Positions 1-64,000 of a stretch of 64,000 bases of DNA are shown in pieces (the stretch's first letter is position 1; the number at the start of each line of letters is the position of its first letter). This DNA is from a virus, in the IMG/VR virus record IMGVR_UViG_3300017917_003143, positions 252,095-316,094 of that record, one strand, 5' to 3'. Both the position numbers and the translations under genes were made by a program. The notes beneath the pieces were generated by a model that was not told the DNA's origin, did no database searches, and saw nothing but the letters and a program-made list of their open reading frames with translations.

Positions 1-3000
1 ATCCAAGGATCTTGCCTTGCAATGGATCAATGAAATCAAAATATTGTGTTACCTTTGATTCTAATTTGTCGTAAGAGAACACAGAGTTGATCAACTTGAC
101 ATCTACTATCGGTGTTTCTCTATAGATTGGGTTCCAAGCGGCCAGTCTATCTACGTTGTTTAACTGTGATATGCGACCATAGTCGCCAATGCTGTCACCA
201 AGATCATCCTGTGGAGATCCTACCAACAGTATACCGTTGAAATAGCTGACTGCTGTACCAAATTCATCCAAGGATTGCAGGGTTTCATCGTAGATCTGCT
301 GACCAAACACAAACTTGCTTGGATTTCTAATAGATCCGTTGGCCGATGACAACAAGTCATATGTGTACACCACGCCGCTTTCGCTCAATGGGTCAAAGAA
401 CTCTGTGGCTTTGCTGTCAAAATATGTGGCACCATTGTCGAATGTTGTTGGCTTGGCTGCTGTTCCTTGAGGAGAGCCCACTACCAGTGTGCGCGAATCA
501 TCGCTGATGGCCACTGATTCTCCAAAGTGCGCATAAGCGATTTGATTTGGAGCTTCAACTGTTTGTGTGTAATGCATTGGCTCAAGGCCAAGATCTGAAA
601 ACGCAGTTCCAACACCTGGTGATACCAACAATTGGCTGAAAGGTATGGCAGCATTTGAATTAGCGATGCTGATGGTTAGATAACCGTTGCTCACTGATGC
701 ACTGACATTGGGTATCAAGACTAGACCTGCTGTAGGTCCTGATGGTACAGGAGTAGCGGCCACATTGATGTCATTGGCATAGAGTTCTACCCAACTTGAC
801 TGCTGCCAGTAGGTAGTGTTATCTATGCTGACTGAAACTGGAACGCTTCTGATAGAACGATAAATCGTGACTCCATCAATTACAAATGTGTTAGCACTCC
901 ATCCGATAGAACTGTTCCATGGTGTAGGTGTTGACACTGAAATATCAACGTTGTTGATTCTCACTGTGTCGCCAGGTGTCAGTGTAGGATCCTGTTCAAC
1001 ACCGGTTATGATACCGTATAAACGATTTTGATTTACAAAACGTTCTACACTGCCAGCCTCTGGAAGAACTGCGGAATCGTTAGGTTGTCCAATGTACAGA
1101 CTGCAATTTGTAGGGCACTGATCAACTGCTTTACCAAAAGTTGCGCCGGCTTGTGGTGCATTGGAAGCCACAGCTTGCATCAATTGGAACTCATTGGTTT
1201 CAATCTCAATAGTATCGCCCACATTCAATGGATAGTCAATGGTCACTGTGTTTGCATTGTCCTCTACGAACTGTCCATTGTTGTTGAGCCCATCTGGAAT
1301 CAAGAATGTAGCATTGACTTTGACTGTAGCTGGACCGTTGAAATTTCTCAAGGTACTGTAAGTTGTGGTAGATGGATTGGTTACCGTGAATCTTTCTACA
1401 CAACGATCAAATACATAGACCTGGCCAGCTAATAATTTTCCACCCACAGTATCGTTGGGAGCACCAATCACTATCTGTCGGCCATCAGTGGTAGTAGTTA
1501 TTGAATGACCAAATCTTGCATTGGTTGGCAATCCTGGTACTGGCAAATAATCAACGTATTGCCAGTATGATATACTGGTCACAAGAATTGTTCCAAACAC
1601 CCCTTGCAAGAAAGTTATATCCTGTGTCAATGGATTGAATGTATAATCCATGTTGGGACGTTGTAATATGTCATTGACATACACGCTGAAACTGTAGATG
1701 TCTGTTGCAGTATAGAGTTCTTCAATATTAAACACTGTGGTTGGCGTATTTGGGAAGAACGTTTTGCTCTGTAAACGTATGATACGTATTTCGTCGCCAG
1801 TGTTAGGCGGGGTATCAAATACGACGTTTTCACCATCATATGTCCAGTCCACGTTGGCGGTCTTTGGCAAGTCGTTGACTGTGACACCAATCTGCTGGCT
1901 ACCAATGCCGCCACCTGCTGAATCATTGTCTACAACAATAGTATCTGCGATGTAGAATGTTGTGGTAGAACCATCACCAACAAAGTTCTTGGCTTGTAAC
2001 TGTACGTCAACTTTGTTGTAAGCATATACACGATTACCGGCAGGTGCACCAACATACATCCAACGTTCATCGGGGCTGATGGCCACGCTGTAACCATATT
2101 CATCATATAAGAATATGCTGATCAATGAACCATTGGGTGGTGCAGCCACTGGAGTAGAGTCAGTTGCGACCGATGTAAACACAATGTTAGGTGCTGAATA
2201 TGTCCAGTTGACACCGTAGACTTGTACTACATCATCAATCACTACACCGACCTTGGCTGGATCAGTTATGGTGATCGAACCTGATGGGTCGTAACTTGTT
2301 GTAACACCGTTGCCTGTGGTTTGATATAATCTATAAGGAACTTCTGTAAGTAGTTGGCTCTGGATAAAGTTGCCCGAATCAGAGTTACGATAGATAGCCA
2401 CTGCATAACCTTGATTGGCCCAGCTTCTTGGGGCGCCGGCGATACCCCAGCTGTTGTTACCACAGGCAACAGAATCACCGTAGCCAACAAAATTGTTGGC
2501 GCCCATGGTCAATAATATACTTTCAACGTACGATGTAGTACCACCTTTGGTGTATCCGTAGACTGCGCCTGCTTCGCTGTTATAGCCCGGAGCACCAACA
2601 ATGGCTGCCAGGCCGCCGAATCCTTGAGCGATAGAACTACCAAATCTTGAACCAACGATAGGTTCCAGCGGAACTAATTCAGTAGAGCTAGTGAAAGGAT
2701 CGATTTTCTGGTAGACTACCCAATGTCCTGTGCCATCATCATCAACCCAGGCTTTGTTTCCGGGCAGTAAACTGTTGGCATAGACCAGATTTGAAACATC
2801 ACTGGCCTGTGCCACACGCATGGTTTCAAGCACAAAGCAGATGCCAATGCCGTTTATTTGTGTCACTGCACCGCCTAGTGTGAGTTCCACTGTGACTGTC
2901 TTGAGATTCGGCACGCTAAGGACTCGATAAGCGCCATCGATACCTTCTCCAAAGTATTTGATCACGATCTGTGAGTTAGGCGAAAGTCCGTGCTGTCCTG

Positions 3001-6000
3001 CAAATGTAAAGGTGCAAGTTCCGTTGAGATTGTCTCGCACCTGTGTCATGTTGTAAATGACTAAATTGTTACGATAGATATTCCAATCATATTCGTTGTC
3101 TTTGGCCACCCATACACTGGTACCCACTGTGATGTTTTCAATGTCGTTGATTATGTTATCAAGATCGGTAAAATTAAACAGTTTGATATCTGCATCGTTC
3201 CAGTTTACATAACCTGCACTGGGTAGTTGGCTGTCGGTGGCACTGAGATCCGTGGTCGGTAAAATATTTGGAGAAGTGATTGGATAACTTTGTTTCCATA
3301 TATTAGATACCAAGATAGTTTGATCTGCTGTGCTAAACTGCTGTGGCTCAATAATCTCAACTGTGGAAGGATTGGCCAATAGCAGTGCTTCGTTCAAACG
3401 CAATTCAAAGTAACTGCGGTTGGCGTTGGCGCCGTAGACAGCTCGCTGGATAGCCCAGTTTTCAAATATTTCATATTCAGCTGTTTCTTTACCAAGGTTA
3501 GCTTTGGTAAAAATATCTGTAGCTTGGGTTGTACCTTTGGTTCCTAGGAATTGGCTGTAGATATTGACCTGACTGATATCGTCAAGATTCAAGTTCTGCA
3601 TGTAACGACGAGGACGGAAACCAATCAAGCCAAATGCAAACAAGTCTGCATCTCTTTCAAGGTTGGCGCTGTTGATATTATAGAAATTGCGAACTTCTGA
3701 GGAATTAGTGGCCGCATTAGGCAACAGACCTTTTTGTATGTCGTTGTAATCACTCTTGAGCCACACATTAAAGTCAAATTTATCAGTGGGCGGGATAATT
3801 TTTACCGCTGACCAGTAAGCGTCTTTGTACTTGACGATTTGTCCTTTAGAATAGCTACGGTTTGGAGACCATGCTTCAACGTTGTCTTGGTTGAGTATGA
3901 ATCCTTGTGCATCTAAGCTACCATTCCAGTCGTAGGTAGTGTAACCAATAAACAGCAAACGACTCTGACGAGCACCTGTGGCTGGATTGTAAATCAAGTC
4001 ATTGAAGATACTGACGTTATCAAACACTATCATGTGTTCATACGCTGTAAACTTTGCGTTGAGATAACTGAAAGTGTTGTTATTGACCGCACGTAGAGTA
4101 AGATCGTTTTCAAATCGCTCTACCACATAATCTTGACCTTGCAGGGCCTGTTTGTTCTGATTGAGTAATATATCCTCGGGTGCAGTGATGCTGAGAGGTT
4201 CGGCCACAAGATTTGGCTTCATCGCATTGAGTGTGTTGGCCACTGGGTTGATGTTGATCAAGCTACCTGTTGCCCAACCTTGACGGCTCCAATAGATAAA
4301 CTCTTGAGCCATTTGAGTCCAGTTCAAGATCCTACTGCCTTCTTTGTCCTCAAATGACATGCCTTGACGCTCTTGGAAAGCACCATAGCTCAACAAGAAA
4401 TCAACCACAGAGTTCACTGTGGTAAATTCGTATCCATAAGGAACTTGTACCACATTATTGCTGAAATCGTTGGGTGCTCTTACCACAGTGTCTGCTACTC
4501 TGATGGTGCGATAATTTCCGTTGGGCACACTGACCAATATTTCAAAATAAGGTCTGGTGGTTGAATATCCGTAGACTGCATAGCCAAGATCAGTTTTTTG
4601 TATGATCACTGAGCTCCAAGTCAATGTGGCCACTGTGGGATTTTTGTACAGTAGGTATTGATAGCTCTCGTCTGGCAGTAACAAACTGGTATTCAAACTG
4701 TTAGGACTTGATTTTTCTGTGTAAATCTTGGTATACTGCTTGTCTGAGAACGCGGCCAGACGATAGCATAGTCTTACATCAATGTTTTCCAGGACCACTT
4801 TGAGATCAGCGGTGCTATCCAATCCAGTTTGTCGGTTGTAGTCAACGATCCAGTTGATGTAACTGTTTTTGATTGTTCCGTTGCCATAAATCTCAATGTT
4901 TTCTGGTTGTAAGCGGAAACGATTATTGTATAGATATTGTCCAAAGTCGTTGTTGTATCTGTAAAGATCTCGATCAGCAAACAGAGCAAAATATTCTGCA
5001 GGGCGTGTCAGTGCCAATAAACGCTGTACTGCAAATGGCCAAGCACTGGACTTGCGCCACGAAGCTTCAACAGGGCCGTCATCGCCCACAGTCCAGCTCT
5101 TGCGGAAACTGCCTTGGTCATATTCGCCTACCATAACTTCAAAAGGTGACAGCAATTGACCTTCGGATCCCGATGGTATCACTGATGTCAGTCCGGGTCG
5201 CTTGTATTTGTTAATCACATAAGATCCTGCTGGATCCATTACACGACCGTCTTCAAGATCTTGCCATAATACCAAGTTTCCTGAAGTATACGGCGCCGGA
5301 CCGTACTCGTCTTCCCACCAAGTTGGCTTTTCGCTGAAGCCTAACATTTCCCATGGGCGAGTATTAGGAGCATCGGTATCATAGAAATAATTGTAAATGC
5401 CTCTCCAGGCACCCAACAATGTCTGATTGTTTAGTTTATTTTGGCTGGATGAATAATTCCATGTGAACTCATTGTCAGGAATATATTCTTGTTCTCTATA
5501 AGCCAGTTTGTTTGCACCGACCCAGGCCAGGAAACTGGTTCCTAAAATCTGTGTGATTTCGTTTTGTGTATAGTCTGTGGTGCGGAATTGTCCTGGAGCA
5601 ACGTCCTCAAATACCAATGGTATAGGATTGCTTTCTACTTTGAGATTGTTGTAGATACGTTTTTCAAATTCCAGTAATACTTCATCTCTGATATCGTTGT
5701 AGGCCACTGTGATTGAGCCGTCATGGCCACGTATCACAAATGTTGGTTGTACATAAGTATCATCGAGGAATTTTTGTGGCACATATGAAGGGTACAGACC
5801 TAACTTGGTTGGAGTCGATGGAACAAAGTTACCATAGGTAGTGGTGTATTCACGTATGGTCACCACATCGCCAATCTCTAATGGAACCAATATGGTCAAT
5901 CGAGGGCCATCAGTTGCCACGGTGTATTCAATGCTATCTCCCAACAATATTTCATTGTTGAGATATACCAAGACAGCTCGATAATTGGCTTGATCAAAAT

Positions 6001-9000
6001 CGTAGGTGTATAATGTATCAAATGTGTTGCTTGTGATTGGTGTTACAGTATAGACAGTTTCCTGGAAAGTTTCACCAGTTGGAATAGTGTCGGTCCAATA
6101 AAATGGAGTAACTTCAGTTTTGCCAAGATTTATCAAGCTGATGCATTCATCCAGTATTTCAGCCGAAGTCATGTTCTGGAAATTATTCTTGACTACTGTG
6201 TCCATCAACACATTCTTAAATTTTTCGTACTGGGCCGAAGAAAATTCAAGTGCCCGGAAGAAATCATATCCAGGATTGTTGATAAAGGTGCTGGCCATTG
6301 TCAGTGGCGCACTTTGTTGCATTATGATCTGGCCAAACGGAACTAAATCACCTAGGTCTCTTGAATTGTTTGGCCCATTGATGTCCCCTTGGAACTCTGG
6401 AAGATTTTGACAAATCGTTCCGTAGTGATTTCTTATGGTTCCCAGTGTGAGCTCAGGTACCACTGCATTCACAGCATTGTTTTCAAGATTCAGTGGTACA
6501 GAATAAAATCCAGTAGGACTTGCCACGTTGCTGACCACGCTGACTTCAACAGAAGATCCATCTGCTGGTTGATTGATGAAAGCGATAGTAGTTGAGTTAT
6601 CTGGATTTACAGTATAAGTGTATTCGTCGGGGGTGACAAATACAGCATTTACAAATACCTTGACTGGAATCGCTGATGATGTCACATCAACTGGAATGTC
6701 AATTACAAGATTTTCGCCAGTGACATAATTGAAACTGAAACTTTGTCGAGACACTACCTCAGTTTCTGCTGTTTTCCATCCCAGCAGTTTGGTAAATTCT
6801 GTACGATTTTGATACTGTCTTACTACTCCGTCGTTGATTGGAACTTCAATGCTGATCGTATCTTGGACATAGATAAATGTATCAATGTAAAGATTGTTGT
6901 CAAACACAATGTCGCCCACGTTGTTGATCGTGAGATACTTCAGTGGTTGACCAATGATGCTGTCAGTGACTCCTTCGCCCGGTGCGTAGCTGAATAATTT
7001 AGTACCTACAAAAGATGTACCTGGATACACCAAGCGATCACTGTAGCTGACGCCATTTTCATCAAATACATCAAACAACGGTGGCTGGTTCACGCCAGTT
7101 TTTTGTTGTGCTGGTATCCATGTAGAACCGTCAAACCAATATGTGGTTCCTTGTTGTGTGATTCCGCTGGTGACCAACACTGACTGATCAAACAACTGGT
7201 CAGGTGTGTTGAGATCTGCTGGTTGTAGATCAATGATTGGTGTATCACCTGGTGAAGGTTGTATGAATGTAACTTCGTAGATTTTATTTCTTACTTCAGG
7301 ATCAATATCCGCGGCAAAAATAACCCGGGTTCCATCCTGGAATGCATATCCATCAACGCTGTAACCAATACTACCATTGATGTTACTCATGGCATCAGTT
7401 TCACGGAAATCAATGATATTGATTGGTGGTAAACCTTCTGTACCAAAATCAAAAAGTTTCAAGCTGGGGACAAATTCAAGTATAGGACGTTTGGCTCGAT
7501 AATTGTTGTCCAGGATTGGAACTGTTCCGTTGTATTCTGCTGTGGCATTGATGATATCAACGTGGAACCAACGGTTACTACGGCTCCAGGCGTTGAAATC
7601 GTGGCTGGCTCGATTGATCGTGATGTAATCCTGATCCAAGGGTGCATTCAACGTGTCATCATACGGAGTAGCATCATACGGAGTAGAATCGTAAGGAACT
7701 GTAGTTGATCTAGTATAAGTCTCTGGAGTAATAAACCTAGTCACTGGCAACAATGTGATAGATGATCCTACTCCTTCAACATAGTATTCTTTGCCCGAAT
7801 ATGATTCTGGTATGGTTGGTCCTTGGAACTGTACCTTGAGTCCGTTGGAAAATACTACTCCATTAGGGCTGGTATATTCTTTAGAGCCAATAATATTGAC
7901 CAATCGAGCTGTAGTTGGTGTGCCGGTGGCTTGCTGATTCAGTGTCCATGTATTGCCGGTTCCGCTGACAAGATAAGTGCCTTCTGTGACTCCGCCTCCG
8001 CTGAGTAACATTCCAGGTAGTGGTGTGCCACCCAACGAACTTGTAAAGGTCAGAGTATTGCCTACTATGATCGGATCTATAAATGTTACAATAGGAGTCG
8101 TTACATCGTCGACGATGATTGGAACTTCTTGTGCGCTGTCTACTAATCTTATTAGGCCGAACAGTTCAGGATTATCTGCATCTTGGTAGTAAAGATAATC
8201 AAGGTCAGCTGTGATCAGCGGAACTCTTTCAAAAGTTCCAGACGCATTTTTATAAAAATAGATGTTGGAATATTGGGTACCGTACTGTACCAACAATTTA
8301 CTTAAATTATTAACTGGTTGATCTACAGTGAGTTTGATGTAAGGATTCAACGTATCGTCATAAACCAGATTGATGCGCCAGATACTATACTTCTGGCTAT
8401 CTAAAGTGATTTCTATTGTTTCATCAAACGGAGTATCGTCATATGGTTGTCCGGCACTGTCGAACAAGCCTGTGTAAAACCATCCTGCATCGCCAAGAAA
8501 AATTATAGTGCGGCCACCAATGTCTGTGACTCCGTCAATACCACCATACTTTGCGATAAATTCATCAAGATAGATATTGTTGATTTCGTCAAAATCTATA
8601 TTAGTTGCAAAGTCAACTGGGCCAGCATCAGCCAACTGATAATAGAAATTCTGTGCTGATTTTTCTGGAACATTAAAGGTTATCGTGCCGTTGTCATCGC
8701 CATTGTTGATTACACCTAGGACTTCTCGGCTGCTCTGATTTGGTGTTTGAGGCAGCACCCCTGATGTACCTGGCACAGACTGTATCCAGAAACGATGTCC
8801 GGTCTGTTGTACATTGAATTCATAAGAACCCTGGCGTACCAGTGTGATGGTAGGATTTGTGCCGGCCACTCCACTGAATGTGTAATTGTTGGTATTTCTT
8901 GTGACTGTGAAATCGTCTTCCAAAGGAATAGGATTAGCAAACACATCCACAGAGTCTGGGCCACCGGGCAACCAATAATACTGACTGAAGTTTACAAACT

Positions 9001-9382
9001 TATCAAAATCAACAAATGGGTCCCATGAATAGTACTGGCTGGTAAACAGTCGATCTGCTCGAGAAGTATTACCGCCCTTGACTCCAATAGAATCGACCAG
9101 TCCTGGATAAGTCAGCGCATCCAATACTGTGTTGGTATTGGGTTTTAAAAATACTGTGCCAGGCTCTAACTGATAGTCGGTTCTTTGTCTAGTTGGTTCA
9201 AGAACATAGTTGTCTTTGGGATTTACACCCGGGCCAACACGACGCCCAATAAAACCTTGCGTGGGCTTGAGCTTGGGATCTTGTACCAACTGATCCAGTG
9301 TCGCCGACAAGAACTGGCGATTGGTAGGTGTGCGAAAGATTTCTGGTAGAAAATCTACTGTACGAATTCTTGTATTGGCCAT
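1..9382 (-). CDS. Giant FG-GAP repeat virion protein, C-terminus beyond left edge
   Basis: The reading frame is open from the ATG at 9382 to the left edge, giving at least 3127 residues. The start lies one base after the stop of the gp6 gene, with GGAG upstream (minus strand), so it is probably translationally coupled. The N-terminus (TVDFLPEIFRTPTNRQFLSA) is of a type I associate with very large structural proteins of marine T4-like phages. Roughly residues 2240-3060 contain about six or seven FG-GAP-like units, for example RFGSSIAQG..IVGAPG, YGYSVAISPD..YVGAP, RFGHSITTT..VIGAPND and EFGTAVSY..LVGSPQDD, as in beta-propellers. Between them are beta-sandwich modules with GDGST..F and DWTY..I.F..PP..GDEI motifs, related to modules in the plus-strand fibres. 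It occupies the place of T4 gene 7 (after 25 and 6), so a baseplate-periphery or adhesin role is inferred, not shown. Confidence 0.8.
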   Translation of the reverse strand, partial: MANTRIRTVDFLPEIFRTPTNRQFLSATLDQLVQDPKLKPTQGFIGRRVGPGVNPKDNYVLEPTRQRTDYQLEPGTVFLKPNTNTVLDALTYPGLVDSIGVKGGNTSRADRLFTSQYYSWDPFVDFDKFVNFSQYYWLPGGPDSVDVFANPIPLEDDFTVTRNTNNYTFSGVAGTNPTITLVRQGSYEFNVQQTGHRFWIQSVPGTSGVLPQTPNQSSREVLGVINNGDDNGTITFNVPEKSAQNFYYQLADAGPVDFATNIDFDEINNIYLDEFIAKYGGIDGVTDIGGRTIIFLGDAGWFYTGLFDSAGQPYDDTPFDETIEITLDSQKYSIWRINLVYDDTLNPYIKLTVDQPVNNLSKLLVQYGTQYSNIYFYKNASGTFERVPLITADLDYLYYQDADNPELFGLIRLVDSAQEVPIIVDDVTTPIVTFIDPIIVGNTLTFTSSLGGTPLPGMLLSGGGVTEGTYLVSGTGNTWTLNQQATGTPTTARLVNIIGSKEYTSPNGVVFSNGLKVQFQGPTIPESYSGKEYYVEGVGSSITLLPVTRFITPETYTRSTTVPYDSTPYDATPYDDTLNAPLDQDYITINRASHDFNAWSRSNRWFHVDIINATAEYNGTVPILDNNYRAKRPILEFVPSLKLFDFGTEGLPPINIIDFRETDAMSNINGSIGYSVDGYAFQDGTRVIFAADIDPEVRNKIYEVTFIQPSPGDTPIIDLQPADLNTPDQLFDQSVLVTSGITQQGTTYWFDGSTWIPAQQKTGVNQPPLFDVFDENGVSYSDRLVYPGTSFVGTKLFSYAPGEGVTDSIIGQPLKYLTINNVGDIVFDNNLYIDTFIYVQDTISIEVPINDGVVRQYQNRTEFTKLLGWKTAETEVVSRQSFSFNYVTGENLVIDIPVDVTSSAIPVKVFVNAVFVTPDEYTYTVNPDNSTTIAFINQPADGSSVEVSVVSNVASPTGFYSVPLNLENNAVNAVVPELTLGTIRNHYGTICQNLPEFQGDINGPNNSRDLGDLVPFGQIIMQQSAPLTMASTFINNPGYDFFRALEFSSAQYEKFKNVLMDTVVKNNFQNMTSAEILDECISLINLGKTEVTPFYWTDTIPTGETFQETVYTVTPITSNTFDTLYTYDFDQANYRAVLVYLNNEILLGDSIEYTVATDGPRLTILVPLEIGDVVTIREYTTTYGNFVPSTPTKLGLYPSYVPQKFLDDTYVQPTFVIRGHDGSITVAYNDIRDEVLLEFEKRIYNNLKVESNPIPLVFEDVAPGQFRTTDYTQNEITQILGTSFLAWVGANKLAYREQEYIPDNEFTWNYSSSQNKLNNQTLLGAWRGIYNYFYDTDAPNTRPWEMLGFSEKPTWWEDEYGPAPYTSGNLVLWQDLEDGRVMDPAGSYVINKYKRPGLTSVIPSGSEGQLLSPFEVMVGEYDQGSFRKSWTVGDDGPVEASWRKSSAWPFAVQRLLALTRPAEYFALFADRDLYRYNNDFGQYLYNNRFRLQPENIEIYGNGTIKNSYINWIVDYNRQTGLDSTADLKVVLENIDVRLCYRLAAFSDKQYTKIYTEKSSPNSLNTSLLLPDESYQYLLYKNPTVATLTWSSVIIQKTDLGYAVYGYSTTRPYFEILVSVPNGNYRTIRVADTVVRAPNDFSNNVVQVPYGYEFTTVNSVVDFLLSYGAFQERQGMSFEDKEGSRILNWTQMAQEFIYWSRQGWATGSLININPVANTLNAMKPNLVAEPLSITAPEDILLNQNKQALQGQDYVVERFENDLTLRAVNNNTFSYLNAKFTAYEHMIVFDNVSIFNDLIYNPATGARQSRLLFIGYTTYDWNGSLDAQGFILNQDNVEAWSPNRSYSKGQIVKYKDAYWSAVKIIPPTDKFDFNVWLKSDYNDIQKGLLPNAATNSSEVRNFYNINSANLERDADLFAFGLIGFRPRRYMQNLNLDDISQVNIYSQFLGTKGTTQATDIFTKANLGKETAEYEIFENWAIQRAVYGANANRSYFELRLNEALLLANPSTVEIIEPQQFSTADQTILVSNIWKQSYPITSPNILPTTDLSATDSQLPSAGYVNWNDADIKLFNFTDLDNIINDIENITVGTSVWVAKDNEYDWNIYRNNLVIYNMTQVRDNLNGTCTFTFAGQHGLSPNSQIVIKYFGEGIDGAYRVLSVPNLKTVTVELTLGGAVTQINGIGICFVLETMRVAQASDVSNLVYANSLLPGNKAWVDDDGTGHWVVYQKIDPFTSSTELVPLEPIVGSRFGSSIAQGFGGLAAIVGAPGYNSEAGAVYGYTKGGTTSYVESILLTMGANNFVGYGDSVACGNNSWGIAGAPRSWANQGYAVAIYRNSDSGNFIQSQLLTEVPYRLYQTTGNGVTTSYDPSGSITITDPAKVGVVIDDVVQVYGVNWTYSAPNIVFTSVATDSTPVAAPPNGSLISIFLYDEYGYSVAISPDERWMYVGAPAGNRVYAYNKVDVQLQAKNFVGDGSTTTFYIADTIVVDNDSAGGGIGSQQIGVTVNDLPKTANVDWTYDGENVVFDTPPNTGDEIRIIRLQSKTFFPNTPTTVFNIEELYTATDIYSFSVYVNDILQRPNMDYTFNPLTQDITFLQGVFGTILVTSISYWQYVDYLPVPGLPTNARFGHSITTTTDGRQIVIGAPNDTVGGKLLAGQVYVFDRCVERFTVTNPSTTTYSTLRNFNGPATVKVNATFLIPDGLNNNGQFVEDNANTVTIDYPLNVGDTIEIETNEFQLMQAVASNAPQAGATFGKAVDQCPTNCSLYIGQPNDSAVLPEAGSVERFVNQNRLYGIITGVEQDPTLTPGDTVRINNVDISVSTPTPWNSSIGWSANTFVIDGVTIYRSIRSVPVSVSIDNTTYWQQSSWVELYANDINVAATPVPSGPTAGLVLIPNVSASVSNGYLTISIANSNAAIPFSQLLVSPGVGTAFSDLGLEPMHYTQTVEAPNQIAYAHFGESVAISDDSRTLVVGSPQGTAAKPTTFDNGATYFDSKATEFFDPLSESGVVYTYDLLSSANGSIRNPSKFVFGQQIYDETLQSLDEFGTAVSYFNGILLVGSPQDDLGDSIGDYGRISQLNNVDRLAAWNPIYRETPIVDVKLINSVFSYDKLESKVTQYFDFIDPLQGKILG

Positions 9383-9383
9383 G

Positions 9384-12300
9384 TTATATTACTCCGCTGT
9401 TGGGTGCTGTGCGGAGTTCGCTTGCGGTAAGGGCGTCAATGACTTCAATGTCGTTGACTGTGGCTGCATTGACAAATATTTCATCGGCAGAACAACGTAT
9501 TTCATATAAGTCACCAAAACTCTTGAGCGGATCTTGTGGAACAAGCACTACAGTGGAAATAATATCTCCTAATTCTTTGTGCAGATAGGCAGCCAGTTCT
9601 GAAAAGTAGAATGTCAATCCAAAATCCCATTTGTCAATGGTAAAATATTCGTTGATGGCTGCTACCATACGGCTCTTGATTTCGCTGACACTGATCACCG
9701 AATTGGCACTGCGCACTACTTTCAAAGTGGCACGTAGCTCAGGAGCGGCTTTGACTCCAAACAATGGTTTGAATACCACTGAATTTAAAATAACGTTGTC
9801 GCTGATCATTTTGTACTGTTGCAAACTATTGTAAGATGTAGTAAGTTCATCTATGGTAGGTGGCTCTGGTTCTGGCACAGTACCAGTAGAATCTTTAATG
9901 TAATTCTGATAAGAATTGTAATAAGCTGTTGTGACCAAATAGATATCAATGATGTTGCTCGATCCTGGATCAATCCTACGACTCAAAGGTGCATTGTGAC
10001 GATACTGGAAATACAATCCTTGACGACCAGTCTTGGCTATCAGACCTGTGACTTGATTCAGAGTCCTCACGCCATTGAAAGCAATATTTAATTCATAGAA
10101 GACTAACTCGTCAGTGGCATAAAAATATTGTCCGTCGCCGTACTCGGCCTTGATCAACTCTATCTGGTCTTTGGTAGCATACTGACTGATCACTGTTCCT
10201 TCAGCCAGAGGTAAGAATCTTTCAAGATTGTCAAAGTCTACTGTCTGTTGGAAGAACACATATTTGCTTGTTGGGTTGATCTCTGGTGCTACCAAGGTTT
10301 CAAAATAATCTGGATCATCGGCCACACCGTCGTTGTCAAAGTCTTTGAAACTGATCTGCACTTGGAAATCATCTACGAAACCATCACTTTGGATAGGCTG
10401 GCCAATGATGTCCATGATAATATCACTGTTTTGTGGCAACGAGGTATCTGGCAAATTATTTGTTTTTAAACAGTTGATAAAGTCATTGATCACTGTTCCG
10501 GTGCGTGGATCGTACACTTGCTGTGTGCCATCGTAGAAGAATCTTGTCTGTAGCAAACTGGCCCAGAATCTTTGCAGTGCTCGATAAGTCACTGTATATG
10601 TCACACCATCGGTTTCAAATGCCACCAGCCAAGAATTATCTAATCCTTGTCCTGATTGATCTTGCTGATATGCCAAACTAAATGTAGTGGCTGGATCAAG
10701 GTTTTGTGCTGTAATCACATACCATTCGCCGGTGAGGTTGTTATATCCTAAGCCAAAGTTACGATACAGTTCAATCTGGTCAGTCATGGTCTGTTCAACT
10801 GATGTAGGTAGATCAGTTACAAAGGTTGGTATGACTTGAACTGGTATAGCATCTGTGGGTATAAAATTGTTCAGTGTAACTGGTCCGATACCGTTGGCAA
10901 AGTTTCCATTGCCAAAGTTTGTACCGTCAAGCACAAGATTACTGATGGTCGCCCACAATACCACCTTGTCATTGGGCAGTGTAGGCAACCCTAATTTCAA
11001 TCTATTGTTCTGATCAAAGTAATATCCAGCGGGTGGCACAAACTTGATCAATGACCCTTCGGACATGTATTTTTTGTTGTCGCTGGTCTGCGGGCCAATA
11101 GGAGCAGGTGCCTGCGAAGCGATGAATTGGAAATATCCAGTGGTTTCGTTGGCCGCAGTAGTGCTCTGTATCCACTCTATTCCAATTGGAATCAAGTTGG
11201 GTCTTAGGAAATTCTGATAATAAAATTCCAACATGCCTCTGCTGGCTAGCACGGGTTCAACTTCGTTGGCGATAACATTGGCAATATCGTTCTTGTCAAT
11301 GAACGTGAATGTAAAACTTGGGCTTGCAGTATTTTCATAGATCAAGCCGTCGCTGGCAAAAATATTAGTTGATGAATATTTGCCTGTGATATCTACCAAA
11401 TCAAGATAACGACTGGTTCCAATGGAACTGCGGTTCACGGCCTTGGATTTGATGATAGTTCCGAACAGTGTGTATGGGAAGTTGTTGTAGTCTTCGCCGT
11501 TGACCATACGGTTCTGTGTGTAGTAACGAGCAGGAGCACGTTGCTTGATGTCAGCGATGTTTTCTCTGCTGGCTGCATTAGAAACAGGTTGGCTAAGGCC
11601 ACAAGTAAATGTGATAGTTTCTAACTTACCTGTGCGGCTGATATATCCAATAGAAATCTGGATAGCCTGCATCTCTTCTGGATTGATGATATACTGTAAT
11701 CCATTGGATGCACGTACATAGGTACGGAATGTGCCCACAGGAATCTCTGTAAACACGCCGTCACCAAAGTTAAGATTGATCTGGTCATTGGTACGACTGG
11801 TAACGCTGAAGAATTTTCTAGCATCAGGCGCCAACTGTTCCACAGCGGCTGAGTACAAGTTGGGAACTTTGTCCCATTCGTATTGTATGTTGCCTATGTC
11901 ATCGAGCTGATATAACCATACATCGTCTTCGTTGATACCTTCGATGTTGACATTGACCACGCGGTTTGAAATACGCTCGCCAAGATTAAAGTCTTGATTC
12001 TGTAGTGTACCTTGTTTGAAATAAAAGAAGAACCCTGTGTTAGGGCTGGCAAATCCCAAACGATCATTGCGATACATCACATTGAATATACCCGATGGAC
12101 GTGGTGATGGCTCATATACAAAATCAGCGTCTTGTGTGGTAGAGCTCACTGCTTCAAATGTCATTGAGCTACCATCAACTGTGGCACTAAATGGAACCAC
12201 TGGCAAATATCCTGGTACCAAGTTAATGCTGTATTCTTGTGTTTCAATGCCAAGAATGTTTTTCGTAGATCCTGGTTTGCCAAAACGCTGGCTGTCTACC

Positions 12301-12791
12301 AAGGCAGAGTTAATGATGACTGTGAACTGTTCTTGCCAGTTTGGATTGGTAGTATCATTCCAGTTCACTGTGACACCACTAAGGTTTACTCCGTTGTAGT
12401 CGATCACGTTTTCTGTGGTAGAAACGTTGAACACTTTGAGATAGCCTTGTGCTTCTTGATTTCGTTTGGGAGTATAGCTGACAAGGTTGGCCAGCTTGAC
12501 CACTGAATCGCGTCGTTCGGCTGTGTCTAAAAAGTTTTCGCGGATGTTTAAATCGTTGCGGAAGGCCAATGCTTGGCCCATGAACGCCATGACGTCGAGC
12601 AGAGCAACAAACTCTGACGACTCAATGTAGTCATTGAAATTTTCTGGATAATAGATGCGAATGTAGTCAATGAAACTCTTGCGTAGGGTTTCAAAATCGT
12701 AACTTTGGAAATCCGCTTCACGATAAGTCGTGTAGATGCGTTTCCAATCCTCTACTCCAAATATCGCGGTCTGTCGTGTAGTTTTAGCCAT
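9384..12791 (-). CDS. gp6: Baseplate wedge protein gp6
   Basis: At 1135 residues this is longer than T4 gp6 (about 660). Residues 20-110 read like the conserved N-terminus of the gp6/baseplate J family: a phrase of the type FIDYIRIYYPENFNDYIES, then LLDVMAFMGQALAFRNDLN and NFLDTAERR. gp6 dimers form the inner ring that joins the wedges around the hub and carry the conformational change at contraction. It follows gp25 directly, as in T4. A clear ribosome site (GGAAGG, minus strand) precedes the ATG, and a late promoter core lies 17 bases upstream of the start. The extra 450 or so residues, rich in beta-strand-like segments, are probably insertions exposed on the baseplate. Identification rests on the N-terminal motif plus gene order. 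Confidence 0.85.
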   Translation of the reverse strand: MAKTTRQTAIFGVEDWKRIYTTYREADFQSYDFETLRKSFIDYIRIYYPENFNDYIESSEFVALLDVMAFMGQALAFRNDLNIRENFLDTAERRDSVVKLANLVSYTPKRNQEAQGYLKVFNVSTTENVIDYNGVNLSGVTVNWNDTTNPNWQEQFTVIINSALVDSQRFGKPGSTKNILGIETQEYSINLVPGYLPVVPFSATVDGSSMTFEAVSSTTQDADFVYEPSPRPSGIFNVMYRNDRLGFASPNTGFFFYFKQGTLQNQDFNLGERISNRVVNVNIEGINEDDVWLYQLDDIGNIQYEWDKVPNLYSAAVEQLAPDARKFFSVTSRTNDQINLNFGDGVFTEIPVGTFRTYVRASNGLQYIINPEEMQAIQISIGYISRTGKLETITFTCGLSQPVSNAASRENIADIKQRAPARYYTQNRMVNGEDYNNFPYTLFGTIIKSKAVNRSSIGTSRYLDLVDITGKYSSTNIFASDGLIYENTASPSFTFTFIDKNDIANVIANEVEPVLASRGMLEFYYQNFLRPNLIPIGIEWIQSTTAANETTGYFQFIASQAPAPIGPQTSDNKKYMSEGSLIKFVPPAGYYFDQNNRLKLGLPTLPNDKVVLWATISNLVLDGTNFGNGNFANGIGPVTLNNFIPTDAIPVQVIPTFVTDLPTSVEQTMTDQIELYRNFGLGYNNLTGEWYVITAQNLDPATTFSLAYQQDQSGQGLDNSWLVAFETDGVTYTVTYRALQRFWASLLQTRFFYDGTQQVYDPRTGTVINDFINCLKTNNLPDTSLPQNSDIIMDIIGQPIQSDGFVDDFQVQISFKDFDNDGVADDPDYFETLVAPEINPTSKYVFFQQTVDFDNLERFLPLAEGTVISQYATKDQIELIKAEYGDGQYFYATDELVFYELNIAFNGVRTLNQVTGLIAKTGRQGLYFQYRHNAPLSRRIDPGSSNIIDIYLVTTAYYNSYQNYIKDSTGTVPEPEPPTIDELTTSYNSLQQYKMISDNVILNSVVFKPLFGVKAAPELRATLKVVRSANSVISVSEIKSRMVAAINEYFTIDKWDFGLTFYFSELAAYLHKELGDIISTVVLVPQDPLKSFGDLYEIRCSADEIFVNAATVNDIEVIDALTASELRTAPNSGVI

Positions 12792-12807
12792 AATACCTTC
12801 CGTGAAG

Positions 12808-12814
12808 TATTTAT
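12808..12814 (-). promoter_or_regulatory. Late promoter core ATAAATA for gp6
   Basis: Minus strand reads ACCATAAATACTT, matching the T4 late -10 element TATAAATA. It sits between the gp25 stop and the gp6 ATG, leaving a leader of about 10-12 bases that includes the GGAAGG ribosome site. Confidence 0.65.
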
Positions 12815-12835
12815 GGTTTGAATAAACTGGTCAGT

Positions 12836-13210
12836 TTATACGTAGGAAGCAGTGCGTGTCTGCTGATCGAAAAACACACTCAATCGTTCGGCATTGGTGC
12901 CTTGTACTGTTTGTATTTCCAGTTCAACCAAGATGCCGTTAATCTGTGGATATGCTGTGGCATCTGACAGATAGATCCTAGGGTCTTGCCCAACAATGCG
13001 TTGCATTTCTTGTATGATGAGCTCTGCTGTTTGTTCTGTCTGTGGTTCAAAAATCAAGTTCCACATAGTGGTGCCCACATCTGGACGACCCACTTTTTCA
13101 CCTTGACGTATATTGAAGTAATTCAAAAGGTCACGCTTGATCAATGCAAAGTCTGTGAGCACAAACTTTTTATATTGGTTAATAGTATTGAATCCAATGA
13201 ATGTAGGCAT
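12836..13210 (-). CDS. gp25: Baseplate wedge protein gp25
   Basis: A 124-residue protein of the GPW/gp25 family, which shares a fold with T4 gp25 and the TssE protein of type VI secretion and helps initiate sheath polymerisation at the baseplate. The family core is visible: ALIKRDLLNYFNIRQGEKVG, then RPDVGTTMWNLIFEP, with the FEP triplet in the position of the conserved EPR-like motif. Length agrees with T4 gp25 (132). The gene lies between the gp5-like spike and gp6, the same order as in T4. There is no Shine-Dalgarno sequence: the late promoter core TAAATA ends only seven bases before the ATG, so a leaderless or near-leaderless message is predicted. Confidence 0.9.
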   Translation of the reverse strand: MPTFIGFNTINQYKKFVLTDFALIKRDLLNYFNIRQGEKVGRPDVGTTMWNLIFEPQTEQTAELIIQEMQRIVGQDPRIYLSDATAYPQINGILVELEIQTVQGTNAERLSVFFDQQTRTASYV

Positions 13211-13217
13211 AGTATAC

Positions 13218-13224
13218 TATTTAA
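13218..13224 (-). promoter_or_regulatory. Late promoter core TTAAATA abutting gp25
   Basis: Minus strand reads CTTAAATAGTATACTATG. The core overlaps the stop codon of the upstream 780-residue gene and ends seven bases before the gp25 ATG, predicting a 5' leader of about two bases at most. Confidence 0.6.
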
Positions 13225-15563
13225 GCCGTTTGTATCGGAGGTAATGGGGGTAATCCGCGGCGTCTGCGTTCAGCATTTACACGGGCCAGCACTATTTCGT
13301 CGTCGCCTGAATAAGTGAGTTGAGCATCCGTTGTTCCTGCATAAAGACTGGATTCGTTGGAAAATCCAGGAACTGGAATCTTAGCATTGCCAATTATAGA
13401 GCTCACAGCACTGTCGATGCTACCACGATTGACAGTATTAGTCGAGCCTGGCGGCACTGTGCTGTATCCTTTGATAGCTTCGCTGATTTTTTGATTGGCC
13501 AGGCTCACTGCAAATTGTCCGCCGCGGACCAGTTTGTTAATGCTGTCAACCAGTGTATTATTACCAATCGTTCCTTTGATCCATGAGTTTATTGTTTCTG
13601 GTCCATATTTTGACCCAGCTTGTACCAAACCTGCCAACTTGACTGGATCTTCTTGCCCTGTGACCACACCTGCTGATCTTAGATTCTGCAAAGATGCTTG
13701 GTACAGATCTGATTGCACAGCATCCTGGAGATTGGGATCAGATAATAGTGCTGTGGCGCTGGTGACTCCTGCTTGTCCAGTCCAAACACTAGGACTCGAA
13801 AGTATATCTGTGGTAGTTGCTGTACCATCAGTCAAGTAAAATTCCACAGTGCCTGGTTTGAGATATCCAGCATCCTCCAGCTGTTGGGGAGTCAACCCAT
13901 ATTTTCCCACACCGTATTCGTCGCTGATTTCAAAAAAGTCTTGCGGTACGTCTCGGCTGGCCTGGGCCAACATGCCAGTGACTTGATCTGGTTCAATACT
14001 ACCAACACTGATCGTAGCCGGAGCTTGATTTTCGTAATCTTCTGCAGATATCGCATCAAACTCAGTGTCTTGTATCTTTTCTAATCTGTCTGTGATTTCT
14101 GCTGATGTTGGTACTTCACCACCTGAGGCTTGCAATTCTGTTGTGGCTGTTACTCCGCGACCATGGAAAGGATAAGGTTCATGTGTGGGAGCCCGAGTCA
14201 CGATAGTTTGTAGTGCGCCTGACTGCGACACCCATCCACGATTTGGTTCAAATTTAGTGTCGGGTAGATTTTGTTTGACTATCTCTGATGGCTTTGGAAC
14301 ATCGGGTGCATCGCCGCTGTTGAGAGCTATACAACCTGCTGATAATACCATATTGCTGCCACCATTCCATGTGCCGCTCTTTGTGGCTTTGAGGCTCAGT
14401 GAGCCATCGCTTTTGACTCCCAAGAAAGAATCGCTGTACAACAGCATGGCTTTTTTGGCATTGGCCTGGATGAGGTTTCCTTCTAACGTCAATGCTTGTT
14501 CGCCTCTGATGTTGATTAACCCTTTGGCATTCATGTTGATACTACGATCAGCATGTAAATTTATGTCGCCTTGGCTCCGCAAGTTGATTGAGTTGGTAGC
14601 ATAAACATCCACTGTTCCTTGGCTGCCAAATTCCAACCAAGTCTGTCCATTGGCATGTGTGATATAAAAGCAATCACCAGAGTCGCTCATAGTGATCTGA
14701 TGACCTTTAGCTGTGCGGATACGCACCAACTGGTCTGATCCAACAAGATCACCGTCGTCCATGACAAAACTATGTCCACCACGACGTGCTATCACTGTGG
14801 CATCTTGAGGTTGTACCGCGCCTGCTTCAAGTCGCTGTTTGATATCTTGTTCGCTGAGTCCACCAAGGTAGATGGGACGTCCAGGTGTGCTGATACCGTA
14901 AACTGCACTGGGGCTTTCTCGCTGTGCGTTTGATCCTATGGGTCCACGCACTGGATCATTGATCAATCCTTGCTGTAACAGTATGGCAGCCACGACGCTG
15001 TGTACCGGTTTAGTTTGATTGTAAAATTGAGGATTCTCATCCAGTGCTTTGTTGTTGATATTGAGCTCAACCACTGGCAACTGGGTGCTGTTCTGGAAAT
15101 ATTGGCTCTGGCTGTTGTTATCCAGTTTGAATTTCTTGCTGGCGCCAATGGCCGGAAGCATGTGATTGAGTGCTGGCTCAACTATGGCTCCTAGATAGTA
15201 TCCATAGTTGGAGTCGCCAGACGCAAAGAAACAAATAAGATTGGTACCAATGTCCGGCGGTGTAAACCACATACCATAGCTTTGTCTGTTGTTTACATAA
15301 CCACCTTCACCAGTTTGCTGATCCACTGGTGGATTGGTTGTTCCATAAAAGGGTGATACTGGTGTTACGGTGCGCCACAAGTCAGGATTGTCCTTGTCTG
15401 GACCAGCAAAATCTTCAATCCAAACTTTGACTCGACCACCGCGTATGTTGTCAACTACTTGTCGTACTTCGCCTACATACATGCCCACCTGGGTGGGAGC
15501 ATTGCCTCGATCTAATTTATAGGCACCTGGTATGCCCGAAGTTCGTTGATTAAATTCTGCCAT
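13221..15563 (-). CDS. gp5: gp5-like baseplate hub spike protein without lysozyme domain
   Basis: A 780-residue protein. Residues 20-140 look like the gp5 N-terminal OB-fold (VGMYVGEVRQVVDNIRGGRV, then KVWIEDFAG and a run of aromatic-rich strands ending in GYYLGAIVEP). Residues 300-400 are the short-period beta-helix typical of gp5/VgrG spikes (SINLRSQGDINLHADRSINM and following repeats). T4 gp5 has a lysozyme domain between these two parts. None is recognisable here, and the gene at 27841 carries a muramidase domain instead. The long C-terminal part (400-780) is low in motifs and ends in a basic DEIVLARVNAERRRRG tail. The start at 15563 has no obvious ribosome site. Function (membrane-piercing spike on the hub) is inferred from family and position before gp25. 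Confidence 0.8.
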   Translation of the reverse strand: MAEFNQRTSGIPGAYKLDRGNAPTQVGMYVGEVRQVVDNIRGGRVKVWIEDFAGPDKDNPDLWRTVTPVSPFYGTTNPPVDQQTGEGGYVNNRQSYGMWFTPPDIGTNLICFFASGDSNYGYYLGAIVEPALNHMLPAIGASKKFKLDNNSQSQYFQNSTQLPVVELNINNKALDENPQFYNQTKPVHSVVAAILLQQGLINDPVRGPIGSNAQRESPSAVYGISTPGRPIYLGGLSEQDIKQRLEAGAVQPQDATVIARRGGHSFVMDDGDLVGSDQLVRIRTAKGHQITMSDSGDCFYITHANGQTWLEFGSQGTVDVYATNSINLRSQGDINLHADRSINMNAKGLINIRGEQALTLEGNLIQANAKKAMLLYSDSFLGVKSDGSLSLKATKSGTWNGGSNMVLSAGCIALNSGDAPDVPKPSEIVKQNLPDTKFEPNRGWVSQSGALQTIVTRAPTHEPYPFHGRGVTATTELQASGGEVPTSAEITDRLEKIQDTEFDAISAEDYENQAPATISVGSIEPDQVTGMLAQASRDVPQDFFEISDEYGVGKYGLTPQQLEDAGYLKPGTVEFYLTDGTATTTDILSSPSVWTGQAGVTSATALLSDPNLQDAVQSDLYQASLQNLRSAGVVTGQEDPVKLAGLVQAGSKYGPETINSWIKGTIGNNTLVDSINKLVRGGQFAVSLANQKISEAIKGYSTVPPGSTNTVNRGSIDSAVSSIIGNAKIPVPGFSNESSLYAGTTDAQLTYSGDDEIVLARVNAERRRRGLPPLPPIQTA

Positions 15564-15585
15564 AGTCGTCTACTTATTTGCTGTG

Positions 15586-18500
15586 TTAGAACCCTGTACT
15601 ATTACCTAAAATGTCAACTGCCGGTGCCGCATCATCGCTCACTACTCTGGCTCCTGCTTTTGGTCTCGGTTGGGCGGAGTTAGTTCCGGTTGCCGCATTT
15701 AAAATTGATTCAGGAATCGTTGTTCCATATGGATCGTTGTAGGGTGGGGCTGGCAGAGTGTCTGTAGCTTGAGGCGATCCAACTGTGTTTCCTGATCTAT
15801 TAGCAGTTGGACCACTTGGAGTTTCTGTGCCAGAATTATTAGATTGCTGTACTTGTGCCACTGTAGATCCGGGCAATTTGCCCACAGTGGCTGCGGTGAG
15901 GTCGGCTGGTTCAATGAGAGGTCTTACTGTGCCCGAAATACGTTGAATAAATCTTCCGCCCTTGAAACTACTGACCACTGTTTGTGCGGCATACACGATG
16001 CTCTGTGATGCCAAATTGTTTTCGCCAGTGGCTTGACTGTAAGCTGTGTTGTTGGCATTGACTTCGGCTAGGCCAGTGGTTAGGTTATAATCAGCTACTG
16101 GATTAAATCTAACTTCATAGAGAACTTCGCTGGCATCAGTGTTGACCGATCCATCAGGCATGAAAGGTTTTAAATCAATGTTTAAATTGTAAAAGGCCTC
16201 TGTTTGTTGTAGCCAATCAGGATCACCAATGATGGTCAGTGTAGATTTTTCAACATCGCTATCGGTGTACAAGCGTTCAGATAGTTGAGCTGCCGGTGAA
16301 GTGGTGTTGCCTGGGCCGCCAGTACCTTCTGCGTTGGGCTTGTTTTGGAAATAGAATCTCTCATACAGTCGACCGCTGGACAGCTGATTGATTGGCTCAA
16401 TTTGATTGCCTTGTCCGCTACCAAAAGTAGTCACGTACTGATAGTTGACATTGATGTCAAAATCCAAGACTTCAGAGTTTTGTCCTGTGAACCAATAGTT
16501 ATAGAGCTTGTGTGTTCCGCGATACTTGGCATTAGGGAACGTGGGCACTAGAGGTGTATTGATCTGGTAACGGCTCACTGTGTAAGTGGTCTTGTAAGCT
16601 ATGGCTCGACGTTTTCTATCATACCCTAAAGGTGACACCCTACTGCGTATCTTGAACCACTGCACTGTGCTCACAGGACTTTGAGATCTTGGTTTAAGAG
16701 TGGTTTCATCAAATACAACGTTTTGCTGGCTGGTGATATAACTGCTGTTTCGCATGACCAGATCAATCAACTGTACGATCTGAGTACCTCGAGTCACTGA
16801 CCAATTCTTGCTTTCGTTGTCGTATCTTATTCTTCCGGGCAACAGAGTTTCGGCTGCTGTGGTAGCCACTGGCATGGTAGAACGACCTTTGTCTTGTTTG
16901 CCTGGGCGAGATATCTTGGCGTCTTTTAACCCAGGAACATTTTCCAATATGATTTCATATTGATCCGCTATCTCATATCCTTCTTTGTTCTTTAGGTCTA
17001 ACTGCCATTGATTCAATGCTTCACACAGACCCTGTGTGTAAGTTTTACGTATTGATAGATCCGATGCTTTGGCCGGAGCCTGGCTGGAACTTTCTAAATC
17101 TCTCACAGCATCCTGGTCATTGCGAACCTGTTGTGTGTTAGTGTTGCCTAAAACTGCTTTGCCGTTGAGCAAGGTCTGCACATCTGGTGCATTGAGCTCA
17201 AAGTCAAAAGGTATGGTAGCCATTATTTGATTGTAAGCAATATTGGTATGGCTTACCGTGGCATCCACACGGTATTCTGTATTTCTTCCGGCAATCTTGT
17301 AAGTGATATTGTTGATCTGGAACGGATACCATTTTTCAACTACGCTGTTGGTATCGCTACCTACTTCTTTGATACCCAGCTGACTGCCATTGACAAGATT
17401 ACCAGTAGAATCATATCCATAAAAACGTATGACCATCAAGAAGTTGGCCACTGCTTCGCTCACAGTAGTCTGTCCAGTGCGGGCCAGGTGTTCTTTGACA
17501 GCATACCGCAGGCGATTGATGAAAGTAATGCCGTTGGGTTCTAGCACTGTAAACTTCATGTTCAATCCATTGTGCGCTCGCATACCACCCTGTGTACCTA
17601 CTGTGGCTTCTATGGTCAGGTCGTCTAGGAAGAAATCAACATCAAACCACTTGTTGCGCTGTCCTATACCAAACCCCAGGCCTTTGTCTATGCCACCACT
17701 CTGTATGATCAACTGTTGTGTGGGCAATACTTTTTTCTGTGTAGCCAGCATGGTCTTGAATTCATTGTCATCCATGATATAGATGCTGACGGTGTAATTC
17801 ATTGACGCCAACTTAGACAGCGGGTTAGCCGTAGGAATTATCCTTGACAAGAATTCTGGAGCAATCGCTGGTCGTTGGCCATCGGCTATGCCGCCACCAT
17901 TGGTGTCTGCTATTGATGTCTGCGTATTGTCGTCCGAAGGCGAAATAGTAGGACCTTGTGTCTGTGCCAAGCTCCTAGTTACTCTACCGCCGCCCACTGT
18001 AGACACACCATCAACTAGACCAATGTCTTCAACATTGAGTAATTGAGGTTCGACTGCATTGGTTTCTGATGACACTCTAGTGTCAACATCAATTAAATTA
18101 CCGTCATCATCAAATGTCTGCAAGGGGCCTGGAGGATTTTCAACCAACGCATCATCGGCCCTGGCCTGCTGTGCTTGTATGACTTCTTCACCCGACGACG
18201 ATGCCGCAGGTCTTACGGTGTTGTATTCCTGATCGTAACGCACAGTATCTAATGTACGGATCAAGGTTGTTGATGTTTGCCTTGCCGAGTCAATACCTCT
18301 AGCGATATCCTGGGATCTGGCTGTTAAAGAACGTGTGGCTTCTATTTCTGGCGATATCACTGACTGTGCTGCCATGTCGTTGATTTCTGTTTGCGCATTT
18401 CCATTGCTGGTAGTGGCTAATCCCAAATAAGTGTTGACTTGACCGTACAGCGTTTCAGCTCGTTGCACTTGTTTTGTAGCCACGGCCGCGCCCATGGTGC

Positions 18501-18591
18501 CAATCAATCTATTGGCAGTATCGAGTTGTTTTTCTGCTTGGTTGAGATAAGTCAGTGCTTGCGACTGGCTTTGTATAAATGTGGCTGCCAT
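15586..18591 (-). CDS. Large baseplate protein, T4 equivalent not assigned
   Basis: A 1001-residue protein between gp53 and the gp5-like spike, beginning four bases after the gp53 stop, so part of the same baseplate transcript and probably translationally coupled. Residues 1-130 are helical and coiled-coil-like (QAEKQLDTANRLIG and similar). Residues about 265-490 form a conserved-looking beta-rich domain (VDFFLDDLTIEATVGTQGG, then KFTVLEPNGITFINRLRYAV). A second such region lies around 690-740 (YNYWFTGQNSEVLDFDINVN). The C-terminal 110 residues are rich in Pro, Thr, Ser and Gly and probably disordered. I do not recognise a T4 counterpart. Position suggests a hub, tube-initiation or central-spike partner (the roles of gp27, gp48 or gp54). 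Confidence 0.6.
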   Translation of the reverse strand: MAATFIQSQSQALTYLNQAEKQLDTANRLIGTMGAAVATKQVQRAETLYGQVNTYLGLATTSNGNAQTEINDMAAQSVISPEIEATRSLTARSQDIARGIDSARQTSTTLIRTLDTVRYDQEYNTVRPAASSSGEEVIQAQQARADDALVENPPGPLQTFDDDGNLIDVDTRVSSETNAVEPQLLNVEDIGLVDGVSTVGGGRVTRSLAQTQGPTISPSDDNTQTSIADTNGGGIADGQRPAIAPEFLSRIIPTANPLSKLASMNYTVSIYIMDDNEFKTMLATQKKVLPTQQLIIQSGGIDKGLGFGIGQRNKWFDVDFFLDDLTIEATVGTQGGMRAHNGLNMKFTVLEPNGITFINRLRYAVKEHLARTGQTTVSEAVANFLMVIRFYGYDSTGNLVNGSQLGIKEVGSDTNSVVEKWYPFQINNITYKIAGRNTEYRVDATVSHTNIAYNQIMATIPFDFELNAPDVQTLLNGKAVLGNTNTQQVRNDQDAVRDLESSSQAPAKASDLSIRKTYTQGLCEALNQWQLDLKNKEGYEIADQYEIILENVPGLKDAKISRPGKQDKGRSTMPVATTAAETLLPGRIRYDNESKNWSVTRGTQIVQLIDLVMRNSSYITSQQNVVFDETTLKPRSQSPVSTVQWFKIRSRVSPLGYDRKRRAIAYKTTYTVSRYQINTPLVPTFPNAKYRGTHKLYNYWFTGQNSEVLDFDINVNYQYVTTFGSGQGNQIEPINQLSSGRLYERFYFQNKPNAEGTGGPGNTTSPAAQLSERLYTDSDVEKSTLTIIGDPDWLQQTEAFYNLNIDLKPFMPDGSVNTDASEVLYEVRFNPVADYNLTTGLAEVNANNTAYSQATGENNLASQSIVYAAQTVVSSFKGGRFIQRISGTVRPLIEPADLTAATVGKLPGSTVAQVQQSNNSGTETPSGPTANRSGNTVGSPQATDTLPAPPYNDPYGTTIPESILNAATGTNSAQPRPKAGARVVSDDAAPAVDILGNSTGF

Positions 18592-18594
18592 GCG

Positions 18595-18897
18595 TTAGAA
18601 TCCCAAGGCGGCTTTGAGTGTGTCAATTTTTGGAATGTAAATCTGGACACCTTCTCGGAAATCGCCCAGGGGATCAGTCAAAGTATTTGGATTGCGTTGG
18701 GCAAACACCCACCACAGTCCAGCATCGCCATACAAGTCATACGCCAGCAAATCTGGGCGCAAATTGTAGGTGGCATTGATTTTGAACAGTATGTCATCGA
18801 CCTGGCGAGGTATAGGGCGATTGGTCATGAACCCAAGATAGATATTGTTTACCTTGGGTGTTGAAAAATATGGGCTCGTAGGAACATACACAGACAT
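18595..18897 (-). CDS. gp53: Baseplate wedge protein gp53
   Basis: A 100-residue protein. The central motif INATYNLRPDLLAYDLYGDA, followed by GLWWVFAQRNPNTLTDPLGDF and a final VQIYIPKI, is typical of gp53-type baseplate wedge proteins, whose C-terminal part resembles a LysM fold. T4 gp53 is longer (196 residues); short versions are usual in marine relatives. gp53 clamps neighbouring wedges together and binds gp6 and gp25. The ATG follows the stop of the upstream gene by one base, indicating coupled translation. Both neighbours are baseplate genes. Confidence 0.85.
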   Translation of the reverse strand: MSVYVPTSPYFSTPKVNNIYLGFMTNRPIPRQVDDILFKINATYNLRPDLLAYDLYGDAGLWWVFAQRNPNTLTDPLGDFREGVQIYIPKIDTLKAALGF

Positions 18898-18898
18898 T

Positions 18899-20731
18899 TT
18901 ACCAGAATCCTCCTCTTAGCAAGTTACCATTGGCATACTTTTCAAGGCTGAATTGTTGGCTGACCTGTGATCGTGTTGGCATTGGCAACAATGTCAGAGA
19001 TATACTCATCTTGGTAGGCACATAAGTTGGAGAGTTCAAACCAAGATTAGGTGGTGGTGGTGGTATATTAACGCCACCTTGTGGAAGATTAGCGCCACGC
19101 AGTCTGTCTATAATGTTAGTCAAACTATATGATGCTGTAGCTGATCCTGTGAGTGTGCGACGGAACATCAGCCCGTTGCCACCTTGTGTTACACCAGCCG
19201 AAGTTGACTGACGCCCACGAGAGCGTATGTAATCTACATCGCTGGGCAAGTTGTAGTTAAACTGACTGATTACACAAGGATGTTCATTAAACTGAAATTC
19301 ACCTAGTCCACTCAAAAATACCAACGGTGGCGGCGCACCTCGATCATCATCCTGCCCATAAAACATTTTAGTACATGATCTAAAAAAGTGTATCGTAGCC
19401 AAAAGATAATCGGCTTCTTTGGTATCCTGTGCAGTGAAGTCTGCTGTCAGTACGATTTCTCCGACTTTACTGCCTTTGTAAAAATATCCTCTATAGTTTG
19501 AATGTATAAGATCTGTTGGATTGTACTCTGCAGAGTAGACCATGTCTATGCGAGGAGTGTAAGGAAATATCACACCATCGGTTTCTTGCAAAGGTTGTAG
19601 TATGCCCGGAGTTTCATTTTTATAAAGATAGTAAGCATTAGGAGCCAGGCGCAATCTTACACGCCAGTCACCATCGCCTGTGGCCTTACCATTGGCCTTG
19701 CGTAGAGCAGAAACAGATGCTTGCTGTCTTGCACGATCTAATGCGGCCTGAGCCAAAGCCGCTTCTTCGATGTCTGCCTCGGTTGGTTCTCTTACAAGAT
19801 CTGAGCCTTCGGTGTCTACTTCAGTATCAATGTCTTCGGCGGCCACACGCAGACCACCTGGTGTTATAACAAAGTCAGGATTTTCTGCGTCAACGATGCG
19901 TTGACCACCTGCTGTGAATTCTACTATGCCGCCTTCGGGTATTTCTTCGGTATTGTCAATGGCCACATCTTCGGCCAGTCTACGGATTCCTGTCTCTGTT
20001 CCAACAAAACCTTGCTCGTCGACAAATTCACCGGCAGCAACTTCCAATACTCGTCCATCAGGAAAAAATACTGTCTGCGATGACACTGGCTCAGGCACTA
20101 AAGTTAAGTCTGAGTTAGATGGTACTGCCACTGTGTCTAACGTGGCCAACGGATCTCCAGTGTTGGTAGAAGCGGCATCATCATTGATCACAGAAGGTTG
20201 CACAGTTACCGCGCCATTTACTGCTGTTCCAGGTGGGCCCGACGGAACCTGAGGATTTGGAGGGTTGCCTGCGGCAGCTGGTGCTGTGACCAACTGAGGA
20301 GGTGGCGGATTCGTCCTGTTTCCGTAAAAATCTTTATACAGCGGATCCTTGCTATAATCGATTGTGGCAGCAGGACCTTGGGAATTTATTCTTCTTACTA
20401 ATGCTTCTTGTTCTTCTGGAGTAAGGCTTCTGGTCCCAGTGTAAGTCACTCCAGAAGGACTCACTGGTTGTAATTCTGTTGGTTGTATGTTGGTTTGTGG
20501 GGTCACTGGGCTGGTTGTCGCACCGGTCGACGGTGTTGTTTGTATACCGCCGCTTAGATTAAAATCTTCTGCGCGAGCACGTGCCAATGCCGCAGGCGAA
20601 TCATTGCCGCTTTTAGCCACGCTGGCAGCCACAGATTCATTCTCAAAAAATCCAATGGTAACTTGCTTGTCAACATCAATGACGTTGAAGCCTTTTTCAT
20701 ATCTGTTGCGTGTGTAGGTTAAGTTGGCCAT
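18899..20731 (-). CDS. Baseplate tail-tube cap protein, gp48/gp54-like
   Basis: First gene of the minus-strand baseplate transcript, 610 residues. Residues 1-340 are low-complexity, rich in Thr, Pro, Ser, Glu and Asp, and probably disordered or extended. From about 355 it becomes a structured domain (DWRVRLRLAPNAYYLYKN, IDMVYSAEYNPTDLIHSNYR, then TADFTAQDTKEADYLLATIH and SGLGEFQFNEHPCVISQFNY). It ends in a strand-rich TKMSISLTLLPMPTRSQV and GGFW. The layout (domain with a late beta segment ending in a short aromatic tail) and the position before gp53 recall T4 gp48/gp54, which cap the hub and nucleate the tail tube. Sequence similarity by eye is weak, so this is a position-supported inference. 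Ribosome site AAGGA and a late promoter precede the ATG. Confidence 0.55.
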   Translation of the reverse strand: MANLTYTRNRYEKGFNVIDVDKQVTIGFFENESVAASVAKSGNDSPAALARARAEDFNLSGGIQTTPSTGATTSPVTPQTNIQPTELQPVSPSGVTYTGTRSLTPEEQEALVRRINSQGPAATIDYSKDPLYKDFYGNRTNPPPPQLVTAPAAAGNPPNPQVPSGPPGTAVNGAVTVQPSVINDDAASTNTGDPLATLDTVAVPSNSDLTLVPEPVSSQTVFFPDGRVLEVAAGEFVDEQGFVGTETGIRRLAEDVAIDNTEEIPEGGIVEFTAGGQRIVDAENPDFVITPGGLRVAAEDIDTEVDTEGSDLVREPTEADIEEAALAQAALDRARQQASVSALRKANGKATGDGDWRVRLRLAPNAYYLYKNETPGILQPLQETDGVIFPYTPRIDMVYSAEYNPTDLIHSNYRGYFYKGSKVGEIVLTADFTAQDTKEADYLLATIHFFRSCTKMFYGQDDDRGAPPPLVFLSGLGEFQFNEHPCVISQFNYNLPSDVDYIRSRGRQSTSAGVTQGGNGLMFRRTLTGSATASYSLTNIIDRLRGANLPQGGVNIPPPPPNLGLNSPTYVPTKMSISLTLLPMPTRSQVSQQFSLEKYANGNLLRGGFW

Positions 20732-20747
20732 GGTGAATTCCTTGTTG

Positions 20748-20754
20748 TATTTAC
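20748..20754 (-). promoter_or_regulatory. Late promoter core GTAAATA for the baseplate operon
   Basis: Minus strand reads ATCGGTAAATACAACAAGGA, ending about 16 bases before the ATG at 20731 and followed by an AAGGA ribosome site. It heads the run of baseplate genes reading leftward. Confidence 0.6.
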
Positions 20755-20791
20755 CGATGGCAAAAACGGCTAAGTTAATCCTACAAAAGGT

Positions 20792-20819
20792 TTGACGATA
20801 GGGCAGAGTGTTGTATAAT
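20792..20819 (+). promoter_or_regulatory. Sigma70-type promoter for gp55
   Basis: TTGACG (20792-20797), 16-base spacer, TATAAT (20814-20819). A near-consensus host promoter. It lies back to back with the minus-strand late promoter at 20748-20754 and drives the gene for the late sigma factor itself. Confidence 0.8.
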
Positions 20820-20846
20820 AACTACACTATAGGAGAAGTTAAACTC

Positions 20847-21743
20847 ATGGCTACAACAGCTACGCCCACCCCAAAAAAGGTCAATTATCTCAACAACAGA
20901 GATATCCTCAAGGAAATACACCTAAGCAAAAACACATACTGTTCTTATCGTGATCCTGTGTTAGATCATCAATACGATATCATCCTGCCATCACTAGAAA
21001 AGATCAACCAGCGCACTATCGCCGAAGCACGGCGCAATCGTGCAGATCGTATCAAACGCGAAACTGGCGAAGTAGTTAACGATAAAAAGATCCCACACAC
21101 AGATTTGGTGTTCCGCATCACTACCTGGGAACACATACCTATGGCACCCAAGAAACAAACCAAAGCACAGCAGAAAAAAAGCAAGATGGAAGAGCTATTG
21201 GAGATTGATGACACAGCAGAATCTGATGGTTTAGAAGACCTAGTCGACGTACCTGTGTTAGACATGAATCATGTAAGATTAAACTTTCCACCCTTTTTCC
21301 ACTATCGTTTAGACGAAAATAAAGAGCCGTTTTTGGTAGGAAAGTCGCATTGGAAGGGTACCTTAGATGGGGGCGAGTTCTGCAGAGATCACGGCAAAAT
21401 GACCAATAAATTGGCCACCATGTTTATCAAACTCTGCGAAAGATATGCCACACGGAGCAACTGGCGCGGATACACTTACAACGAAGAAATGCGTGGACAA
21501 GCCTTGCTACAGCTATCTCAAATAGGATTGCAGTTCGACGAATCCAAGTCGCAAAACCCGTTTGCTTACTATACAGCGGCCATTACAAACTCGTTTACTA
21601 GGGTGTTAAACATTGAGAAGAAAATGCAAAACATTCGTGACGACATACTCGAAATGAACGGACTCAACCCATCATGGACACGTCAATTTTCAGAAAGCCA
21701 TAACAAGACTGCCGAAGCGGTTGCAAACAGCTCTGAAGAATAG
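20847..21743 (+). CDS. gp55: Late-transcription sigma factor gp55
   Basis: A 298-residue protein. The start at 20847 is chosen because AGGAG lies at 20831-20835; the frame is open farther upstream to a GTG at 20808, but that start lies inside the promoter. N-terminal VNYLNNRDILKEI matches the T4 gp55 N-terminus (YNYVNNKELLQAI). Residues from about 193 onward (MTNKLATMFIKLCERYATRS, then YTYNEEMRGQALLQLSQIG and FDESKSQNPFAYYTAAITNS) match the sigma region-2-like core of gp55, including the F..SK..NPFAY..-type motif. gp55 directs host core polymerase to the TATAAATA late element. T4 gp55 has 185 residues; the extra length lies between the two conserved parts (about 25-190) and includes a Lys-rich stretch followed by an acidic one. 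Many TAAATA cores in this window fit its presence. Confidence 0.92.
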   Translation: MATTATPTPKKVNYLNNRDILKEIHLSKNTYCSYRDPVLDHQYDIILPSLEKINQRTIAEARRNRADRIKRETGEVVNDKKIPHTDLVFRITTWEHIPMAPKKQTKAQQKKSKMEELLEIDDTAESDGLEDLVDVPVLDMNHVRLNFPPFFHYRLDENKEPFLVGKSHWKGTLDGGEFCRDHGKMTNKLATMFIKLCERYATRSNWRGYTYNEEMRGQALLQLSQIGLQFDESKSQNPFAYYTAAITNSFTRVLNIEKKMQNIRDDILEMNGLNPSWTRQFSESHNKTAEAVANSSEE

Positions 21744-21749
21744 TATACT
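21721..21749 (+). promoter_or_regulatory. Sigma70-type promoter abutting gp47
   Basis: TTGCAA (21721-21726), 17-base spacer, TATACT (21744-21749). The -35 lies in the end of the gp55 gene and the -10 at its stop codon. Only eight bases separate the -10 from the gp47 ATG, and there is no ribosome site, predicting a 5' leader of zero to two bases. Confidence 0.6.
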
Positions 21750-21757
21750 GCTATCAT

Positions 21758-22774
21758 ATGGCCAACTTATTCAAGAAGGCTATCGTTTTCACTGACATCC
21801 ACTTTGGACTGAAATCGAATAGCCTATTACACAATCAGGATTGCGAGAAGTTTGTAGATTGGATCATTGCCACAGCCAAGGAGCAAGGTTGCGAAACCGG
21901 TATGTTCCTAGGCGATTGGCATCATCATCGTGCGGCAATCAATCTACAAACACTAAACTTTAGTTTGCAGGCTCTGGAAAAACTATCCCGAGCCTTTTCG
22001 CAGTTTTTCTTCATACCCGGAAATCACGATCTCTACTACAGAGACAAGCGTGACATCCACGGTGCAGCCTGGGCCAAGCACTTGCCCAACATCCACATCT
22101 GCAATGACTGGTTTGAAGAAGGTGATGTCATCATCGCTCCTTGGTTAGTAGGCGATGATCACAAGCGTATCCAAAAAATGTCCAGCAAGTACATGTTTGG
22201 ACACTTTGAACTGCCACACTTCAAGATGAATGCCATGGTAGAAATGCCAGACCACGGTGAGATACAGGCCGCACACTTTGGACACTATGACAAGGTGTTC
22301 TCTGGGCATTTCCACCTGCGGCAACACAAAAACAACATCAACTACATCGGCAATGCGTTTCCGCACAACTTTGCCGACGCAGGAGATGACAAGCGCGGCT
22401 GTATGATTCTTGAGTGGGGAGCAGAGCCCGAGTATCATGCCTGGCCCGAACAACCTCTTTACAATGTTTTCGATCTTTCTACTTTGATCGATCATGGAGA
22501 TCAGCTGTTGAAACCCAACATGCATGTGCGTGTACAGCTGGACATTGAGATATCATACGAAGAAGCCACATTCATCAAAGATACATTTATCGCCAAACAC
22601 AGTCTCAGAGAAATGGCGCTGATTCCAAACAAGAGATCTGCCTTGGAAGAAGACATGGCGCCAGGCGAAATACGTTTTGAATCTGTAGATCAGATTGTTA
22701 CTGATCAGATCACCAAGATTGAATCCGAGTTTTACGATCCCAAATTGTTGTTACAAATCTATCAGGCTCTATGA
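21758..22774 (+). CDS. gp47: Recombination endonuclease subunit gp47 (SbcD/Mre11-like)
   Basis: A 338-residue calcineurin-like metallophosphoesterase. Metal-binding motifs are in order: D13-x-H15 (FTDIHFG), GD53 followed by WHHH (52-57), GNHD (88-91), and a late GHFHLRQ motif. These correspond to the Mre11/SbcD nuclease active site. With gp46 it forms the nuclease that resects DNA ends for recombination-dependent replication and takes part in host DNA breakdown. Length matches T4 gp47 (339). Its stop overlaps the gp46 start (ATGA), so the two subunits are translationally coupled. No Shine-Dalgarno sequence precedes the ATG, which directly follows a sigma70-type promoter. Confidence 0.95.
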   Translation: MANLFKKAIVFTDIHFGLKSNSLLHNQDCEKFVDWIIATAKEQGCETGMFLGDWHHHRAAINLQTLNFSLQALEKLSRAFSQFFFIPGNHDLYYRDKRDIHGAAWAKHLPNIHICNDWFEEGDVIIAPWLVGDDHKRIQKMSSKYMFGHFELPHFKMNAMVEMPDHGEIQAAHFGHYDKVFSGHFHLRQHKNNINYIGNAFPHNFADAGDDKRGCMILEWGAEPEYHAWPEQPLYNVFDLSTLIDHGDQLLKPNMHVRVQLDIEISYEEATFIKDTFIAKHSLREMALIPNKRSALEEDMAPGEIRFESVDQIVTDQITKIESEFYDPKLLLQIYQAL

Positions 22775-24534
22775 TACAAATAAAAGACTTGACCGTTAAA
22801 AACTTTATGAGTGTGGGCAATGCCACACAAGCCATCAACTTTGATCGTAGAGACCTCACGCTGGTCCTGGGCGAAAACCTTGACCTGGGTGGTGACGGTA
22901 GTAGGAATGGCACGGGTAAAACTACTATTATCAATGCCTTGAGCTATGCCCTGTATGGGCAGGCCCTGACCAACATCCGTCGAGACAATCTCATCAACAA
23001 GACCAATGGCAAAGCTATGCTGGTTTCTTTGGATTTCAACATCAACGGCAAGGACTACAGGATCGAGCGAGGGCGTAAACCCAATGTGCTAAAGTTCTAT
23101 GTCAACAATGAAGAACAAGCCGCAGATGACAACAGCCAGGGCGACAGTCGTGAAACACAGGATGCCATCGAGTCTGCGCTGGGTATGAGTCACGACATGT
23201 TCAAACATGTGCTGGCCTTGAACACATACACAGAACCTTTCTTGAGTTTGAAAGCTAATGATCAACGAGCCATAATTGAACAGCTCTTAGGCATCACTTT
23301 GCTTTCAGAACGTGCTGAACGCATCAAGGAACTCAACAGAGAAACCAAAGATGCCATCACGCAAGAAGAGATGCGTATCCGAGCTGTACAAGAAGCCAAC
23401 AAACGCATAGAGGAGCAGATTGAAAATCTCAAGAGGCGCCAAACACTATGGATTTCCAAGCAAACGGAAGACGTTGAAAAACTTGAAAAAGCCATTGAAG
23501 ATCTCAAGGCGATTGATATTGAAGCGGAAATACAGGCGCACCGCGATCATGCCACGTGGGACCAAAAAAGGAAAGACTTCAACGACTTACAGAGTGCGCT
23601 TTCCCGTGCTAAACTCGAGCGTGATCGCGAAGATAAAACCATTAAAAAGGTTGCATCAGAGATTACGTCACTTGAAAACCATACCTGCCATACGTGCGGT
23701 CAAGCGTTCCACGACCATAAGCACCAACAAGTGTTGGAAAAAAAGCAGAAGGAGTTGGCAGATGCTCGAGAGGCAAGCCAGCAACATAGCACCACAGTAT
23801 CAGACTTGGAGACTGCCATCGCCTCCCTGGGCGAGATAGGTAAGCCGCCCAAAATGTTCTATGATCAAGAAAGCGATGCCATAGAACATCGTGCCAACTT
23901 GGCTGCTTTGGAAAAGCAGTTGGAAAGCAAAAAAATTGAAACCGATCCCTATGGTGAGCAGATCGAAGAAATGTCTGGACAAGCCTTGCAAACAGTGAGT
24001 TATGACACACTCAACGAACTCACACGTCTGCAAGAGCATCAGGACTTTTTGCTCAAGCTACTCACCAACAAAGATTCGTTTATTCGTAAGAAAATCATCG
24101 AACAGAATCTTAGCTATCTGAACTCAAGACTCACACACTATCTTGACAGGATCGGATTGCCTCATCAGGTTATCTTCCAAAACGATCTTACTGTGGAGAT
24201 CACTGAACTGGGTCGAGATCTTGATTTTGATAATCTGAGCAGAGGTGAACGCAATCGTTTGATACTAAGTATGTCGTGGGCTTTTAGAGATGTCTGGGAG
24301 AGCCTATATCATCCAATCAACGTGCTGTTCATTGACGAGCTTGTGGATTCTGGTATGGATACACAGGGCGTTGAAAACTCCTTGGCATTGCTTAAGAAAA
24401 TGAGTCGTGAACGACACAAGAGCATTTGGCTGGTAAGTCATAGAGACGAGCTGGCTGGACGAGTAGAAAACATACTCAAAGTTGTGAAAGAAAACGGGTT
24501 TACCAGTTATAACACAGATGTAGAAATTTCATGA
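22771..24534 (+). CDS. gp46: Recombination endonuclease ATPase subunit gp46 (SbcC/Rad50-like)
   Basis: A 587-residue SMC-type ATPase. Walker A is GRNGTGKTT near residue 46 (within GDGSRNGTGKTTIINALSYA). Two coiled-coil arms (about 170-290 and 300-420) flank a CxxC zinc hook, HTCHTCGQAF, near residue 308, as in Rad50. The C-terminal lobe has the ABC signature LSRGERNRL followed by Walker B VLFIDELVDSGMD and a final switch histidine (WLVSHRDE). Length is close to T4 gp46 (560). It overlaps gp47 by four bases. The partner role is ATP-driven opening and resection of DNA ends. Confidence 0.95.
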   Translation: MIQIKDLTVKNFMSVGNATQAINFDRRDLTLVLGENLDLGGDGSRNGTGKTTIINALSYALYGQALTNIRRDNLINKTNGKAMLVSLDFNINGKDYRIERGRKPNVLKFYVNNEEQAADDNSQGDSRETQDAIESALGMSHDMFKHVLALNTYTEPFLSLKANDQRAIIEQLLGITLLSERAERIKELNRETKDAITQEEMRIRAVQEANKRIEEQIENLKRRQTLWISKQTEDVEKLEKAIEDLKAIDIEAEIQAHRDHATWDQKRKDFNDLQSALSRAKLERDREDKTIKKVASEITSLENHTCHTCGQAFHDHKHQQVLEKKQKELADAREASQQHSTTVSDLETAIASLGEIGKPPKMFYDQESDAIEHRANLAALEKQLESKKIETDPYGEQIEEMSGQALQTVSYDTLNELTRLQEHQDFLLKLLTNKDSFIRKKIIEQNLSYLNSRLTHYLDRIGLPHQVIFQNDLTVEITELGRDLDFDNLSRGERNRLILSMSWAFRDVWESLYHPINVLFIDELVDSGMDTQGVENSLALLKKMSRERHKSIWLVSHRDELAGRVENILKVVKENGFTSYNTDVEIS

Positions 24535-24564
24535 TCACGAGCAGAATATGATAAACAATAGCTC

Positions 24565-24999
24565 ATGTCATGGCTTTTCGAATCTCAAGAAATTACGGAA
24601 CTACCCGAAGATTGCGTTGGTTTTGTTTATTTGATCACTAATAAACTGACCGGCAGGAAATATATTGGCAAAAAACTTGCAAAATTTAAGCGAACAACAT
24701 ACAAAGTAGTCAAACTCAAAAACGGCAACAAGAAACGCAAAAAAATTCGTGGCAAAATAGATTCAGATTGGCAAACATATTATGGCAGTTCTCCGGAGTT
24801 ATCTCGAGATGTTGAACTGTTAGGCTCACAAAACTTCTCACGCGAAATCTTATACTACTGTAGGTCCAAGGCTGAATGTAGCTATATCGAAGCTCGCGAA
24901 CAATTTTCCCGACGTGTATTAGAATCAGATGATTACTACAACGGGCACATACAAGTGCGTGTACATGGTAGTCATATCAAAGGCAAGATCGCTCAGTAA
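24565..24999 (+). CDS. GIY-YIG family nuclease
   Basis: A 144-residue protein. The GIY-YIG core is visible: FVYLITN (20-26) in place of GIY, then RKYIGKKL (31-38). Further family positions are RE in FSREILYYC (91-99), glutamate in YIEAREQF (107-114; probable metal-binding Glu) and YYN (124-126). A basic insert (NGNKKRKKIRGK, 53-64) follows YIG. The pattern DWQTYYGSS then F.REIL is frequent in GIY-YIG proteins of T4-like phages. It could be a free-standing homing endonuclease or a DNA-processing or host-DNA-degrading nuclease; the sequence does not decide. A TATGAT hexamer at 24547-24552 may be a weak -10 but lacks a clear -35. It follows gp46 by 30 bases and is followed by a gene-poor, hairpin-rich stretch. 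Confidence 0.8.
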   Translation: MSWLFESQEITELPEDCVGFVYLITNKLTGRKYIGKKLAKFKRTTYKVVKLKNGNKKRKKIRGKIDSDWQTYYGSSPELSRDVELLGSQNFSREILYYCRSKAECSYIEAREQFSRRVLESDDYYNGHIQVRVHGSHIKGKIAQ

Positions 25000-25446
25000 A
25001 GACTCGCACAGGTCAATATCGTGTGCCGAACAGTAGAAACCTGGACCCAAGGTCGCAGGGATCCGAAGCCTCGTCGCTGAAACGAGCACTCAATCAGTAT
25101 CCTTGACAGGACCACGATCGCAAATGCCTGCGGTTTGATTGTTTGAATAGAATATAAAGGGAAAAAGACGTAGCAGTGATGCTACACGTCAACATAATAT
25201 GTTAGCGTATGTTATGTTGGCCGCCGTTGTGATAAAGACACAGCTCGAGGTACCGGACAACCGCCTCTGTAATGCTGTAACGCTAAGTGACTGTTCGTAC
25301 TCGGATGATGACACCTCTTTGCCCTGTGCGGGCAAAGTGTGACCATAGTATCTGGATGATAACTGTTTCGCTTCGCTCATCTCTTAATAATACATTCATG
25401 AGCGACAGCGAAATGAATAGAACTTCGTAGAAGTTCTCAAAGTGTG
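25000..25446. other. Gene-poor interval with several strong hairpins
   Basis: No convincing gene. Several inverted repeats are visible: CTCGT..ACGAG near 25070-25090; GACG-TAGCA-GTGA-TGCTA-CA-CGTC at 25167-25190, with a GNRA-type GTGA loop; an 11-pair stem (two G-U) at 25191-25218 with loop TTAGCG; GAGG..CCTC around 25243-25266; TTTGCCC-TGTGC-GGGCAAA at 25318-25336; a long-arm repeat TTCGCTTCGCTCAT (25367-25380) with ATGAGCGACAGCGAA (25398-25412); and GAACTTC-GTA-GAAGTTC near 25421-25437. It lies between convergent transcripts, so some stems may be terminators; the density suggests a structured RNA or a regulatory region. A minus-strand 63-codon frame (25189-25380) starts inside one repeat and is not supported as a gene. 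Confidence 0.5.
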
Positions 25447-25782
25447 TTATAGATTAGTATCTGGCCAATCACGGAACAGTGCGTGTTGTATATCGCCAGC
25501 AACGAACTGATTGAATGACTTGTGTTTCTGTTCGAGTTCTCCTTCGAGTGGAGCAACACGACGGAATGCCTGATCCATTTGGCCCATGTTCCGGAACTCC
25601 ATGAGTATCATCCATTCTGGCATGTCAGCTATACTACGGAAGCCCATCTTGCAACGAGTAATCCTGTAGCTTTCCATCTTGCCCTCAGAAACTAAGTGAT
25701 CAAAGAAGCTTTTCATGCCCGTGACCCAGTCTATGTCGCTGATGTCACCTTCTTTGTTGGCCCATATAGTGTAAATGTCCAT
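25447..25782 (-). CDS. Small conserved-type protein, DUF6614-like (tentative)
   Basis: A 111-residue protein, last gene of the gp26 operon; its ATG overlaps the stop of the preceding gene (TAATG). The pattern MDIYTIWANK at the start, SYRITRCKMGF near 55, a central MILMEFRNMGQMDQAFRRVA and a final ALFRDWPD resembles a small ferredoxin-like-fold family I recall as DUF6614, found mainly in marine alphaproteobacteria. That assignment is from memory and tentative. No catalytic motif, signal peptide or membrane segment is visible. What it does in a baseplate hub operon is unknown. Confidence 0.6.
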   Translation of the reverse strand: MDIYTIWANKEGDISDIDWVTGMKSFFDHLVSEGKMESYRITRCKMGFRSIADMPEWMILMEFRNMGQMDQAFRRVAPLEGELEQKHKSFNQFVAGDIQHALFRDWPDTNL

Positions 25783-26222
25783 TATGTCATCGGTCCTAAA
25801 ATTTCAAATCCATCTATCTCTTTCTTGTAGAGATGTGCTTGCTCGAGATAGAGATAGTCAAACCCCCGGGCTTTGTAGATAGCACACTCTGTTTTCATTG
25901 TTTCAATGCCCAGTCTTGCTCGAGGATCGTGATAGGTCCAAGCAAATTGGGCACATTCGGCATTGCGATCATCATAGCGTTTGATCAAGCTGAATGCTAC
26001 CATGCGTCCTTGGTCAAAATATCCAATCACATCAGTCATTGGATCAGTGTAGCGACTACGGAACATAGGCATCACACTTGCAAAGTGTTTGTAGATGCAA
26101 TAAGTCCTGTAGATCTCGTCCAGCTCGACCATCTGCTCTTCAGTGGGTATGAGGTATCCCCATTCCACTGTTGGCTCGTAATTGGTTTTTGCCAAGTTAA
26201 TCCTTGCAAATTGATAGCTCAC
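25782..26222 (-). CDS. Putative GNAT-fold acyltransferase-like protein
   Basis: A 146-residue protein starting at GTG (26222) within GTGA, which also contains the stop of the preceding gene. The arrangement of segments, VIGYFDQGRMVAFSLIKRYD (about 66-85), AQFAWTYHDPRARLGIETMK (about 91-110) and YLYLEQAHLYKKEIDGFE at the end, is reminiscent of GNAT-type domains such as the C-terminal half of arginyl-tRNA protein transferases: two central strands, a helix after a turn, then YLYL. A typical acetyl-CoA-binding RxxGxG/A loop is not seen, so activity is uncertain. Coupled translation with the two flanking small genes suggests a joint role during tail or baseplate morphogenesis, but this is inference. 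Confidence 0.5.
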   Translation of the reverse strand: MSYQFARINLAKTNYEPTVEWGYLIPTEEQMVELDEIYRTYCIYKHFASVMPMFRSRYTDPMTDVIGYFDQGRMVAFSLIKRYDDRNAECAQFAWTYHDPRARLGIETMKTECAIYKARGFDYLYLEQAHLYKKEIDGFEILGPMT

Positions 26223-26725
26223 TGGCGCGGATCCTTTCTGTGATTAAACAACACCTTTAGATAGTTTTCGGGCCAGGAGTCATAGAATCCTTGGCGTGCC
26301 ATGAGCCGGGCTTTTTGATCCAAGTCACTGACACTTTGTACCAATGCTATAGCGTATGTTCCTTGATTCATAGGAACACCGTTGACTATTTCAGGATCTT
26401 GCGGGTGGTCTTCAAGCACTATGAGATCTTTGGCTAGCAAAAATTCTGTGTTGGCATACTCTAATGCTTGATGGAAATCTTCATAATTCCAGTGATCGGC
26501 ATCGTACACCAGCATCACCACTTTTTTGTCACCCAGGCCACTCAGCGCCAGTTGCATAAGATCCAGTATTGGATTGATGCCTATCTGTATCCTGTACTCG
26601 TTGTTGATCCTGGCTTGCCGTGCATATGGGCAAGGTGGCCAGCCGCCCAGAGCAGGGTGTGGAACTTCAACAAAGCCCACGATCCATGATTCTATATCTT
26701 GGCGGACACGATCAATATCTAACAT
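26219..26725 (-). CDS. Unknown protein of the gp26 operon
   Basis: A 168-residue protein with no function recognised. Near the N-terminus is WIVGFVEVPHPALGGWPPCP followed by YARQARI, a CPxAR motif reminiscent of DUF1415-type proteins but not enough to assign. The middle (KKVVMLVYDADHWNYEDFH) looks like an alternating strand and helix. It is fully embedded in the operon: its ATG overlaps the stop of the 70-residue gene by one base and its stop overlaps the next start by four. No membrane segment or signal peptide. Confidence 0.65.
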   Translation of the reverse strand: MLDIDRVRQDIESWIVGFVEVPHPALGGWPPCPYARQARINNEYRIQIGINPILDLMQLALSGLGDKKVVMLVYDADHWNYEDFHQALEYANTEFLLAKDLIVLEDHPQDPEIVNGVPMNQGTYAIALVQSVSDLDQKARLMARQGFYDSWPENYLKVLFNHRKDPRQ

Positions 26726-26937
26726 TAGTAAAAAGGTAATCCAGATTTTTTGGTTGTTTCAAGATTGTCCTTGATGATAGCACCCACGATGTTGCGTTCT
26801 GCAACGCTGAGATTCATGCCTTCTTCGTATGTTACGCCTCCTCGCATGTACCAACACATTTTAAGAACATCTTCTCTGATACTGGCTACTTCTTTGTCTT
26901 GCTGTTCAATGAGTTTGGCAATGCCTTCAGGACTCAT
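26725..26937 (-). CDS. Small protein after gp26, possible tail-assembly factor
   Basis: A 70-residue protein starting MSPEGIAKLIEQQDKEV. The ATG at 26937 lies two bases after the gp26 stop; a longer frame starting at 27021 would overlap the gp26 coding sequence by 82 bases and is less likely. The segment VLKMCWYMRGGVTYEEGMNL followed by ...TTKKSGLPFY at the C-terminus is a pattern I associate with a small conserved gene next to the gp26 hub gene in marine T4-like phages. A role as assembly helper for the hub or tape measure (comparable to gp51 or tail chaperones) is plausible but unproven. Confidence 0.65.
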   Translation of the reverse strand: MSPEGIAKLIEQQDKEVASIREDVLKMCWYMRGGVTYEEGMNLSVAERNIVGAIIKDNLETTKKSGLPFY

Positions 26938-26939
26938 GG

Positions 26940-27788
26940 TCAGGAGGCGGATGCGAAAAAATTTGAAACGTCCAATGTAAACGGAGTTTCGTACTGCTGT
27001 TGGCATTCGTGATTTTGGCAAACGATCTTGATGGGCTTGAGTTCACTTTGATCTTTAAGACTCACGATATGATCGCGGATTTTCTGGAAAACTTCACGTG
27101 AGCAATTTTTAACAAATTCTTGTATGTACTCAGGCTCTATGACCATTTCTTGGCCCACACGGATCATGGAGATACTTTGCGCTATCGCGCTCATGGTCAT
27201 TTCGCTGAGCTTGATAAATGCCGCATTGATGCGTTTGATTTTTTCAGTTTCATTGAGAGTCGATTCGGGCAACATTTCCAATAACTTCTGATCTTCAAAC
27301 TGCATGACAGAATTCTGTGTTGACTCTTCATAACTGAGCGGACGGAAAAATACTTCAAGATCACTAGTGCTAACAGATTCGCTGTAGTCTGGCATTTTGA
27401 GGCCCTCTAACACAGTGCGCAAATCAAGACCAAATGTGTTTTCGTTTTGGCAATGTGGACAAGTGCTGTCAAACTGTAATTCATGACCAGCACTGGCAAT
27501 ACGGATAGCCACTAACAACGTGTCCATGTCAATGGCTGGTATTTTCCAAGGATCTCGTATGGCAGGAATACAACTCTTGATGACATTGACCACAGCTGAA
27601 CCATTGAACAATGCATCTGCTGTTCGGTATGTGATTTCATCCATGGCAGTCATTGGGTAGACTGGTAATTCTCTGTTGGGCGGCATGTCCAACACTCCGT
27701 CGGGATAGAAATTGCCATCACTGGGCAATTTGATGTAAATGGCCGGTTGACGGAAGAATCGGCGTAGTGGGTTGGCATTATCTGGCAT
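26940..27788 (-). CDS. gp26: Baseplate hub protein gp26-like (T4 baseplate family)
   Basis: A 282-residue protein. The start is placed at 27788 because TAAGGA lies at 27794-27799 with a five-base spacing; an in-frame ATG at 27803 lies upstream of that ribosome site and overlaps the late promoter of the divergent gene. N-terminal RQPAIYIKLPSDGNFY and later YRTADALFNGSAVVNVIKSC are typical of the T4 gp26-type baseplate family. Two cysteine pairs, CPHC (about 117-120) and C..HEC near 257-262, could bind zinc. gp26 is a baseplate hub or assembly component. It leads a five-gene operon in which neighbouring frames overlap or nearly touch. Confidence 0.8.
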   Translation of the reverse strand: MPDNANPLRRFFRQPAIYIKLPSDGNFYPDGVLDMPPNRELPVYPMTAMDEITYRTADALFNGSAVVNVIKSCIPAIRDPWKIPAIDMDTLLVAIRIASAGHELQFDSTCPHCQNENTFGLDLRTVLEGLKMPDYSESVSTSDLEVFFRPLSYEESTQNSVMQFEDQKLLEMLPESTLNETEKIKRINAAFIKLSEMTMSAIAQSISMIRVGQEMVIEPEYIQEFVKNCSREVFQKIRDHIVSLKDQSELKPIKIVCQNHECQQQYETPFTLDVSNFFASAS

Positions 27789-27793
27789 GTTTT

Positions 27794-27799
27794 TCCTTA
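27794..27799 (-). promoter_or_regulatory. Ribosome binding site deciding the gp26 start
   Basis: Minus-strand TAAGGA five bases before the ATG at 27788. It lies inside the frame of the upstream in-frame ATG (27803), so the shorter protein is preferred. Confidence 0.6.
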
Positions 27800-27801
27800 C
27801 C

Positions 27802-27808
27802 ATAAATA
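27802..27808 (+). promoter_or_regulatory. Late promoter core ATAAATA for the tape-measure/muramidase gene
   Basis: Reads ACCATAAATATTTGG, 32 bases before the ATG at 27841, in the short divergent space between the gp26 operon and the plus-strand structural genes. Confidence 0.6.
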
Positions 27809-27840
27809 TTTGGATACAACCTTACTTATCGGCGTAGATT

Positions 27841-30237
27841 ATGGCAGATTTAGAAAATTCCAGCGAACTGTTGCGACAATCCTTAGATGAATTGCGCAAA
27901 ACCGGCATGCTCACTGCCAGCACGTTGGACAAGCTAAATGCAGCCGCTAAAAAAAGCACCAAAGATGTCAAGGATCTTGGAGAAACTACCAAAGAAACTG
28001 CCGGTGACGTTGACGACTTTGGAAAGACACTGACCAAAGTCACTCGTGCGCTGATTGATTCTACAGGTGCTATAAGAGAAAACAGAGAAGATTTCCGCAG
28101 TCTCAACCCGGCTATCAGAGCATCAGGTATAGCAGTAGGTGCGGCTGGTCGCAAGTTTGGAGATGCGATCAGTGGTGTTGGTGATGCCATCTCTGGCCTT
28201 AGTTTATTTTTGGGCCCCAAAGGCAAACTGATTGGTATCCTGGGCGGTGGCTTATTGTCCGGCCTAGGCAAAGCAGTAGGAGCCAGTTCGGATGCGGCCG
28301 CACAATTGGCCGTGCAGTTTGGAGAATTTGCCACAGGTGAATTACAAAATGTAGTCAATGCATATCGTCAAGTGGGAGCAGTGGGCGCGATATCTGCCGG
28401 TGGAATGACACAGCTCTATGATCAAGCCATTGCTGCCGGACTGAGCATTGGACAGTTCAGCAAAATCATAGCTGAAAACAGCGAGACACTGGCCAAAGCA
28501 ACTGGTAGCACTGCCGAAGGTGCCAAGGTGTTGGCACAAATCGCCAATGTCGGTGACGCCACACAAAAACAATTTTTAGCTCTAGGCATATCAGTTGAAC
28601 AGACTAGAGAGTTCCAAGCCAAATTCCTAGAACAAAATCGAGTCACTGGTCGTATCGCCATCGGCGATACCAAAGCACTGACAGAAGCCAGCAAAGCATA
28701 CATTTTCCAACTGGATGAGTTGGCCCGAATCACAGGATTGAGTAGAGAACAAGCTCAAAAATTATACGACGAACAAAATAGAAACATAAGATTCCGTGCC
28801 AGTGTGCGCATGGCCGAACGAGAATTTGGACCAGCCGCGGCACAAGCCATGAGAGATTCTGTGGCTGTGATCAGTACTGTGAACAAGCAGTTTGGTCAAG
28901 GTTTCGCTGACCTTATGGGTCCTGGTGGCGCCTCAACAGAAGCCGCTAAGAACCTGCAGATAGCTACAGGTAATGCTGCCAAAGGCATCGCTGACATGGT
29001 GCGCACCGGACAGATCACTGCGGATCAAGGTGCGGCTATGATCCGTCAAGCCATTAGAAACAAGATGGAAGGCCTGGGCGGAGACACATATTTGGGTCTG
29101 GTAGGCGGTGTTGAAGGGCCAATGAAGGATCTGCTGTTGGGCATGGATGACATAGCCATAGCCAACAATCTCAACGTTGAAGAGATGAAAAAGGCTCGTC
29201 AAGGTAGCATAGATGCCAGAAAAGCTGAAGATAAAAATACTCAACAGGTCATTGATGCACAGTTAGCACTGCAAAAAATGGCAGTGGAACTTGACAAGAT
29301 AGTCAGAGATAAAATATTACCTCATGCAGCCACGGCTGTTAAAACATTCACAGAAACATTGTTGTCGTCGGTCGACTACATCAATGAAAAATTAGGTATT
29401 AAACCTGCTGGAGGTGGTGGTGCAGGCGGAGGTGGTGGAGGTGGCGGCCCAGCAGGTCGCGGAACCGGAACAACACAAGCACCTGCCACAGGTATAGGCG
29501 GTGCTGGTGCACCAACACCTGAAGCCGCCGGAACGTTGGGCGCAATTAGAACACTGATTGGAAAAGCAGAAAGCGGAGGCAACTATAACATATTGGTTGG
29601 CGGTAAAAAGGCCGATTTAACAAATATGACGTTGGCAGAAGTTTACGACTTGCAGAAAAAAATGATGCAACGTGGCAGTGGATTTGAAAGCACTGCGGTG
29701 GGCAAGTATCAAATGCTGTATGGCACACTAAGGAGTACAGCAAACAAACTTGGACTCGATCCAGCCACTACCAAGTTTGACCAAGCTACCCAAGATAGAT
29801 TAGCAGACGAACTGATCGTCAGCAATGCCGGTTATAACAAATATTCATCAGGTGCTATCAGCAAAGAACGATTCCTTTACAATCTTTCTGCTATCTGGGC
29901 AGGCTTACCAAAAGATGCCAGCGGTGTCAGCTATCACAAAGGAGTGGGTTCTAACAAAGCCACTGTGGGCTGGGAAGAAGCCATGGGCAGTTTTGCCTAT
30001 GGTGGCATCAGCTCAGGACCAAAGTCGGGTTACATGAGCATGTTGCACGGCACCGAAGCAGTGATTCCACTGCCAGGCGGTCGCAGTATTCCTGTGGAAA
30101 TGAACGGGGTTACAGACAAGATTGGCGAACAAGTCACTATGATGAGTGCCCAGTTAGATCGATTAGATGAAATGGTTAGTTTGATGAAAACCAACAACGA
30201 CGTCAACACAAAGATACTTCGCGCCCAGCAAAGTTAG
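27841..30237 (+). CDS. Tape-measure-like tail protein with muramidase domain
   Basis: A 798-residue protein. Residues 1-520 are mostly helical, with a Gly/Ala-rich apolar stretch at about 95-170, as in tail tape measures. A Gly-rich linker (about 520-540) is followed by a lysozyme-like domain at about 565-710: IGKAESGGNYN, with a catalytic-type Glu in AESGG, then STAVGKYQM, KFDQATQDRLADEL and LYNLSAIWAGLP, matching phage muramidases of the COG4678 kind. After it come GGISSGPKSGYMSMLHGTEA and VIPLPGGRSIPV, a C-terminal segment typical of tape-measure proteins. It therefore probably both spans the tail tube and cuts peptidoglycan at infection. Known T4 phages place this lysozyme in gp5. The alternative is a separate tail lysozyme with a different gene for length control. 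Confidence 0.75.
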   Translation: MADLENSSELLRQSLDELRKTGMLTASTLDKLNAAAKKSTKDVKDLGETTKETAGDVDDFGKTLTKVTRALIDSTGAIRENREDFRSLNPAIRASGIAVGAAGRKFGDAISGVGDAISGLSLFLGPKGKLIGILGGGLLSGLGKAVGASSDAAAQLAVQFGEFATGELQNVVNAYRQVGAVGAISAGGMTQLYDQAIAAGLSIGQFSKIIAENSETLAKATGSTAEGAKVLAQIANVGDATQKQFLALGISVEQTREFQAKFLEQNRVTGRIAIGDTKALTEASKAYIFQLDELARITGLSREQAQKLYDEQNRNIRFRASVRMAEREFGPAAAQAMRDSVAVISTVNKQFGQGFADLMGPGGASTEAAKNLQIATGNAAKGIADMVRTGQITADQGAAMIRQAIRNKMEGLGGDTYLGLVGGVEGPMKDLLLGMDDIAIANNLNVEEMKKARQGSIDARKAEDKNTQQVIDAQLALQKMAVELDKIVRDKILPHAATAVKTFTETLLSSVDYINEKLGIKPAGGGGAGGGGGGGGPAGRGTGTTQAPATGIGGAGAPTPEAAGTLGAIRTLIGKAESGGNYNILVGGKKADLTNMTLAEVYDLQKKMMQRGSGFESTAVGKYQMLYGTLRSTANKLGLDPATTKFDQATQDRLADELIVSNAGYNKYSSGAISKERFLYNLSAIWAGLPKDASGVSYHKGVGSNKATVGWEEAMGSFAYGGISSGPKSGYMSMLHGTEAVIPLPGGRSIPVEMNGVTDKIGEQVTMMSAQLDRLDEMVSLMKTNNDVNTKILRAQQS

Positions 30238-30240
30238 CGG

Positions 30241-30246
30241 TAAATA
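30241..30246 (+). promoter_or_regulatory. Late promoter core TAAATA abutting the portal gene
   Basis: Reads GCGGTAAATAATACACTATG. The core ends seven bases before the ATG at 30254 and no ribosome site is present. Confidence 0.6.
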
Positions 30247-30253
30247 ATACACT

Positions 30254-32035
30254 ATGTCATGGAAAAAATATTTCAAAGTGGCCAACGTTTCGGGCCAGAT
30301 GAGCCCTATTTCGGGCAACATACCCCGAGGGCCAAACTACGGCACAGGATACGGAACAGACGGTCAAGCACAGACTGAATTCTCCTTCCGCAACTACGCC
30401 AGCCGACTGCCTGAAGTATATACAGGGCATCCCAATCGTTTGGAACGCTACAACCAATACGAAAACATGGACGGCGATTCAGAAATCAATGCCTGCCTTG
30501 ACATTTTGGCCGAATTCAGCACACAGACCTGTGAATCAAACGGTACACCATTTGAGATAGATTTCAAAGAAAAACCCACAGATCACGAAGTAGACATCAT
30601 CAAAAAACAGCTACAGCAGTGGGTCAAACTAAACAAATTAGATCAACGTGTGTTTAAAATTTTCCGCAACACCATCAAGTATGGTGATCAGGTATTTGTG
30701 CGTGATCCAGAGACATTTGAGATGTACTGGGTGGACATGACCAAAGTGGCCCGAGTGATCGTCAATGAGTCTGAAGGCAAACGTCCTGAGCAGTATGTTA
30801 TCCGTGACATCAATCCCAATTTCCAGAGTCTGAGCATCGCTGCCAAGACTACAAATGATTACAACACACAACCACCATCGGGCGGTTATTCAGCACCCTA
30901 CAATTACACAGCACCCAACGCACCTAACTCGTCGGGGCAGAGCCGTTTCCAGAAGTCTGTGAACGAAACCTGTATCGATGCCAAGCACGTGGTGCATCTC
31001 AGTCTGAGTGAAGGTCTTGATTACTACTGGCCATTTGGACAATCTATCCTGGAGATGATTTTCAAAGTTTTCAAACAGAAAGAACTGCTTGAAGATGCTA
31101 TCCTGATCTATCGTGTGCAACGTGCTCCAGAGCGCAGAGTATTCAAGATTGACGTGGGCAACATGCCTAGCCACTTGGCTATGCAGTTTGTTGAGCGTGT
31201 AAAAAACGAAATACATCAACGCCGTATTCCTAACCAAACAGGTGGTAGCGCCAATATCATGGATGCTACATATAACCCACTGTCGATCAACGAAGACTAC
31301 TTCTTTCCACAGACAGCTGACGGACGTGGATCATCAGTTGAAACCCTGCCCGGTGGTGAAAACTTAGGTCAGATTGATGACTTGAAATATTTCAACAACA
31401 AGATGTGCCGTGGTCTGCGTGTGCCCAGCAGTTACTTGCCCACAGGGCCAGATGATTCAGATCGTCCTATGAATGACGGTCGTGTTGGCACAGCACTCAT
31501 ACAAGAATACCGCTTTAATCAGTACTGTGAGCGTTTACAGCGCCAGATTTGCCAGAAACTGGATGATGAATTCAAGATGTTCCTGCGCTGGAGAGGCTTT
31601 AACATTGACGCTGGTTTGTTTAATATTGAGTTTGCACCGCCACAAAATTTTGCCAGTTATCGTCAAGCAGAACTGGATACCACACGTATGACAGCGTTCC
31701 AGGGCTTGGAACAGTTGCCGTATATGAGCAAGCGTTTCTTGATGAAACGTTATCTTGGACTCAGCGAAGAAGAGATCAACGACAACGAACAGCTTTGGAA
31801 AGAAGAACGCGATCAACCCGACTTACAAACACAAAGCGGCCAGGATTTGCGTTCAGTTGGTATTAGCCCTGCAGACATTGAAGCAGATATTGGCGCTGGC
31901 GAAGAAATTGCTGCCGCTGGTGGGTCACCCGAAGGTGGTATCATGCCACCAGGTGGTGCCGCTCCTGTAGAGCCTGGCAGTGCCGCAGCCGGTGCTGGTC
32001 CTGCAGGTGGTGCCGCTCCTGTTCCAACAATCTAA
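30254..32035 (+). CDS. gp20: Portal protein gp20
   Basis: A 593-residue protein that forms the dodecameric ring at the DNA-entry vertex and is the prohead initiator. Family features are clear: ASRLPEVYTGHPNRLERYNQ followed by YENMDGDSEINACLDILAEF near the N-terminus; the central VFKQKELLEDAILIYRVQRA, then APERRVFKIDVGNMP; and FNNKMCRGLRVPSSYLPTGP with RVGTALIQEY. These match T4 gp20 and the marker region used for aquatic T4-like phages. The C-terminal 60 residues are rich in Gly, Pro and Ala and likely disordered. T4 gp20 has 524 residues. The promoter leaves essentially no leader and no Shine-Dalgarno sequence. Confidence 0.95.
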   Translation: MSWKKYFKVANVSGQMSPISGNIPRGPNYGTGYGTDGQAQTEFSFRNYASRLPEVYTGHPNRLERYNQYENMDGDSEINACLDILAEFSTQTCESNGTPFEIDFKEKPTDHEVDIIKKQLQQWVKLNKLDQRVFKIFRNTIKYGDQVFVRDPETFEMYWVDMTKVARVIVNESEGKRPEQYVIRDINPNFQSLSIAAKTTNDYNTQPPSGGYSAPYNYTAPNAPNSSGQSRFQKSVNETCIDAKHVVHLSLSEGLDYYWPFGQSILEMIFKVFKQKELLEDAILIYRVQRAPERRVFKIDVGNMPSHLAMQFVERVKNEIHQRRIPNQTGGSANIMDATYNPLSINEDYFFPQTADGRGSSVETLPGGENLGQIDDLKYFNNKMCRGLRVPSSYLPTGPDDSDRPMNDGRVGTALIQEYRFNQYCERLQRQICQKLDDEFKMFLRWRGFNIDAGLFNIEFAPPQNFASYRQAELDTTRMTAFQGLEQLPYMSKRFLMKRYLGLSEEEINDNEQLWKEERDQPDLQTQSGQDLRSVGISPADIEADIGAGEEIAAAGGSPEGGIMPPGGAAPVEPGSAAAGAGPAGGAAPVPTI

Positions 32036-32041
32036 TAAATA
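32036..32041 (+). promoter_or_regulatory. Late promoter core TAAATA abutting gene 32047
   Basis: Reads TAATAAATAATATTATG: the core ends exactly five bases before the ATG at 32047. With T4 late spacing the first transcribed base would be the A of the ATG. Confidence 0.6.
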
Positions 32042-32046
32042 ATATT

Positions 32047-32265
32047 ATGTTGCTACTTGAGTTTTTCCATAAAGATCCTGCAGGTTATCAAGACGTTGAA
32101 GATGATAACTCACAGCCTCAGCTTGGCCAACTGCGCAAGACAAAACTCACACTACGCCAGATCAACAAACTGCGTAGAATGAATGATGTGCGTACCTTTG
32201 AGTACAAAGAAAAACTCAAAGATGTGCGCAAGCAATATCAACCACCTGCCGCACCAGCACTGTAA
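32047..32265 (+). CDS. Small basic protein of the head gene cluster
   Basis: A 72-residue protein between portal and core genes. The core KTKLTLRQINKLRRMNDVRT followed by FEYKEKLKDVRKQYQ is a helical, highly charged pattern, similar to a small gene I recall at this position in marine T4-like phages. Short size and location suggest a prohead core or head-completion component (the place of T4 gp67/gp68), but this is positional inference. It ends in a Pro/Ala tail. No Shine-Dalgarno sequence precedes it; the late promoter abuts the ATG. Confidence 0.7.
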   Translation: MLLLEFFHKDPAGYQDVEDDNSQPQLGQLRKTKLTLRQINKLRRMNDVRTFEYKEKLKDVRKQYQPPAAPAL

Positions 32266-32280
32266 AGCAGGTCTTATCTC

Positions 32281-32302
32281 GGTAGAATGTTCATTTTCTA
32301 CC
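32281..32302 (+). terminator. Hairpin after gene 32047, possible weak terminator
   Basis: GGTAGAA (32281-32287) pairs with TTCTACC (32296-32302), followed by ACTTTTAC and not a true T-run. It may attenuate read-through into the next promoter region or only stabilise the 3' end. Confidence 0.4.
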
Positions 32303-32342
32303 ACTTTTACCCCATAAACCGCATAGATTTTGACGTGTGTCG

Positions 32343-32348
32343 TAAATA
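32343..32348 (+). promoter_or_regulatory. Late promoter core TAAATA for the head operon
   Basis: Reads TCGTAAATATCACAC, followed by GGAGG at 32369-32373 and ATG at 32379. It probably drives the acidic core protein, protease, scaffold and capsid genes together, ending at the terminator at 36211-36233. Confidence 0.65.
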
Positions 32349-32378
32349 TCACACAGAGCCATAACTTGGAGGAACCTC

Positions 32379-33218
32379 ATGAACAAATTTGAACAGCTCA
32401 TTGAATACGTTATCAACGACGAAGAGCAAAAAGCTCGCGATCTTTTCCACGAGATCGTAGTTGAAAAAAGCCGCGGCATCTATGAAGAATTGATGGCCGA
32501 GGAAGAAATTGAAGAAGCCAAAGACGAAGAAGAACTCGACGAAGCCAAAGACGAAGAATCTGATGAAGAAGAACTCGATGAAGCCAAGGACGAGGAAGAA
32601 CTCGACGAAAGCATGATGGGTGAGATGGGCGGCGATCAAGCCGACGATCTTATTGACGACATTGAAACCGAAGAACAAGGTCTTTCAATGGAAGGCGAAG
32701 ACGAAATGGCCGACGAAGAAGGCGGCGAAGATCTTGAAGATCGCGTAGTTGATCTTGAAGACAAACTTGACGAACTCATGGCAGAATTTGAAGCTCTTAT
32801 GGGCGACGAAGGCCAAGAGGGCGAAGACGAAATGGACATTGAAGTTGGTAGCGACGACGTCGAAACCGACGGCATGGGCGCTGGTGAAGAAGAAGAAATG
32901 GATTCTGAATTTGAAACCATGGAAGGTACTGAACTTGAAGAAGCTATCAATTTGAAAGCCGCTCCTGCTCCAGTTAAGTCTGAAGAAGGTAATATCAACA
33001 AGAAATCTACTGTTGCAGCCAACAGTGGTGCAAAGGGCATGGATGGTAAGCCTGTAATGAGCGCAGACACACCTGAAAAAGGTCGTCCTGCTCCTACAGC
33101 CAAAGACTTGATTAGCGATGTGCAAAATGCTCCAGCAAAGAGCACAGTTAAACAAGGTCCTGCTACCAAGCCACATTTAGCACAGGCTACTGGTGTAAAC
33201 ACCAAGAGCCCTTACTAA
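32379..33218 (+). CDS. Acidic prohead core protein (gp67/gp68-like)
   Basis: A 279-residue, extremely acidic protein with a near-repetitive block EEELDEAKDEE repeated at about 45-85, then Asp/Glu-rich segments to residue 190 including an amphipathic DRVVDLEDKLDELMAEFEAL. The N-terminus MNKFEQLIEYVINDEEQKAR followed by DLFHEIVVEKSRGIYEELM resembles the start of proteins annotated as prohead core or gp67-like in marine T4-like phages. T4 core proteins are acidic and are cut by gp21 during maturation. The place directly before the protease fits. The last 80 residues are Lys/Ala/Pro-rich and likely flexible. Strong GGAGG ribosome site. Confidence 0.7.
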   Translation: MNKFEQLIEYVINDEEQKARDLFHEIVVEKSRGIYEELMAEEEIEEAKDEEELDEAKDEESDEEELDEAKDEEELDESMMGEMGGDQADDLIDDIETEEQGLSMEGEDEMADEEGGEDLEDRVVDLEDKLDELMAEFEALMGDEGQEGEDEMDIEVGSDDVETDGMGAGEEEEMDSEFETMEGTELEEAINLKAAPAPVKSEEGNINKKSTVAANSGAKGMDGKPVMSADTPEKGRPAPTAKDLISDVQNAPAKSTVKQGPATKPHLAQATGVNTKSPY

Positions 33219-33235
33219 TAGGTTAGTTCAAGGTT

Positions 33236-33859
33236 ATGGCTCGTTACCTAAGAGAACACCTTACTTTTGACGCCGCTCGTATTGTACTCGAGGGCGCCGA
33301 AGGTAAGGACCTTTATATGAAAGGTATTTGTATCCAGGGTGGAGTCAAAAACGCCAACGAGCGTGTGTATCCGGTGAGTGAAATTGAAAAAGCTGTTCGT
33401 CAAATCAACGAACAGATCCAAGGTGGATACAGTGTTCTCGGTGAAGTTGATCACCCAGATGACCTTAAGATTAACTTAGATCGTTGCAGTCATATCATGA
33501 CAGAAATGTGGATGGATGGCCCCAACGGATTTGGTAAGCTCAAGATTCTCCCAACACCAATGGGTAATTTGGTACGCACCATGCTTGAAAGTGGTGTGAA
33601 ATTAGGAGTTTCAAGCCGCGGTAGCGGAAACGTTAACGAGGCCAATGGACATGTCAGTGATTTTGAAATTGTCACTGTCGATGTTGTTGCCCAACCCAGT
33701 GCGCCCAACGCATATCCAACAGCCGTATATGAAGGCTTGATGAACATGAAATATGGTCATCGAGTGTTAGAAATGGCCAAAGATGCTGGAGAGGACAGCA
33801 AGGTACAGAGATATTTGAGAGACGAGGTAACTCGCTTGATCAAAGATCTCAAGATTTAG
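33236..33859 (+). CDS. gp21: Prohead core protease gp21
   Basis: A 207-residue protein; T4 gp21 has 212. It belongs to the T4 prohead protease (S77) family with a herpesvirus-assemblin-like fold. Probable catalytic residues are His73 in GEVDHPDD and a serine in GVSSRGSG (Ser126 or Ser127), with the third acidic residue expected later (for example in SDFEIVTVDVV, about 142-152). It cuts scaffold and capsid precursors in the assembling head. ERVYPVSE (42-49) is a conserved N-terminal strand. A ribosome site AAGG precedes the ATG. It lies between the core protein and scaffold, as in T4. Confidence 0.93.
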   Translation: MARYLREHLTFDAARIVLEGAEGKDLYMKGICIQGGVKNANERVYPVSEIEKAVRQINEQIQGGYSVLGEVDHPDDLKINLDRCSHIMTEMWMDGPNGFGKLKILPTPMGNLVRTMLESGVKLGVSSRGSGNVNEANGHVSDFEIVTVDVVAQPSAPNAYPTAVYEGLMNMKYGHRVLEMAKDAGEDSKVQRYLRDEVTRLIKDLKI

Positions 33860-33868
33860 GAGAAACGC

Positions 33869-34957
33869 ATGCTAGATGCCATCAAACCGTTACTAGATAG
33901 CGACCTAATCAACGAGGAAACTCGTACAGCGATCTCAGAACAATGGGAACAAAAGCTGAACGAAGCTCGTGAGGTGGTACGTGCAGAACTCAGAGAAGAG
34001 TTTGCACAACGCTATGAGCATGACAAACAAGTGATGGTGGAAGCCCTAGATCGCATGGTAACAGAAGGTCTCGCCGCAGAGATCCAAGCTGTGCAAGCTG
34101 AAAAGCAAGCATTGGCCGAAGATCGCGTCAAGTTCAATGTCAAGATGAAGGAATCAGCTACAAAGTTTAACGACTTTATGGTTTCTAAACTTGCAGAAGA
34201 AATTGGTGAACTGCGTAAAGATCGCAAAATTCACACAGAATCAATCCAGAAATTGGAAAGTTTTGTCGTGAAAGCTCTTGCTCAAGAAATCCGTGAATTC
34301 GCACAAGACAAGAAGGATGCGGTGGAAACCAAAGTCCGTTTAGTCCGTGAAGCTCGCAAACAGCTTGAGACATTGAAAGCACGTTTCGTAAAAGAAAGTG
34401 CTGACAAGATGAGCAAATCTGTAGCCAAGCATCTCAAGGCTGAACTTAGTCAACTCCACGAAGACATCAAAGTTGCTCGCGAGAACAATTTTGGTCGTCG
34501 TATCTTTGAAGCATACGCCGCTGAATTCGGTGCTACTCACCTCAGTGAGAACGCAGAAATCCGTAAGCTCAACAGCGTTATTGCTGCCAAAGATCAGAAG
34601 TTGGCTGAAGCCATCAAGATCACCGAGAAGGCTAAAACCCTCGTTGAATCAAAAGAACGCGAGATTCGCATAATCCGTGAATCCAATGAGCGAGCAAAGC
34701 TCATGGACGAACTGCTTGGACCTCTTAACGAGGAAAAGGCCGGTGTTATGAAGAATCTGCTAGAAAACGTTCAAACATCCCGTTTAAAGAACGCTTTCGA
34801 AAAATATTTGCCAGCTGTGCTCGCAGATAACAAACCAGCAAAAGCTAAGTCAGTGATTGCTGAGAGTGTTACTGAAGTCACTGGTGATAAATCTGCAAAG
34901 GTTGTAGCGGAAGATCGCAGTAATGTGATCGACCTTAAACGCCTGGCAGGGCTTTAA
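33869..34957 (+). CDS. gp22: Prohead scaffolding core protein gp22
   Basis: A 362-residue, almost entirely alpha-helical and coiled-coil protein (TRTAISEQWEQKLNEAREVV, LAEEIGELRKDRKIHTESIQ, LAQEIREFAQDKKDAVETK). It occupies the gp22 position between protease and major capsid protein. gp22 forms the internal core on which the capsid shell assembles and is degraded by gp21. It carries a good AGGAG site nine bases before the ATG. T4 gp22 has 269 residues, so this version is longer, mostly by extra heptad repeats. The C-terminal RSNVIDLKRLAGL tail is the likely shell-binding end. Confidence 0.9.
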   Translation: MLDAIKPLLDSDLINEETRTAISEQWEQKLNEAREVVRAELREEFAQRYEHDKQVMVEALDRMVTEGLAAEIQAVQAEKQALAEDRVKFNVKMKESATKFNDFMVSKLAEEIGELRKDRKIHTESIQKLESFVVKALAQEIREFAQDKKDAVETKVRLVREARKQLETLKARFVKESADKMSKSVAKHLKAELSQLHEDIKVARENNFGRRIFEAYAAEFGATHLSENAEIRKLNSVIAAKDQKLAEAIKITEKAKTLVESKEREIRIIRESNERAKLMDELLGPLNEEKAGVMKNLLENVQTSRLKNAFEKYLPAVLADNKPAKAKSVIAESVTEVTGDKSAKVVAEDRSNVIDLKRLAGL

Positions 34958-34982
34958 TCTTAGGAAGGAAGAAGGAGACATT

Positions 34983-36185
34983 ATGTCACAAGAACTACTA
35001 GAAAGCCGTTGGGATGAGACCAAAGAAGCCCTACTCGAAGGCCTACAAGGTGCTCGTCGCTCAACCATGGGTGTTGTTTTAGAAAACACTCGCAAATACT
35101 TGAAAGAGAATGCTTCTGCAGGCTCAACAGTTTCAGGTAATATTGCAACATTAAACCGTGTGATCCTACCAGTGATTCGACGTGTTATGCCAACCGTTAT
35201 CGCTAACGAGTTGGTTGGCGTTCAGCCAATGACAGGTCCAGTTGGACAGATCCACACATTACGTGTTCGTTATGCTCAGAGCTTGACAGACAACTCAGCC
35301 GCACAAACATCAGTTACAGCTGGTGAAGAAGCGTTGAGCCCATTCAAGATCGCTCAGGCATATTCGCGTCAAGTATCCGGTGTTGCTGGTGATACAGCTA
35401 CCGAGTACACAGGTGCTAACACAGCAACTCTTGAAGGCAATGGTGGTCGTCAGATCTCTGTTCAAATCTTGAAGCAAGCTGTTGAAGCTAAGACACGTAA
35501 GCTACAAGCTCGTTGGACATTCGAAGCCGCGCAAGATGCACAAGCTATGCACGGTATCGATATCGAAGCTGAAATCATGGCAGCTCTTGCACAAGAAATT
35601 ACTGCTGAAATTGACCAGGAGATTCTCCTGTCACTCCGCACTCTTGCAAGCACAGAGTTTACATACAACCAAGCTACCGTTTCAGGTACAGCTACATTCG
35701 TTGGTGACGAACACGCCGCATTGGCAGTTTTGATCAACCGTGTTGCTAACTTGATCGCTCAGCGCACACGTCGTGGCGCTGGTAACTGGGCTGTTGTATC
35801 CCCAGCTTCATTGACTGTTCTACAGTCTGCAACAACTTCTGCTTTTGCACGTACAACAGAAGGCACATTCGAAGCACCTACAAACACCAAGTTTGTTGGT
35901 ACATTGAACGGTGCTATGCGTGTGTTCTGCGACTCTTATGCCGCAGACTCAACACCAGTTCTCGTTGGTTACAAAGGCGCAAGCGAAACTGATGCAGCCG
36001 CATTCTACTGCCCATACATCCCATTGATGTCAAGCGGTGTTGTGCTGGATCCAAGCACATTCGAGCCAGTCGTATCGTTCATGACACGTTACGGCTACAT
36101 CGAACTCACAAACACAGCATCTTCATTCGGTAACGCCGGTGACTATGTTGGTGAGATTGCTGTTTCTAACTTGTCATTCTCTTAA
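34983..36185 (+). CDS. gp23: Major capsid protein gp23
   Basis: A 400-residue HK97-fold major capsid protein. Family landmarks: LESRWDETK and EGLQGARRSTMGVVLENTRK in the N-terminal region, RVILPVIRRVMPTVIANELV then GVQPMTGPVGQI.TLR.RYA at about 58-100, and a central TRKLQARWTFEAAQDAQAMH. These agree with the gp23 segment used to classify aquatic T4-like phages. T4 gp23 has 521 residues with an insertion domain; this shorter form lacks it, as in marine relatives. The ribosome site AAGGAG is strong and codon use is regular, fitting very high expression. A UUCG-loop terminator follows 25 bases after the stop. Confidence 0.96.
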   Translation: MSQELLESRWDETKEALLEGLQGARRSTMGVVLENTRKYLKENASAGSTVSGNIATLNRVILPVIRRVMPTVIANELVGVQPMTGPVGQIHTLRVRYAQSLTDNSAAQTSVTAGEEALSPFKIAQAYSRQVSGVAGDTATEYTGANTATLEGNGGRQISVQILKQAVEAKTRKLQARWTFEAAQDAQAMHGIDIEAEIMAALAQEITAEIDQEILLSLRTLASTEFTYNQATVSGTATFVGDEHAALAVLINRVANLIAQRTRRGAGNWAVVSPASLTVLQSATTSAFARTTEGTFEAPTNTKFVGTLNGAMRVFCDSYAADSTPVLVGYKGASETDAAAFYCPYIPLMSSGVVLDPSTFEPVVSFMTRYGYIELTNTASSFGNAGDYVGEIAVSNLSFS

Positions 36186-36210
36186 TCCGACACTGGATCA
36201 AGAAAACTCA

Positions 36211-36233
36211 AAAACCCGCTTCGGCGGGTTTTT
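36211..36233 (+). terminator. Intrinsic terminator after gp23
   Basis: AAAACCCGC pairs with GCGGGTTTT around a TTCG tetraloop, running into a T-run. It closes the head operon. Confidence 0.9.
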
Positions 36234-36238
36234 GTTTG

Positions 36239-36250
36239 GCCGCTAAATAT
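36239..36250 (+). promoter_or_regulatory. Late promoter (extended 12-mer) abutting gene 36255
   Basis: GCCGCTAAATAT, identical to the promoters at 45425 and 61723. The TAAATA core ends at 36249, five bases before the ATG at 36255; no ribosome site. Confidence 0.65.
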
Positions 36251-36254
36251 TATC

Positions 36255-36395
36255 ATGATTGCACGTATTAACTTTGGATTAGGAATGCCGGCGGCTCGTC
36301 CACAAGCACCCATAGGCAATCCTATCGGGCATACAGTTCCACAAACACTGCCTCGCCCAGCAGTACATAACTTGATAGTAAAAACAAATGGCTAA
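36255..36395 (+). CDS. Small unknown protein, 46 residues
   Basis: The frame starts at the ATG five bases after the late promoter core and encodes MIARINFGLGMPAARPQAPI followed by GNPIGHTVPQTLPRPAVHNL and a short tail. It is rich in Pro, Ala and Ile, without a recognisable motif. Its stop overlaps the next gene's ATG (ATGGCTAA at 36388), which argues that it is translated and that the next gene depends on it by coupling. It could be a short leader peptide or a small virion component. It has no Shine-Dalgarno sequence, so it would be read from a leaderless message. Confidence 0.5.
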   Translation: MIARINFGLGMPAARPQAPIGNPIGHTVPQTLPRPAVHNLIVKTNG

Positions 36396-36753
36396 TCCAC
36401 CTCCACCATATGCAGACATCACTGGCATCAGCCGTACAGTGATGAAAGACAACGCACAAGAATCATTGGCCAACTACGATGGCAATGCCAGACCCGCAGA
36501 GTTCACAGTTGATCAAACCACAAGTAATGTTTACATTGGTAATGCCACAGGTAATTTGACACAAGTTTGGTCACCCACCGTGGCGATATTTCCTGTGTAC
36601 ACAACTTCTGCGGCTGCTAATCTTGTAGGATCTATAGGACAAGCGATCTGTATCAGCGACAGTGCCCAAGGCAGTGACCCCGACGGAATGCTGGCATTTT
36701 GGGACACAACACACAATCGCTGGAGTTACGTACACAACAATCAAGCAGTATAA
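36388..36753 (+). CDS. Putative virion-associated protein, unknown role
   Basis: A 121-residue protein beginning MANPPPPYADITGISRTVM. A central segment (AEFTVDQTTSNVYIGNATGN) and an end of the type FWDTTHNRWSYV resemble the small beta-structured tail or fibre accessory modules seen in later genes of this region (compare the 208- and 140-residue proteins). It overlaps the preceding 46-residue gene by eight bases and has no clear ribosome site of its own, so coupled translation is likely. Location right after the capsid operon and before glycosyltransferase and fibre genes suggests a head or tail decoration protein. Confidence 0.6.
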   Translation: MANPPPPYADITGISRTVMKDNAQESLANYDGNARPAEFTVDQTTSNVYIGNATGNLTQVWSPTVAIFPVYTTSAAANLVGSIGQAICISDSAQGSDPDGMLAFWDTTHNRWSYVHNNQAV

Positions 36754-36761
36754 GTATTGCC

Positions 36762-37826
36762 ATGCAAGACTTGCATTGGCGATATAATTTCAATACAACA
36801 AAATTTGACTTTATTGAAAACAATCCACACCAGCATTATGAACCACTGCTGAAGCACGTCTACGTGCCCACCTTGGTCATTGATATCAATTTGGTATCTG
36901 CCCAGTCATTGGACAAGTACATCAAAAAAGTTTTAGATCTTGCTATAGAGCATCGTATTTCTTACCAGCAGATAATATTTGATGGCACACAAGATCCGGT
37001 CAATGATTACGCTACCAAAGTCAAAGTTCTTGATCTGTTTGCCCAGACAGCAGGAATAAAATGCTATTTCGCATTGAGCCAGTTTGATCTACAGACACAC
37101 CCTTGTCTGGTAGAAATAAACTATCCAAGCTGGTTGTTTGTGTTCAAAAAACAATCACTGCCTGATTGGAACACAGCCCAGCGCACACACAAATTCAGCT
37201 GTCTCAATCGCAATCCTACATTCCATAGATTGATTTTTTACACCATGATCAAGCAACAAGGTCTGCTGGATGATTTTGTGTATAGTTTCTACAATCGCTG
37301 TCCCTATCAAGGACACTTGATAAATCCTATGAAGTATCGTGGGATTGAAAATTTGGTTGACAGCGACCTTGCACGACAATGCATAGAAAGTTTACAAGAC
37401 TTTCCGATCAGCTGGGACAACGAAGTGTTAGGTGTCAACGATCATTCCATCATGCACCCAGCCTACTCAGATACCTGGTGTAACATAGTGACCGAGACTT
37501 CGGCAATCACCAGCTTTACCAGCGAAAAAATTTGGAAACCCATGGCCGCTGGACAACTGTTTTTTGTAGTAGGCGCACCCGGAACCTGTGCCTGGTTGAA
37601 AAAATTAGGATTCCATACCTTTGATGATGACTACGATTTCAAAATCAATCTCTCCAGCAGATTAAACATGGTAGTAGAGCGCATCAAAGAACACAGAGAT
37701 GATGTTCCTGGATGGTGGAATCAGAACAAGTTCCATATTGAACACAATTTCCATTGGTTGCGCAGTGGTAATGTAGAGAAAACCCTGCTTGACCCCATAG
37801 TAAATCAACTTAACCATAAATACTAG
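36762..37826 (+). CDS. Glycosyltransferase-like protein (GT10-type C-terminal domain)
   Basis: A 354-residue protein. The start at MQDLHWRYNF (36762) is preferred; an in-frame start at 36699 would overlap the previous gene. The C-terminal third has FTSEKIWKPMAAGQLFFVVG followed by APGTCAWLKKLGFHTFDDDY. This E-K-x-x-K-P...G..F...G..G....L..LGF.TF pattern is characteristic of phage and bacterial proteins with a fucosyltransferase (GT10)-like or related nucleotide-sugar-binding fold. An earlier FSCLNRNPTFHRL is the usual 'N-R-n-P..HR' motif. It has no membrane segment. Sited among virion genes, it may glycosylate capsid, fibre or host surface glycans; the acceptor is not visible. Confidence 0.7.
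   Translation: MQDLHWRYNFNTTKFDFIENNPHQHYEPLLKHVYVPTLVIDINLVSAQSLDKYIKKVLDLAIEHRISYQQIIFDGTQDPVNDYATKVKVLDLFAQTAGIKCYFALSQFDLQTHPCLVEINYPSWLFVFKKQSLPDWNTAQRTHKFSCLNRNPTFHRLIFYTMIKQQGLLDDFVYSFYNRCPYQGHLINPMKYRGIENLVDSDLARQCIESLQDFPISWDNEVLGVNDHSIMHPAYSDTWCNIVTETSAITSFTSEKIWKPMAAGQLFFVVGAPGTCAWLKKLGFHTFDDDYDFKINLSSRLNMVVERIKEHRDDVPGWWNQNKFHIEHNFHWLRSGNVEKTLLDPIVNQLNHKY
37816..37822 (+). promoter_or_regulatory. Late promoter core ATAAATA for gene 37907
   Basis: Reads AACCATAAATACTAG at the 3' end of the glycosyltransferase gene. The leader is about 80 bases long, the longest in the window, contains a small CCAC..GTGG hairpin near 37856-37869, and ends with AAGGAG before the ATG. Confidence 0.65.
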
Positions 37827-37906
37827 TCAACGTAATAATGCGTTTTATGCGGATACCACCGCGTAGTGGCTAGAACCCACATCGGACTTCTATAAGGAGA
37901 AAACAA

Positions 37907-38755
37907 ATGGGACGTTCTCTCAAAATCCAAAAATACGGTGCCGCTCAAGGTATCACATATCCAAACAACACTTCTGCTAACACACCAGCAGCCGCTGTGC
38001 CAGTTGATCAAGGTTATCCTCAGTTCAGTCAGTTGACTGATCCTGTGTATTATTCTTCGCTGACAGCATCTAACTTCTATGGTGTCGTTGGTGGTAATAG
38101 AACAACTGCAACAACTACAACATTCCCTGTTGTTAAATGCGCGGTCAACATTGCTCTTCCAGATGGTTCAGGCCAAGGGGTTGAAGACGGCGTTATTTTA
38201 CGCCAAAAAGGTGCTCACAAATATCTTGTCATGAGCAGTGGTCAAGACGTACAAGACGAAGACATGGTTGTTGGAGCTTCTTACTACATCAAAACTTTGG
38301 ATACAACTAACTGGCAACAAATGGGTGCTCCAGTGGGCGCACAAGTTGGCACAATCTTTACCTGCACAGCACTGTGCGCCAATCCACAAAACGGTGTTGG
38401 TTATTTGGTAGGCCAATGTGTTCTAACCAGTGACTTGACTCCAGGACCTGGCTTGATGGCTATCAGCTATGCAGTTGGTGGTGACTCAACCGAAGTCGCT
38501 GTTTCCAAGTTGACCAACAAGTTCTTACAAAACTGGGATAACTTCCAGAATGCTGCCGGTACTTCATTAGACAGCTATGCTGGCACAGGTAACAACGTAG
38601 GTGAAGTCAATTACTCAGGTGAGACCACTTATCTGGCCAACTTCTTCACTGACGATGCAGGCGCACAAGCAACCAAGTCTGGTGCTGATGCCGCAACATT
38701 CAGCAACGGTACAGGCGATATTGAATTGGCACAAGTCGAGAAGTTTACTTCTTAA
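37907..38755 (+). CDS. Virion structural protein, probable head or tail decoration
   Basis: A 282-residue protein starting MGRSLKIQKYGAAQGITYPN. Proteins beginning MGRxLxIxKxG and containing a segment of the form VILRQKGAHKYLVMS then a later CVLTSD..PGPGLMAI are, to my recollection, common virion proteins in marine T4-like phages. The sequence is rich in Gly, Thr, Ser and Val with beta periodicity, without membrane segments. Strong ribosome site AAGGAG, own late promoter and own terminator indicate an abundant single-gene transcript, consistent with a major structural component such as a capsid or tail decoration. Confidence 0.65.
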   Translation: MGRSLKIQKYGAAQGITYPNNTSANTPAAAVPVDQGYPQFSQLTDPVYYSSLTASNFYGVVGGNRTTATTTTFPVVKCAVNIALPDGSGQGVEDGVILRQKGAHKYLVMSSGQDVQDEDMVVGASYYIKTLDTTNWQQMGAPVGAQVGTIFTCTALCANPQNGVGYLVGQCVLTSDLTPGPGLMAISYAVGGDSTEVAVSKLTNKFLQNWDNFQNAAGTSLDSYAGTGNNVGEVNYSGETTYLANFFTDDAGAQATKSGADAATFSNGTGDIELAQVEKFTS

Positions 38756-38770
38756 TTTGAGTTAGTTCCA

Positions 38771-38804
38771 AAATCCTCACAGCTATATACTGTGAGGATT
38801 TTTT
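38771..38804 (+). terminator. Terminator whose 3' arm carries the next gene's ribosome site
   Basis: Perfect 12-base stem AAATCCTCACAG (38771-38782) and CTGTGAGGATTT (38790-38801), loop CTATATA, then T-run to 38804. GAGGA inside the 3' arm lies at Shine-Dalgarno distance from the ATG at 38805. Confidence 0.85.
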
Positions 38805-39392
38805 ATGACTACAGCATTTGTATTAGGCAACGGCCGCAGCCGACAAACAGTTGATCTTGAACAGCTCAAACAGCGTGGGCCAGTCTATGCTTGCAACGCT
38901 ATCTACAGAGAGTTCACGCCCACTGTGCTTGTGGCCACCGATCGGCCCATAGCAGAAGCCATACAAAATTCAGGCTACAGTTTGCAAAACAGATTCCACA
39001 CACGTCAGCCACTGCCCAATCTAGGTGCCCTGCCGTTGGATTCAAGATATCGAGGATTTAGTTCTGGGCCCAATGCTGTGGCCCTGGCCTGCAAAGATGG
39101 ATTCCAGCGTATTTTTATGTTGGGATTTGATCTTGGAACTACAAACGGACAGTTCAACAATCTTTACGCTGACACAGAATTTTACAAAAAAAGTTCAGCG
39201 CCGCCTACATTCAGCGGAAACTGGGTGAAACAGATAGTGCAACTGGCCAACGAGTACTCGACCAGAGAATTTATACGGGTAATGGGCCCTGAATCAGCCA
39301 TGATACCCAGTTTTAACAACATTAAAAATCTACGTGAGATGGCAATTCTGGAATTCAAAGACCTGCTAAATACATCAAAAGGCTTGCTATGA
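38805..39392 (+). CDS. DUF115/MptE-like putative glycosyltransferase
   Basis: A 195-residue protein. The N-terminus MTTAFVLGNGRSRQTVDLEQ, then VYACNAIYREFTPTVLVATD, matches the LGNGxS..D.L.......aCNaiyr...P...v..D pattern of DUF115/MptE-like and related phage glycosyltransferase-like proteins. SSGPNAVALACKDGFQRIFM with LGFDLG is the second family motif (GxxA...a...G...I.LlG.D). A paralogue-like gene lies at 54024. Both flank the fibre genes, which suggests modification of fibres or of host surface glycans. The ribosome site is in the preceding terminator stem. The stop overlaps the next ATG (ATGA). Confidence 0.7.
   Translation: MTTAFVLGNGRSRQTVDLEQLKQRGPVYACNAIYREFTPTVLVATDRPIAEAIQNSGYSLQNRFHTRQPLPNLGALPLDSRYRGFSSGPNAVALACKDGFQRIFMLGFDLGTTNGQFNNLYADTEFYKKSSAPPTFSGNWVKQIVQLANEYSTREFIRVMGPESAMIPSFNNIKNLREMAILEFKDLLNTSKGLL
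39367..39372 (+). promoter_or_regulatory. Late promoter core TAAATA for the fibre genes
   Basis: Reads CTGCTAAATACATC inside the end of the 38805 gene, followed by AAAGG (39378-39382) and ATG at 39389. Confidence 0.55.
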
Positions 39393-40015
39393 CCACTTAC
39401 AAACGCATCGACGGTGATTTTTACATCCAAACTGTCTACCCTCCTGAGCAGAAGGTTTATATCGACACGGACACGACTGTGTCTGGTAACTTGGTCGTCC
39501 AGGGTAATTTGACCTACATCAATGTTTCTGAGCTCAACGTTACAGATCCGTTTATTTTGGTCAACGCTTCCAATACAGGAACATATCAATCAAACTCCGG
39601 TCTGCTCACACACAAAACCAGTTCTGACTATGCTGGTATCAGATACAACGACAATTCAGGCGCTTGGGAAATCAGCACCAGCACTGGATCTAGCGGAACA
39701 ACAGGTATATGGCAGCCTTTGATTGCAGGTGGTATCACAGCCGCAGGCGCCAACACAGAAATACAGTACAATGATGGTGGCATTCTTGGTGCCAATGCCG
39801 CATTTACTTTTGATTATGCAAACGGCCAGATGTCGTTAGACGGTACCCTGGCCTTGGTATACAACGGTGCGACTCCATCGGCTATTGCTAACACAGCCAC
39901 AGTGACATCAGATGTTCCAGGCAGTGGCGGGACAGGCATATATTTCAACAACAACAGCAATCAAGATGAGTTGATCAGCAAGTCAAAAGCCATCGTGTTT
40001 AGCATAATATTCTAA
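39389..40015 (+). CDS. Short tail-fibre-like protein
   Basis: A 208-residue protein and the first of the fibre-gene run. It has the module VSGNLVVQGNLTYINVSELN followed by VTDPFILVN (about 30-65), which recurs in the three large fibres (with VEDPIIQLGGGAN). Its middle GANTEIQYNDGGILGANAAF is a known fibre-type module, and its C-terminus is hydrophobic (KAIVFSIIF). It could be a short or truncated paralogue of the large fibres, or an adaptor that attaches them. Overlap with the upstream glycosyltransferase-like gene is four bases. Confidence 0.65.
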   Translation: MTTYKRIDGDFYIQTVYPPEQKVYIDTDTTVSGNLVVQGNLTYINVSELNVTDPFILVNASNTGTYQSNSGLLTHKTSSDYAGIRYNDNSGAWEISTSTGSSGTTGIWQPLIAGGITAAGANTEIQYNDGGILGANAAFTFDYANGQMSLDGTLALVYNGATPSAIANTATVTSDVPGSGGTGIYFNNNSNQDELISKSKAIVFSIIF

Positions 40016-40025
40016 GGAAAATAAA

Positions 40026-40340
40026 ATGACGATTCAAGTAGGAAACGTAACCACATCAGCCGCATCAGTCTACACCAGCGTTGGTAACACAGCTATCACT
40101 TTTTTGAGTTTGTGTAACTATACTGCAGGCAACGTGGCAGCCAATGTTTATGTAGTGCCCAATGGTGATACTGCAGGCAATGACAATGTGATCATCAACA
40201 ATATTACCATAACTGTAGGCGATACATATCAGCTCTATGCTGGTGCAGAAAAACTTTTGTTGGAAAACGGTGACTCAGTTCAAGTTGACGCCAATGCTAA
40301 CAATGCAATCACTACAGTCACAAGTTACACTTCAATCTAA
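40026..40340 (+). CDS. Small virion or fibre accessory protein
   Basis: A 104-residue protein with strand-like repeats: VGNVTTSAASVYTSVGNTAI near the start, then VYVVPNGDTAGNDNVIINNI and a final beta segment YQLYAGAEKLLLENGDSVQV. This resembles small beta-sandwich proteins encoded beside tail fibres in T4-like phages. The AAGGAAAA ribosome site is good; its stop overlaps the next ATG (TAATG). No enzymatic motif. Confidence 0.65.
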   Translation: MTIQVGNVTTSAASVYTSVGNTAITFLSLCNYTAGNVAANVYVVPNGDTAGNDNVIINNITITVGDTYQLYAGAEKLLLENGDSVQVDANANNAITTVTSYTSI

Positions 40341-40762
40341 TGGGATACTTTGTCAAAAATCGCAGGCTACAGAGTGGCAGCTCAAGCATCGTAGTTCCGT
40401 CAGGTGATTCTGCTGATCGACCCGAAGCTCCGGTTTTTGGCAGTTTTCGTTACAACACAGACATAGGTACTTTGGAATTTTTCAACGGAACTGTGTTCAA
40501 GCAAGTTGGCCTGGGTGGCGAGCTCAATGTTGATGTTTATTCAGCCACTGGCGACGGTTCCACTGTTACTTTTACTATTGGCAATACCACAGCGATCAGT
40601 GCAGATGATCAAGTCATCGTGTTTGTAGGTTCTATCTATCAAGCACCTACTGCCAATTACACCATCACAGGTGCTGGGTACGATATCACATTTGGGTCTG
40701 CTCCTCCTGACGGTGAACCCATCAATATCATACGAAATCTGGTAGCTCCCTCCACGCCCTAA
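40340..40762 (+). CDS. Fibre accessory protein with a GDGST beta module
   Basis: A 140-residue protein. Residues 1-60 contain SADRPEAPVFGSFRYNTDIG followed by TLEFFNGTVFKQVG, the same AxRP...G..R.Nt....LE.w.G..w motif seen in the C-terminal halves of the 1534- and 1187-residue fibres. Residues 65-140 carry ATGDGSTVTFTIGN..., then VGSIYQAPTANYTITG and FGSAPPDGEPINIIRN, the beta-sandwich module also found in those fibres and, in divergent form, in the giant minus-strand protein. It therefore looks like a stand-alone version of a fibre domain pair. Confidence 0.7.
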   Translation: MGYFVKNRRLQSGSSSIVVPSGDSADRPEAPVFGSFRYNTDIGTLEFFNGTVFKQVGLGGELNVDVYSATGDGSTVTFTIGNTTAISADDQVIVFVGSIYQAPTANYTITGAGYDITFGSAPPDGEPINIIRNLVAPSTP

Positions 40763-40766
40763 ACCC

Positions 40767-40773
40767 ATAAATA
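40767..40773 (+). promoter_or_regulatory. Late promoter core ATAAATA for the 1534-residue fibre gene
   Basis: Reads CCCATAAATACTAAAAAGGG, ending 16 bases before the ATG at 40790; AAGGG serves as ribosome site. Confidence 0.65.
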
Positions 40774-40789
40774 CTAAAAAGGGTGATCA

Positions 40790-43700
40790 ATGGCGATTCA
40801 ACGAGTTTCCGGCAACATTCTGCAGGACAACCTGCAACGTGGTGCCAATCTAAGTATCCAGGGTAATTTAGCCTATTTTGACGTGGTTGATAACCGTGTG
40901 GGTATCAACACGAGCACACCCCTGCAAGATCTTTCGATTGCTGGCAATCTTGGTGTTGGCAACTACATTGTTGTTGACGCTGAAGTTATTTCCAGTGCTG
41001 GCAATATTGTGTTGTTGCCCACAGGCAACGTCAGCGTATCTAATGTTTACATACAAGATGTACTGGATCCTATCCAAGCACAAGATGCCGCTACAAAAAA
41101 TTATGTTGACACATCATTAAGTTCATTCCTGACCTTTGAAGATGATGGTGCCAACACTACATCTATATCAGCTGGTGACACAGTATTCTTCAATGGCACA
41201 GCCAACGAAGTTTCAGTAGTGGTCAGCAGTCTGGCAGTGACTTTTGGTCTGCCTGATGATGTGATCGTTGGAAACTCATTGTCTGTCACTGGAAACTTTG
41301 ATGCGGCCAATATCTACACCGGTGGTAACATTATCGCCATAGGTAATATTGAAGGTGGTAATATTATTTCTGAAGGCGCCGTGATTGGCAACATACAGAT
41401 CACAGGCAACATCACCGTCAACAATATTACCGTTTTAGGCAATACCACATCAAACAACGCCAGCATTGGAAACATACTCACAGTTGGTGGCAACATCACA
41501 GGTGGTAACTTGATATCCAACGCAGGTATCTATGGCACCACAGCCAATGTCACAGGCAACGTATCAGTTGGTAACTTAACTATAACCAGCACCGCTGCCA
41601 ACCGAGTGCTGTACACTGATGCTAATAAAAATATTACAACCACTGCCAACTTCACCTTTGATGGTTCTCAGTTGGTACTCACAGGTACAGCCAATGTCAG
41701 TTCCAATGTGTTTGTTGGCAATCTCTATAGTGCGGCCTTGATCAATGCTGTAGGCAACATCACTGGATCCAATGTTATAGCCAACGGCAATGTCAATGGA
41801 AATTATGTCAACGTTACTAAGGATATCTATGCAGGCGGTAACGCTATCATTGATGGCAACTTGACAATCAATGGCGATCTGATTTATGAAAACGTCACTA
41901 CACTAGCAGTTGAAGATCCAATCATCTCTTTGGGTCGTGGTGCTAACAACACTCCGTTGGTCAGCAATGATGGCAAGGACCGTGGTGAACAACTTTGGTA
42001 TTATTCTGGCGCAGAAAAATCTGCGTTCATAGGGTATGACAACTCGGCTGGCAACCTCATAGCCGCGGTAGATGTAACCATCGCCAACGAGATCGTTACA
42101 GTCAATCAGTATGGAACTTGGCAAGTTGGTAATATCTATGCCCAAACTGCACTGATCACAGGCAATGTAAGTTTTGGAAATATTTCAACTCCAGGCCAGA
42201 TATCAGCCACGGGCAACATCACCGGCGGTAATTTGATATCCAACGCCATGGTATCAGCCGCTACCACAGTCAACGCCACGGGCAACGTCACGGGTGGTAA
42301 CCTTGTTTCAAATGCGGCTATTTCTGCCGCGACTACTATTTCTGCCACTGGTAATATCACTGGTGGCAACTTAATAAGCAACGCTAATATATCAGCATCG
42401 TCTGCTATCTTTGCCACAGGTAACATCACAGGTGGTAATCTTGTAAGCAACGCTAATATTTCTGCCGCCAATGCTGTATTTGCTACAGGTAACATCACTG
42501 GTGGCAATTTGATATCCAACGCAGGTATCTTTGGAACCACTGCTACCATAACTGGTAACATCATAGCTGGCAATGTTTCTACTCTGGGAGTAATCAACGT
42601 CACCGGCAATATCACCGGCGGTAACCTGATATCCAATGCCAACATATCGGCAACCAATGCTGTATTTGCTACCGGTAACGTCACTGCTGGTAATCTTGTA
42701 AGTAATGCTTCCATCTCGGCTGCTACAACAATCACAGCCGTGGGTAATATCACCGGCGGTAATCTTGTAAGCAACGCCAATATATCAGCCACTACCGCTG
42801 TATTTGCCACAGGTAACATCACTGGTGGTAATCTTGTTTCAAATGCCAATATATCAGCGGCATCGTTTATCTTTGCTACCGCTAATATAGTTGGTGGCAA
42901 CCTAATATCCAATGCAAGAATAGTCGGAAATACTCTTGACATTTATGGTGATGCACTGGTAGCTGGTAACTTGACTGTACAAGGAAACTTGACATACATC
43001 AACATTGATGATTTGAGAGTTGAGGATCCAATCATCCAGTTGGGTGGTGGTGCCAATGGTAATGCTTTGGTCACCAACGATGGTAAAGATCGTGGTACCC
43101 TACTGACCTATTACACCACAGGTCCTGGTAATGCGTTTGTTGGATGGGACAACAGTTCTGGTAACATGATTATTGCCAGCAACGTGAGCATAGCCAATGA
43201 AATTGTCACAGTCAATGCATATGGAACTTTCCAAGCTGGTAACATTTATGCTGAGAGTGCTGTCATAACAGGTAACACCAGCTTTGGTAATATTTCAACT
43301 CCAGGCCAGATATCAGCCACTGGTAACATCACTGGTGGTAACTTAATATCTAATGCCAACATATCAGCGGCATCTTTTGTATTTGCTACGGCCAACATTG
43401 TTGGTGGAAATCTCGTTTCCAATGCTAATATTTCTGCTACCAATGCTGTGTTTGCCACAGGTAACATCACTGGTGGCAATTTGGTTTCAAATGCTTCCAT
43501 TAGTGCGGCCACAACTATATCAGCCACAGGTAACATCACTGGTGGTAATCTTGTATCCAATGCCGCAATATCTGCGGCCACTACAATCAATGCTACAGGT
43601 AACATCACAGGTGGTAATCTTGTAAGCAATGCCTCAATCAGTGCGGCTACAACTATATCAGCTACTGGTAACATCACCGGTGGCAACATTGTGTCCAATG

Positions 43701-45394
43701 CTTTGGTAAGTGGAGCCAATGTACAGATTTCTACTCTGACTCCTAATCGAGTGGTGTATGTTGGCACCGATGACTACTTGGTTGACTCAGCTAACTTTAC
43801 CTTTAACGGTTCTAACGCCAACTTGCAAGGACAGTTGATCGTTGATAACTTTACCATAGATGGTACAGCAATAACATCCAATGCTAACATATCAATAGCA
43901 TCCAGTGTCAACGGCAACATAGCAATCACACCTAACGGTAGTGGCAATGTTGTGATAGACAACATTTCTATCTCTGACAACACTATCTATTCTACTGCTG
44001 GTAATATTGTTCTTGATCCTACTGCTAACATTGTGTTGCCAGATGAGTTGGCTAACTCTGTGCTGTATCTAACAGCTGGCAAAGAAATACAAACTGCCGC
44101 CAACTTTACATTTGATGGTGCTAATCTTGTGTTGTTGGGCCGGGCCAACATTGATAATGTCACTATAGATGGTACGACCATCAGTAGCAATGCCAATCTA
44201 TCAATCACAGCCAGCTCGGGCAATTTGTTATTGACTCCTGGCACCACGGGTGTCACACAGATAAGCTCTACCACAGCACTCACAGTTCCTGTGGGTAACA
44301 CAGCGCAGAGACCTGCGACACCCGATCAAGGTGCTGTACGTTTCAACAGTTCCACTTTGGTATTAGAAGTTTGGGATGGTACGCAGTGGGATGTAGTTGG
44401 ACAAGATCTGGCCATCATCACCAGCCAAACAATCAACGGCGACGGAACCACTGTAGCATTTACACTCAACGAAGATACTACATCGGGAGGTATCTTGGTC
44501 AGCATCAACGGTGTGAGCCAGATTCCAGATGTTTCGTACGGAGTAGTTGGAAACATCATTACCTTCACAGAAGCACCGCAAGTTTCAGACGCTGTTGAAG
44601 TACGATTCCTGACACAGATACAAACAGTGACAGAAATTACCAACACCGTAGGTAACTCTATCGTTGCTGTGGCAGCCAATGTTTCTCAAGTCAACATCAC
44701 TGGAAACTTGTTGCCCACGGCCAACGTGATCTATAGTTTAGGCAACACTAGTTTAAGATGGAAAGATTTATATCTTGCAGGTAATTCTATCTATCTTGGT
44801 AATGTCATAATAACTAATGCCACAGGAAATACCGTAAGTTTCTTTGCGGCAGATGGAGTGACTCCAGCAACTATTTCCAGTGGCGGCGGGTTGAATATCG
44901 GCACAGGAAATCTCAGTGTTGGCAATATCTTCAACAACAACGCCAACGGTGTAGGTAACATTGGTAGCTCAACTACCTATTTCAATACAGTATTTGCCAA
45001 AGCAACGTCAGCGCAATACGCTGACTTGGCCGAATACTTTGAGTCAGATCAAGAGTATGACACAGGAACAGTGATGATATTTGGCGGGTCTAAAGAAGTG
45101 ACTAGATCTGTAGAGTACGCTGATCAGCGACTGGCTGGAATAGTGTCAACAGATCCTGCGTTTGTAATGAATGCAACACAGCCCAATTCTCTACCCATTG
45201 CTATGGCAGGACGTGTACCTTGCTGGGTCATTGGTCCTGTGAGCAAAGGTGACGTTCTGACTACTAGCGGCGTGCCAGGGCATGCTGTCAAGCTGTTCAA
45301 TGATCACTGGAAACCCGGCGTTATTGTAGGTAAATCGCTGGAATCATGTCCTGAAGGCCACCATAAAATCATGGTTGTAGTAGGGGCCTGGTAA
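40790..45394 (+). CDS. Large repeat-rich tail fibre protein with C-terminal G2-like domain
   Basis: A 1534-residue protein. Domains in order: N-terminal attachment region (VSGNILQDNLQRGANLSIQG); Gly/Asn/Thr-rich collagen-like beta segments; a VEDPIISLGRGAN..NDGKDRGEQLWYY module at about 370-430; ten tandem 23-residue ATGNITGGNLVSNANIS-type units (about 473-715); a second VEDPIIQLGGGAN module (about 720-810); six more units (about 843-975); an AQRPATPDQGAVRFNS plus NGDGTTVAFTLN module pair (about 1170-1290); and a C-terminal domain (about 1400-1534) with QYADLAEYFESDQEY, GGSKEVT, GIVSTDPAFVMN and KPGVIVGKSLE. This C-terminal domain recalls the Peptidase_G2 or intramolecular-chaperone type that trims fibres; catalytic residues were not identified. 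Probable host-recognition fibre. Confidence 0.8.
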   Translation: MAIQRVSGNILQDNLQRGANLSIQGNLAYFDVVDNRVGINTSTPLQDLSIAGNLGVGNYIVVDAEVISSAGNIVLLPTGNVSVSNVYIQDVLDPIQAQDAATKNYVDTSLSSFLTFEDDGANTTSISAGDTVFFNGTANEVSVVVSSLAVTFGLPDDVIVGNSLSVTGNFDAANIYTGGNIIAIGNIEGGNIISEGAVIGNIQITGNITVNNITVLGNTTSNNASIGNILTVGGNITGGNLISNAGIYGTTANVTGNVSVGNLTITSTAANRVLYTDANKNITTTANFTFDGSQLVLTGTANVSSNVFVGNLYSAALINAVGNITGSNVIANGNVNGNYVNVTKDIYAGGNAIIDGNLTINGDLIYENVTTLAVEDPIISLGRGANNTPLVSNDGKDRGEQLWYYSGAEKSAFIGYDNSAGNLIAAVDVTIANEIVTVNQYGTWQVGNIYAQTALITGNVSFGNISTPGQISATGNITGGNLISNAMVSAATTVNATGNVTGGNLVSNAAISAATTISATGNITGGNLISNANISASSAIFATGNITGGNLVSNANISAANAVFATGNITGGNLISNAGIFGTTATITGNIIAGNVSTLGVINVTGNITGGNLISNANISATNAVFATGNVTAGNLVSNASISAATTITAVGNITGGNLVSNANISATTAVFATGNITGGNLVSNANISAASFIFATANIVGGNLISNARIVGNTLDIYGDALVAGNLTVQGNLTYINIDDLRVEDPIIQLGGGANGNALVTNDGKDRGTLLTYYTTGPGNAFVGWDNSSGNMIIASNVSIANEIVTVNAYGTFQAGNIYAESAVITGNTSFGNISTPGQISATGNITGGNLISNANISAASFVFATANIVGGNLVSNANISATNAVFATGNITGGNLVSNASISAATTISATGNITGGNLVSNAAISAATTINATGNITGGNLVSNASISAATTISATGNITGGNIVSNALVSGANVQISTLTPNRVVYVGTDDYLVDSANFTFNGSNANLQGQLIVDNFTIDGTAITSNANISIASSVNGNIAITPNGSGNVVIDNISISDNTIYSTAGNIVLDPTANIVLPDELANSVLYLTAGKEIQTAANFTFDGANLVLLGRANIDNVTIDGTTISSNANLSITASSGNLLLTPGTTGVTQISSTTALTVPVGNTAQRPATPDQGAVRFNSSTLVLEVWDGTQWDVVGQDLAIITSQTINGDGTTVAFTLNEDTTSGGILVSINGVSQIPDVSYGVVGNIITFTEAPQVSDAVEVRFLTQIQTVTEITNTVGNSIVAVAANVSQVNITGNLLPTANVIYSLGNTSLRWKDLYLAGNSIYLGNVIITNATGNTVSFFAADGVTPATISSGGGLNIGTGNLSVGNIFNNNANGVGNIGSSTTYFNTVFAKATSAQYADLAEYFESDQEYDTGTVMIFGGSKEVTRSVEYADQRLAGIVSTDPAFVMNATQPNSLPIAMAGRVPCWVIGPVSKGDVLTTSGVPGHAVKLFNDHWKPGVIVGKSLESCPEGHHKIMVVVGAW
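42181..42210 (+). repeat. 30-base direct repeat, copy 1
   Basis: Identical to 43291-43320, 1110 bases apart, which is exactly 370 codons. It lies at the start of the first block of tandem units in the 1534-residue fibre gene. Confidence 0.9.
42206..42935 (+). repeat. Tandem 69-base coding repeats, block 1
   Basis: About ten units encoding 23 residues of the form ATGNITGGNLVSNANISATT. Units are clearly homologous but differ at many synonymous positions, so the array is old or diversified. Two units are spaced irregularly (the GIFGTTATITGN interruption). Confidence 0.85.
43291..43320 (+). repeat. 30-base direct repeat, copy 2
   Basis: Second copy of the repeat at 42181-42210, at the start of the second block of tandem units. 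Confidence 0.9.
43316..43715 (+). repeat. Tandem 69-base coding repeats, block 2
   Basis: Six units of the same 23-residue motif as block 1, ending in GNITGGNIVSNALVSG. Confidence 0.85.
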
Positions 45395-45424
45395 AAAACT
45401 GCACACGAAACCATTTTTTAAACT

Positions 45425-45436
45425 GCCGCTAAATAT
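45425..45436 (+). promoter_or_regulatory. Late promoter (extended 12-mer) for the 1187-residue fibre gene
   Basis: GCCGCTAAATAT, the same 12-mer as at 36239 and 61723. Core TAAATA ends at 45435; a GAGCGGAG stretch precedes the ATG at 45463. Confidence 0.65.
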
Positions 45437-45462
45437 AATCATAGAGCGGAGCGACATGATTT

Positions 45463-48400
45463 ATGCCAATTACACGGATTAAAAATAACCAAGTTACTGA
45501 TGCGTCAGCCGGTAACATTTACCTGGGTATCAATGCCGCAGTTAAACTGCAGGACTACTCAATCACAGCTGGTAAGATTGCCAACAGCTTGGTCTACGGA
45601 TCAGACCTTACAGTTACAGGTAACTTAACAGTCAATGGTCAAACAACTACTATCGATACGGTCAGTGTTGTCATTGAAGATCCTATACTGTATTTGGCCG
45701 CAAATCAAACAGGCTCTCCAAGTTTAGACATTGGTTACATTGGTGAGCGTGGTACCAGCCAAAATATTGCTTTTGTTTGGGACGAATCCGCAGGTGAGTT
45801 TGTCACAGTTTATACCAACGACACCACGACCAACAGCACTGTAACCATTGCCAGCTACGCCAACTTCCATACCAACGATGCCAACATTGGTGGTAACATC
45901 GTAATCAACGGCACATCGAGTTTTGTTGGAAACATAACAGGCAACTTGGCAGTAACAGGTAACTTCCGTGCTGGTAATATCGCTACCGCAGGACAAATTT
46001 CTGCCACTGGTAATATTTCTGGTGGTAATTTAATTTCCAACGCCGCTATATCTGCGGCAACAACTTTAAGTGTAACTGGCAACGCCAACGTTGGCAATCT
46101 TGGCACAAACATCATTATAGCTACAGGTAATATCACCAGCTCTGCAAATGTACAAGCTGGTAACTTGATCGCCAATGGTGCTGTGATTGGCAACGTAACA
46201 GTCACAGGCAACTTGAGTCTGGGTAATCTCAGCGTTACTGGAGTAATCAATACCACAGGCAACATCACTGGTGGAAACTTGGTTTCCAATGCCATGGTAT
46301 CAGCCGCTACCACAGTCAATGCTACTGGTAATATCACTGGTGGTAACTTAGTATCTAATGCTTCTATCTCAGCTGCCACTACAGTCAACGCCACTGGCAA
46401 CATCACTGGCGGTAATTTAATATCCAATGCCGCTGTTGTGGCTTCAGGATTGATTTCGTCGGGTACAACTATCAGTGCTACTGGTAACATTACCGGCGGT
46501 AATATTATTTCTAACTCTTTGATACAAGGTGGAAATCTAAGTATCACAGGAGAGGCGCTGATTGCTGGAAACTTGACAGTCCAAGGCAACTTGACATACA
46601 TCAACATTGATGATTTGCGTGTTGAAGATCCAATCATCCAGTTGGGCGGCGGTGCCAACGGTAATGCTCTAACAACCAACGACGGTAAAGACCGCGGTGT
46701 GTTGATGACCTACTACACATCGGCGCAAGGCAATGCGTTCATGGGTTGGGATAACTCAACTGGTAACATGATCATTGCTCCAAACGTATCGTTGTCTGGT
46801 GAAATAGTCACGGTCAACGGTTGGGGTAACTTCCAATCAGGTAACGTTTTTGCCACAGGCAATATCACTGCCACAGGCAACATAGCTGGTAACTTTGTAG
46901 CACCTGGATCTAACACCCAGGTCATGTACAACAATAACGGTCTCATTGCTGGTGATTCGGGCATGACCTATAACGCAACCACAGATGCACTTACTGTGGT
47001 TGGAAACATCACTGGTGGTAACTTAGGTACCGCAGGTCAAGTCACTGCCACAGGTAATATCACTGGCGGTAATATTATCACAGCTGGTAACGTCAACGGT
47101 AACGGTGCTTACTTCACCGGTAACATTACCACACTGGGTAACATCAATGCCACAGCCAACGTTATAGCTACAAACTCTGGTGTGTTTTACGGTAACTCAG
47201 TCACAGGTAATGCCGCACTGTTTGCAGGTGTACCTGGATTTACCACCTTGGGTTCAAACGTTGTTGTACAGTTTGCTGGTAACGTCAACAACTACAGCCA
47301 GATCAACTTTGAGAATACTAACTCAGGCAACCGTGCATCTACAGATTACATCCTAACCAATGATCAAGGTACAGACAGCACATACTTTGCTGACTGGGGT
47401 ATTGCATCAAGCAATCATGACGATCCTACTTTCTTTGGTGATTCAGGAACTAAAAACGATGCTTACTTGTATGTAGTTGGTAACTCATCCACTGGTTCAG
47501 GCAGCCAAAACGTTGGTAACTTGATCTTAGGTTCAACCAATGGCAACGTTAAGACTTTCGTAGGCAACACAGCACAAGCCAATGTAATAACTACAGCGGC
47601 CACAACTGGTTTCTACATTGAAAAAGGCAACTTATACACTGCTAATATCACTACCACAGGTAGCCGCATCACAGTCAACAACGGTACAGCTGATATTGAC
47701 TTTGCTGTCAATGGTACATCAGCTAATATATTCTACATTGATGCAGGCACTGGCACAGCCAGCTTTGGTACTTCAACACAGACTACCAATGCTATAGTAG
47801 CATTTAACGCTACAAACTCTATCCTGGCTCCTGTTGGTAATACAGCACAGCGTCCTGGTACAGGTGTTGCTGGTATGGTACGTTTTAACACCACAACATC
47901 TAGCTTGGAGTTCTATGATGGCACACAGTGGGTATCCACAGGTACTATCTTTACAGTGGTCCAAAGCCAAACATTCAATGGCGATGGTACAACTGTAAAC
48001 TTTACAATCAACTCTGGCTACACCACAGTCAGCTGTTTGGTTTCTATCAACGGTATTTTGCAAGTTCCAGTGACAGCCTATGCTGTGTCGGGTACAACAC
48101 TGACATTTACAGAAGCTCCTGCTGTGGGCGACTTGATCGAAGTGCGTGAGATTGTTACAACTGTTGCAGTTAAAGGTATCACCAACGCCAACGGTAGTGC
48201 TGTAGTTGAAGTATCTGATACTACCAACTATATCCAAACCACTGGTAACATCATACCTTCAGGCAACGTATTGTACAACCTAGGATCTGCTACAAACAGA
48301 TTCAAAGACATATACCTAGCTGGTAACTCTATCACACTCGGTAACATTGTTCTCAAGAATACATCAGGCAATACTCTGTCATTCTTTGGGCCAGACGGTA

Positions 48401-49026
48401 CCACTCCTGGTACACTGAGTTCTAACAACGTTGACACCACAAGTATTGCTAACGGAACATCAAACGTACAAACATTGACATCGGGTGCTGTTACAATCAG
48501 TGCAGGTGGTAATGCTAACGTAGTTGTAGTGGCCAATGGTTCAGCCACACTCAAAGGCGACCTACTCAATGGTCAAGCCAACGGTGTGGGCAACATTGGT
48601 AACTCAACAACATACTTTAATACAGCGTTTATCAAAGCAACATCTGCACAATACGCTGACTTGGCAGAAAACTATGAGGCAGATGCCACATATGAGCCAG
48701 GCACTGTACTTTGCTTTGGTGGAGACAAGGAAGTTATGATCTGTAATCAAGCAGATTGTACCAGTGTAGCAGGTGTAGTATCTACTAATCCTAGTTATCT
48801 AATGAACTCAGGACAAACTGGCGCACATGTGGCCGCTGTAGCATTGCAAGGTCGTGTACCAACCAAAGTCACAGGACGCATACGCAAAGGTGATTTGATG
48901 GTCAGTGCAGGCGATGGCCGCGCACGAGCCAACAACGAAGCCCGTGCAGGTACTATCATTGGTAAAGCCCTGGCAGACTTCGATGGTCAAGACGGAGTGA
49001 TTGAGGTCGTTGTAGGACGAGTTTAA
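45463..49026 (+). CDS. Repeat-rich tail fibre protein, paralogue of the 1534-residue fibre
   Basis: A 1187-residue protein. N-terminal region (MPITRIKNNQVTDASAGNIY) differs from its paralogue, so it may attach elsewhere. It has a VIEDPILYLAANQTG module (about 65-130), ATGNISGGN/GNITGGN units (about 185-350), a VEDPIIQLGGGAN..NDGKDRGVLMTYY module (about 378-460), a further Gly/Asn-rich shaft, a unique central region with NSNTGNRASTDYILTNDQGT-like sequence (about 610-700), the AQRPGTGVAGMVRFNT plus FNGDGTTVNFTINSG module pair (about 790-900), and the C-terminal QYADLAENYEADATYEPGTV, FGGDKEV, GVVSTNPSYLMN, RIRKGDLMVS domain (about 1060-1187). A terminator follows. Confidence 0.8.
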   Translation: MPITRIKNNQVTDASAGNIYLGINAAVKLQDYSITAGKIANSLVYGSDLTVTGNLTVNGQTTTIDTVSVVIEDPILYLAANQTGSPSLDIGYIGERGTSQNIAFVWDESAGEFVTVYTNDTTTNSTVTIASYANFHTNDANIGGNIVINGTSSFVGNITGNLAVTGNFRAGNIATAGQISATGNISGGNLISNAAISAATTLSVTGNANVGNLGTNIIIATGNITSSANVQAGNLIANGAVIGNVTVTGNLSLGNLSVTGVINTTGNITGGNLVSNAMVSAATTVNATGNITGGNLVSNASISAATTVNATGNITGGNLISNAAVVASGLISSGTTISATGNITGGNIISNSLIQGGNLSITGEALIAGNLTVQGNLTYINIDDLRVEDPIIQLGGGANGNALTTNDGKDRGVLMTYYTSAQGNAFMGWDNSTGNMIIAPNVSLSGEIVTVNGWGNFQSGNVFATGNITATGNIAGNFVAPGSNTQVMYNNNGLIAGDSGMTYNATTDALTVVGNITGGNLGTAGQVTATGNITGGNIITAGNVNGNGAYFTGNITTLGNINATANVIATNSGVFYGNSVTGNAALFAGVPGFTTLGSNVVVQFAGNVNNYSQINFENTNSGNRASTDYILTNDQGTDSTYFADWGIASSNHDDPTFFGDSGTKNDAYLYVVGNSSTGSGSQNVGNLILGSTNGNVKTFVGNTAQANVITTAATTGFYIEKGNLYTANITTTGSRITVNNGTADIDFAVNGTSANIFYIDAGTGTASFGTSTQTTNAIVAFNATNSILAPVGNTAQRPGTGVAGMVRFNTTTSSLEFYDGTQWVSTGTIFTVVQSQTFNGDGTTVNFTINSGYTTVSCLVSINGILQVPVTAYAVSGTTLTFTEAPAVGDLIEVREIVTTVAVKGITNANGSAVVEVSDTTNYIQTTGNIIPSGNVLYNLGSATNRFKDIYLAGNSITLGNIVLKNTSGNTLSFFGPDGTTPGTLSSNNVDTTSIANGTSNVQTLTSGAVTISAGGNANVVVVANGSATLKGDLLNGQANGVGNIGNSTTYFNTAFIKATSAQYADLAENYEADATYEPGTVLCFGGDKEVMICNQADCTSVAGVVSTNPSYLMNSGQTGAHVAAVALQGRVPTKVTGRIRKGDLMVSAGDGRARANNEARAGTIIGKALADFDGQDGVIEVVVGRV

Positions 49027-49045
49027 TCGGTGCTTCTGTACCACA

Positions 49046-49075
49046 AAATAGGGCTACTCGTGGCCCTATTTTTTT
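49046..49075 (+). terminator. Intrinsic terminator after the 1187-residue fibre gene
   Basis: AAATAGGGC (49046-49054) pairs with GCCCTATTT (49063-49071) and is followed by T-run to 49075. A late promoter for the next gene starts three bases later. Confidence 0.85.
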
Positions 49076-49077
49076 CC

Positions 49078-49084
49078 ATAAATA
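49078..49084 (+). promoter_or_regulatory. Late promoter core ATAAATA for the 1226-residue fibre gene
   Basis: Reads TCCATAAATATTGGG, with TAAGG upstream of the ATG at 49106. Confidence 0.65.
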
Positions 49085-49105
49085 TTGGGTAGACTAAGGT
49101 AAAAA

Positions 49106-52100
49106 ATGGGATTAACTAGACCTCGTGCCGCGCAGATATATGACATCGACTATAAACAGGCGGTGCGTGTCATAACCACTACTAATATCACGCTGTCGGG
49201 TGGTGCGCCTACAGTGGTCGATGGTGTGACATTAAGTTTAAACGATCGTATTCTTGTCACAGGACAATCAACAGCTAGTCAAAACGGTATCTATCGCGTT
49301 AGCGTGGTTGGCACTGGTGCCAATGGTACTTGGGTAAGAACCACTGATACCAACGAAACTGGAGAGCTGTTGTCGGGTACCATTGTCATGGTCACCGAAG
49401 GTTCTACCTATGCTGACACATCTTGGAAACTTACAACCAATGATCCAATAACTATTGGAACCACAGCACTGACATTTGAGATTAACACTGGCAACGCATT
49501 TGGTGTTATCTCTGCCAATGGAACATCTGTTGTAGCAAACTCTGCCACAGGTACAGTTACCTTTAGCACAGCCAATAACTTAATCATAACAGGTAATGCT
49601 ACTTCAGACACAGTGACCTTTGAAGTCAGCCAAAGTCCTAACTTTACTGGTACAGTAAACATCAGCGGTGTTGTGGGTAGTAACCTTATACCCAGCGCCA
49701 ACATCACATACAATCTTGGTAACACAACCAACCGTTGGAAAGACATTTGGCTATCTAACAGCACTATCTATCTTGGTAACGCCCAGATATCTGCCAACGC
49801 TACATCACTGATATTGACCAATCCACAAGGTGCGCAAACGGTGCTGTCTGGAACCACTCCGGATATATCAGCATCAACTGTTACAGCCACAGGTAATATC
49901 ACAGGTGGTAATCTTACAACCTCAGGAAGACTATCAGTTACAGGCAATGCCAATGTAGGTAACTTAGGCACCACCAATGCTGTATTGGCAGGTACGTTGA
50001 CTGGAGTTACAACTATTTCTGCTTCGGGCAATGCCAATGTAGGAAACATAGGTGCTACCAATGCTGTATTGGCAGGAACATTAACAGGTGTTACAACCAT
50101 ATCAGCATCAGGCAATGCCAACGTGGGTAACTTAGGTGCTACCAATGCTAACCTAAGCGCAATCACTGTGTCGGGCAATGCCAATGTGGGTAACATTGGT
50201 GCAACCAATGCCAACGTCACTGCTATCACAGCTACTGGCAATGCCAACGTGGGTAACTTGGGCTTTGGTACAGGACAGATCACAGGTACTGGTAACATCA
50301 CTGGCGGTAACTTAAACATTACTGGTAACATAGTTGATACCGGTGCATTATTTTTAATCACTGGATCCAGCGGCAATGTTACTTTAGCCCCTAATGGATC
50401 TAATGTAGTTGTAGCAACAACTACTGGTGCCAACATCACAGGCACACTCAATGCCACTGGCAATGCCAACGTTGGTAATCTTGGTGCTACCAATGCGGTA
50501 CTAGCTGGATCGCTGACAGGCGTAACAACAATATCTGCTTCAGGCAATGCCAACGTAGGTAACTTAGGTGCTACCAACGCTAACTTAACAGCTATCACAG
50601 CCACTGGCAACGCCAACGTGGGCAATCTTGGCACAGCTGGATTGATCGTTGCCACAGGTAACGTCACAGGTGGCAATCTTGTAACAGCAGGTCAAGTAAC
50701 AGCGTCTGGTAATATCACAGGCAACTACTTGTTGGCCAATATTACCTTTGCCAGCGGCTACAATACTACCAAATTATTCAACGGAACCTCAGAAGCCAAC
50801 ATTGGTACATCGGGCGGCAATGCCAACATTACCATTGGCGGAGTTTCCAATGTCGCTGTGTTTAGTACAGCAGGTGCCAATATCACAGGCACATTGGGTG
50901 TCACGGGCAATATCACAGGCGGCAACCTATCAGGTACATTGGTCACTGGTACATTAACCACAGCCGCTCAACCCAACATTACATCTGTTGGTACACTGAC
51001 TAGTGTGTCGGTAACAGGCAACGTGTCAGGTGGCAATCTGGTCACAACAGGTACAGTGTCAACAGGTACACTGACTACAACAGGAAACGCCACTGTCGCT
51101 GGCAACCTTACGGTCAGCGGTAATGTTATATCGGTCAACGTCACAAATTTAAACGTAGTCGACCCAATCATTGGAGTTGGCCGAGGAGCCAATGACTCAC
51201 CACTCACTACCAATGATGGTAAAGATCGAGGTGAACAACTTTGGTATTATACCACTTCTGAACAGTCGGCATTTATTGGTTATAAAAACTCTACTGGCAA
51301 ACTCATAGCCGCAACCAATGTTTCTATTTCCAACGAAGTAGTCACTGTAAACAGCTATGGTAACCTGGTTGTTGGTGGACTTGAATCCACAACTATATCT
51401 TCAAGTGGTAATGCCAACGTCGGTAACTTAGGCACAGCAGGACAAATTACTGCCACTGGCAATATCACTGGCGGTAACTTAACAACAGCTGGCAACATCA
51501 CAGGCAACTACTTGTTGGCCAATATTACTTTTGCCAGTGGATACAATACAACTAGACTATTTAATGGTACGTCAGAAGCCAACATTGGTACATCAGGTGG
51601 TAACTTATCTGTAACTATTGGCGGAACAAGCAACGTCATGGTTGTTTCTTCGTCTGGTGCCGCTATCACAGGAACGCTAACATCAAGCGGTAACGCCAAC
51701 GTTGGTAACTTAGGTACTGTAGGGTTGATTGTTGCCACAGGTAATGTTACAGGCGGTAATATTGTAACAACAGGTTTGGTCAGCACTGCTACATTGTCTG
51801 CCACTGGTAATGCTAATGTAGGCAACTTGGGTGCCACCAATGCCAACTTAACAGCTATTACTGCCACTGGTAATGCCAATGTGGGCAACTTGGGTACCGC
51901 TGGACAAGTCACTGCTACAGGCAATGTCACAGGTGGTAACTTGATTACCACAGGCTTGGTATCTATTGGAACTACCCTAAGTGTCACAGGCAATGCCAAC
52001 GTTGGTAACCTAGGATTTGGCACAGGTCAAATCACAGGTACTGGTAACATCACTGGTGGTAACTTAAATCTTACAGGTGGTATATTTGACAGCACTGGTG

Positions 52101-52786
52101 CGCTGAACTTAACAACCACTACAGCTTCTAATATTGCTCTAGCAGTGAACAGTAGTAATATCATTGTTGCCACTGCCACTGGTGCCAACGTTACAGGTAC
52201 ACTCAATGCCACAGGTAATGCCAATGTGGGTAACTTAGGCACATCAGGATTGATTGTTGCTACAGGAAACATTACATCATCTGGCAATGTATCTGGCGGA
52301 AACATTTTAGGCAATGGTTATAACCTGACAGGAATCAATACGTTTAGTACCATCGCGGTCACAGGTGCTAATACGATCACTGCTGATTCTATTGCGGACA
52401 CATTGACTTTGGTAGCTGGTGCAGGTATTACCATTGTAACCAACGATAGCACAGATACCATCACTATTGCCGCATCTACTTCGGGCAGTGAAATCTTTGT
52501 CGATGGTGCCGATTTTGGCACAGTGACAGAAGCAGTGACGCTGAGTCAAGACTTAGGATTGATAACCCAGGCTGTTGATGCACAGAGCGACCTTGGCGAG
52601 ATTGTTACATCGGGTGTTTTCTACCCAACTCAGTTGGTGCTACCAAGCTACACAGTCGCAACACTGCCCAGTGCTACGATTCCAGCACAGTTTATCTACG
52701 TTAGCAACGCTACAGGCGGTGCTATCACAGCTTTTAGTGACGGAACTAACTGGCGCCGCACCAGCGATAGAAGCATCATTAACTAA
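49106..52786 (+). CDS. Repeat-rich tail fibre protein with distinct ends
   Basis: A 1226-residue protein. Residues about 20-130 are a known tail-fibre module: NITLSGGAPTVVDGVTLSLN, NDRILVTGQSTASQNGIYRV, then TWVRTTDTNETGEL and TTNDPITIGTTALTFEI. The shaft consists of GNANVGNLGATNAVLAGTLT-type repeats of about 28 residues. A VVDPIIGVGRGAN..NDGKDRGEQLWYY module (about 685-750) is shared with the other fibres. Unlike its neighbours it lacks the C-terminal ADLAE/GxVSTNP domain and ends in FYPTQLVLPSYTVATLPSAT followed by PAQFIYVSNATGGAI and SDGTNWRR, a C-terminal trimerisation-type motif often found in fibres. The following 405-residue gene carries the missing domain, so the two may act together. 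Confidence 0.78.
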   Translation: MGLTRPRAAQIYDIDYKQAVRVITTTNITLSGGAPTVVDGVTLSLNDRILVTGQSTASQNGIYRVSVVGTGANGTWVRTTDTNETGELLSGTIVMVTEGSTYADTSWKLTTNDPITIGTTALTFEINTGNAFGVISANGTSVVANSATGTVTFSTANNLIITGNATSDTVTFEVSQSPNFTGTVNISGVVGSNLIPSANITYNLGNTTNRWKDIWLSNSTIYLGNAQISANATSLILTNPQGAQTVLSGTTPDISASTVTATGNITGGNLTTSGRLSVTGNANVGNLGTTNAVLAGTLTGVTTISASGNANVGNIGATNAVLAGTLTGVTTISASGNANVGNLGATNANLSAITVSGNANVGNIGATNANVTAITATGNANVGNLGFGTGQITGTGNITGGNLNITGNIVDTGALFLITGSSGNVTLAPNGSNVVVATTTGANITGTLNATGNANVGNLGATNAVLAGSLTGVTTISASGNANVGNLGATNANLTAITATGNANVGNLGTAGLIVATGNVTGGNLVTAGQVTASGNITGNYLLANITFASGYNTTKLFNGTSEANIGTSGGNANITIGGVSNVAVFSTAGANITGTLGVTGNITGGNLSGTLVTGTLTTAAQPNITSVGTLTSVSVTGNVSGGNLVTTGTVSTGTLTTTGNATVAGNLTVSGNVISVNVTNLNVVDPIIGVGRGANDSPLTTNDGKDRGEQLWYYTTSEQSAFIGYKNSTGKLIAATNVSISNEVVTVNSYGNLVVGGLESTTISSSGNANVGNLGTAGQITATGNITGGNLTTAGNITGNYLLANITFASGYNTTRLFNGTSEANIGTSGGNLSVTIGGTSNVMVVSSSGAAITGTLTSSGNANVGNLGTVGLIVATGNVTGGNIVTTGLVSTATLSATGNANVGNLGATNANLTAITATGNANVGNLGTAGQVTATGNVTGGNLITTGLVSIGTTLSVTGNANVGNLGFGTGQITGTGNITGGNLNLTGGIFDSTGALNLTTTTASNIALAVNSSNIIVATATGANVTGTLNATGNANVGNLGTSGLIVATGNITSSGNVSGGNILGNGYNLTGINTFSTIAVTGANTITADSIADTLTLVAGAGITIVTNDSTDTITIAASTSGSEIFVDGADFGTVTEAVTLSQDLGLITQAVDAQSDLGEIVTSGVFYPTQLVLPSYTVATLPSATIPAQFIYVSNATGGAITAFSDGTNWRRTSDRSIIN
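49930..50640 (+). repeat. Degenerate 84-base coding repeats in the 1226-residue fibre gene
   Basis: Units encode SASGNANVGNIGATNAVLAG plus TLTGVTTI (28 residues); shorter derivatives (ATGNANVGNLGATNANLTAI) intersperse. At least six GNANVGN units fall here and more follow after 51400. Confidence 0.75.
50714..50745 (+). repeat. 32-base direct repeat, copy 1
   Basis: Identical to 51497-51528, spaced 783 bases (261 codons). The flanking protein segment NITGNYLLANITFASGYNTT is also duplicated. Confidence 0.85.
51497..51528 (+). repeat. 32-base direct repeat, copy 2
   Basis: Second copy of 50714-50745 within the same reading frame. Confidence 0.85.
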
Positions 52787-52792
52787 TAAATA
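52786..52792 (+). promoter_or_regulatory. Late promoter core ATAAATA for the 405-residue fibre protein
   Basis: Reads ACTAATAAATATGATACAGG, overlapping the stop of the previous gene; ATG at 52810 follows CAGGAATAACAC. Confidence 0.6.
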
Positions 52793-52809
52793 TGATACAG
52801 GAATAACAC

Positions 52810-54027
52810 ATGTCAACCCAGATACAATACCGCAGAGGATCCAGCTCACAAACAGCCAGCTTTACAGGTGCGTTGGGCGAAATTACCGTTGATACCACTA
52901 ATAAAGTAGTGGTAGTTCATGACGGAGCCACACTGGGTGGATTTAGCGGAGTTGGTACTACTGCTACTCAAACGCTGACAAACAAAACACTACAAAGTGC
53001 TGTTTTAACAGGCACACTCACAGCCAACGGTGGTACAGGATCTAGTGGACAATTTTTATCTAGTACAGGCACAGGCGTAGCCTGGGCTACAGTTGACGCT
53101 ACCAGCATAGCCAACGGTACTTCTGCAATAACTGTCATTGCGTCAGGCGGTAATATTCGTGCTAACGTAGGCGGCGCAACCAATACTACATTTACTGCTA
53201 CTGAAGCCAACGTCAGTGCCAACCTTACTTGTACCGCCCAGACTGGTCTTGGAACAGCACCTACCACAGCCGCTGTGACCATTGGTGGTAATGAAACAGC
53301 TACCAGTTGGACTACCAATGGTATTGGTTTAAGAATCAATGCGGCAACTTACACGGATTCAGGCACACCGGCTGCCGGCACAGCCGCATCAAATCATATA
53401 CATGCTATTGCTCAAGGTACTTTGGCTGCTACCAACGGCACTGTTACTACTACCAACGCCGCAACATTATACATCGCTGGTGCACCAGTAGCCGGTAGTA
53501 ATATGACTATTACTAATCCGTATGCCATGCAGATTGCCGCAGGTAACTTTATAACAGCTGGTAACATTTTAGCGGCATCTAACAATACCAGCAACATCGG
53601 TACATCATCTACCAAGTTTGGTAACATTTTTGGTGTCACAGTCAATGCCACTTACGCTGACTTGGCCGAACATTACACCACTGATGCTGAATATGAACCA
53701 GGTACTGTATTGATATTTGGTGGAGACAAAGAAGTTACACAAAGCACAACGAGCCACGATCCAGCAGTGGCAGGAGTAGTTTCAACCAATCCAGCTTATG
53801 TCATGAACATTGATCTGCAAGGTGGTGTAGCAGTAGCATTGACCGGACGAGTTCCATGCCGTGTGGTAGGAAAGATAAAGAAAGGTGATTTGTTGGTTAC
53901 CAGCGCCATTCCTGGTACTGCAACCAAGATGGATACCTTTGTTCCAGGTAGTGTCATTGGCAAAGCATTGGAAAACTATGACAGTGAAACGCCAGGTAAA
54001 ATTGAAGTGGTGGTGGGAAGATTATGA
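52810..54027 (+). CDS. Fibre-tip or fibre accessory protein with C-terminal G2-like domain
   Basis: A 405-residue protein. The N-terminus MSTQIQYRRGSSSQTASFTG followed by ALGEITVDTTNKVVVVHDGA and TLGG is a common phage fibre module (IQyRRG...GE...DTt...lvvHDG..GG). The middle includes TNKTLQSAVLTGTLTANGGT and a Gly/Thr-rich stretch. The C-terminal domain (about 275-405), NATYADLAEHYTTDAEYEPG, FGGDKEVT, GVVSTNPAYVMN, VPCRVVGKIKKGDLLVTSA, GSVIGKALENY, is homologous to the C-terminal domains of the 1534- and 1187-residue fibres. It may serve as the C-terminal folding or cleavage domain for the 1226-residue fibre. Confidence 0.75.
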   Translation: MSTQIQYRRGSSSQTASFTGALGEITVDTTNKVVVVHDGATLGGFSGVGTTATQTLTNKTLQSAVLTGTLTANGGTGSSGQFLSSTGTGVAWATVDATSIANGTSAITVIASGGNIRANVGGATNTTFTATEANVSANLTCTAQTGLGTAPTTAAVTIGGNETATSWTTNGIGLRINAATYTDSGTPAAGTAASNHIHAIAQGTLAATNGTVTTTNAATLYIAGAPVAGSNMTITNPYAMQIAAGNFITAGNILAASNNTSNIGTSSTKFGNIFGVTVNATYADLAEHYTTDAEYEPGTVLIFGGDKEVTQSTTSHDPAVAGVVSTNPAYVMNIDLQGGVAVALTGRVPCRVVGKIKKGDLLVTSAIPGTATKMDTFVPGSVIGKALENYDSETPGKIEVVVGRL

Positions 54028-54698
54028 TCAATAAAGAACGTTACAGAGCAGACTACAGCGGTGAATTTGTGATTACAAAGATCATCTATAGAGATGGACA
54101 AAAAATCACAGAAAAAGAATACATTGAAAATCCCATCATCAACCAACATATTTCGGGCAGAGCTGTTGTGATTGGAAACGGGCATAGTCTACGCAATGAT
54201 GTAGTGACTGCCATAGCCAATCACGGTGGCGGATTGTTAGGACAGAAAAAACTACAAACCTATGGATGCGAAGGTCTTTGGAAGAAGATGCATTTGGATT
54301 TCTGTGTTGAATACGACATTCCAACTCTCAATGAAATAGTGAGTTCAGGATATGCAGAACGCTCAGTAGTCTATACGCTTACCACAAACTGTTTAAAAAT
54401 GCCTGGAGAGTTCTATCTTATTCCTTACTGTGTTAGATTGGCGCCACCAGCGGCAGCCGCGTATCTTGCCGCATTTGACGGACACCAAGAAATTTTCTTG
54501 TTAGGCGTAGATGGAACTACGACCGAACACCACATCGATCACAAGCATATAATTGACATCAAACAAGTGCTTGCGGCCTATCCAAACACCAAGTTTTATT
54601 TTGTTACAGATGGTGCTGATCCACACAACGAGTGGAGAGCATTTAGAAATGCAGAAGTTATGGACTATAGACAGTTTATACTTCACTGTGATGTCTGA
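54024..54698 (+). CDS. Second DUF115/MptE-like putative glycosyltransferase
   Basis: A 224-residue protein. VVIGNGHSLRNDVV (about 50-63) is the N-G-x-S glycosyltransferase-like loop, followed by KLQTYGCEGLWKKMHLDFCV with EYD. RLAPPAAAAYLAAFDGHQEI then FLLGVDG corresponds to the second motif. The pattern is shared with the gene at 38805, so the two glycosyltransferase-like genes bracket the fibre run. Its start overlaps the fibre-gene stop by four bases (ATGA), which argues it is made together with the fibres. Its 3' end overlaps the convergent Nudix gene by 16 bases. Confidence 0.65.
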   Translation: MINKERYRADYSGEFVITKIIYRDGQKITEKEYIENPIINQHISGRAVVIGNGHSLRNDVVTAIANHGGGLLGQKKLQTYGCEGLWKKMHLDFCVEYDIPTLNEIVSSGYAERSVVYTLTTNCLKMPGEFYLIPYCVRLAPPAAAAYLAAFDGHQEIFLLGVDGTTTEHHIDHKHIIDIKQVLAAYPNTKFYFVTDGADPHNEWRAFRNAEVMDYRQFILHCDV

Positions 54699-55123
54699 TA
54701 CTGTTGTTGAACAGTCGACATCTTTTGTTTGACTTCTTCAAAGTTTACAGTAGACCATAAGCCAGGATGCAGTGGTCTTGGCCATGTGTTGGAATCAATC
54801 CATGCCCAGCCTTGATGTTCATCATTGAGTGTAGGAGTAAACTCTCCAGCTACACTACAAAAGAACGTATGATAAGAAAAATTTCCGTCAGGGCTGGTAA
54901 ATTTTTCAATTGGTACCAACTTGATTTCGTTGGGCCAAAATCCTAATTCTTCAACACACTCTCTTTTGATCGTTTCTAACAATGTTTCATTGGATCTAGC
55001 CTTGCCGCCAGGAAGGCCCCAGGTACCGGGATTTCTGTCGTCATTGCGTAGTAGATAGAGATATCTATCAGTGGATATGCTATAAAACCAAACTCCGACT
55101 GCGTTCAAAGGACCAAACTCCAT
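54683..55123 (-). CDS. Nudix hydrolase
   Basis: A 146-residue protein. Nudix box at about 39-61: GGKARSNETLLETIKRECVE followed by ELGF, fitting GX5EX7REUXEEXGU. N-terminal AVGVWFYSISTDRYLYLLRN and LPGGKA are the preceding strands. The class hydrolyses nucleoside diphosphates linked to other groups (for example dNTP, NDP-sugar, ADP-ribose or capped RNA); substrate cannot be told. Its start overlaps the gp15 gene by 19 bases, so it is made from the same minus-strand late transcript as gp14 and gp15, unusual for a metabolic enzyme. T4 has NudE, but similarity beyond the box is not evident. Confidence 0.9.
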   Translation of the reverse strand: MEFGPLNAVGVWFYSISTDRYLYLLRNDDRNPGTWGLPGGKARSNETLLETIKRECVEELGFWPNEIKLVPIEKFTSPDGNFSYHTFFCSVAGEFTPTLNDEHQGWAWIDSNTWPRPLHPGLWSTVNFEEVKQKMSTVQQQYQTSQ

Positions 55124-56493
55124 TCACCTTCGGGATAAAGACCTTCGTAACTCTTGAGCCACATGTTATCGGCCCAACGATACTGTATTTCGGTGGTCAT
55201 GTTTGTGACATATTGTACAGCACTAAGGTTTGTGGCCAAGAACGATATGTTCCATTTCTCTCCATCGTATTCGATGATGTCATTGGTATTAGCGTGTAAT
55301 ATCTCTCCATTGACTCCAGTCCATGCCGCCGCACCACTGTTGTAATCTGGTGCTCCTGTGTCTCCTACGAGTAGATATCTTTGACCAGCAACTGCTGCCG
55401 GCAATCCTGCACCCGGTCCGTTGCGCTGAGGGTCTACTATGGCATTCACTGGCTTTAGTGTGTCTTGTGGTAAGGTATCTTCGTCTACAGTGAACAATAA
55501 AAATCTATCATCTGTGGGATGATAGGCCACTGTACCTACTATTATAGTATCATCAAAGGGATTGTCAAGTCTGACCTGACTGATACCGGGCTGTAAATCG
55601 CCAAACAGATTGACCACCGAGTGCCACATTAGATTGCTAGGAGGACTGGTATCGGGATTGATCGTACCTTCTCCAGGTACCACCGCAGATGGTTCAAGCA
55701 CTTGCAATTGATTTCCAATCAGCAAGACCTGATAGTTGTATGGTGTAAATTTTTGCCTTGTGCCCAATAACAAATTGTTATCAATAATGGCCTCACGAAA
55801 ATCTCCTTTGGCATCGTACATAGAAGCGATAATTTTTTGTACCACGCCCAGCTTTTTGACTTTGGCTGGAGGAGAAATCCAGATGGGCAATGTAAATCGT
55901 AGGCTGGAAATATCAATGGGATCTTCTGTGCCTACAGGAATAGTACGCTCAGTCCAAGTGGTAGATTCTAATTCACACACTGAAAGACTAGTCCAGTCGA
56001 GGAAGTTATCTGTTGACTGTATTTCTAATGCAGGATTGAACAGCGTTAAGATCTGTTCCAGTATCTGGAATTTTTGATTGGTGTTTGATGTCCATATATC
56101 TAGTTTGATCTTGAGATTGAACGGTACGGGCATCAATCGTTCTATCGTGAAAGCATTGCCTTGTGTGGTTTCGTAGCTTTGTGTGTCGGTATCCCAATAA
56201 CGCTGACGCACATTGGTTTTTTCAACAAAGTAAGGTTCTTGCACACGATCTCGAGCATACTCAAGGTCAGTGATATAAAAAGTCATCAGCGGTGTCGACG
56301 GTAAAGTGCTGGCAGAGTTGTTCTGTAGCACTGTCTGTGCTTGTCGGCTGGCATCACCATAACGGATAGGAACTCTTATAAGTCCCTTGACGCCTTCGTC
56401 ATTGCGACCGTATTCACATTGGAAGTTAGAAAATATCCTGGTAAACTGTAACAGAAAACGTCGTATCTGCTCGTCGTAAAAAAATTGTTGCAT
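55105..56493 (-). CDS. gp15: Tail completion and sheath stabiliser protein gp15
   Basis: A 462-residue protein; T4 gp15 has 272. The N-terminus FFYDEQIRRFLLQFTRIFSN followed by FQ and then LIRVPIRYGDASRQAQTVLQ matches gp15 (FYNSSFRRYATLM...LFSNIQ...FIRVPITYAS in T4). The segment FERLMPVPFNLKIKLDIWTS-type region and ILEQILTLFNPALEIQ correspond to the PYE/LSI and VEQILPYF motifs of T4. gp15 forms the hexameric ring at the top of the tail that locks the sheath and binds the neck. The extra 190 residues are C-terminal. Its ATG overlaps the gp14 stop (TAATG). Order gp14-gp15 as in T4. Confidence 0.88.
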   Translation of the reverse strand: MQQFFYDEQIRRFLLQFTRIFSNFQCEYGRNDEGVKGLIRVPIRYGDASRQAQTVLQNNSASTLPSTPLMTFYITDLEYARDRVQEPYFVEKTNVRQRYWDTDTQSYETTQGNAFTIERLMPVPFNLKIKLDIWTSNTNQKFQILEQILTLFNPALEIQSTDNFLDWTSLSVCELESTTWTERTIPVGTEDPIDISSLRFTLPIWISPPAKVKKLGVVQKIIASMYDAKGDFREAIIDNNLLLGTRQKFTPYNYQVLLIGNQLQVLEPSAVVPGEGTINPDTSPPSNLMWHSVVNLFGDLQPGISQVRLDNPFDDTIIVGTVAYHPTDDRFLLFTVDEDTLPQDTLKPVNAIVDPQRNGPGAGLPAAVAGQRYLLVGDTGAPDYNSGAAAWTGVNGEILHANTNDIIEYDGEKWNISFLATNLSAVQYVTNMTTEIQYRWADNMWLKSYEGLYPEGEWSLVL

Positions 56494-57821
56494 TAGTTAT
56501 CTGCCTGAGGTTTAAGGATGTTACTGAGACCTTGACGCTGTGGAATAGGTCCTCGATCTGCTGTCTGTGTAGTAGCTGTGTTGTTGACGAAACTGCTACG
56601 CAAGGTCTTGTTGTCTGGTCCAGGTGTGAGATTGGTCCGTACAGCATCTTCAATCTTGAGCCAGGCCTTGCCATTGAACCGGAATAGACGGTTTGGAAAA
56701 TAGTCTAATCGCAAAGCATAATCTCCATCGCGTGGATTTGGCGGAAACGATATACCAGGTGTCACTGGTAATCCGTTAGGTGCTATACCATCGCCTGTAA
56801 GATATCCAGAAGTATATCCATCTCCTCTAGGCGACACATTGGCTTGATCTACATCAATGTTGGTATTGTCCACTGTGACCAAAGTATAGTCTGCAGTTGG
56901 TATAGAATTAGGATCTGCTGGTGTACCGTCGATATTGGTAGGTACGATGTAAAATTTAACAGTATCGTAACCACTTAGTGGCACCTCAAACTCAGCCTGC
57001 GCCAATATAGCATCGTTGAGTTCATAATCTTTCTTGCGTGTACCAATGGATTCCTGTATGGTTTCTGGGGTGTAAACTTCCCATTTGGTAGTATCTGTGA
57101 TTGGCGTATCAACAGGAACATTTTCTTTGGCTTTGTAATAAGTGTTACCATCCAGCACGATACTTCCACGTGGATAGTAATTACCTGGATCCCAGATGTT
57201 GTCCTGTGCAAATGGTTTGTTGAGTATGTCATTGTACTCTTGCGCACCAACCAAAGGTGTGGCCTTGACTCGCCACAAGTGTGGTAGCCAAGTTTGACTG
57301 AAACCTTCGCTGGCAAAAGCCGCGTCTTGGATCACATAGTATCTTGGGAGGGCTTTAGGCAACGCAGAGTTCAGTGGATTGTAATCTCGCAAGTTTGGAA
57401 ATTCCAGCACATCACCGGCCATGAGCTTGCGACCCAAGGTATCAATCATGTCGTTGTAGTGGAACGTGATAAACAAGGTGTCGTTGTTTAGGAATAAACC
57501 AAACTGTGTAAGGTCAAAATCAATGTCTTGCTGATTGTACACACCGCGCATGACATAGACGTTGGGACTGTAAGCACGATCTCTGTTTTCTATCAACAGC
57601 AGATCTTCAACAAACAGTGGATTTTCATAACTATACGCTGGCTGGGTGGCATCTTGTGTTCCGCCAGTCTGTGAGCTTGAGTCGTCACCGTGAGGCTTTG
57701 GACCCAGATATTTGTGGACATAGATGTCCAGCCCGCCTACTGTGTACATTTCGGCTATGGTACGATCTAAAAACTTATAGTCGTTTTGGCGATTGGGGCG
57801 GTATAGTGATAATCTTGGCAT
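56493..57821 (-). CDS. gp14: Neck protein gp14
   Basis: A 442-residue protein. The N-terminus MPRLSLYRPNRQNDYKFLDR followed by TIAEMYTVGGLDIYVHKYLG closely resembles marine T4-like gp14, as do LIENRDRAYSPNVYVMRGVY, FDLTQFGLFLNNDTLFITFH and LGRKLMAGDVLEFPNLRD. gp14 with gp13 forms the neck connecting head and tail and completes the head after packaging. T4 gp14 has 256 residues; here about 190 C-terminal residues are added, including a region with DTTKWEVYTPETIQ and an end rich in Pro. A late promoter lies upstream on the minus strand. Confidence 0.9.
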   Translation of the reverse strand: MPRLSLYRPNRQNDYKFLDRTIAEMYTVGGLDIYVHKYLGPKPHGDDSSSQTGGTQDATQPAYSYENPLFVEDLLLIENRDRAYSPNVYVMRGVYNQQDIDFDLTQFGLFLNNDTLFITFHYNDMIDTLGRKLMAGDVLEFPNLRDYNPLNSALPKALPRYYVIQDAAFASEGFSQTWLPHLWRVKATPLVGAQEYNDILNKPFAQDNIWDPGNYYPRGSIVLDGNTYYKAKENVPVDTPITDTTKWEVYTPETIQESIGTRKKDYELNDAILAQAEFEVPLSGYDTVKFYIVPTNIDGTPADPNSIPTADYTLVTVDNTNIDVDQANVSPRGDGYTSGYLTGDGIAPNGLPVTPGISFPPNPRDGDYALRLDYFPNRLFRFNGKAWLKIEDAVRTNLTPGPDNKTLRSSFVNNTATTQTADRGPIPQRQGLSNILKPQADN

Positions 57822-57840
57822 AATTTTTGAGCTCTAAAAC

Positions 57841-57847
57841 TATTTAT
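57841..57847 (-). promoter_or_regulatory. Late promoter core ATAAATA for gp14, gp15 and Nudix
   Basis: Minus strand reads GCAATAAATAGTTTT. It lies back to back with the plus-strand sigma70 promoter at 57856-57884. Confidence 0.65.
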
Positions 57848-57855
57848 TGCTAATC

Positions 57856-57884
57856 TTGACAACAAACTTGTAAGCAACTATAAT
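57856..57884 (+). promoter_or_regulatory. Consensus sigma70 promoter abutting gene 57891
   Basis: TTGACA (57856-57861), 17-base spacer, TATAAT (57879-57884). This is the full consensus. Only six bases separate the -10 from the ATG at 57891, so the first transcribed base should be at or next to the start codon. Confidence 0.85.
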
Positions 57885-57890
57885 AAAATC

Positions 57891-58151
57891 ATGAACATGG
57901 ATCAGAGCTTGGCTCACAGCATTGATGAACTAAGAAAACAGATAAGCCAAATCAATGCCAAACAGCGGGCAGATCTGCAGAAAATGTTAAACCACTGTCA
58001 ACATCTTTGGGCAGAAATGAGCAAAGAGCATGTGCGTTGTCGCAGGGTTTGGCGTCTGACTCCAAAGTATTTGGATTTGGAACAAGAGCTAAAAGACACC
58101 CTTAACACAGCGCAACAGCACGTGATTTTGGCTACACTCATGGGTGGTTGA
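57891..58151 (+). CDS. Small helical protein of unknown function, early class
   Basis: An 86-residue, predominantly helical protein (SIDELRKQISQINAKQRADL followed by QKMLNHCQHLWAEMSKEHVR). No known domain recognised. Rich in Gln, Leu, Arg and His; no membrane segment. A second ATG lies two codons in (MNMDQ). Expressed from a full-consensus host promoter with no leader, so it should be made early and might act on host functions or DNA. Followed closely by a second sigma70 promoter for gene 58202. Confidence 0.7.
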   Translation: MNMDQSLAHSIDELRKQISQINAKQRADLQKMLNHCQHLWAEMSKEHVRCRRVWRLTPKYLDLEQELKDTLNTAQQHVILATLMGG

Positions 58152-58176
58152 CCAGAAATCCAAAAAGTAATATAAT
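58148..58176 (+). promoter_or_regulatory. Sigma70-type promoter for gene 58202
   Basis: TTGACC (58148-58153), 17-base spacer, TATAAT (58171-58176). It starts in the last codons of gene 57891. It has a normal leader and an AGGAG ribosome site. Confidence 0.85.
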
Positions 58177-58201
58177 TACACATTAGATCATAGGAGCCTG
58201 T

Positions 58202-59347
58202 ATGAAAACTGCTACCAAATTTGTCGCTGTCAAACCACTGAACCCTCGCAGTCCAGACACCAAATACACTGGACTTGAACCACAGTGGAAAACCCAACCC
58301 ACTGAAAATCGTGTCAGTGCGCTGAGCGGTGCTTTTTCTTGGTACAATTATCACTATGGCAAAAAAGAAGCCAAGGACATGATCGTCCAGTGGCTCGAAC
58401 ATCATGGTCGCAGTAAAGATGCCAAAAAGTTCCGAGGCGTGCCGGACAGCCAAGTCCGGCTGACTCCTGCTTGGTTAGCTCGCATGAGCTTGGTAGGGCT
58501 GGATCTGTCAGAACACGAAATGATCCATCTCGACGACCAGATCAACAAGATGCTGGCTGTCAAACAAGAAGCCAAAGTTGAAAAAACCACAGAAGAAGTC
58601 GCTGTGGCAAAAGTCACCATCCAGGACCGACTGCGTGAGAAAGTCCAGGAATGCGCCGGAGAGCTCGAAGGCTTGTTTGATGATTTTGTCGCCGATGGCG
58701 CTAAGATGTCGGCGAGCTGGAAACCCATCGCTACTATCCGTGGCATGAACGTTGCTCCGCAAATGGTTGGCAGTATCGCTGAAGTATGGCGTGCCAAGCT
58801 GGCTGAGTTTGAAGAAGTGCTGGAAGGAAAAGATGCACAGTTGGTCGAAGGCTATTCAAACTTCAGTAAAATCCAGATTAAAAACTTGGTAAAATTTGCT
58901 GAACAAGTGATCAACGATTGCGGTGCTTATGTCCAGATCAAGAAAGTGGAACGCAAGCCACGTGCCAAGAAGGCTGTGAGCCCAGAAAAACAATCAAGCA
59001 AATTCAAGTTCCTCAAGGAATTTCCTGAGCTTAAACTGGTCAGCGAAACACCGGCAAAACTCGTGGGTGCCAGCGAAGCATGGTTGTATGATACCAAGAA
59101 ACGCAAGCTGATCCACGTCGTGGCAGATCAACACTTGGGTACATTCAGCGTCAAAGGCTCGAGCATCGTGGGCTTTGACACAGGCGGTAGCAATCAAAAA
59201 ACCCTGCGCAAGCCCGCAGAACAGCTCAAAGGCTTGCTGTCCGGTGGAAAACCGGCGGCCCGCAAGTATTTCAAGGATATCAAATCCACAGAAGTCAAGT
59301 TCAATGGGCGTGGCAATGAGAACTTGATCATCCTCAAAGCCTACTAA
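58202..59347 (+). CDS. Unknown early protein, 381 residues
   Basis: Function not recognised. Two blocks are visible: residues about 30-120 (LSGAFSWYNYHYGKKEAKDM followed by IVQWLEHHGRS and RLTPAWLARMSLVGLDLSEH) are helical and may bind nucleic acid; residues about 140-250 contain helices (TIQDRLREKVQECAGELEGL). A basic linker (VERKPRAKKAVSPEKQSSK) precedes a C-terminal beta-rich domain (EAWLYDTKKRKLIHVVADQH, then FSVKGSSIVGFD). The basic linker and two-domain design are consistent with a DNA- or RNA-associated protein. It has a strong sigma70 promoter and AGGAG ribosome site, so it is predicted to be abundant early. Followed by the late gp13 gene. Confidence 0.7.
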   Translation: MKTATKFVAVKPLNPRSPDTKYTGLEPQWKTQPTENRVSALSGAFSWYNYHYGKKEAKDMIVQWLEHHGRSKDAKKFRGVPDSQVRLTPAWLARMSLVGLDLSEHEMIHLDDQINKMLAVKQEAKVEKTTEEVAVAKVTIQDRLREKVQECAGELEGLFDDFVADGAKMSASWKPIATIRGMNVAPQMVGSIAEVWRAKLAEFEEVLEGKDAQLVEGYSNFSKIQIKNLVKFAEQVINDCGAYVQIKKVERKPRAKKAVSPEKQSSKFKFLKEFPELKLVSETPAKLVGASEAWLYDTKKRKLIHVVADQHLGTFSVKGSSIVGFDTGGSNQKTLRKPAEQLKGLLSGGKPAARKYFKDIKSTEVKFNGRGNENLIILKAY

Positions 59348-59350
59348 ATA
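59345..59350 (+). promoter_or_regulatory. Late promoter core TAAATA for gp13
   Basis: Reads TACTAAATACTGGGG, overlapping the stop of gene 58202; ATG at 59371. With T4 spacing the transcript would start at about 59355-59357, inside the hairpin at 59353-59370. Confidence 0.55.
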
Positions 59351-59352
59351 CT

Positions 59353-59370
59353 GGGGCATAGGAGTGCCCC
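59353..59370 (+). promoter_or_regulatory. Hairpin with the gp13 Shine-Dalgarno sequence as its loop
   Basis: GGGGCA (59353-59358) and TGCCCC (59365-59370) form a perfect six-base stem; the six-base loop is TAGGAG, the ribosome site; the ATG follows immediately at 59371. Confidence 0.7.
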
Positions 59371-60141
59371 ATGGCTGAAGCTAACGCATCAACATTAGAA
59401 ATTTTAAAACAAAACCTCATCGAGTATGTTCGCTTGACCTTGGGCGATCAGATCGTTGATCTCGAGCTGGACCCAGCACATTACGAAGCCGCATATCAGC
59501 GCACCATTGGCGTGTATCGCCAACGTGCCGAAAATGCCTATGAGGAAAGTTATATTTTCTTAGAAATGGTGCAAGACGTCAACGTTTATACTCTACCTCA
59601 AGAAGTACAGAGTGTGCGTCAACTGTTCCGTAGAACCATTGGCAACATGCAAGGACCTTACTCTACCAGTTTTGATCCTTTCTCTAGTGCCACGCTAAAC
59701 ACTTATCTGTTAAACTACAGCAGTGCTGGTGGTCTGGCAACATATGATTTTTATACCCAGTATGTTGAACTTGCGGCTCGCATGTTTGGTGGATTCGTTA
59801 ACTACACTTGGAATCCTGTGACCAAGCAACTACAGATAATGCGCGATCCCAAAGGTTCAGGCGAAACTATCCTGGTTTGGTGCTACAACTTGAAACCAGA
59901 AATTACCTTGCTGAGTGATTTCCAAATTCAGCAATGGGTGCGAGATTACATGGTAGCCGCTTGTAAAATGATCATAGGTGAAGCACGTGAAAAATTTGCC
60001 CAGATCGCCGGACCACAAGGCGGAACCAGCCTAAACGGTGCTGCCTTGAAGCAAGAAGCACAAGCCCAGATGGACATGAAGATTGAAGAACTCAAACTTT
60101 ATGTAGACGGTAGCCAGCCACTTACCTTTGTTATTGGCTAA
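59371..60141 (+). CDS. gp13: Neck protein gp13
   Basis: A 256-residue protein; T4 gp13 has 309. The N-terminus TLEILKQNLIEYVRLTLGDQ followed by LDPAHYEAAYQRTIGVYRQR resembles gp13 neck proteins of T4-like phages (small helical start, then an all-alpha and beta body with a phrase like QDVNVYTLPQEVQSVRQLFR). The core WCYNLKPEITLLSDFQIQQW followed by VRDYMVAACKMIIGEAREKF is a family signature. gp13 and gp14 complete the head-tail neck; the gp14 and gp15 genes lie just to the left on the other strand. Translation initiation depends on the hairpin-loop ribosome site. Confidence 0.85.
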   Translation: MAEANASTLEILKQNLIEYVRLTLGDQIVDLELDPAHYEAAYQRTIGVYRQRAENAYEESYIFLEMVQDVNVYTLPQEVQSVRQLFRRTIGNMQGPYSTSFDPFSSATLNTYLLNYSSAGGLATYDFYTQYVELAARMFGGFVNYTWNPVTKQLQIMRDPKGSGETILVWCYNLKPEITLLSDFQIQQWVRDYMVAACKMIIGEAREKFAQIAGPQGGTSLNGAALKQEAQAQMDMKIEELKLYVDGSQPLTFVIG

Positions 60142-60169
60142 ACTTTCTCTTTTAATATAAAGAATATCA

Positions 60170-60178
60170 TGCTATAAT
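60170..60178 (+). promoter_or_regulatory. Extended -10 promoter (TGnTATAAT) abutting dexA
   Basis: TGCTATAAT with no good -35 but the TG extension. Six bases separate the -10 from the ATG at 60185, the same spacing as at gene 57891, and no ribosome site is present. Confidence 0.6.
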
Positions 60179-60184
60179 GTCCTT

Positions 60185-60712
60185 ATGGACATCATGATTG
60201 ACATCGAAACCTGCGGTACAGGACCCGAAGCCTGTATCTTGACCATTGCCGCCCAGTGTTTCGATCCCTTGCGGCGCACTGAGCTCGAGCAAGAGCGTCA
60301 ATACTATGCCCGTGTAGATCCCGGCAGTCAACCCGACCGACGTGTTGAACAAATGACCATAGACTGGTGGGCCACCCAACCCAAAGAAGCACAAGAAGAA
60401 GCCTTTGGGGAAGAAGGTCGTGTACCACTCAAACAAGCATTAGAAGAACTGGGTCGGATGATCTGGCAGAGCAAACGCTTTTGGGCCAACGGTCCGACCT
60501 TTGATGCCAACATTTTAGAGCATGCTTACAAGAGCTACAACATGCCCTTGCCTTGGCAATTTTACAATGTGCGCGATGCCCGCACCGTCTACAGTCTTTG
60601 TCCAGGACTAAACAAATACCCTGCCAGCCATCATGCGCTGGAAGACTGCCGCAGGCAGATTTACCTGCTGTGGGATACTCTTGAATTTTTAAAAATAAAG
60701 GAACTTGTATGA
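60185..60712 (+). CDS. dexA: DexA-like 3'-5' exonuclease
   Basis: A 175-residue DnaQ-fold (DEDD) exonuclease. DIET at 6-9 provides the first Asp and Glu; FDANILEH (about 111-118) the second Asp; HHALEDCRRQ (about 152-161) is the Exo III motif with His and Asp, making it DEDDh type. TIDWWATQPKEAQEEAF (about 60-76) corresponds to STIEWWKNQSPEARKNI of T4 DexA and of the Rv2179c family. In T4, DexA degrades single strands 3' to 5' during host DNA breakdown. A second start (MIDIET, 60194) is possible. Its stop overlaps the dNMP kinase start by four bases. Confidence 0.85.
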   Translation: MDIMIDIETCGTGPEACILTIAAQCFDPLRRTELEQERQYYARVDPGSQPDRRVEQMTIDWWATQPKEAQEEAFGEEGRVPLKQALEELGRMIWQSKRFWANGPTFDANILEHAYKSYNMPLPWQFYNVRDARTVYSLCPGLNKYPASHHALEDCRRQIYLLWDTLEFLKIKELV

Positions 60713-61368
60713 TCATTGGAGTTTGTGGATTCATTGGATCTGGTAAAGATACCATCGCTGATTACCTTGTGAATATACACGAATTTCGTAGAGAAAGTTT
60801 TGCAGGCACCCTCAAAGATGCTTGCGCGGCTGTGTTTGGCTGGGATCGTACCATGCTGGAAGGGCGTACCAAGCAAAGCCGAGAGTGGCGTGATCAGATC
60901 GACGAGTGGTGGAGCAAGCGTTTGGGCCTAGCAGTGACGCCTCGTTGGATACTACAGCAGTGGGGCACAGAAGTGTGCCGCAGAGGCTTCCATGATGACA
61001 TTTGGATTGCCAGCTTGGAAAACAAACTACGGACATCAAAAGACAGCGTAGTGATCAGCGACTGTAGATTCCCTAATGAGATCAAAGCCATTAGAAATCA
61101 AGGGGGCATTGTAATACGAGTGGTGCGAGGACCTGAGCCTGCGTGGTATGATGATGCTGTGTCTATGAATGCTGGACCCACAAACATGCGTTGGTCAATA
61201 GCTAAGATGCATATGGAAAAGCTCAATATCCATGCCAGCGAAACTGCTTGGGTGGGCACTGAGTTTGATGCGGTAATTGACAACAATGGAACTATGGATC
61301 AGCTATATCAGCAGATCAACGATCTTCTTCAAGATCTCCGCGCTTCCAAGGCAAGTCCGCTCGAGTGA
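60709..61368 (+). CDS. gp1: Deoxynucleoside monophosphate kinase gp1
   Basis: A 219-residue P-loop kinase. Walker A GFIGSGKDT at 7-15; the Lys13 loop binds ATP. The central QWGTEVCRRGFHDDIWIASL and SVVISDCRFPNEIKAIRNQG match the T4 gp1 family, including the D-C/V-R-F-P-N-E motif that contacts the nucleotide. It phosphorylates dTMP, dGMP and hm-dCMP-type nucleotides to diphosphates for phage DNA synthesis. Length is close to T4 gp1 (241). Ribosome site AAAGGA lies at about 60695-60700. It overlaps dexA by four bases, so both enter one early transcript, and its 3' end is overlapped by the HNH gene on the other strand. Confidence 0.9.
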   Translation: MIIGVCGFIGSGKDTIADYLVNIHEFRRESFAGTLKDACAAVFGWDRTMLEGRTKQSREWRDQIDEWWSKRLGLAVTPRWILQQWGTEVCRRGFHDDIWIASLENKLRTSKDSVVISDCRFPNEIKAIRNQGGIVIRVVRGPEPAWYDDAVSMNAGPTNMRWSIAKMHMEKLNIHASETAWVGTEFDAVIDNNGTMDQLYQQINDLLQDLRASKASPLE

Positions 61369-61663
61369 TTTCGATACTGCAATTTAAACAAATACTCTTG
61401 AGATTGCGTAGTTCTGAATTGTTAAGATTGCCATCGACATGATACACTAAAATTTGTGCGGTGCTTTTAGCTCTAAACCCACATCGATCACAAGTCATTT
61501 TCTTTTTATAACCAGCACTCTGCCAACGCGGTGTCGCTGGTTTTTGTTTGCGGCCTTTGCGTATGCAGGCATCACACCTACTGCGATAGTAAATTTTATC
61601 ATCTCGATAGCAGTTGATTGCCGACGGATTGCGGTTACAGGCTTTGCATATGGGTCTTGACAT
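61316..61663 (-). CDS. HNH-type zinc-binding endonuclease-like protein
   Basis: A 115-residue protein. N-terminal CKACNRNPSA and CDACIRKGRKQK provide four cysteines (zinc-binding), followed by a second unit CDRCGFRAKSTAQILVYHVD, GNLNNSELRNLKSICLNC. The H-x-D-G-N...N-x-x-L-x-x-x-C-x-x-C layout corresponds to HNH endonucleases with paired zinc sites. It lies alone on the minus strand, its 3' end overlapping the dNMP kinase gene by 53 bases, and it is immediately followed upstream by the divergent tail-sheath gene. Possible homing endonuclease or packaging-related nuclease. It has no Shine-Dalgarno sequence and directly follows a late promoter. Confidence 0.8.
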   Translation of the reverse strand: MSRPICKACNRNPSAINCYRDDKIYYRSRCDACIRKGRKQKPATPRWQSAGYKKKMTCDRCGFRAKSTAQILVYHVDGNLNNSELRNLKSICLNCSIEITRADLPWKRGDLEEDR

Positions 61664-61668
61664 GCACT

Positions 61669-61675
61669 TATTTAA
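61669..61675 (-). promoter_or_regulatory. Late promoter core TTAAATA abutting the HNH gene
   Basis: Minus strand reads CTTAAATAAGTGCATG: five bases between TAAATA and the ATG at 61663, the spacing that puts the predicted +1 on the A of the start codon. Confidence 0.55.
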
Positions 61676-61682
61676 GACAAAA

Positions 61683-61694
61683 CCTTACGTAAGG
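61683..61694. repeat. Perfect 12-base palindrome between HNH and gp18 genes
   Basis: CCTTACGTAAGG is its own reverse complement. It sits between the two divergent late promoters; a protein-binding site is possible but not shown. Confidence 0.6.
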
Positions 61695-61722
61695 GCAAGG
61701 ATAGACGGCGGTTTTGGTGCCT

Positions 61723-61734
61723 GCCGCTAAATAT
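61723..61734 (+). promoter_or_regulatory. Late promoter (extended 12-mer) for the tail sheath gene
   Basis: GCCGCTAAATAT, identical to 36239 and 45425. Followed by AAAGGA (61752-61757) and ATG at 61766. Confidence 0.65.
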
Positions 61735-61765
61735 GAATAGCACTTTTTATTAAAGGAACAGACAC

Positions 61766-64000
61766 ATGGCACTAGTTTCCCCAGGCGTAGAAGTTACAAT
61801 CATTGACGAAAGTAACTACTTACCAGCCCCAACTAATTCAGTACCGTTTATCTTGATCGCGACAGCGCAGAACAAGATCAGCGGTAGCGGTGTAGGCGTA
61901 GCAGCCGGCACTACAGCGGCCAACGCTAACAGAGTTTATTTAATCTCTTCACAGAGAGATTTGGTCAATACGTTTGGTAACCCATTCTTCTACAAGACCA
62001 CAGCAGGTACACCAATCAATGGTTACGAGCTCAACGAATATGGCTTGCTTGCCGCTTACTCAGTCTTGGGTATCAGCAATCGCGCTTACATTCAACGTGC
62101 CGACATTGACTTGAGTGAACTCACAGCTACTTTAACCCGTCCTACAGGCGAACCAAACAATGGTACTTACTGGTTAGATACTAGTTCTACTGCCTGGGGT
62201 ATTTTTGAGTGGAGTTATACCACTTCAGCGTTCACACTCAAGACACCTATCGTCATCACTGACGAAAACGACCTTGATGGTGGGTTCCCGAAAGATTCTA
62301 TCGGTAACATTGGTGACTATTGCGTCAATGCCTTGAACATCAACAACTATGGATATTTCAAGTCTCCAGGTTTGACAGTGACAGACTCTGGCGGTTCAGT
62401 TGAAATCGTTCCAGCCAATACTTGGGTATTGATTGGTAGCGACGACTGGAAAAATTCATGGCCTACAGTGATTGCCAACAACGCCAGCCCAGCATTGACC
62501 ATTGGTCAATCAATCTTGCTCAATGGCAACATAGTCACAGCCACAGGAACCACAGTCACACAATTTGCGATAGATATCAATGATGCAGGTATTCCTGGTG
62601 TGTATGCCAATGTAGTTGGTAACAAACTACAGATCTATGTTGACGGTAACGGTACCAATGATTTGTCTACTGACGACGGCAACGGTATCCTTAGCATTGA
62701 AAACAACAGCGGTACTTTGTTGACTGCTCTAGGTATTACAGCTACAGTTTACTATGCTCCTACCTTACAACAGAGTCCAAACTACACTGTTCCACAGTGG
62801 AGATCGACTAGTGCCGAACCACATCCAACTGGTTCTGTATGGAATAAGATCAATAACGTAAACCAAGGTGCAGATCTTGTTGTTAAAAAGTACGACAGCA
62901 CAGTAGGATTGTTTGTACAACAAAATTGCCCACTTTATGCCAACGATCAAAGCGCAAACAAGGCTTTAGATCCAGCTGGTGGTGGTAGAAACATCACTGT
63001 TGGTACTACCTACGCTCAATACAATGTTGAAGTTCTTGATGCACTAACTGGTGCCGCGACTTTCACAATGAAACTGTTTGAACGTGCAGCCACAGGCAAC
63101 ACTATCATCACAGGTAACACTACAACTCCTGTGTTTGTAAACGGTAATACTTTTGAAATATCTTGGAGCACTAAAAACAGCGATGTTTTAAGTGGACCAG
63201 TCACAGCTACCTTGGCTGGAACTGATGCCACAGCATTTGTCACAGCATTCTTGGCAGCAATTCCAAGTGGTGCACCTGTCACAGCTGGCGTAACATCAGA
63301 CGGTGCAGTACAGATACAGCACACACAAGGCGGTGATGTGATTCTCAAAGATATCACAGGAACTCCAGTGGATGATGCCGGTATCACTACTTCGGTTGCA
63401 GGAGTACGTGCTGGCAAAGACAATGATTTGATCCTCAGCAACTGGGTCACATTGTTCCCAGATTATTTCCCACAAGGTGTAGCCCCTGATCAAGATCCAA
63501 CTGATGGACGTCTATGGTACTACTCAGCCACAGATCAAGTTGACATCATGATCCAGAACAACGGTCAATGGGTTGGCTATCAGACAGTGAACTCAGATGT
63601 TCGTGGATTTGATCTAATGGCCACAGACCCTAATGGTCCAATTATTTCTGTGACTGCCCCAACTATAAACAGTGAGGGTAATCCTTTGGTTTATGGCGAC
63701 CTGTGGATTGATACTTCTGATCTTGAAGCATATCCCATCATCAAACGCTATCAATCAGTTGACGGACAAGACCAATGGGTATTGATTGACAACACCGATC
63801 AAACCACTGAAAATGGTGTGTTGTTTGCTGATTTCCGTTGGGCACCCAATGGATCAACAAATCCAATCACAGATCCAATTCCAACAATCAAGAGCTTGCT
63901 AAATTCAAGTTACCTTGATCCAGATGCTCCAACTTCTACCTTGTATCCTGAAGGCATGTTAGGTTTCAACCTACGCCGTTCCGGATTCAATGTCAAGAGC
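61766..64000 (+). CDS. gp18: Tail sheath protein gp18, continues past right edge
   Basis: The frame is open from the ATG (61766) to the right edge, giving 745 residues so far. The start MALVSPGVEVTIIDESNYLP is diagnostic of contractile tail sheath proteins (SPGVxVxExD...). VPFILIATAQNKISGSGV, then LVNTFGNPFFYKTTAGTPIN and NEYGLLAAYSVLGISNRAYI, are the conserved domain near the tube. The middle (about 130-560) contains inserted beta-rich domains (NGTYWLDTSSTAWGIFEWSY, GRLWYYSATDQVDIMIQNNG, GDLWIDTSDLEAYP) that probably project from the sheath. T4 gp18 has 659 residues, so this protein is larger; the C-terminal sheath core is still to come. A good ribosome site and an extended late promoter fit its high expression. 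Confidence 0.93.
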   Translation, partial: MALVSPGVEVTIIDESNYLPAPTNSVPFILIATAQNKISGSGVGVAAGTTAANANRVYLISSQRDLVNTFGNPFFYKTTAGTPINGYELNEYGLLAAYSVLGISNRAYIQRADIDLSELTATLTRPTGEPNNGTYWLDTSSTAWGIFEWSYTTSAFTLKTPIVITDENDLDGGFPKDSIGNIGDYCVNALNINNYGYFKSPGLTVTDSGGSVEIVPANTWVLIGSDDWKNSWPTVIANNASPALTIGQSILLNGNIVTATGTTVTQFAIDINDAGIPGVYANVVGNKLQIYVDGNGTNDLSTDDGNGILSIENNSGTLLTALGITATVYYAPTLQQSPNYTVPQWRSTSAEPHPTGSVWNKINNVNQGADLVVKKYDSTVGLFVQQNCPLYANDQSANKALDPAGGGRNITVGTTYAQYNVEVLDALTGAATFTMKLFERAATGNTIITGNTTTPVFVNGNTFEISWSTKNSDVLSGPVTATLAGTDATAFVTAFLAAIPSGAPVTAGVTSDGAVQIQHTQGGDVILKDITGTPVDDAGITTSVAGVRAGKDNDLILSNWVTLFPDYFPQGVAPDQDPTDGRLWYYSATDQVDIMIQNNGQWVGYQTVNSDVRGFDLMATDPNGPIISVTAPTINSEGNPLVYGDLWIDTSDLEAYPIIKRYQSVDGQDQWVLIDNTDQTTENGVLFADFRWAPNGSTNPITDPIPTIKSLLNSSYLDPDAPTSTLYPEGMLGFNLRRSGFNVKS

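Follow-up and report, generated by a model that had tools for sequence, protein, structure and literature searches.

A predicted integrin-alpha-type FG-GAP propeller between two backbone blocks of a giant protein of an uncultured jumbo phage

The window analyzed here, a stretch of 64,000 nucleotides from the viral record IMGVR_UViG_3300017917_003143 (positions 252,095 to 316,094), opens inside a giant gene on the minus strand, whose open reading frame extends past the window edge. This gene lies directly downstream of a gp6-like gene, which itself follows a gp25-like gene, and other genes with matches to baseplate families are encoded nearby:

2..9382, minus strand: giant gene, residues 1-3127 of 4911 (complete gene G000:C1:246741-261476)
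9384..12791, minus strand: gp6-like baseplate wedge gene, 1135 aa (phrog_10646, 1.8e-285; phrog_219, 2.8e-20; weak Gp6-like_1st)
12836..13210, minus strand: gp25-like baseplate wedge gene, 124 aa (GPW_gp25, 6.1e-07)
13221..15563, minus strand: gene of a baseplate hub/tail lysozyme family, 780 aa (phrog_13211, 8.2e-30)
18595..18897, minus strand: gp53-like baseplate wedge gene, 100 aa (phrog_7145, 8e-22; phrog_232, the T4 gp53 family, 2.4e-4)

The sequence-only reading had described an open reading frame of more than 3100 residues that is incomplete in the window. The complete gene was obtained from the parent record, a contig of 343,632 bases, where it consists of a single open frame encoding a protein of 4,911 amino acids (544 kDa, pI 4.3); stops and frameshifts were looked for over its full length there and none was found. 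As the same frame is complete at about 4.6-5.2 kaa in independent related IMG/VR contigs, its length is not an assembly artefact. An assembly chimera or a frameshifted pseudogene is refuted by the intact frame and by a propeller that stands in register across these many independent contigs, and we regard such an origin as extremely improbable.

BLAST comparisons with eight cultured jumbo phages clarify that the protein is conserved up to residue 2010-2130 or so and again from about 3070-3108 to about 3700. The following parts of this backbone lie in the window:

8933..9382, minus strand: conserved N-terminal block, residues 1-150 (BLAST: PA5oct 5e-23, Phosso 2e-24; alignment)
2984..7885, minus strand: conserved backbone block, residues 500-2133 (BLAST: PA5oct 1e-89, CBB 4e-60, Vibrio 2.275.O 5e-94; alignment)
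2..142, minus strand: start of the second conserved backbone block, residues 3081-3127, continuing to 3710 outside the window (BLAST, alignment)

Residues 3092-3403 of the second block match PA5oct at 8e-51 and other phages as well, and phrog_10938, the family of the RaK2-like giant virion proteins, matches the protein at 1.4e-295. Profile searches with the backbone blocks against PDB sequences gave nothing below E 0.04. The cultured homologs are virion proteins: the record of the PA5oct homolog carries a note of virion detection by ESI-MS/MS, and 17 unique peptides of phAPEC6 gp245 (382 kDa), a homolog by position and match, were detected in virions (PMC7247149).

Between the two backbone blocks common to RaK2-like jumbo phages lie FG-GAP units. 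The Pfam family FG-GAP_2 (PF14312) matches the giant protein with E = 2.7e-15 and three individually significant stretches; its score of 56.7 bits compares with a curated cut-off of 23, and the match is above the cut-off in a search of the genome as well. A profile built from seven units chosen by eye in the protein itself recovers seven units and none elsewhere in the protein:

2543..2647, minus strand: FG-GAP unit 1, residues 2246-2280 (FG-GAP profile)
2378..2485, minus strand: FG-GAP unit 2, residues 2300-2335 (FG-GAP profile; weak in leave-one-out)
2003..2101, minus strand: FG-GAP unit 3, residues 2428-2460 (FG-GAP profile; PF14312 match)
1397..1516, minus strand: FG-GAP unit 4, residues 2623-2662 (FG-GAP profile)
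1025..1141, minus strand: FG-GAP unit 5, residues 2748-2786 (FG-GAP profile; weak in leave-one-out)
350..529, minus strand: FG-GAP unit 6, residues 2952-3011 (FG-GAP profile; PF14312 above cut-off)
155..265, minus strand: FG-GAP unit 7, residues 3040-3076 (FG-GAP profile; PF14312 match; weak in leave-one-out)

Because this profile was trained on those same units, leaving each out in turn is the fairer test; four of the seven are then found at E <= 5e-5 and the other three weakly (E 0.06-0.16). The relatives offer stronger support than recovery by the protein's own profile, since every long-enough IMG/VR relative among the loci L008-L106 has four to seven units in register in the same part of the protein. 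The number of blades counted by profile search is thus seven. The propeller had been expected in the C-terminal third, as a C-terminal fusion; it is placed centrally instead, residues 2246-3076 corresponding to 46-63% of the full protein, as a domain between two conserved backbone blocks.

Structure prediction is in line with the profile searches:

95..2728, minus strand: seven-bladed FG-GAP propeller with interleaved modules, modeled residues 2219-3096 (AlphaFold2, Foldseek)

The AlphaFold2 model of this region, obtained with 52 sequences, has a pLDDT of 89.7 and a pTM of 0.89. When it is compared with the PDB by Foldseek, the first match is a chain of the cyanophage A4 tail complex, and most of the top 50 are integrin alpha headpieces (E from about 1e-8, probability 1.00, TM by target <=0.61), some other large propeller proteins being among the top matches as well. 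Among viral models, the best match is a fragment of an uncharacterized protein of an uncultured caudovirus; lower-ranking matches include FG-GAP proteins from giant viruses, a cyanophage S-TIM5 virion protein, and an Atu_ph07 protein that stands alone. The DxDxDG calcium-loop motif was sought in the propeller residues and is absent; such loops are typical of integrins and are not required for the Pfam FG-GAP family. The claim of an integrin-type FG-GAP propeller is therefore borne out by the Pfam match, the seven units, and the confidently predicted fold, and according to the model residues 2246-3076 form an FG-GAP or integrin-alpha-type propeller, which we do not place among the integrins proper.

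Small beta modules are interleaved with the blades. A VNG/DYT profile, built from twelve modules chosen by eye, finds 13 modules in the giant protein, four of which lie between blades, and finds one more in a fibre-like ORF on the plus strand:

2105..2254, minus strand: VNG/DYT beta module between units 2 and 3, residues 2377-2426 (VNG/DYT profile)
1772..1897, minus strand: VNG/DYT beta module between units 3 and 4, residues 2496-2537 (VNG/DYT profile)
1562..1696, minus strand: second VNG/DYT beta module between units 3 and 4, residues 2563-2607 (VNG/DYT profile)
1187..1333, minus strand: VNG/DYT beta module between units 4 and 5, residues 2684-2732 (VNG/DYT profile)
45463..49026, plus strand: fibre-like ORF with one VNG/DYT module, residues 860-896 (profile; weak Phage_T7_tail)
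3812..3871, minus strand: CBM5/12-like stretch, residues 1838-1857 (PF02839; position by pattern)

The module in the fibre-like ORF reaches 23 bits (E 7.8e-8 in a small target set), and the same residues match Phage_T7_tail weakly (6e-5), just under the curated cut-off. The proposed relationship of the beta modules to the plus-strand fibres thus holds for this one fibre by profile, although BLAST of the giant protein against the other large ORFs of the window found no match. Another fibre-like ORF on the plus strand (window 40790-45394, 1534 aa) matches a FapA beta-solenoid at 7.5e-11 in residues 459-578. The giant protein contains four CBM5/12-like stretches (PF02839, 1.3e-13 over all four), of which three, placed by pattern at residues 3769, 3894, and 4187, lie beyond the window end.

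The contents of the propeller site differ strongly among relatives. Measured as the residues between Q2133 and Q3081 on an alignment of 29 sequences, the inserts comprise 112 residues in XbC2, 113 in CBB and in GAP32, 174 in Vibrio 2.275.O, 277 in PA5oct, 384 in SCTP-2, 1388 in Phosso, and 1395 in Atu_ph07, and FG-GAP units are not detectable in the inserts of these eight cultured relatives. Among 50,697 phage records, the propeller region has no match at E <= 0.01, and backbone residues 1180-2133 match 87 records. Nine loci from metagenome-assembled genomes (MAGs) were also examined for FG-GAP units. L138 and L142 contain six divergent units each, with an hhalign probability of 98% to the propeller profile; L139 has three weak units before the contig ends, the identical copies L140 and L141 have one, and in L144-L146 none was convincing. 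Given such differences, the site acts like an insertion slot whose contents can be exchanged. Cultured giant phages are known to encode this protein family, but all propeller-bearing members found to date come from uncultured phages.

Several side observations concern these relatives. L140 and L141 are two contigs of one Neomarinimicrobiota MAG with the same locus, and the jumbo phage was probably binned with the MAG. In the Phosso and Atu_ph07 giants (L004 and L005), residues of about 1660-3190 hold some 1,390 residues with GxGY-type repeats as judged by eye. In the record of Sinorhizobium phage Phosso (L156, PV764938.1), two giant hypothetical genes next to each other on the minus strand (48338-57826 and 57900-68978) have FG-GAP matches by the dozen; the whole record has 66 such matches and its baseplate-locus giant has none. 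Atu_ph07 gp320 (L155, NC_042013.1, 243018-244199, minus strand), annotated as a hemagglutinin protein, has FG-GAP matches, adjoins genes annotated as tail sheath, and is likely the standalone propeller matched by Foldseek.

The gene order bears on where in the virion the protein may reside. The order gp25-gp6-giant also occurs in Phosso, Atu_ph07, PA5oct, CBB, XbC2, GAP32, and phAPEC6; Vibrio 2.275.O, in which neither gp25 nor gp6 carries such an annotation, has it by position. By annotation or position it is found in seven of the eight cultured BLAST relatives and additionally in phAPEC6; in SCTP-2 the gene upstream of the giant is an unannotated ORF of 9.3 kb. From this order we infer a location of the giant protein in the baseplate. 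The sequence-only reading had likened the order to T4 25-6-7. Its placement of the giant gene after gp25 and gp6 stands, but the likeness to T4 does not, as gene 25 of T4 is found at 115 kb next to gene 26, away from gene 6. The order resembles Mu 46-47-48 instead, and in P2 genes J and I are adjacent. When the gp8 and gp10 families were sought in the phage's own genome, phrog_977 gave no match in a search run without a positive control, and phrog_958 gave two short weak matches elsewhere.

Homology to the wedge proteins encoded at the corresponding position is not detected by sequence. The gp7 HMM phrog_964 has no match in the phage's own genome, the Pfam gp7 domains found in T4 gp7 are absent from the giant protein at E <= 1, and hhalign of eight giant segments against a five-sequence gp7 profile gives probabilities below 1%. 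P2 gpI is structurally related to T4 gp7. A gpI profile compared with gp7 as positive control is negative too, meaning that this level of divergence is invisible to gp7/gpI profile tests; because this control fails, the gp7 negatives lack power. Similarly, Tail_P2_I (PF09684) has no match at E <= 10 in the phage's own genome and six cultured relatives, and hhalign of the giant protein against P2 gpI and Mu gp48 detects no homology, with the same gpI-gp7 control failing. For the CBB homolog, AlphaFold2 gave a poor model of the first 1,200 residues (pLDDT 47), and Foldseek found no match to it below E 0.001. One sequence feature provides a lead and only that:

3455..3538, minus strand: family-conserved KGT...EW block (KGT...ENW here), residues 1949-1976 (resembles a P2 gpI block; lead only)

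The family-conserved KGT...EW (residue 1949) and KPYH (3666) resemble P2 gpI and follow one another as they do there, on either side of the propeller. When 54 windows of the RaK2-like alignment were scanned against the gpI profile, the two that contain the KGT block scored highest, with a single-comparison P of about 0.03 for this block that is uncorrected and concerns a motif already noticed by eye. A regular expression for the ordered motifs matches seven of 29 giants and none of 348 other ORFs, too few giants to decide.

It may be that the giant protein is unrelated to gp7 and gpI and is a peripheral tail protein merely encoded after gp6. All sequence and profile tests against T4 gp7, P2 gpI, and Mu gp48 are negative, and T4 gp7 is smaller by a factor of three to five; the gp25-gp6-giant order in most cultured relatives examined, with its resemblance to Mu 46-47-48, and the family-conserved KGT...EW block within the top-scoring windows against the gpI profile speak against it. 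We give this possibility somewhat less than an even chance, and it is compatible with a wedge-associated form of the reading that we prefer, namely that the protein is the giant virion protein of RaK2-like and related jumbo myophages, probably a wedge or wedge-associated subunit in the gp7/gpI position, with the propeller in a site of its backbone. More tentative, and something we lean slightly against, is the stricter version in which it belongs to the gp7/gpI kind of wedge subunits and its core is interrupted by an exchangeable site, occupied by the propeller in the uncultured clade and, in cultured relatives, by unrelated modules or next to nothing.

Substitution patterns inform on what the propeller might do. 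Compared with the closest relative, L086, the propeller has a dN of 0.069 and a dS of 1.6, and the backbone dN is about the same (0.063-0.068). Among more distant relatives, the propeller diverges faster (mean identity 49% versus 61-64% for the backbone), a pattern that a surface-exposed or ligand-binding domain could show as well. Purifying selection on the propeller favors a conserved structural or docking role, with which a conserved ligand is still compatible, and seems to argue against a fast-evolving host-range module. It had been suggested that the propeller is a receptor- or glycan-binding domain fused to a wedge protein, and it would then determine adsorption. The integrin-type fold found by Foldseek, the CBM5/12-like stretches elsewhere in the protein, the faster divergence at larger distances, and the separate FG-GAP proteins of related jumbo phages are in accordance with such a function; the lack of the DxDxDG motif and a dN to the nearest relative as low as that of the backbone are not, and we consider it rather unlikely.

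In the mechanism that we propose, the giant protein would most likely take the gp7/gpI position in the baseplate, as a subunit of the wedge or associated with it. In a large uncultured clade, one site of its backbone appears to hold a complete seven-bladed integrin-alpha-type propeller of about 830 residues, interleaved with small VNG/DYT beta modules. The propeller may serve as a rigid domain docking fibres, neighboring wedges, or a conserved surface ligand, and glycans might be bound by the four CBM5/12-like stretches. Jumbo phages thus have, among their largest virion proteins, one that is modular: relatives differ by entire domains in what its site contains, and in a wide environmental clade this exchangeable site is occupied by a complete predicted propeller of the integrin type. 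If the protein is a wedge subunit, it would offer a way into how baseplates of giant phages enlarge and how their fibres are anchored. The literature searched contains no paper joining jumbo phages, FG-GAP, and baseplates, and none describing this propeller.

As giant virion proteins of jumbo phages, the family is of an ordinary kind; its variant with an integrin-type propeller in the exchangeable site is unusual and well supported. PA5oct gp355, phAPEC6 gp245, CBB gp236, GAP32_230, and Atu_ph07 gp180 (phrog_10938) are homologous to the giant protein in their backbone, whereas the cultured members of phrog_10938 examined lack an FG-GAP propeller and have about 110-1,400 other residues at the site. 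Atu_ph07 gp320 and Phosso ORFs 107 and 108 possess FG-GAP repeats within the same broad group of jumbo phages, but are encoded by separate genes, unlike the propeller inserted in the baseplate-locus giant. T4 gp7 shares with the giant protein its position directly after gp6; it has 1,032 amino acids versus 4,911 and no detectable sequence homology, and the giant lacks the Pfam gp7 domains. P2 gpI and Mu gp48 likewise follow a gp6-like gene, and P2 gpI (Tail_P2_I, PF09684) has a KGT...EW block and then a KP[YA][HS] motif in the same order as the giant, but both are proteins of about 180 amino acids and PF09684 does not match the giant. The likeness to the integrin alpha headpiece consists in FG-GAP units folding as the same kind of beta-propeller, at about 10% identity, whereas the propeller of the giant protein lacks DxDxDG and has beta modules inserted between its blades.

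Follow-up and report, generated by a model that had tools for sequence, protein, structure and literature searches.

In bacteriophage T4, late transcription starts downstream of the promoter core, and leaderless mRNAs are rare in the enterobacterial model hosts. The late promoters of T4 involve gp55, gp33 and gp45 (PMC2988020, PMC7892883), and the late box is located about one helical turn above the start (review, PMC2988020). The late motif ATAAATA has been described in Pectobacterium phage CBB and in GAP32 (PMC5259590). Leaderless genes are known in bacteria, among them the 'TA-led' genes (PMC3160421; review, PMC9031893), and huge phages with S1-like proteins and without Shine-Dalgarno (SD) sequences have been described in a work where leaderless starts are not mentioned (PMC7162821). 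No report of leaderless late genes in T4-like phages was found in the literature searched, most subscription journals being outside the search.

The present analysis was carried out on a window, i.e. the whole stretch of 64 kb of DNA that was analysed out of a virus record of 343,632 bp, and on its relatives. It leads us to propose, with a probability of about 0.84, that late promoters occur here in two forms and that the short form gives SD-less messages, starting with AUG or with ACY-AUG, whose translation would follow the leaderless route. In a large group of giant, uncultivated T4 relatives from freshwater and in the cultured SAR11 phage HTVC008M, many late messages probably start at the AUG or three bases before it.

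Results

The late core in the window is NTAAATA; the full TATAAATA has 0 occurrences there and its TAAATA part is kept. The cores stand before late virion genes (portal, gp25, gp6, tail sheath and virion proteins), and a gp55-type late sigma factor encoded at 20808..21743 on the + strand (PHROG 12791, E 1.6e-77; PHROG 234, E 7.5e-23) is expected to be their reader. An earlier note on this DNA had claimed that the core ends 5 nt before the ATG at three genes and 7 nt before it at two others, and that all five are devoid of SD. Both claims were confirmed on the window sequence: the distance is exactly 5 nt at 32047 (+), 36255 (+) and 61663 (-) and 7 nt at gp25 (13210, -) and portal (30254, +), and no SD tetramer was detected at any of these five window starts.

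The core at 32036..32041 (+) precedes a gene of 72 aa, predicted to be leaderless (32047..32265, +), which is directly downstream of the portal gene, in the position of T4 gene 67. Its product matches PHROG 13986, of unknown function (E 6e-8), and is conserved from residue 1 in 80/80 loci (the best 80 of at least 600 IMG/VR stretches). The gp20-type portal gene itself (30254..32035, +; PF07230, E 5e-105), with a predicted 3-nt leader, is separated from its core (30241..30246, +) by the 7-nt spacer ATACACT, giving ACT-ATG. The same ACT-ATG ends the spacer GTATACT between the core at 13218..13223 (-) and the gene of the baseplate wedge gp25 (12836..13210, -; PF04965, E 6e-7; PHROG 43 and 261). 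Downstream of the major capsid gene, a 46-aa ORF, also predicted to be leaderless (36255..36395, +), is preceded by a strong intrinsic-terminator-like hairpin with a T run (36210..36237, +; AAAAACCCGCTTCGGCGGGTTTTTGTTT), directly followed by six bases and the TAAATA box (36244..36249, +). In two of three close relatives the N5 spacing of this site (Nx being a spacer of x nt) is retained, and the third has TAAGTA-N5-ATG. The core at 61669..61674 (-) precedes an HNH-endonuclease-like gene (61316..61663, -; PHROG 2255, E 3e-5), again predicted to be leaderless; a similar gene start, MEKRPLCSVC, in the relative L132 has N5 too.

Three of the leadered late genes with SD which the earlier note had opposed to these five could also be shown. 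Gene 32379 has its core 30 nt upstream and the SD ggagga (32343..32378, +; ttggaggaacctcATG), and its relatives, among those listed, have the core at 28-34 nt with SD. For gp6, the core (12808..12813, -) is 16 nt upstream with the SD ggaagg (cacggaaggtattATG), and the upstream sequence of the tail sheath gene, with SD, is ttaaaggaacagacacATG. Two structured RNAs were detected in the window. The Rfam freshwater-2 cis-regulatory RNA (RF02980) at 37828-37909 (+) lies between TAAATA 37817 and ATG 37907 and should therefore be the 5' leader of a late gene; the Polynucleobacter-1 RNA (RF01718, 92 bits) is found at 25001-25144 (+), just past the ORF 24565-24999.

The window contains three TAAATA-N5-ATG sites for a shuffle mean of 0.8, and three or more were obtained in 11 of 200 dinucleotide shuffles, so that the window alone is only suggestive and not significant. 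On a larger scale the excess over chance was borne out: the whole record contains 18 sites versus 2 for the pattern read backwards, used as control, and a clade sample of 464 kb contains 29 versus a shuffle mean of 9.75 and a maximum of 16 (20 shuffles). A random expectation as high as the observed count, which the earlier note had named as speaking against its reading, was thus found neither in the record nor in the clade. At least 15 of the 18 record sites precede a plausible ORF of 46-471 aa, and the genes concerned include those of a peptide deformylase, a superoxide dismutase, an HNH nuclease, an RfaE-like nucleotidyltransferase, a virion protein and a small-terminase-like protein. The search of IMG/VR with the portal gave at least 600 stretches, of which the best 80 (71-93% identity) were used; the isolate portal nearest to this uncultivated group is 55% identical. 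In the records of 20 uncultivated relatives taken from the best 80, N5 was counted 142 times versus 42 for the backward control, N4 65 versus 25 and N6 52 versus 35.

The distance d, in nt from the end of TAAATA to the start codon, was determined for ORFs of at least 50 codons in the window and in 20 stretches of 20 kb (five relatives). At the ORF level, 9 ATG were found at d4, 26 at d5, 8 at d6, 5 at d7 and 1 at d8, only 4 in total at d9-15, and a plateau from d16. The spacing is therefore bimodal, with a sharp peak at 4-8 nt (mode 5), an almost empty interval at 9-15 nt and a plateau at 16 nt and above. Fourteen permuted motifs gave about 2-3 cases per distance, with a mean of 3.2 at d5 versus 26 for TAAATA. 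At the level of gene families, defined by a crude N-terminal clustering, the counts from d4 to d8 were 17, 48, 9, 11 and 2, with nine at d9-15. An SD tetramer within 20 nt is present in 3% of the families at d4-6, in 0% at d7-8 and at d9-15, and in 48-49% at d16-35. The start codon at d5 is ATG in 26 cases, GTG in 1 and TTG in 0, a strong AUG preference as for leaderless mRNAs of the E. coli type. With a transcription start 5-6 nt past the box, the leaders at spacings of 9-15 nt would measure about 4-10 nt, which is more than a leaderless message allows but leaves no room for an SD and its spacer; the valley at d9-15 therefore supports the start site independently of T4.

The bases before the ATG differ between the classes. 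In the N5 families, the ATG is preceded by a pyrimidine in 96% of cases (T 69%, C 27%) versus 59% in leadered genes, which is initiator-like, as in a pyrimidine-purine initiator. The start site that we infer agrees with the spacing valley as well as with these bases. In the N7 families, the spacer has A at position 5 and C at position 6 in 11/11, which represent about five or six distinct genes, the portal being counted in several N-terminal variants, and ACY-ATG is found in nearly all. Because the spacer almost always ends in A-C-pyrimidine, the N7 message (portal, gp25) probably has a 3-nt leader, 5'-ACY-AUG, and would not be strictly leaderless. The leaderless prediction of the earlier note is thus supported for N5, whereas the start that it had placed within two bases of the ATG at portal and gp25 gives way to this probable 3-nt leader.

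The check in relatives that the earlier note had proposed came out in favour of its reading, the short spacing being kept there. Over five ortholog sets (portal, gene 32047 after the portal, gp25, nucleotidyltransferase and small-terminase-like, with source viruses overlapping between sets), d4-8 was found in 205/228 distinct upstream regions and d9-15 in none. The short spacing accounts for 37/39 distinct upstream regions of gp25 (SD 0/37), 11/11 of the nucleotidyltransferase (SD 0/11), 50/54 of the small-terminase-like gene (SD 1/50), 64/64 of gene 32047 (d5 50, d4 10; SD 4/64) and 43/60 of the portal (d7 31, d5 11; SD 0/43), and twelve other portal orthologs are at d17-30, ten of them with SD. 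The TAAATA spacing is retained in the relatives while the spacer letters vary. On the portal tree, at least five changes between the short and the SD form are placed on well-supported branches, the deep placement being unsure because T4 and PA5oct form very long branches. As portal orthologs switch from one form to the other, both must be nearly interchangeable in the host. The short form is absent at the portal, the next gene and gp25 of seven isolates including T4, most of which have an SD. At the small-terminase-like gene, TAAATA is often found between short inverted repeats (GCGG-TAAATA-CCGC-ATG; L231-L310, near position 600) whose arms change together; this arrangement is not general in other genes and was rejected as a general feature.

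No N5 excess was detected in Phosso, PA5oct, Atu_ph07, CBB, 121Q, T4 and XaC1 taken together (55 versus 60 backward), most of these seven being AT-richer, and none was clear in S-PM2, Syn9, P-SSM2, KVP40, RaK2, Cr30 and phiM12. Short spacing as a general T4-like property was rejected on these two sets of seven isolates: T4 and the majority of T4-like isolates show no enrichment for the geometry, which is therefore a lineage trait of the uncultivated group. In a 45-kb late stretch of T4, 1 of 27 core-linked starts is at d5. Among eight further T4-like isolates, Pelagibacter phage HTVC008M is the only clearly enriched one (N5 14 versus 4). Its spacing histogram has a single peak, with 12 genes at d5 versus 1.4 for permuted motifs, and 12 of the 14 N5 sites coincide with annotated starts, those of gp25 (31132), the tape measure, the tail tube cap, gp2 (18916) and gp4 (18943) among them. 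The gp2 and gp4 starts are divergent TAAATA-N5-ATG starts with a shared intergenic region of 26 bp (NC_020484, 18914-18945). Since HTVC008M is outside the freshwater group, the trait either has several origins or is older; since this phage is cultured and has the same peak, the claim is testable.

The record carries 30 tRNA genes within an 18-kb stretch. A permuted tmRNA of the beta_tmRNA family, with the tag ANDEVYALAA, is located inside the tRNA array (G000:203269-203682; L319, L328), and similar ones were found in the relatives L119, L123, L130 and L135. A tmRNA of this type points to a betaproteobacterial host, and a betaproteobacterial freshwater host is likely; the host search among bacterial genomes matched only one bin contig. 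A gene for the ribosomal protein bS21 is present at G000:38906-39061 (L329) and in G001 and G008, and none was found in seven other relatives, several of which are fragments. Being present in 3/10 records, several of them fragments, it is therefore not tightly linked to the trait. Initiator-like tRNA-Met genes (C1 opposite A72) occur in the phage tRNA arrays of the record and its relatives (L123 5343-5417, L119 6573-6647, L130 7341-7416, L328 8410-8484). A special initiator tRNA as the cause was rejected: PA5oct also carries an initiator-like tRNA-Met without the short-spacing architecture, and this tRNA is therefore not specific. No phage IF3 was found in ten records. The leaderless trait is matched too loosely by bS21 and by the initiator tRNA for either to count as its cause.

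Discussion

The results as a whole support the earlier interpretation and can be combined as follows. In the uncultivated lineage, gp55-type late promoters with the core NTAAATA would exist in a short and a long form. The short form has 4-8 nt (mode 5) between the end of the core and the ATG, and RNA polymerase would start 5-6 nt past the core, a position carried over from T4 knowledge; the late mRNA would then begin with the A of the AUG (d4-6) or with 5'-ACY-AUG (d7-8), so that, judged from the promoter position only, the message would have at most a few nt before the AUG. These short transcripts are presumably those translated, and the SD-less messages would follow the leaderless route, with direct binding of the ribosome to the 5'-terminal AUG (PMC9031893). 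In the long form, the core is at least 16 nt upstream and about half of the leaders carry an SD.

The same sites could be the result of translational coupling, where ribosomes on an upstream late transcript end at a nearby stop and restart at the ATG, TAAATA being a stop plus spacer and no promoter. A same-strand stop within 30 nt is present at 30/60 short sites, in many relatives the portal gene appears to end on the TAA of the core, and the portal stop is overlapped by gene 67 in T4. However, a terminator or an opposite-strand gene is directly upstream at 21/60 short sites, where no upstream message is therefore expected, and coupling leaves unexplained the ATA kept after TAA, the exact 5-nt spacing, the pyrimidine before the ATG and the ACY in N7, so that we consider it unlikely. 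The transcripts could also come from other promoters further upstream and be translated by A/U-rich non-SD initiation, with TAAATA as a translation enhancer; the rarity of SDs in huge phages with S1-like proteins (PMC7162821) and the bS21 encoded in the record are compatible with this. But leadered genes of the same genomes with the same TAAATA core often use SDs, the sharp spacing is specific to TAAATA and not to permuted A/T hexamers, and an enhancer predicts neither the d9-15 valley nor the exact spacing, which makes this explanation very unlikely.

Chance has to be weighed too, TAAATA and ATG both being common in A/T-rich phage DNA: the three window sites are weak alone, being matched in 11/200 shuffles, and the seven isolates show no more N5 sites than backward controls (55 versus 60). 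It was nevertheless rejected by the record, clade and permuted-motif controls, the record and clade counts being far above controls and the spacing being kept while the spacer letters change, and its probability is negligible. It is equally hard to believe that the start codons were called too early, the true start being an internal ATG with SD and the TAAATA-proximal ATG lying in the leader. An internal in-frame start with SD within 30 codons is found in 3/62 d4-6 families, but this resembles the 9/130 of leadered genes, and similarity begins at the first residue in gp25 and in gene 32047.

If late promoters work in two forms as proposed, leaderless or near-leaderless messages would have to supply essential virion parts, e.g. 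portal and gp25. The promoter spacing gives a base-exact prediction, with two natural classes (AUG-first and ACY-AUG) and orthologs switching to SD leaders, and HTVC008M is a cultured phage where this prediction is measurable. Phage gene finders that depend on SDs may miss or shift such starts. A wider and rather doubtful extension is that a major T4-like lineage has shifted part of its late regulon to leaderless and 5'-ACY-AUG messages, so that essential virion genes would be translated without the help of the anti-SD. Late in infection, this route may be favoured by ribosomes altered through the phage bS21 or by the initiator tRNA, and HTVC008M would have arrived at or kept the same design.

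The promoters described here are like the late promoters of T4 in their TATA-type, -10-like core, here predicted to stand about one helical turn above the start, in the gp55-type sigma gene and in their place before late virion genes. In T4, however, most cores stand 23-35 nt upstream of the ATG and the leader carries an SD, whereas a large d4-8 class without SD is present here. The T4-like jumbo phages CBB and GAP32 also carry this core upstream of structural genes, and a gp55 homolog; unlike the freshwater group, CBB has 4 N5 versus 10 backward, and an ordinary start with SD is found there at the portal, the next gene and gp25. With the TA-led genes, the short form shares a -10 box some 12 nt upstream of the start codon, the lack of SD and an AUG at or very near the 5' end, which is predicted here. 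The TA-led box is of the host sigma-70 type TANNNT, whereas the box found here is a phage late box serving a phage regulon with a distinct ACY-AUG subclass. At the late genes of HTVC008M, including gp25, the TAAATA-N5-ATG peak is the same, but this is a smaller, marine and distantly related T4-like phage in which only one clear N7-N8 start resembles the freshwater class. As in the huge phages of PMC7162821, large phages depart here from SD-led initiation; unlike in those phages, a single genome here combines SD-led with predicted leaderless genes.
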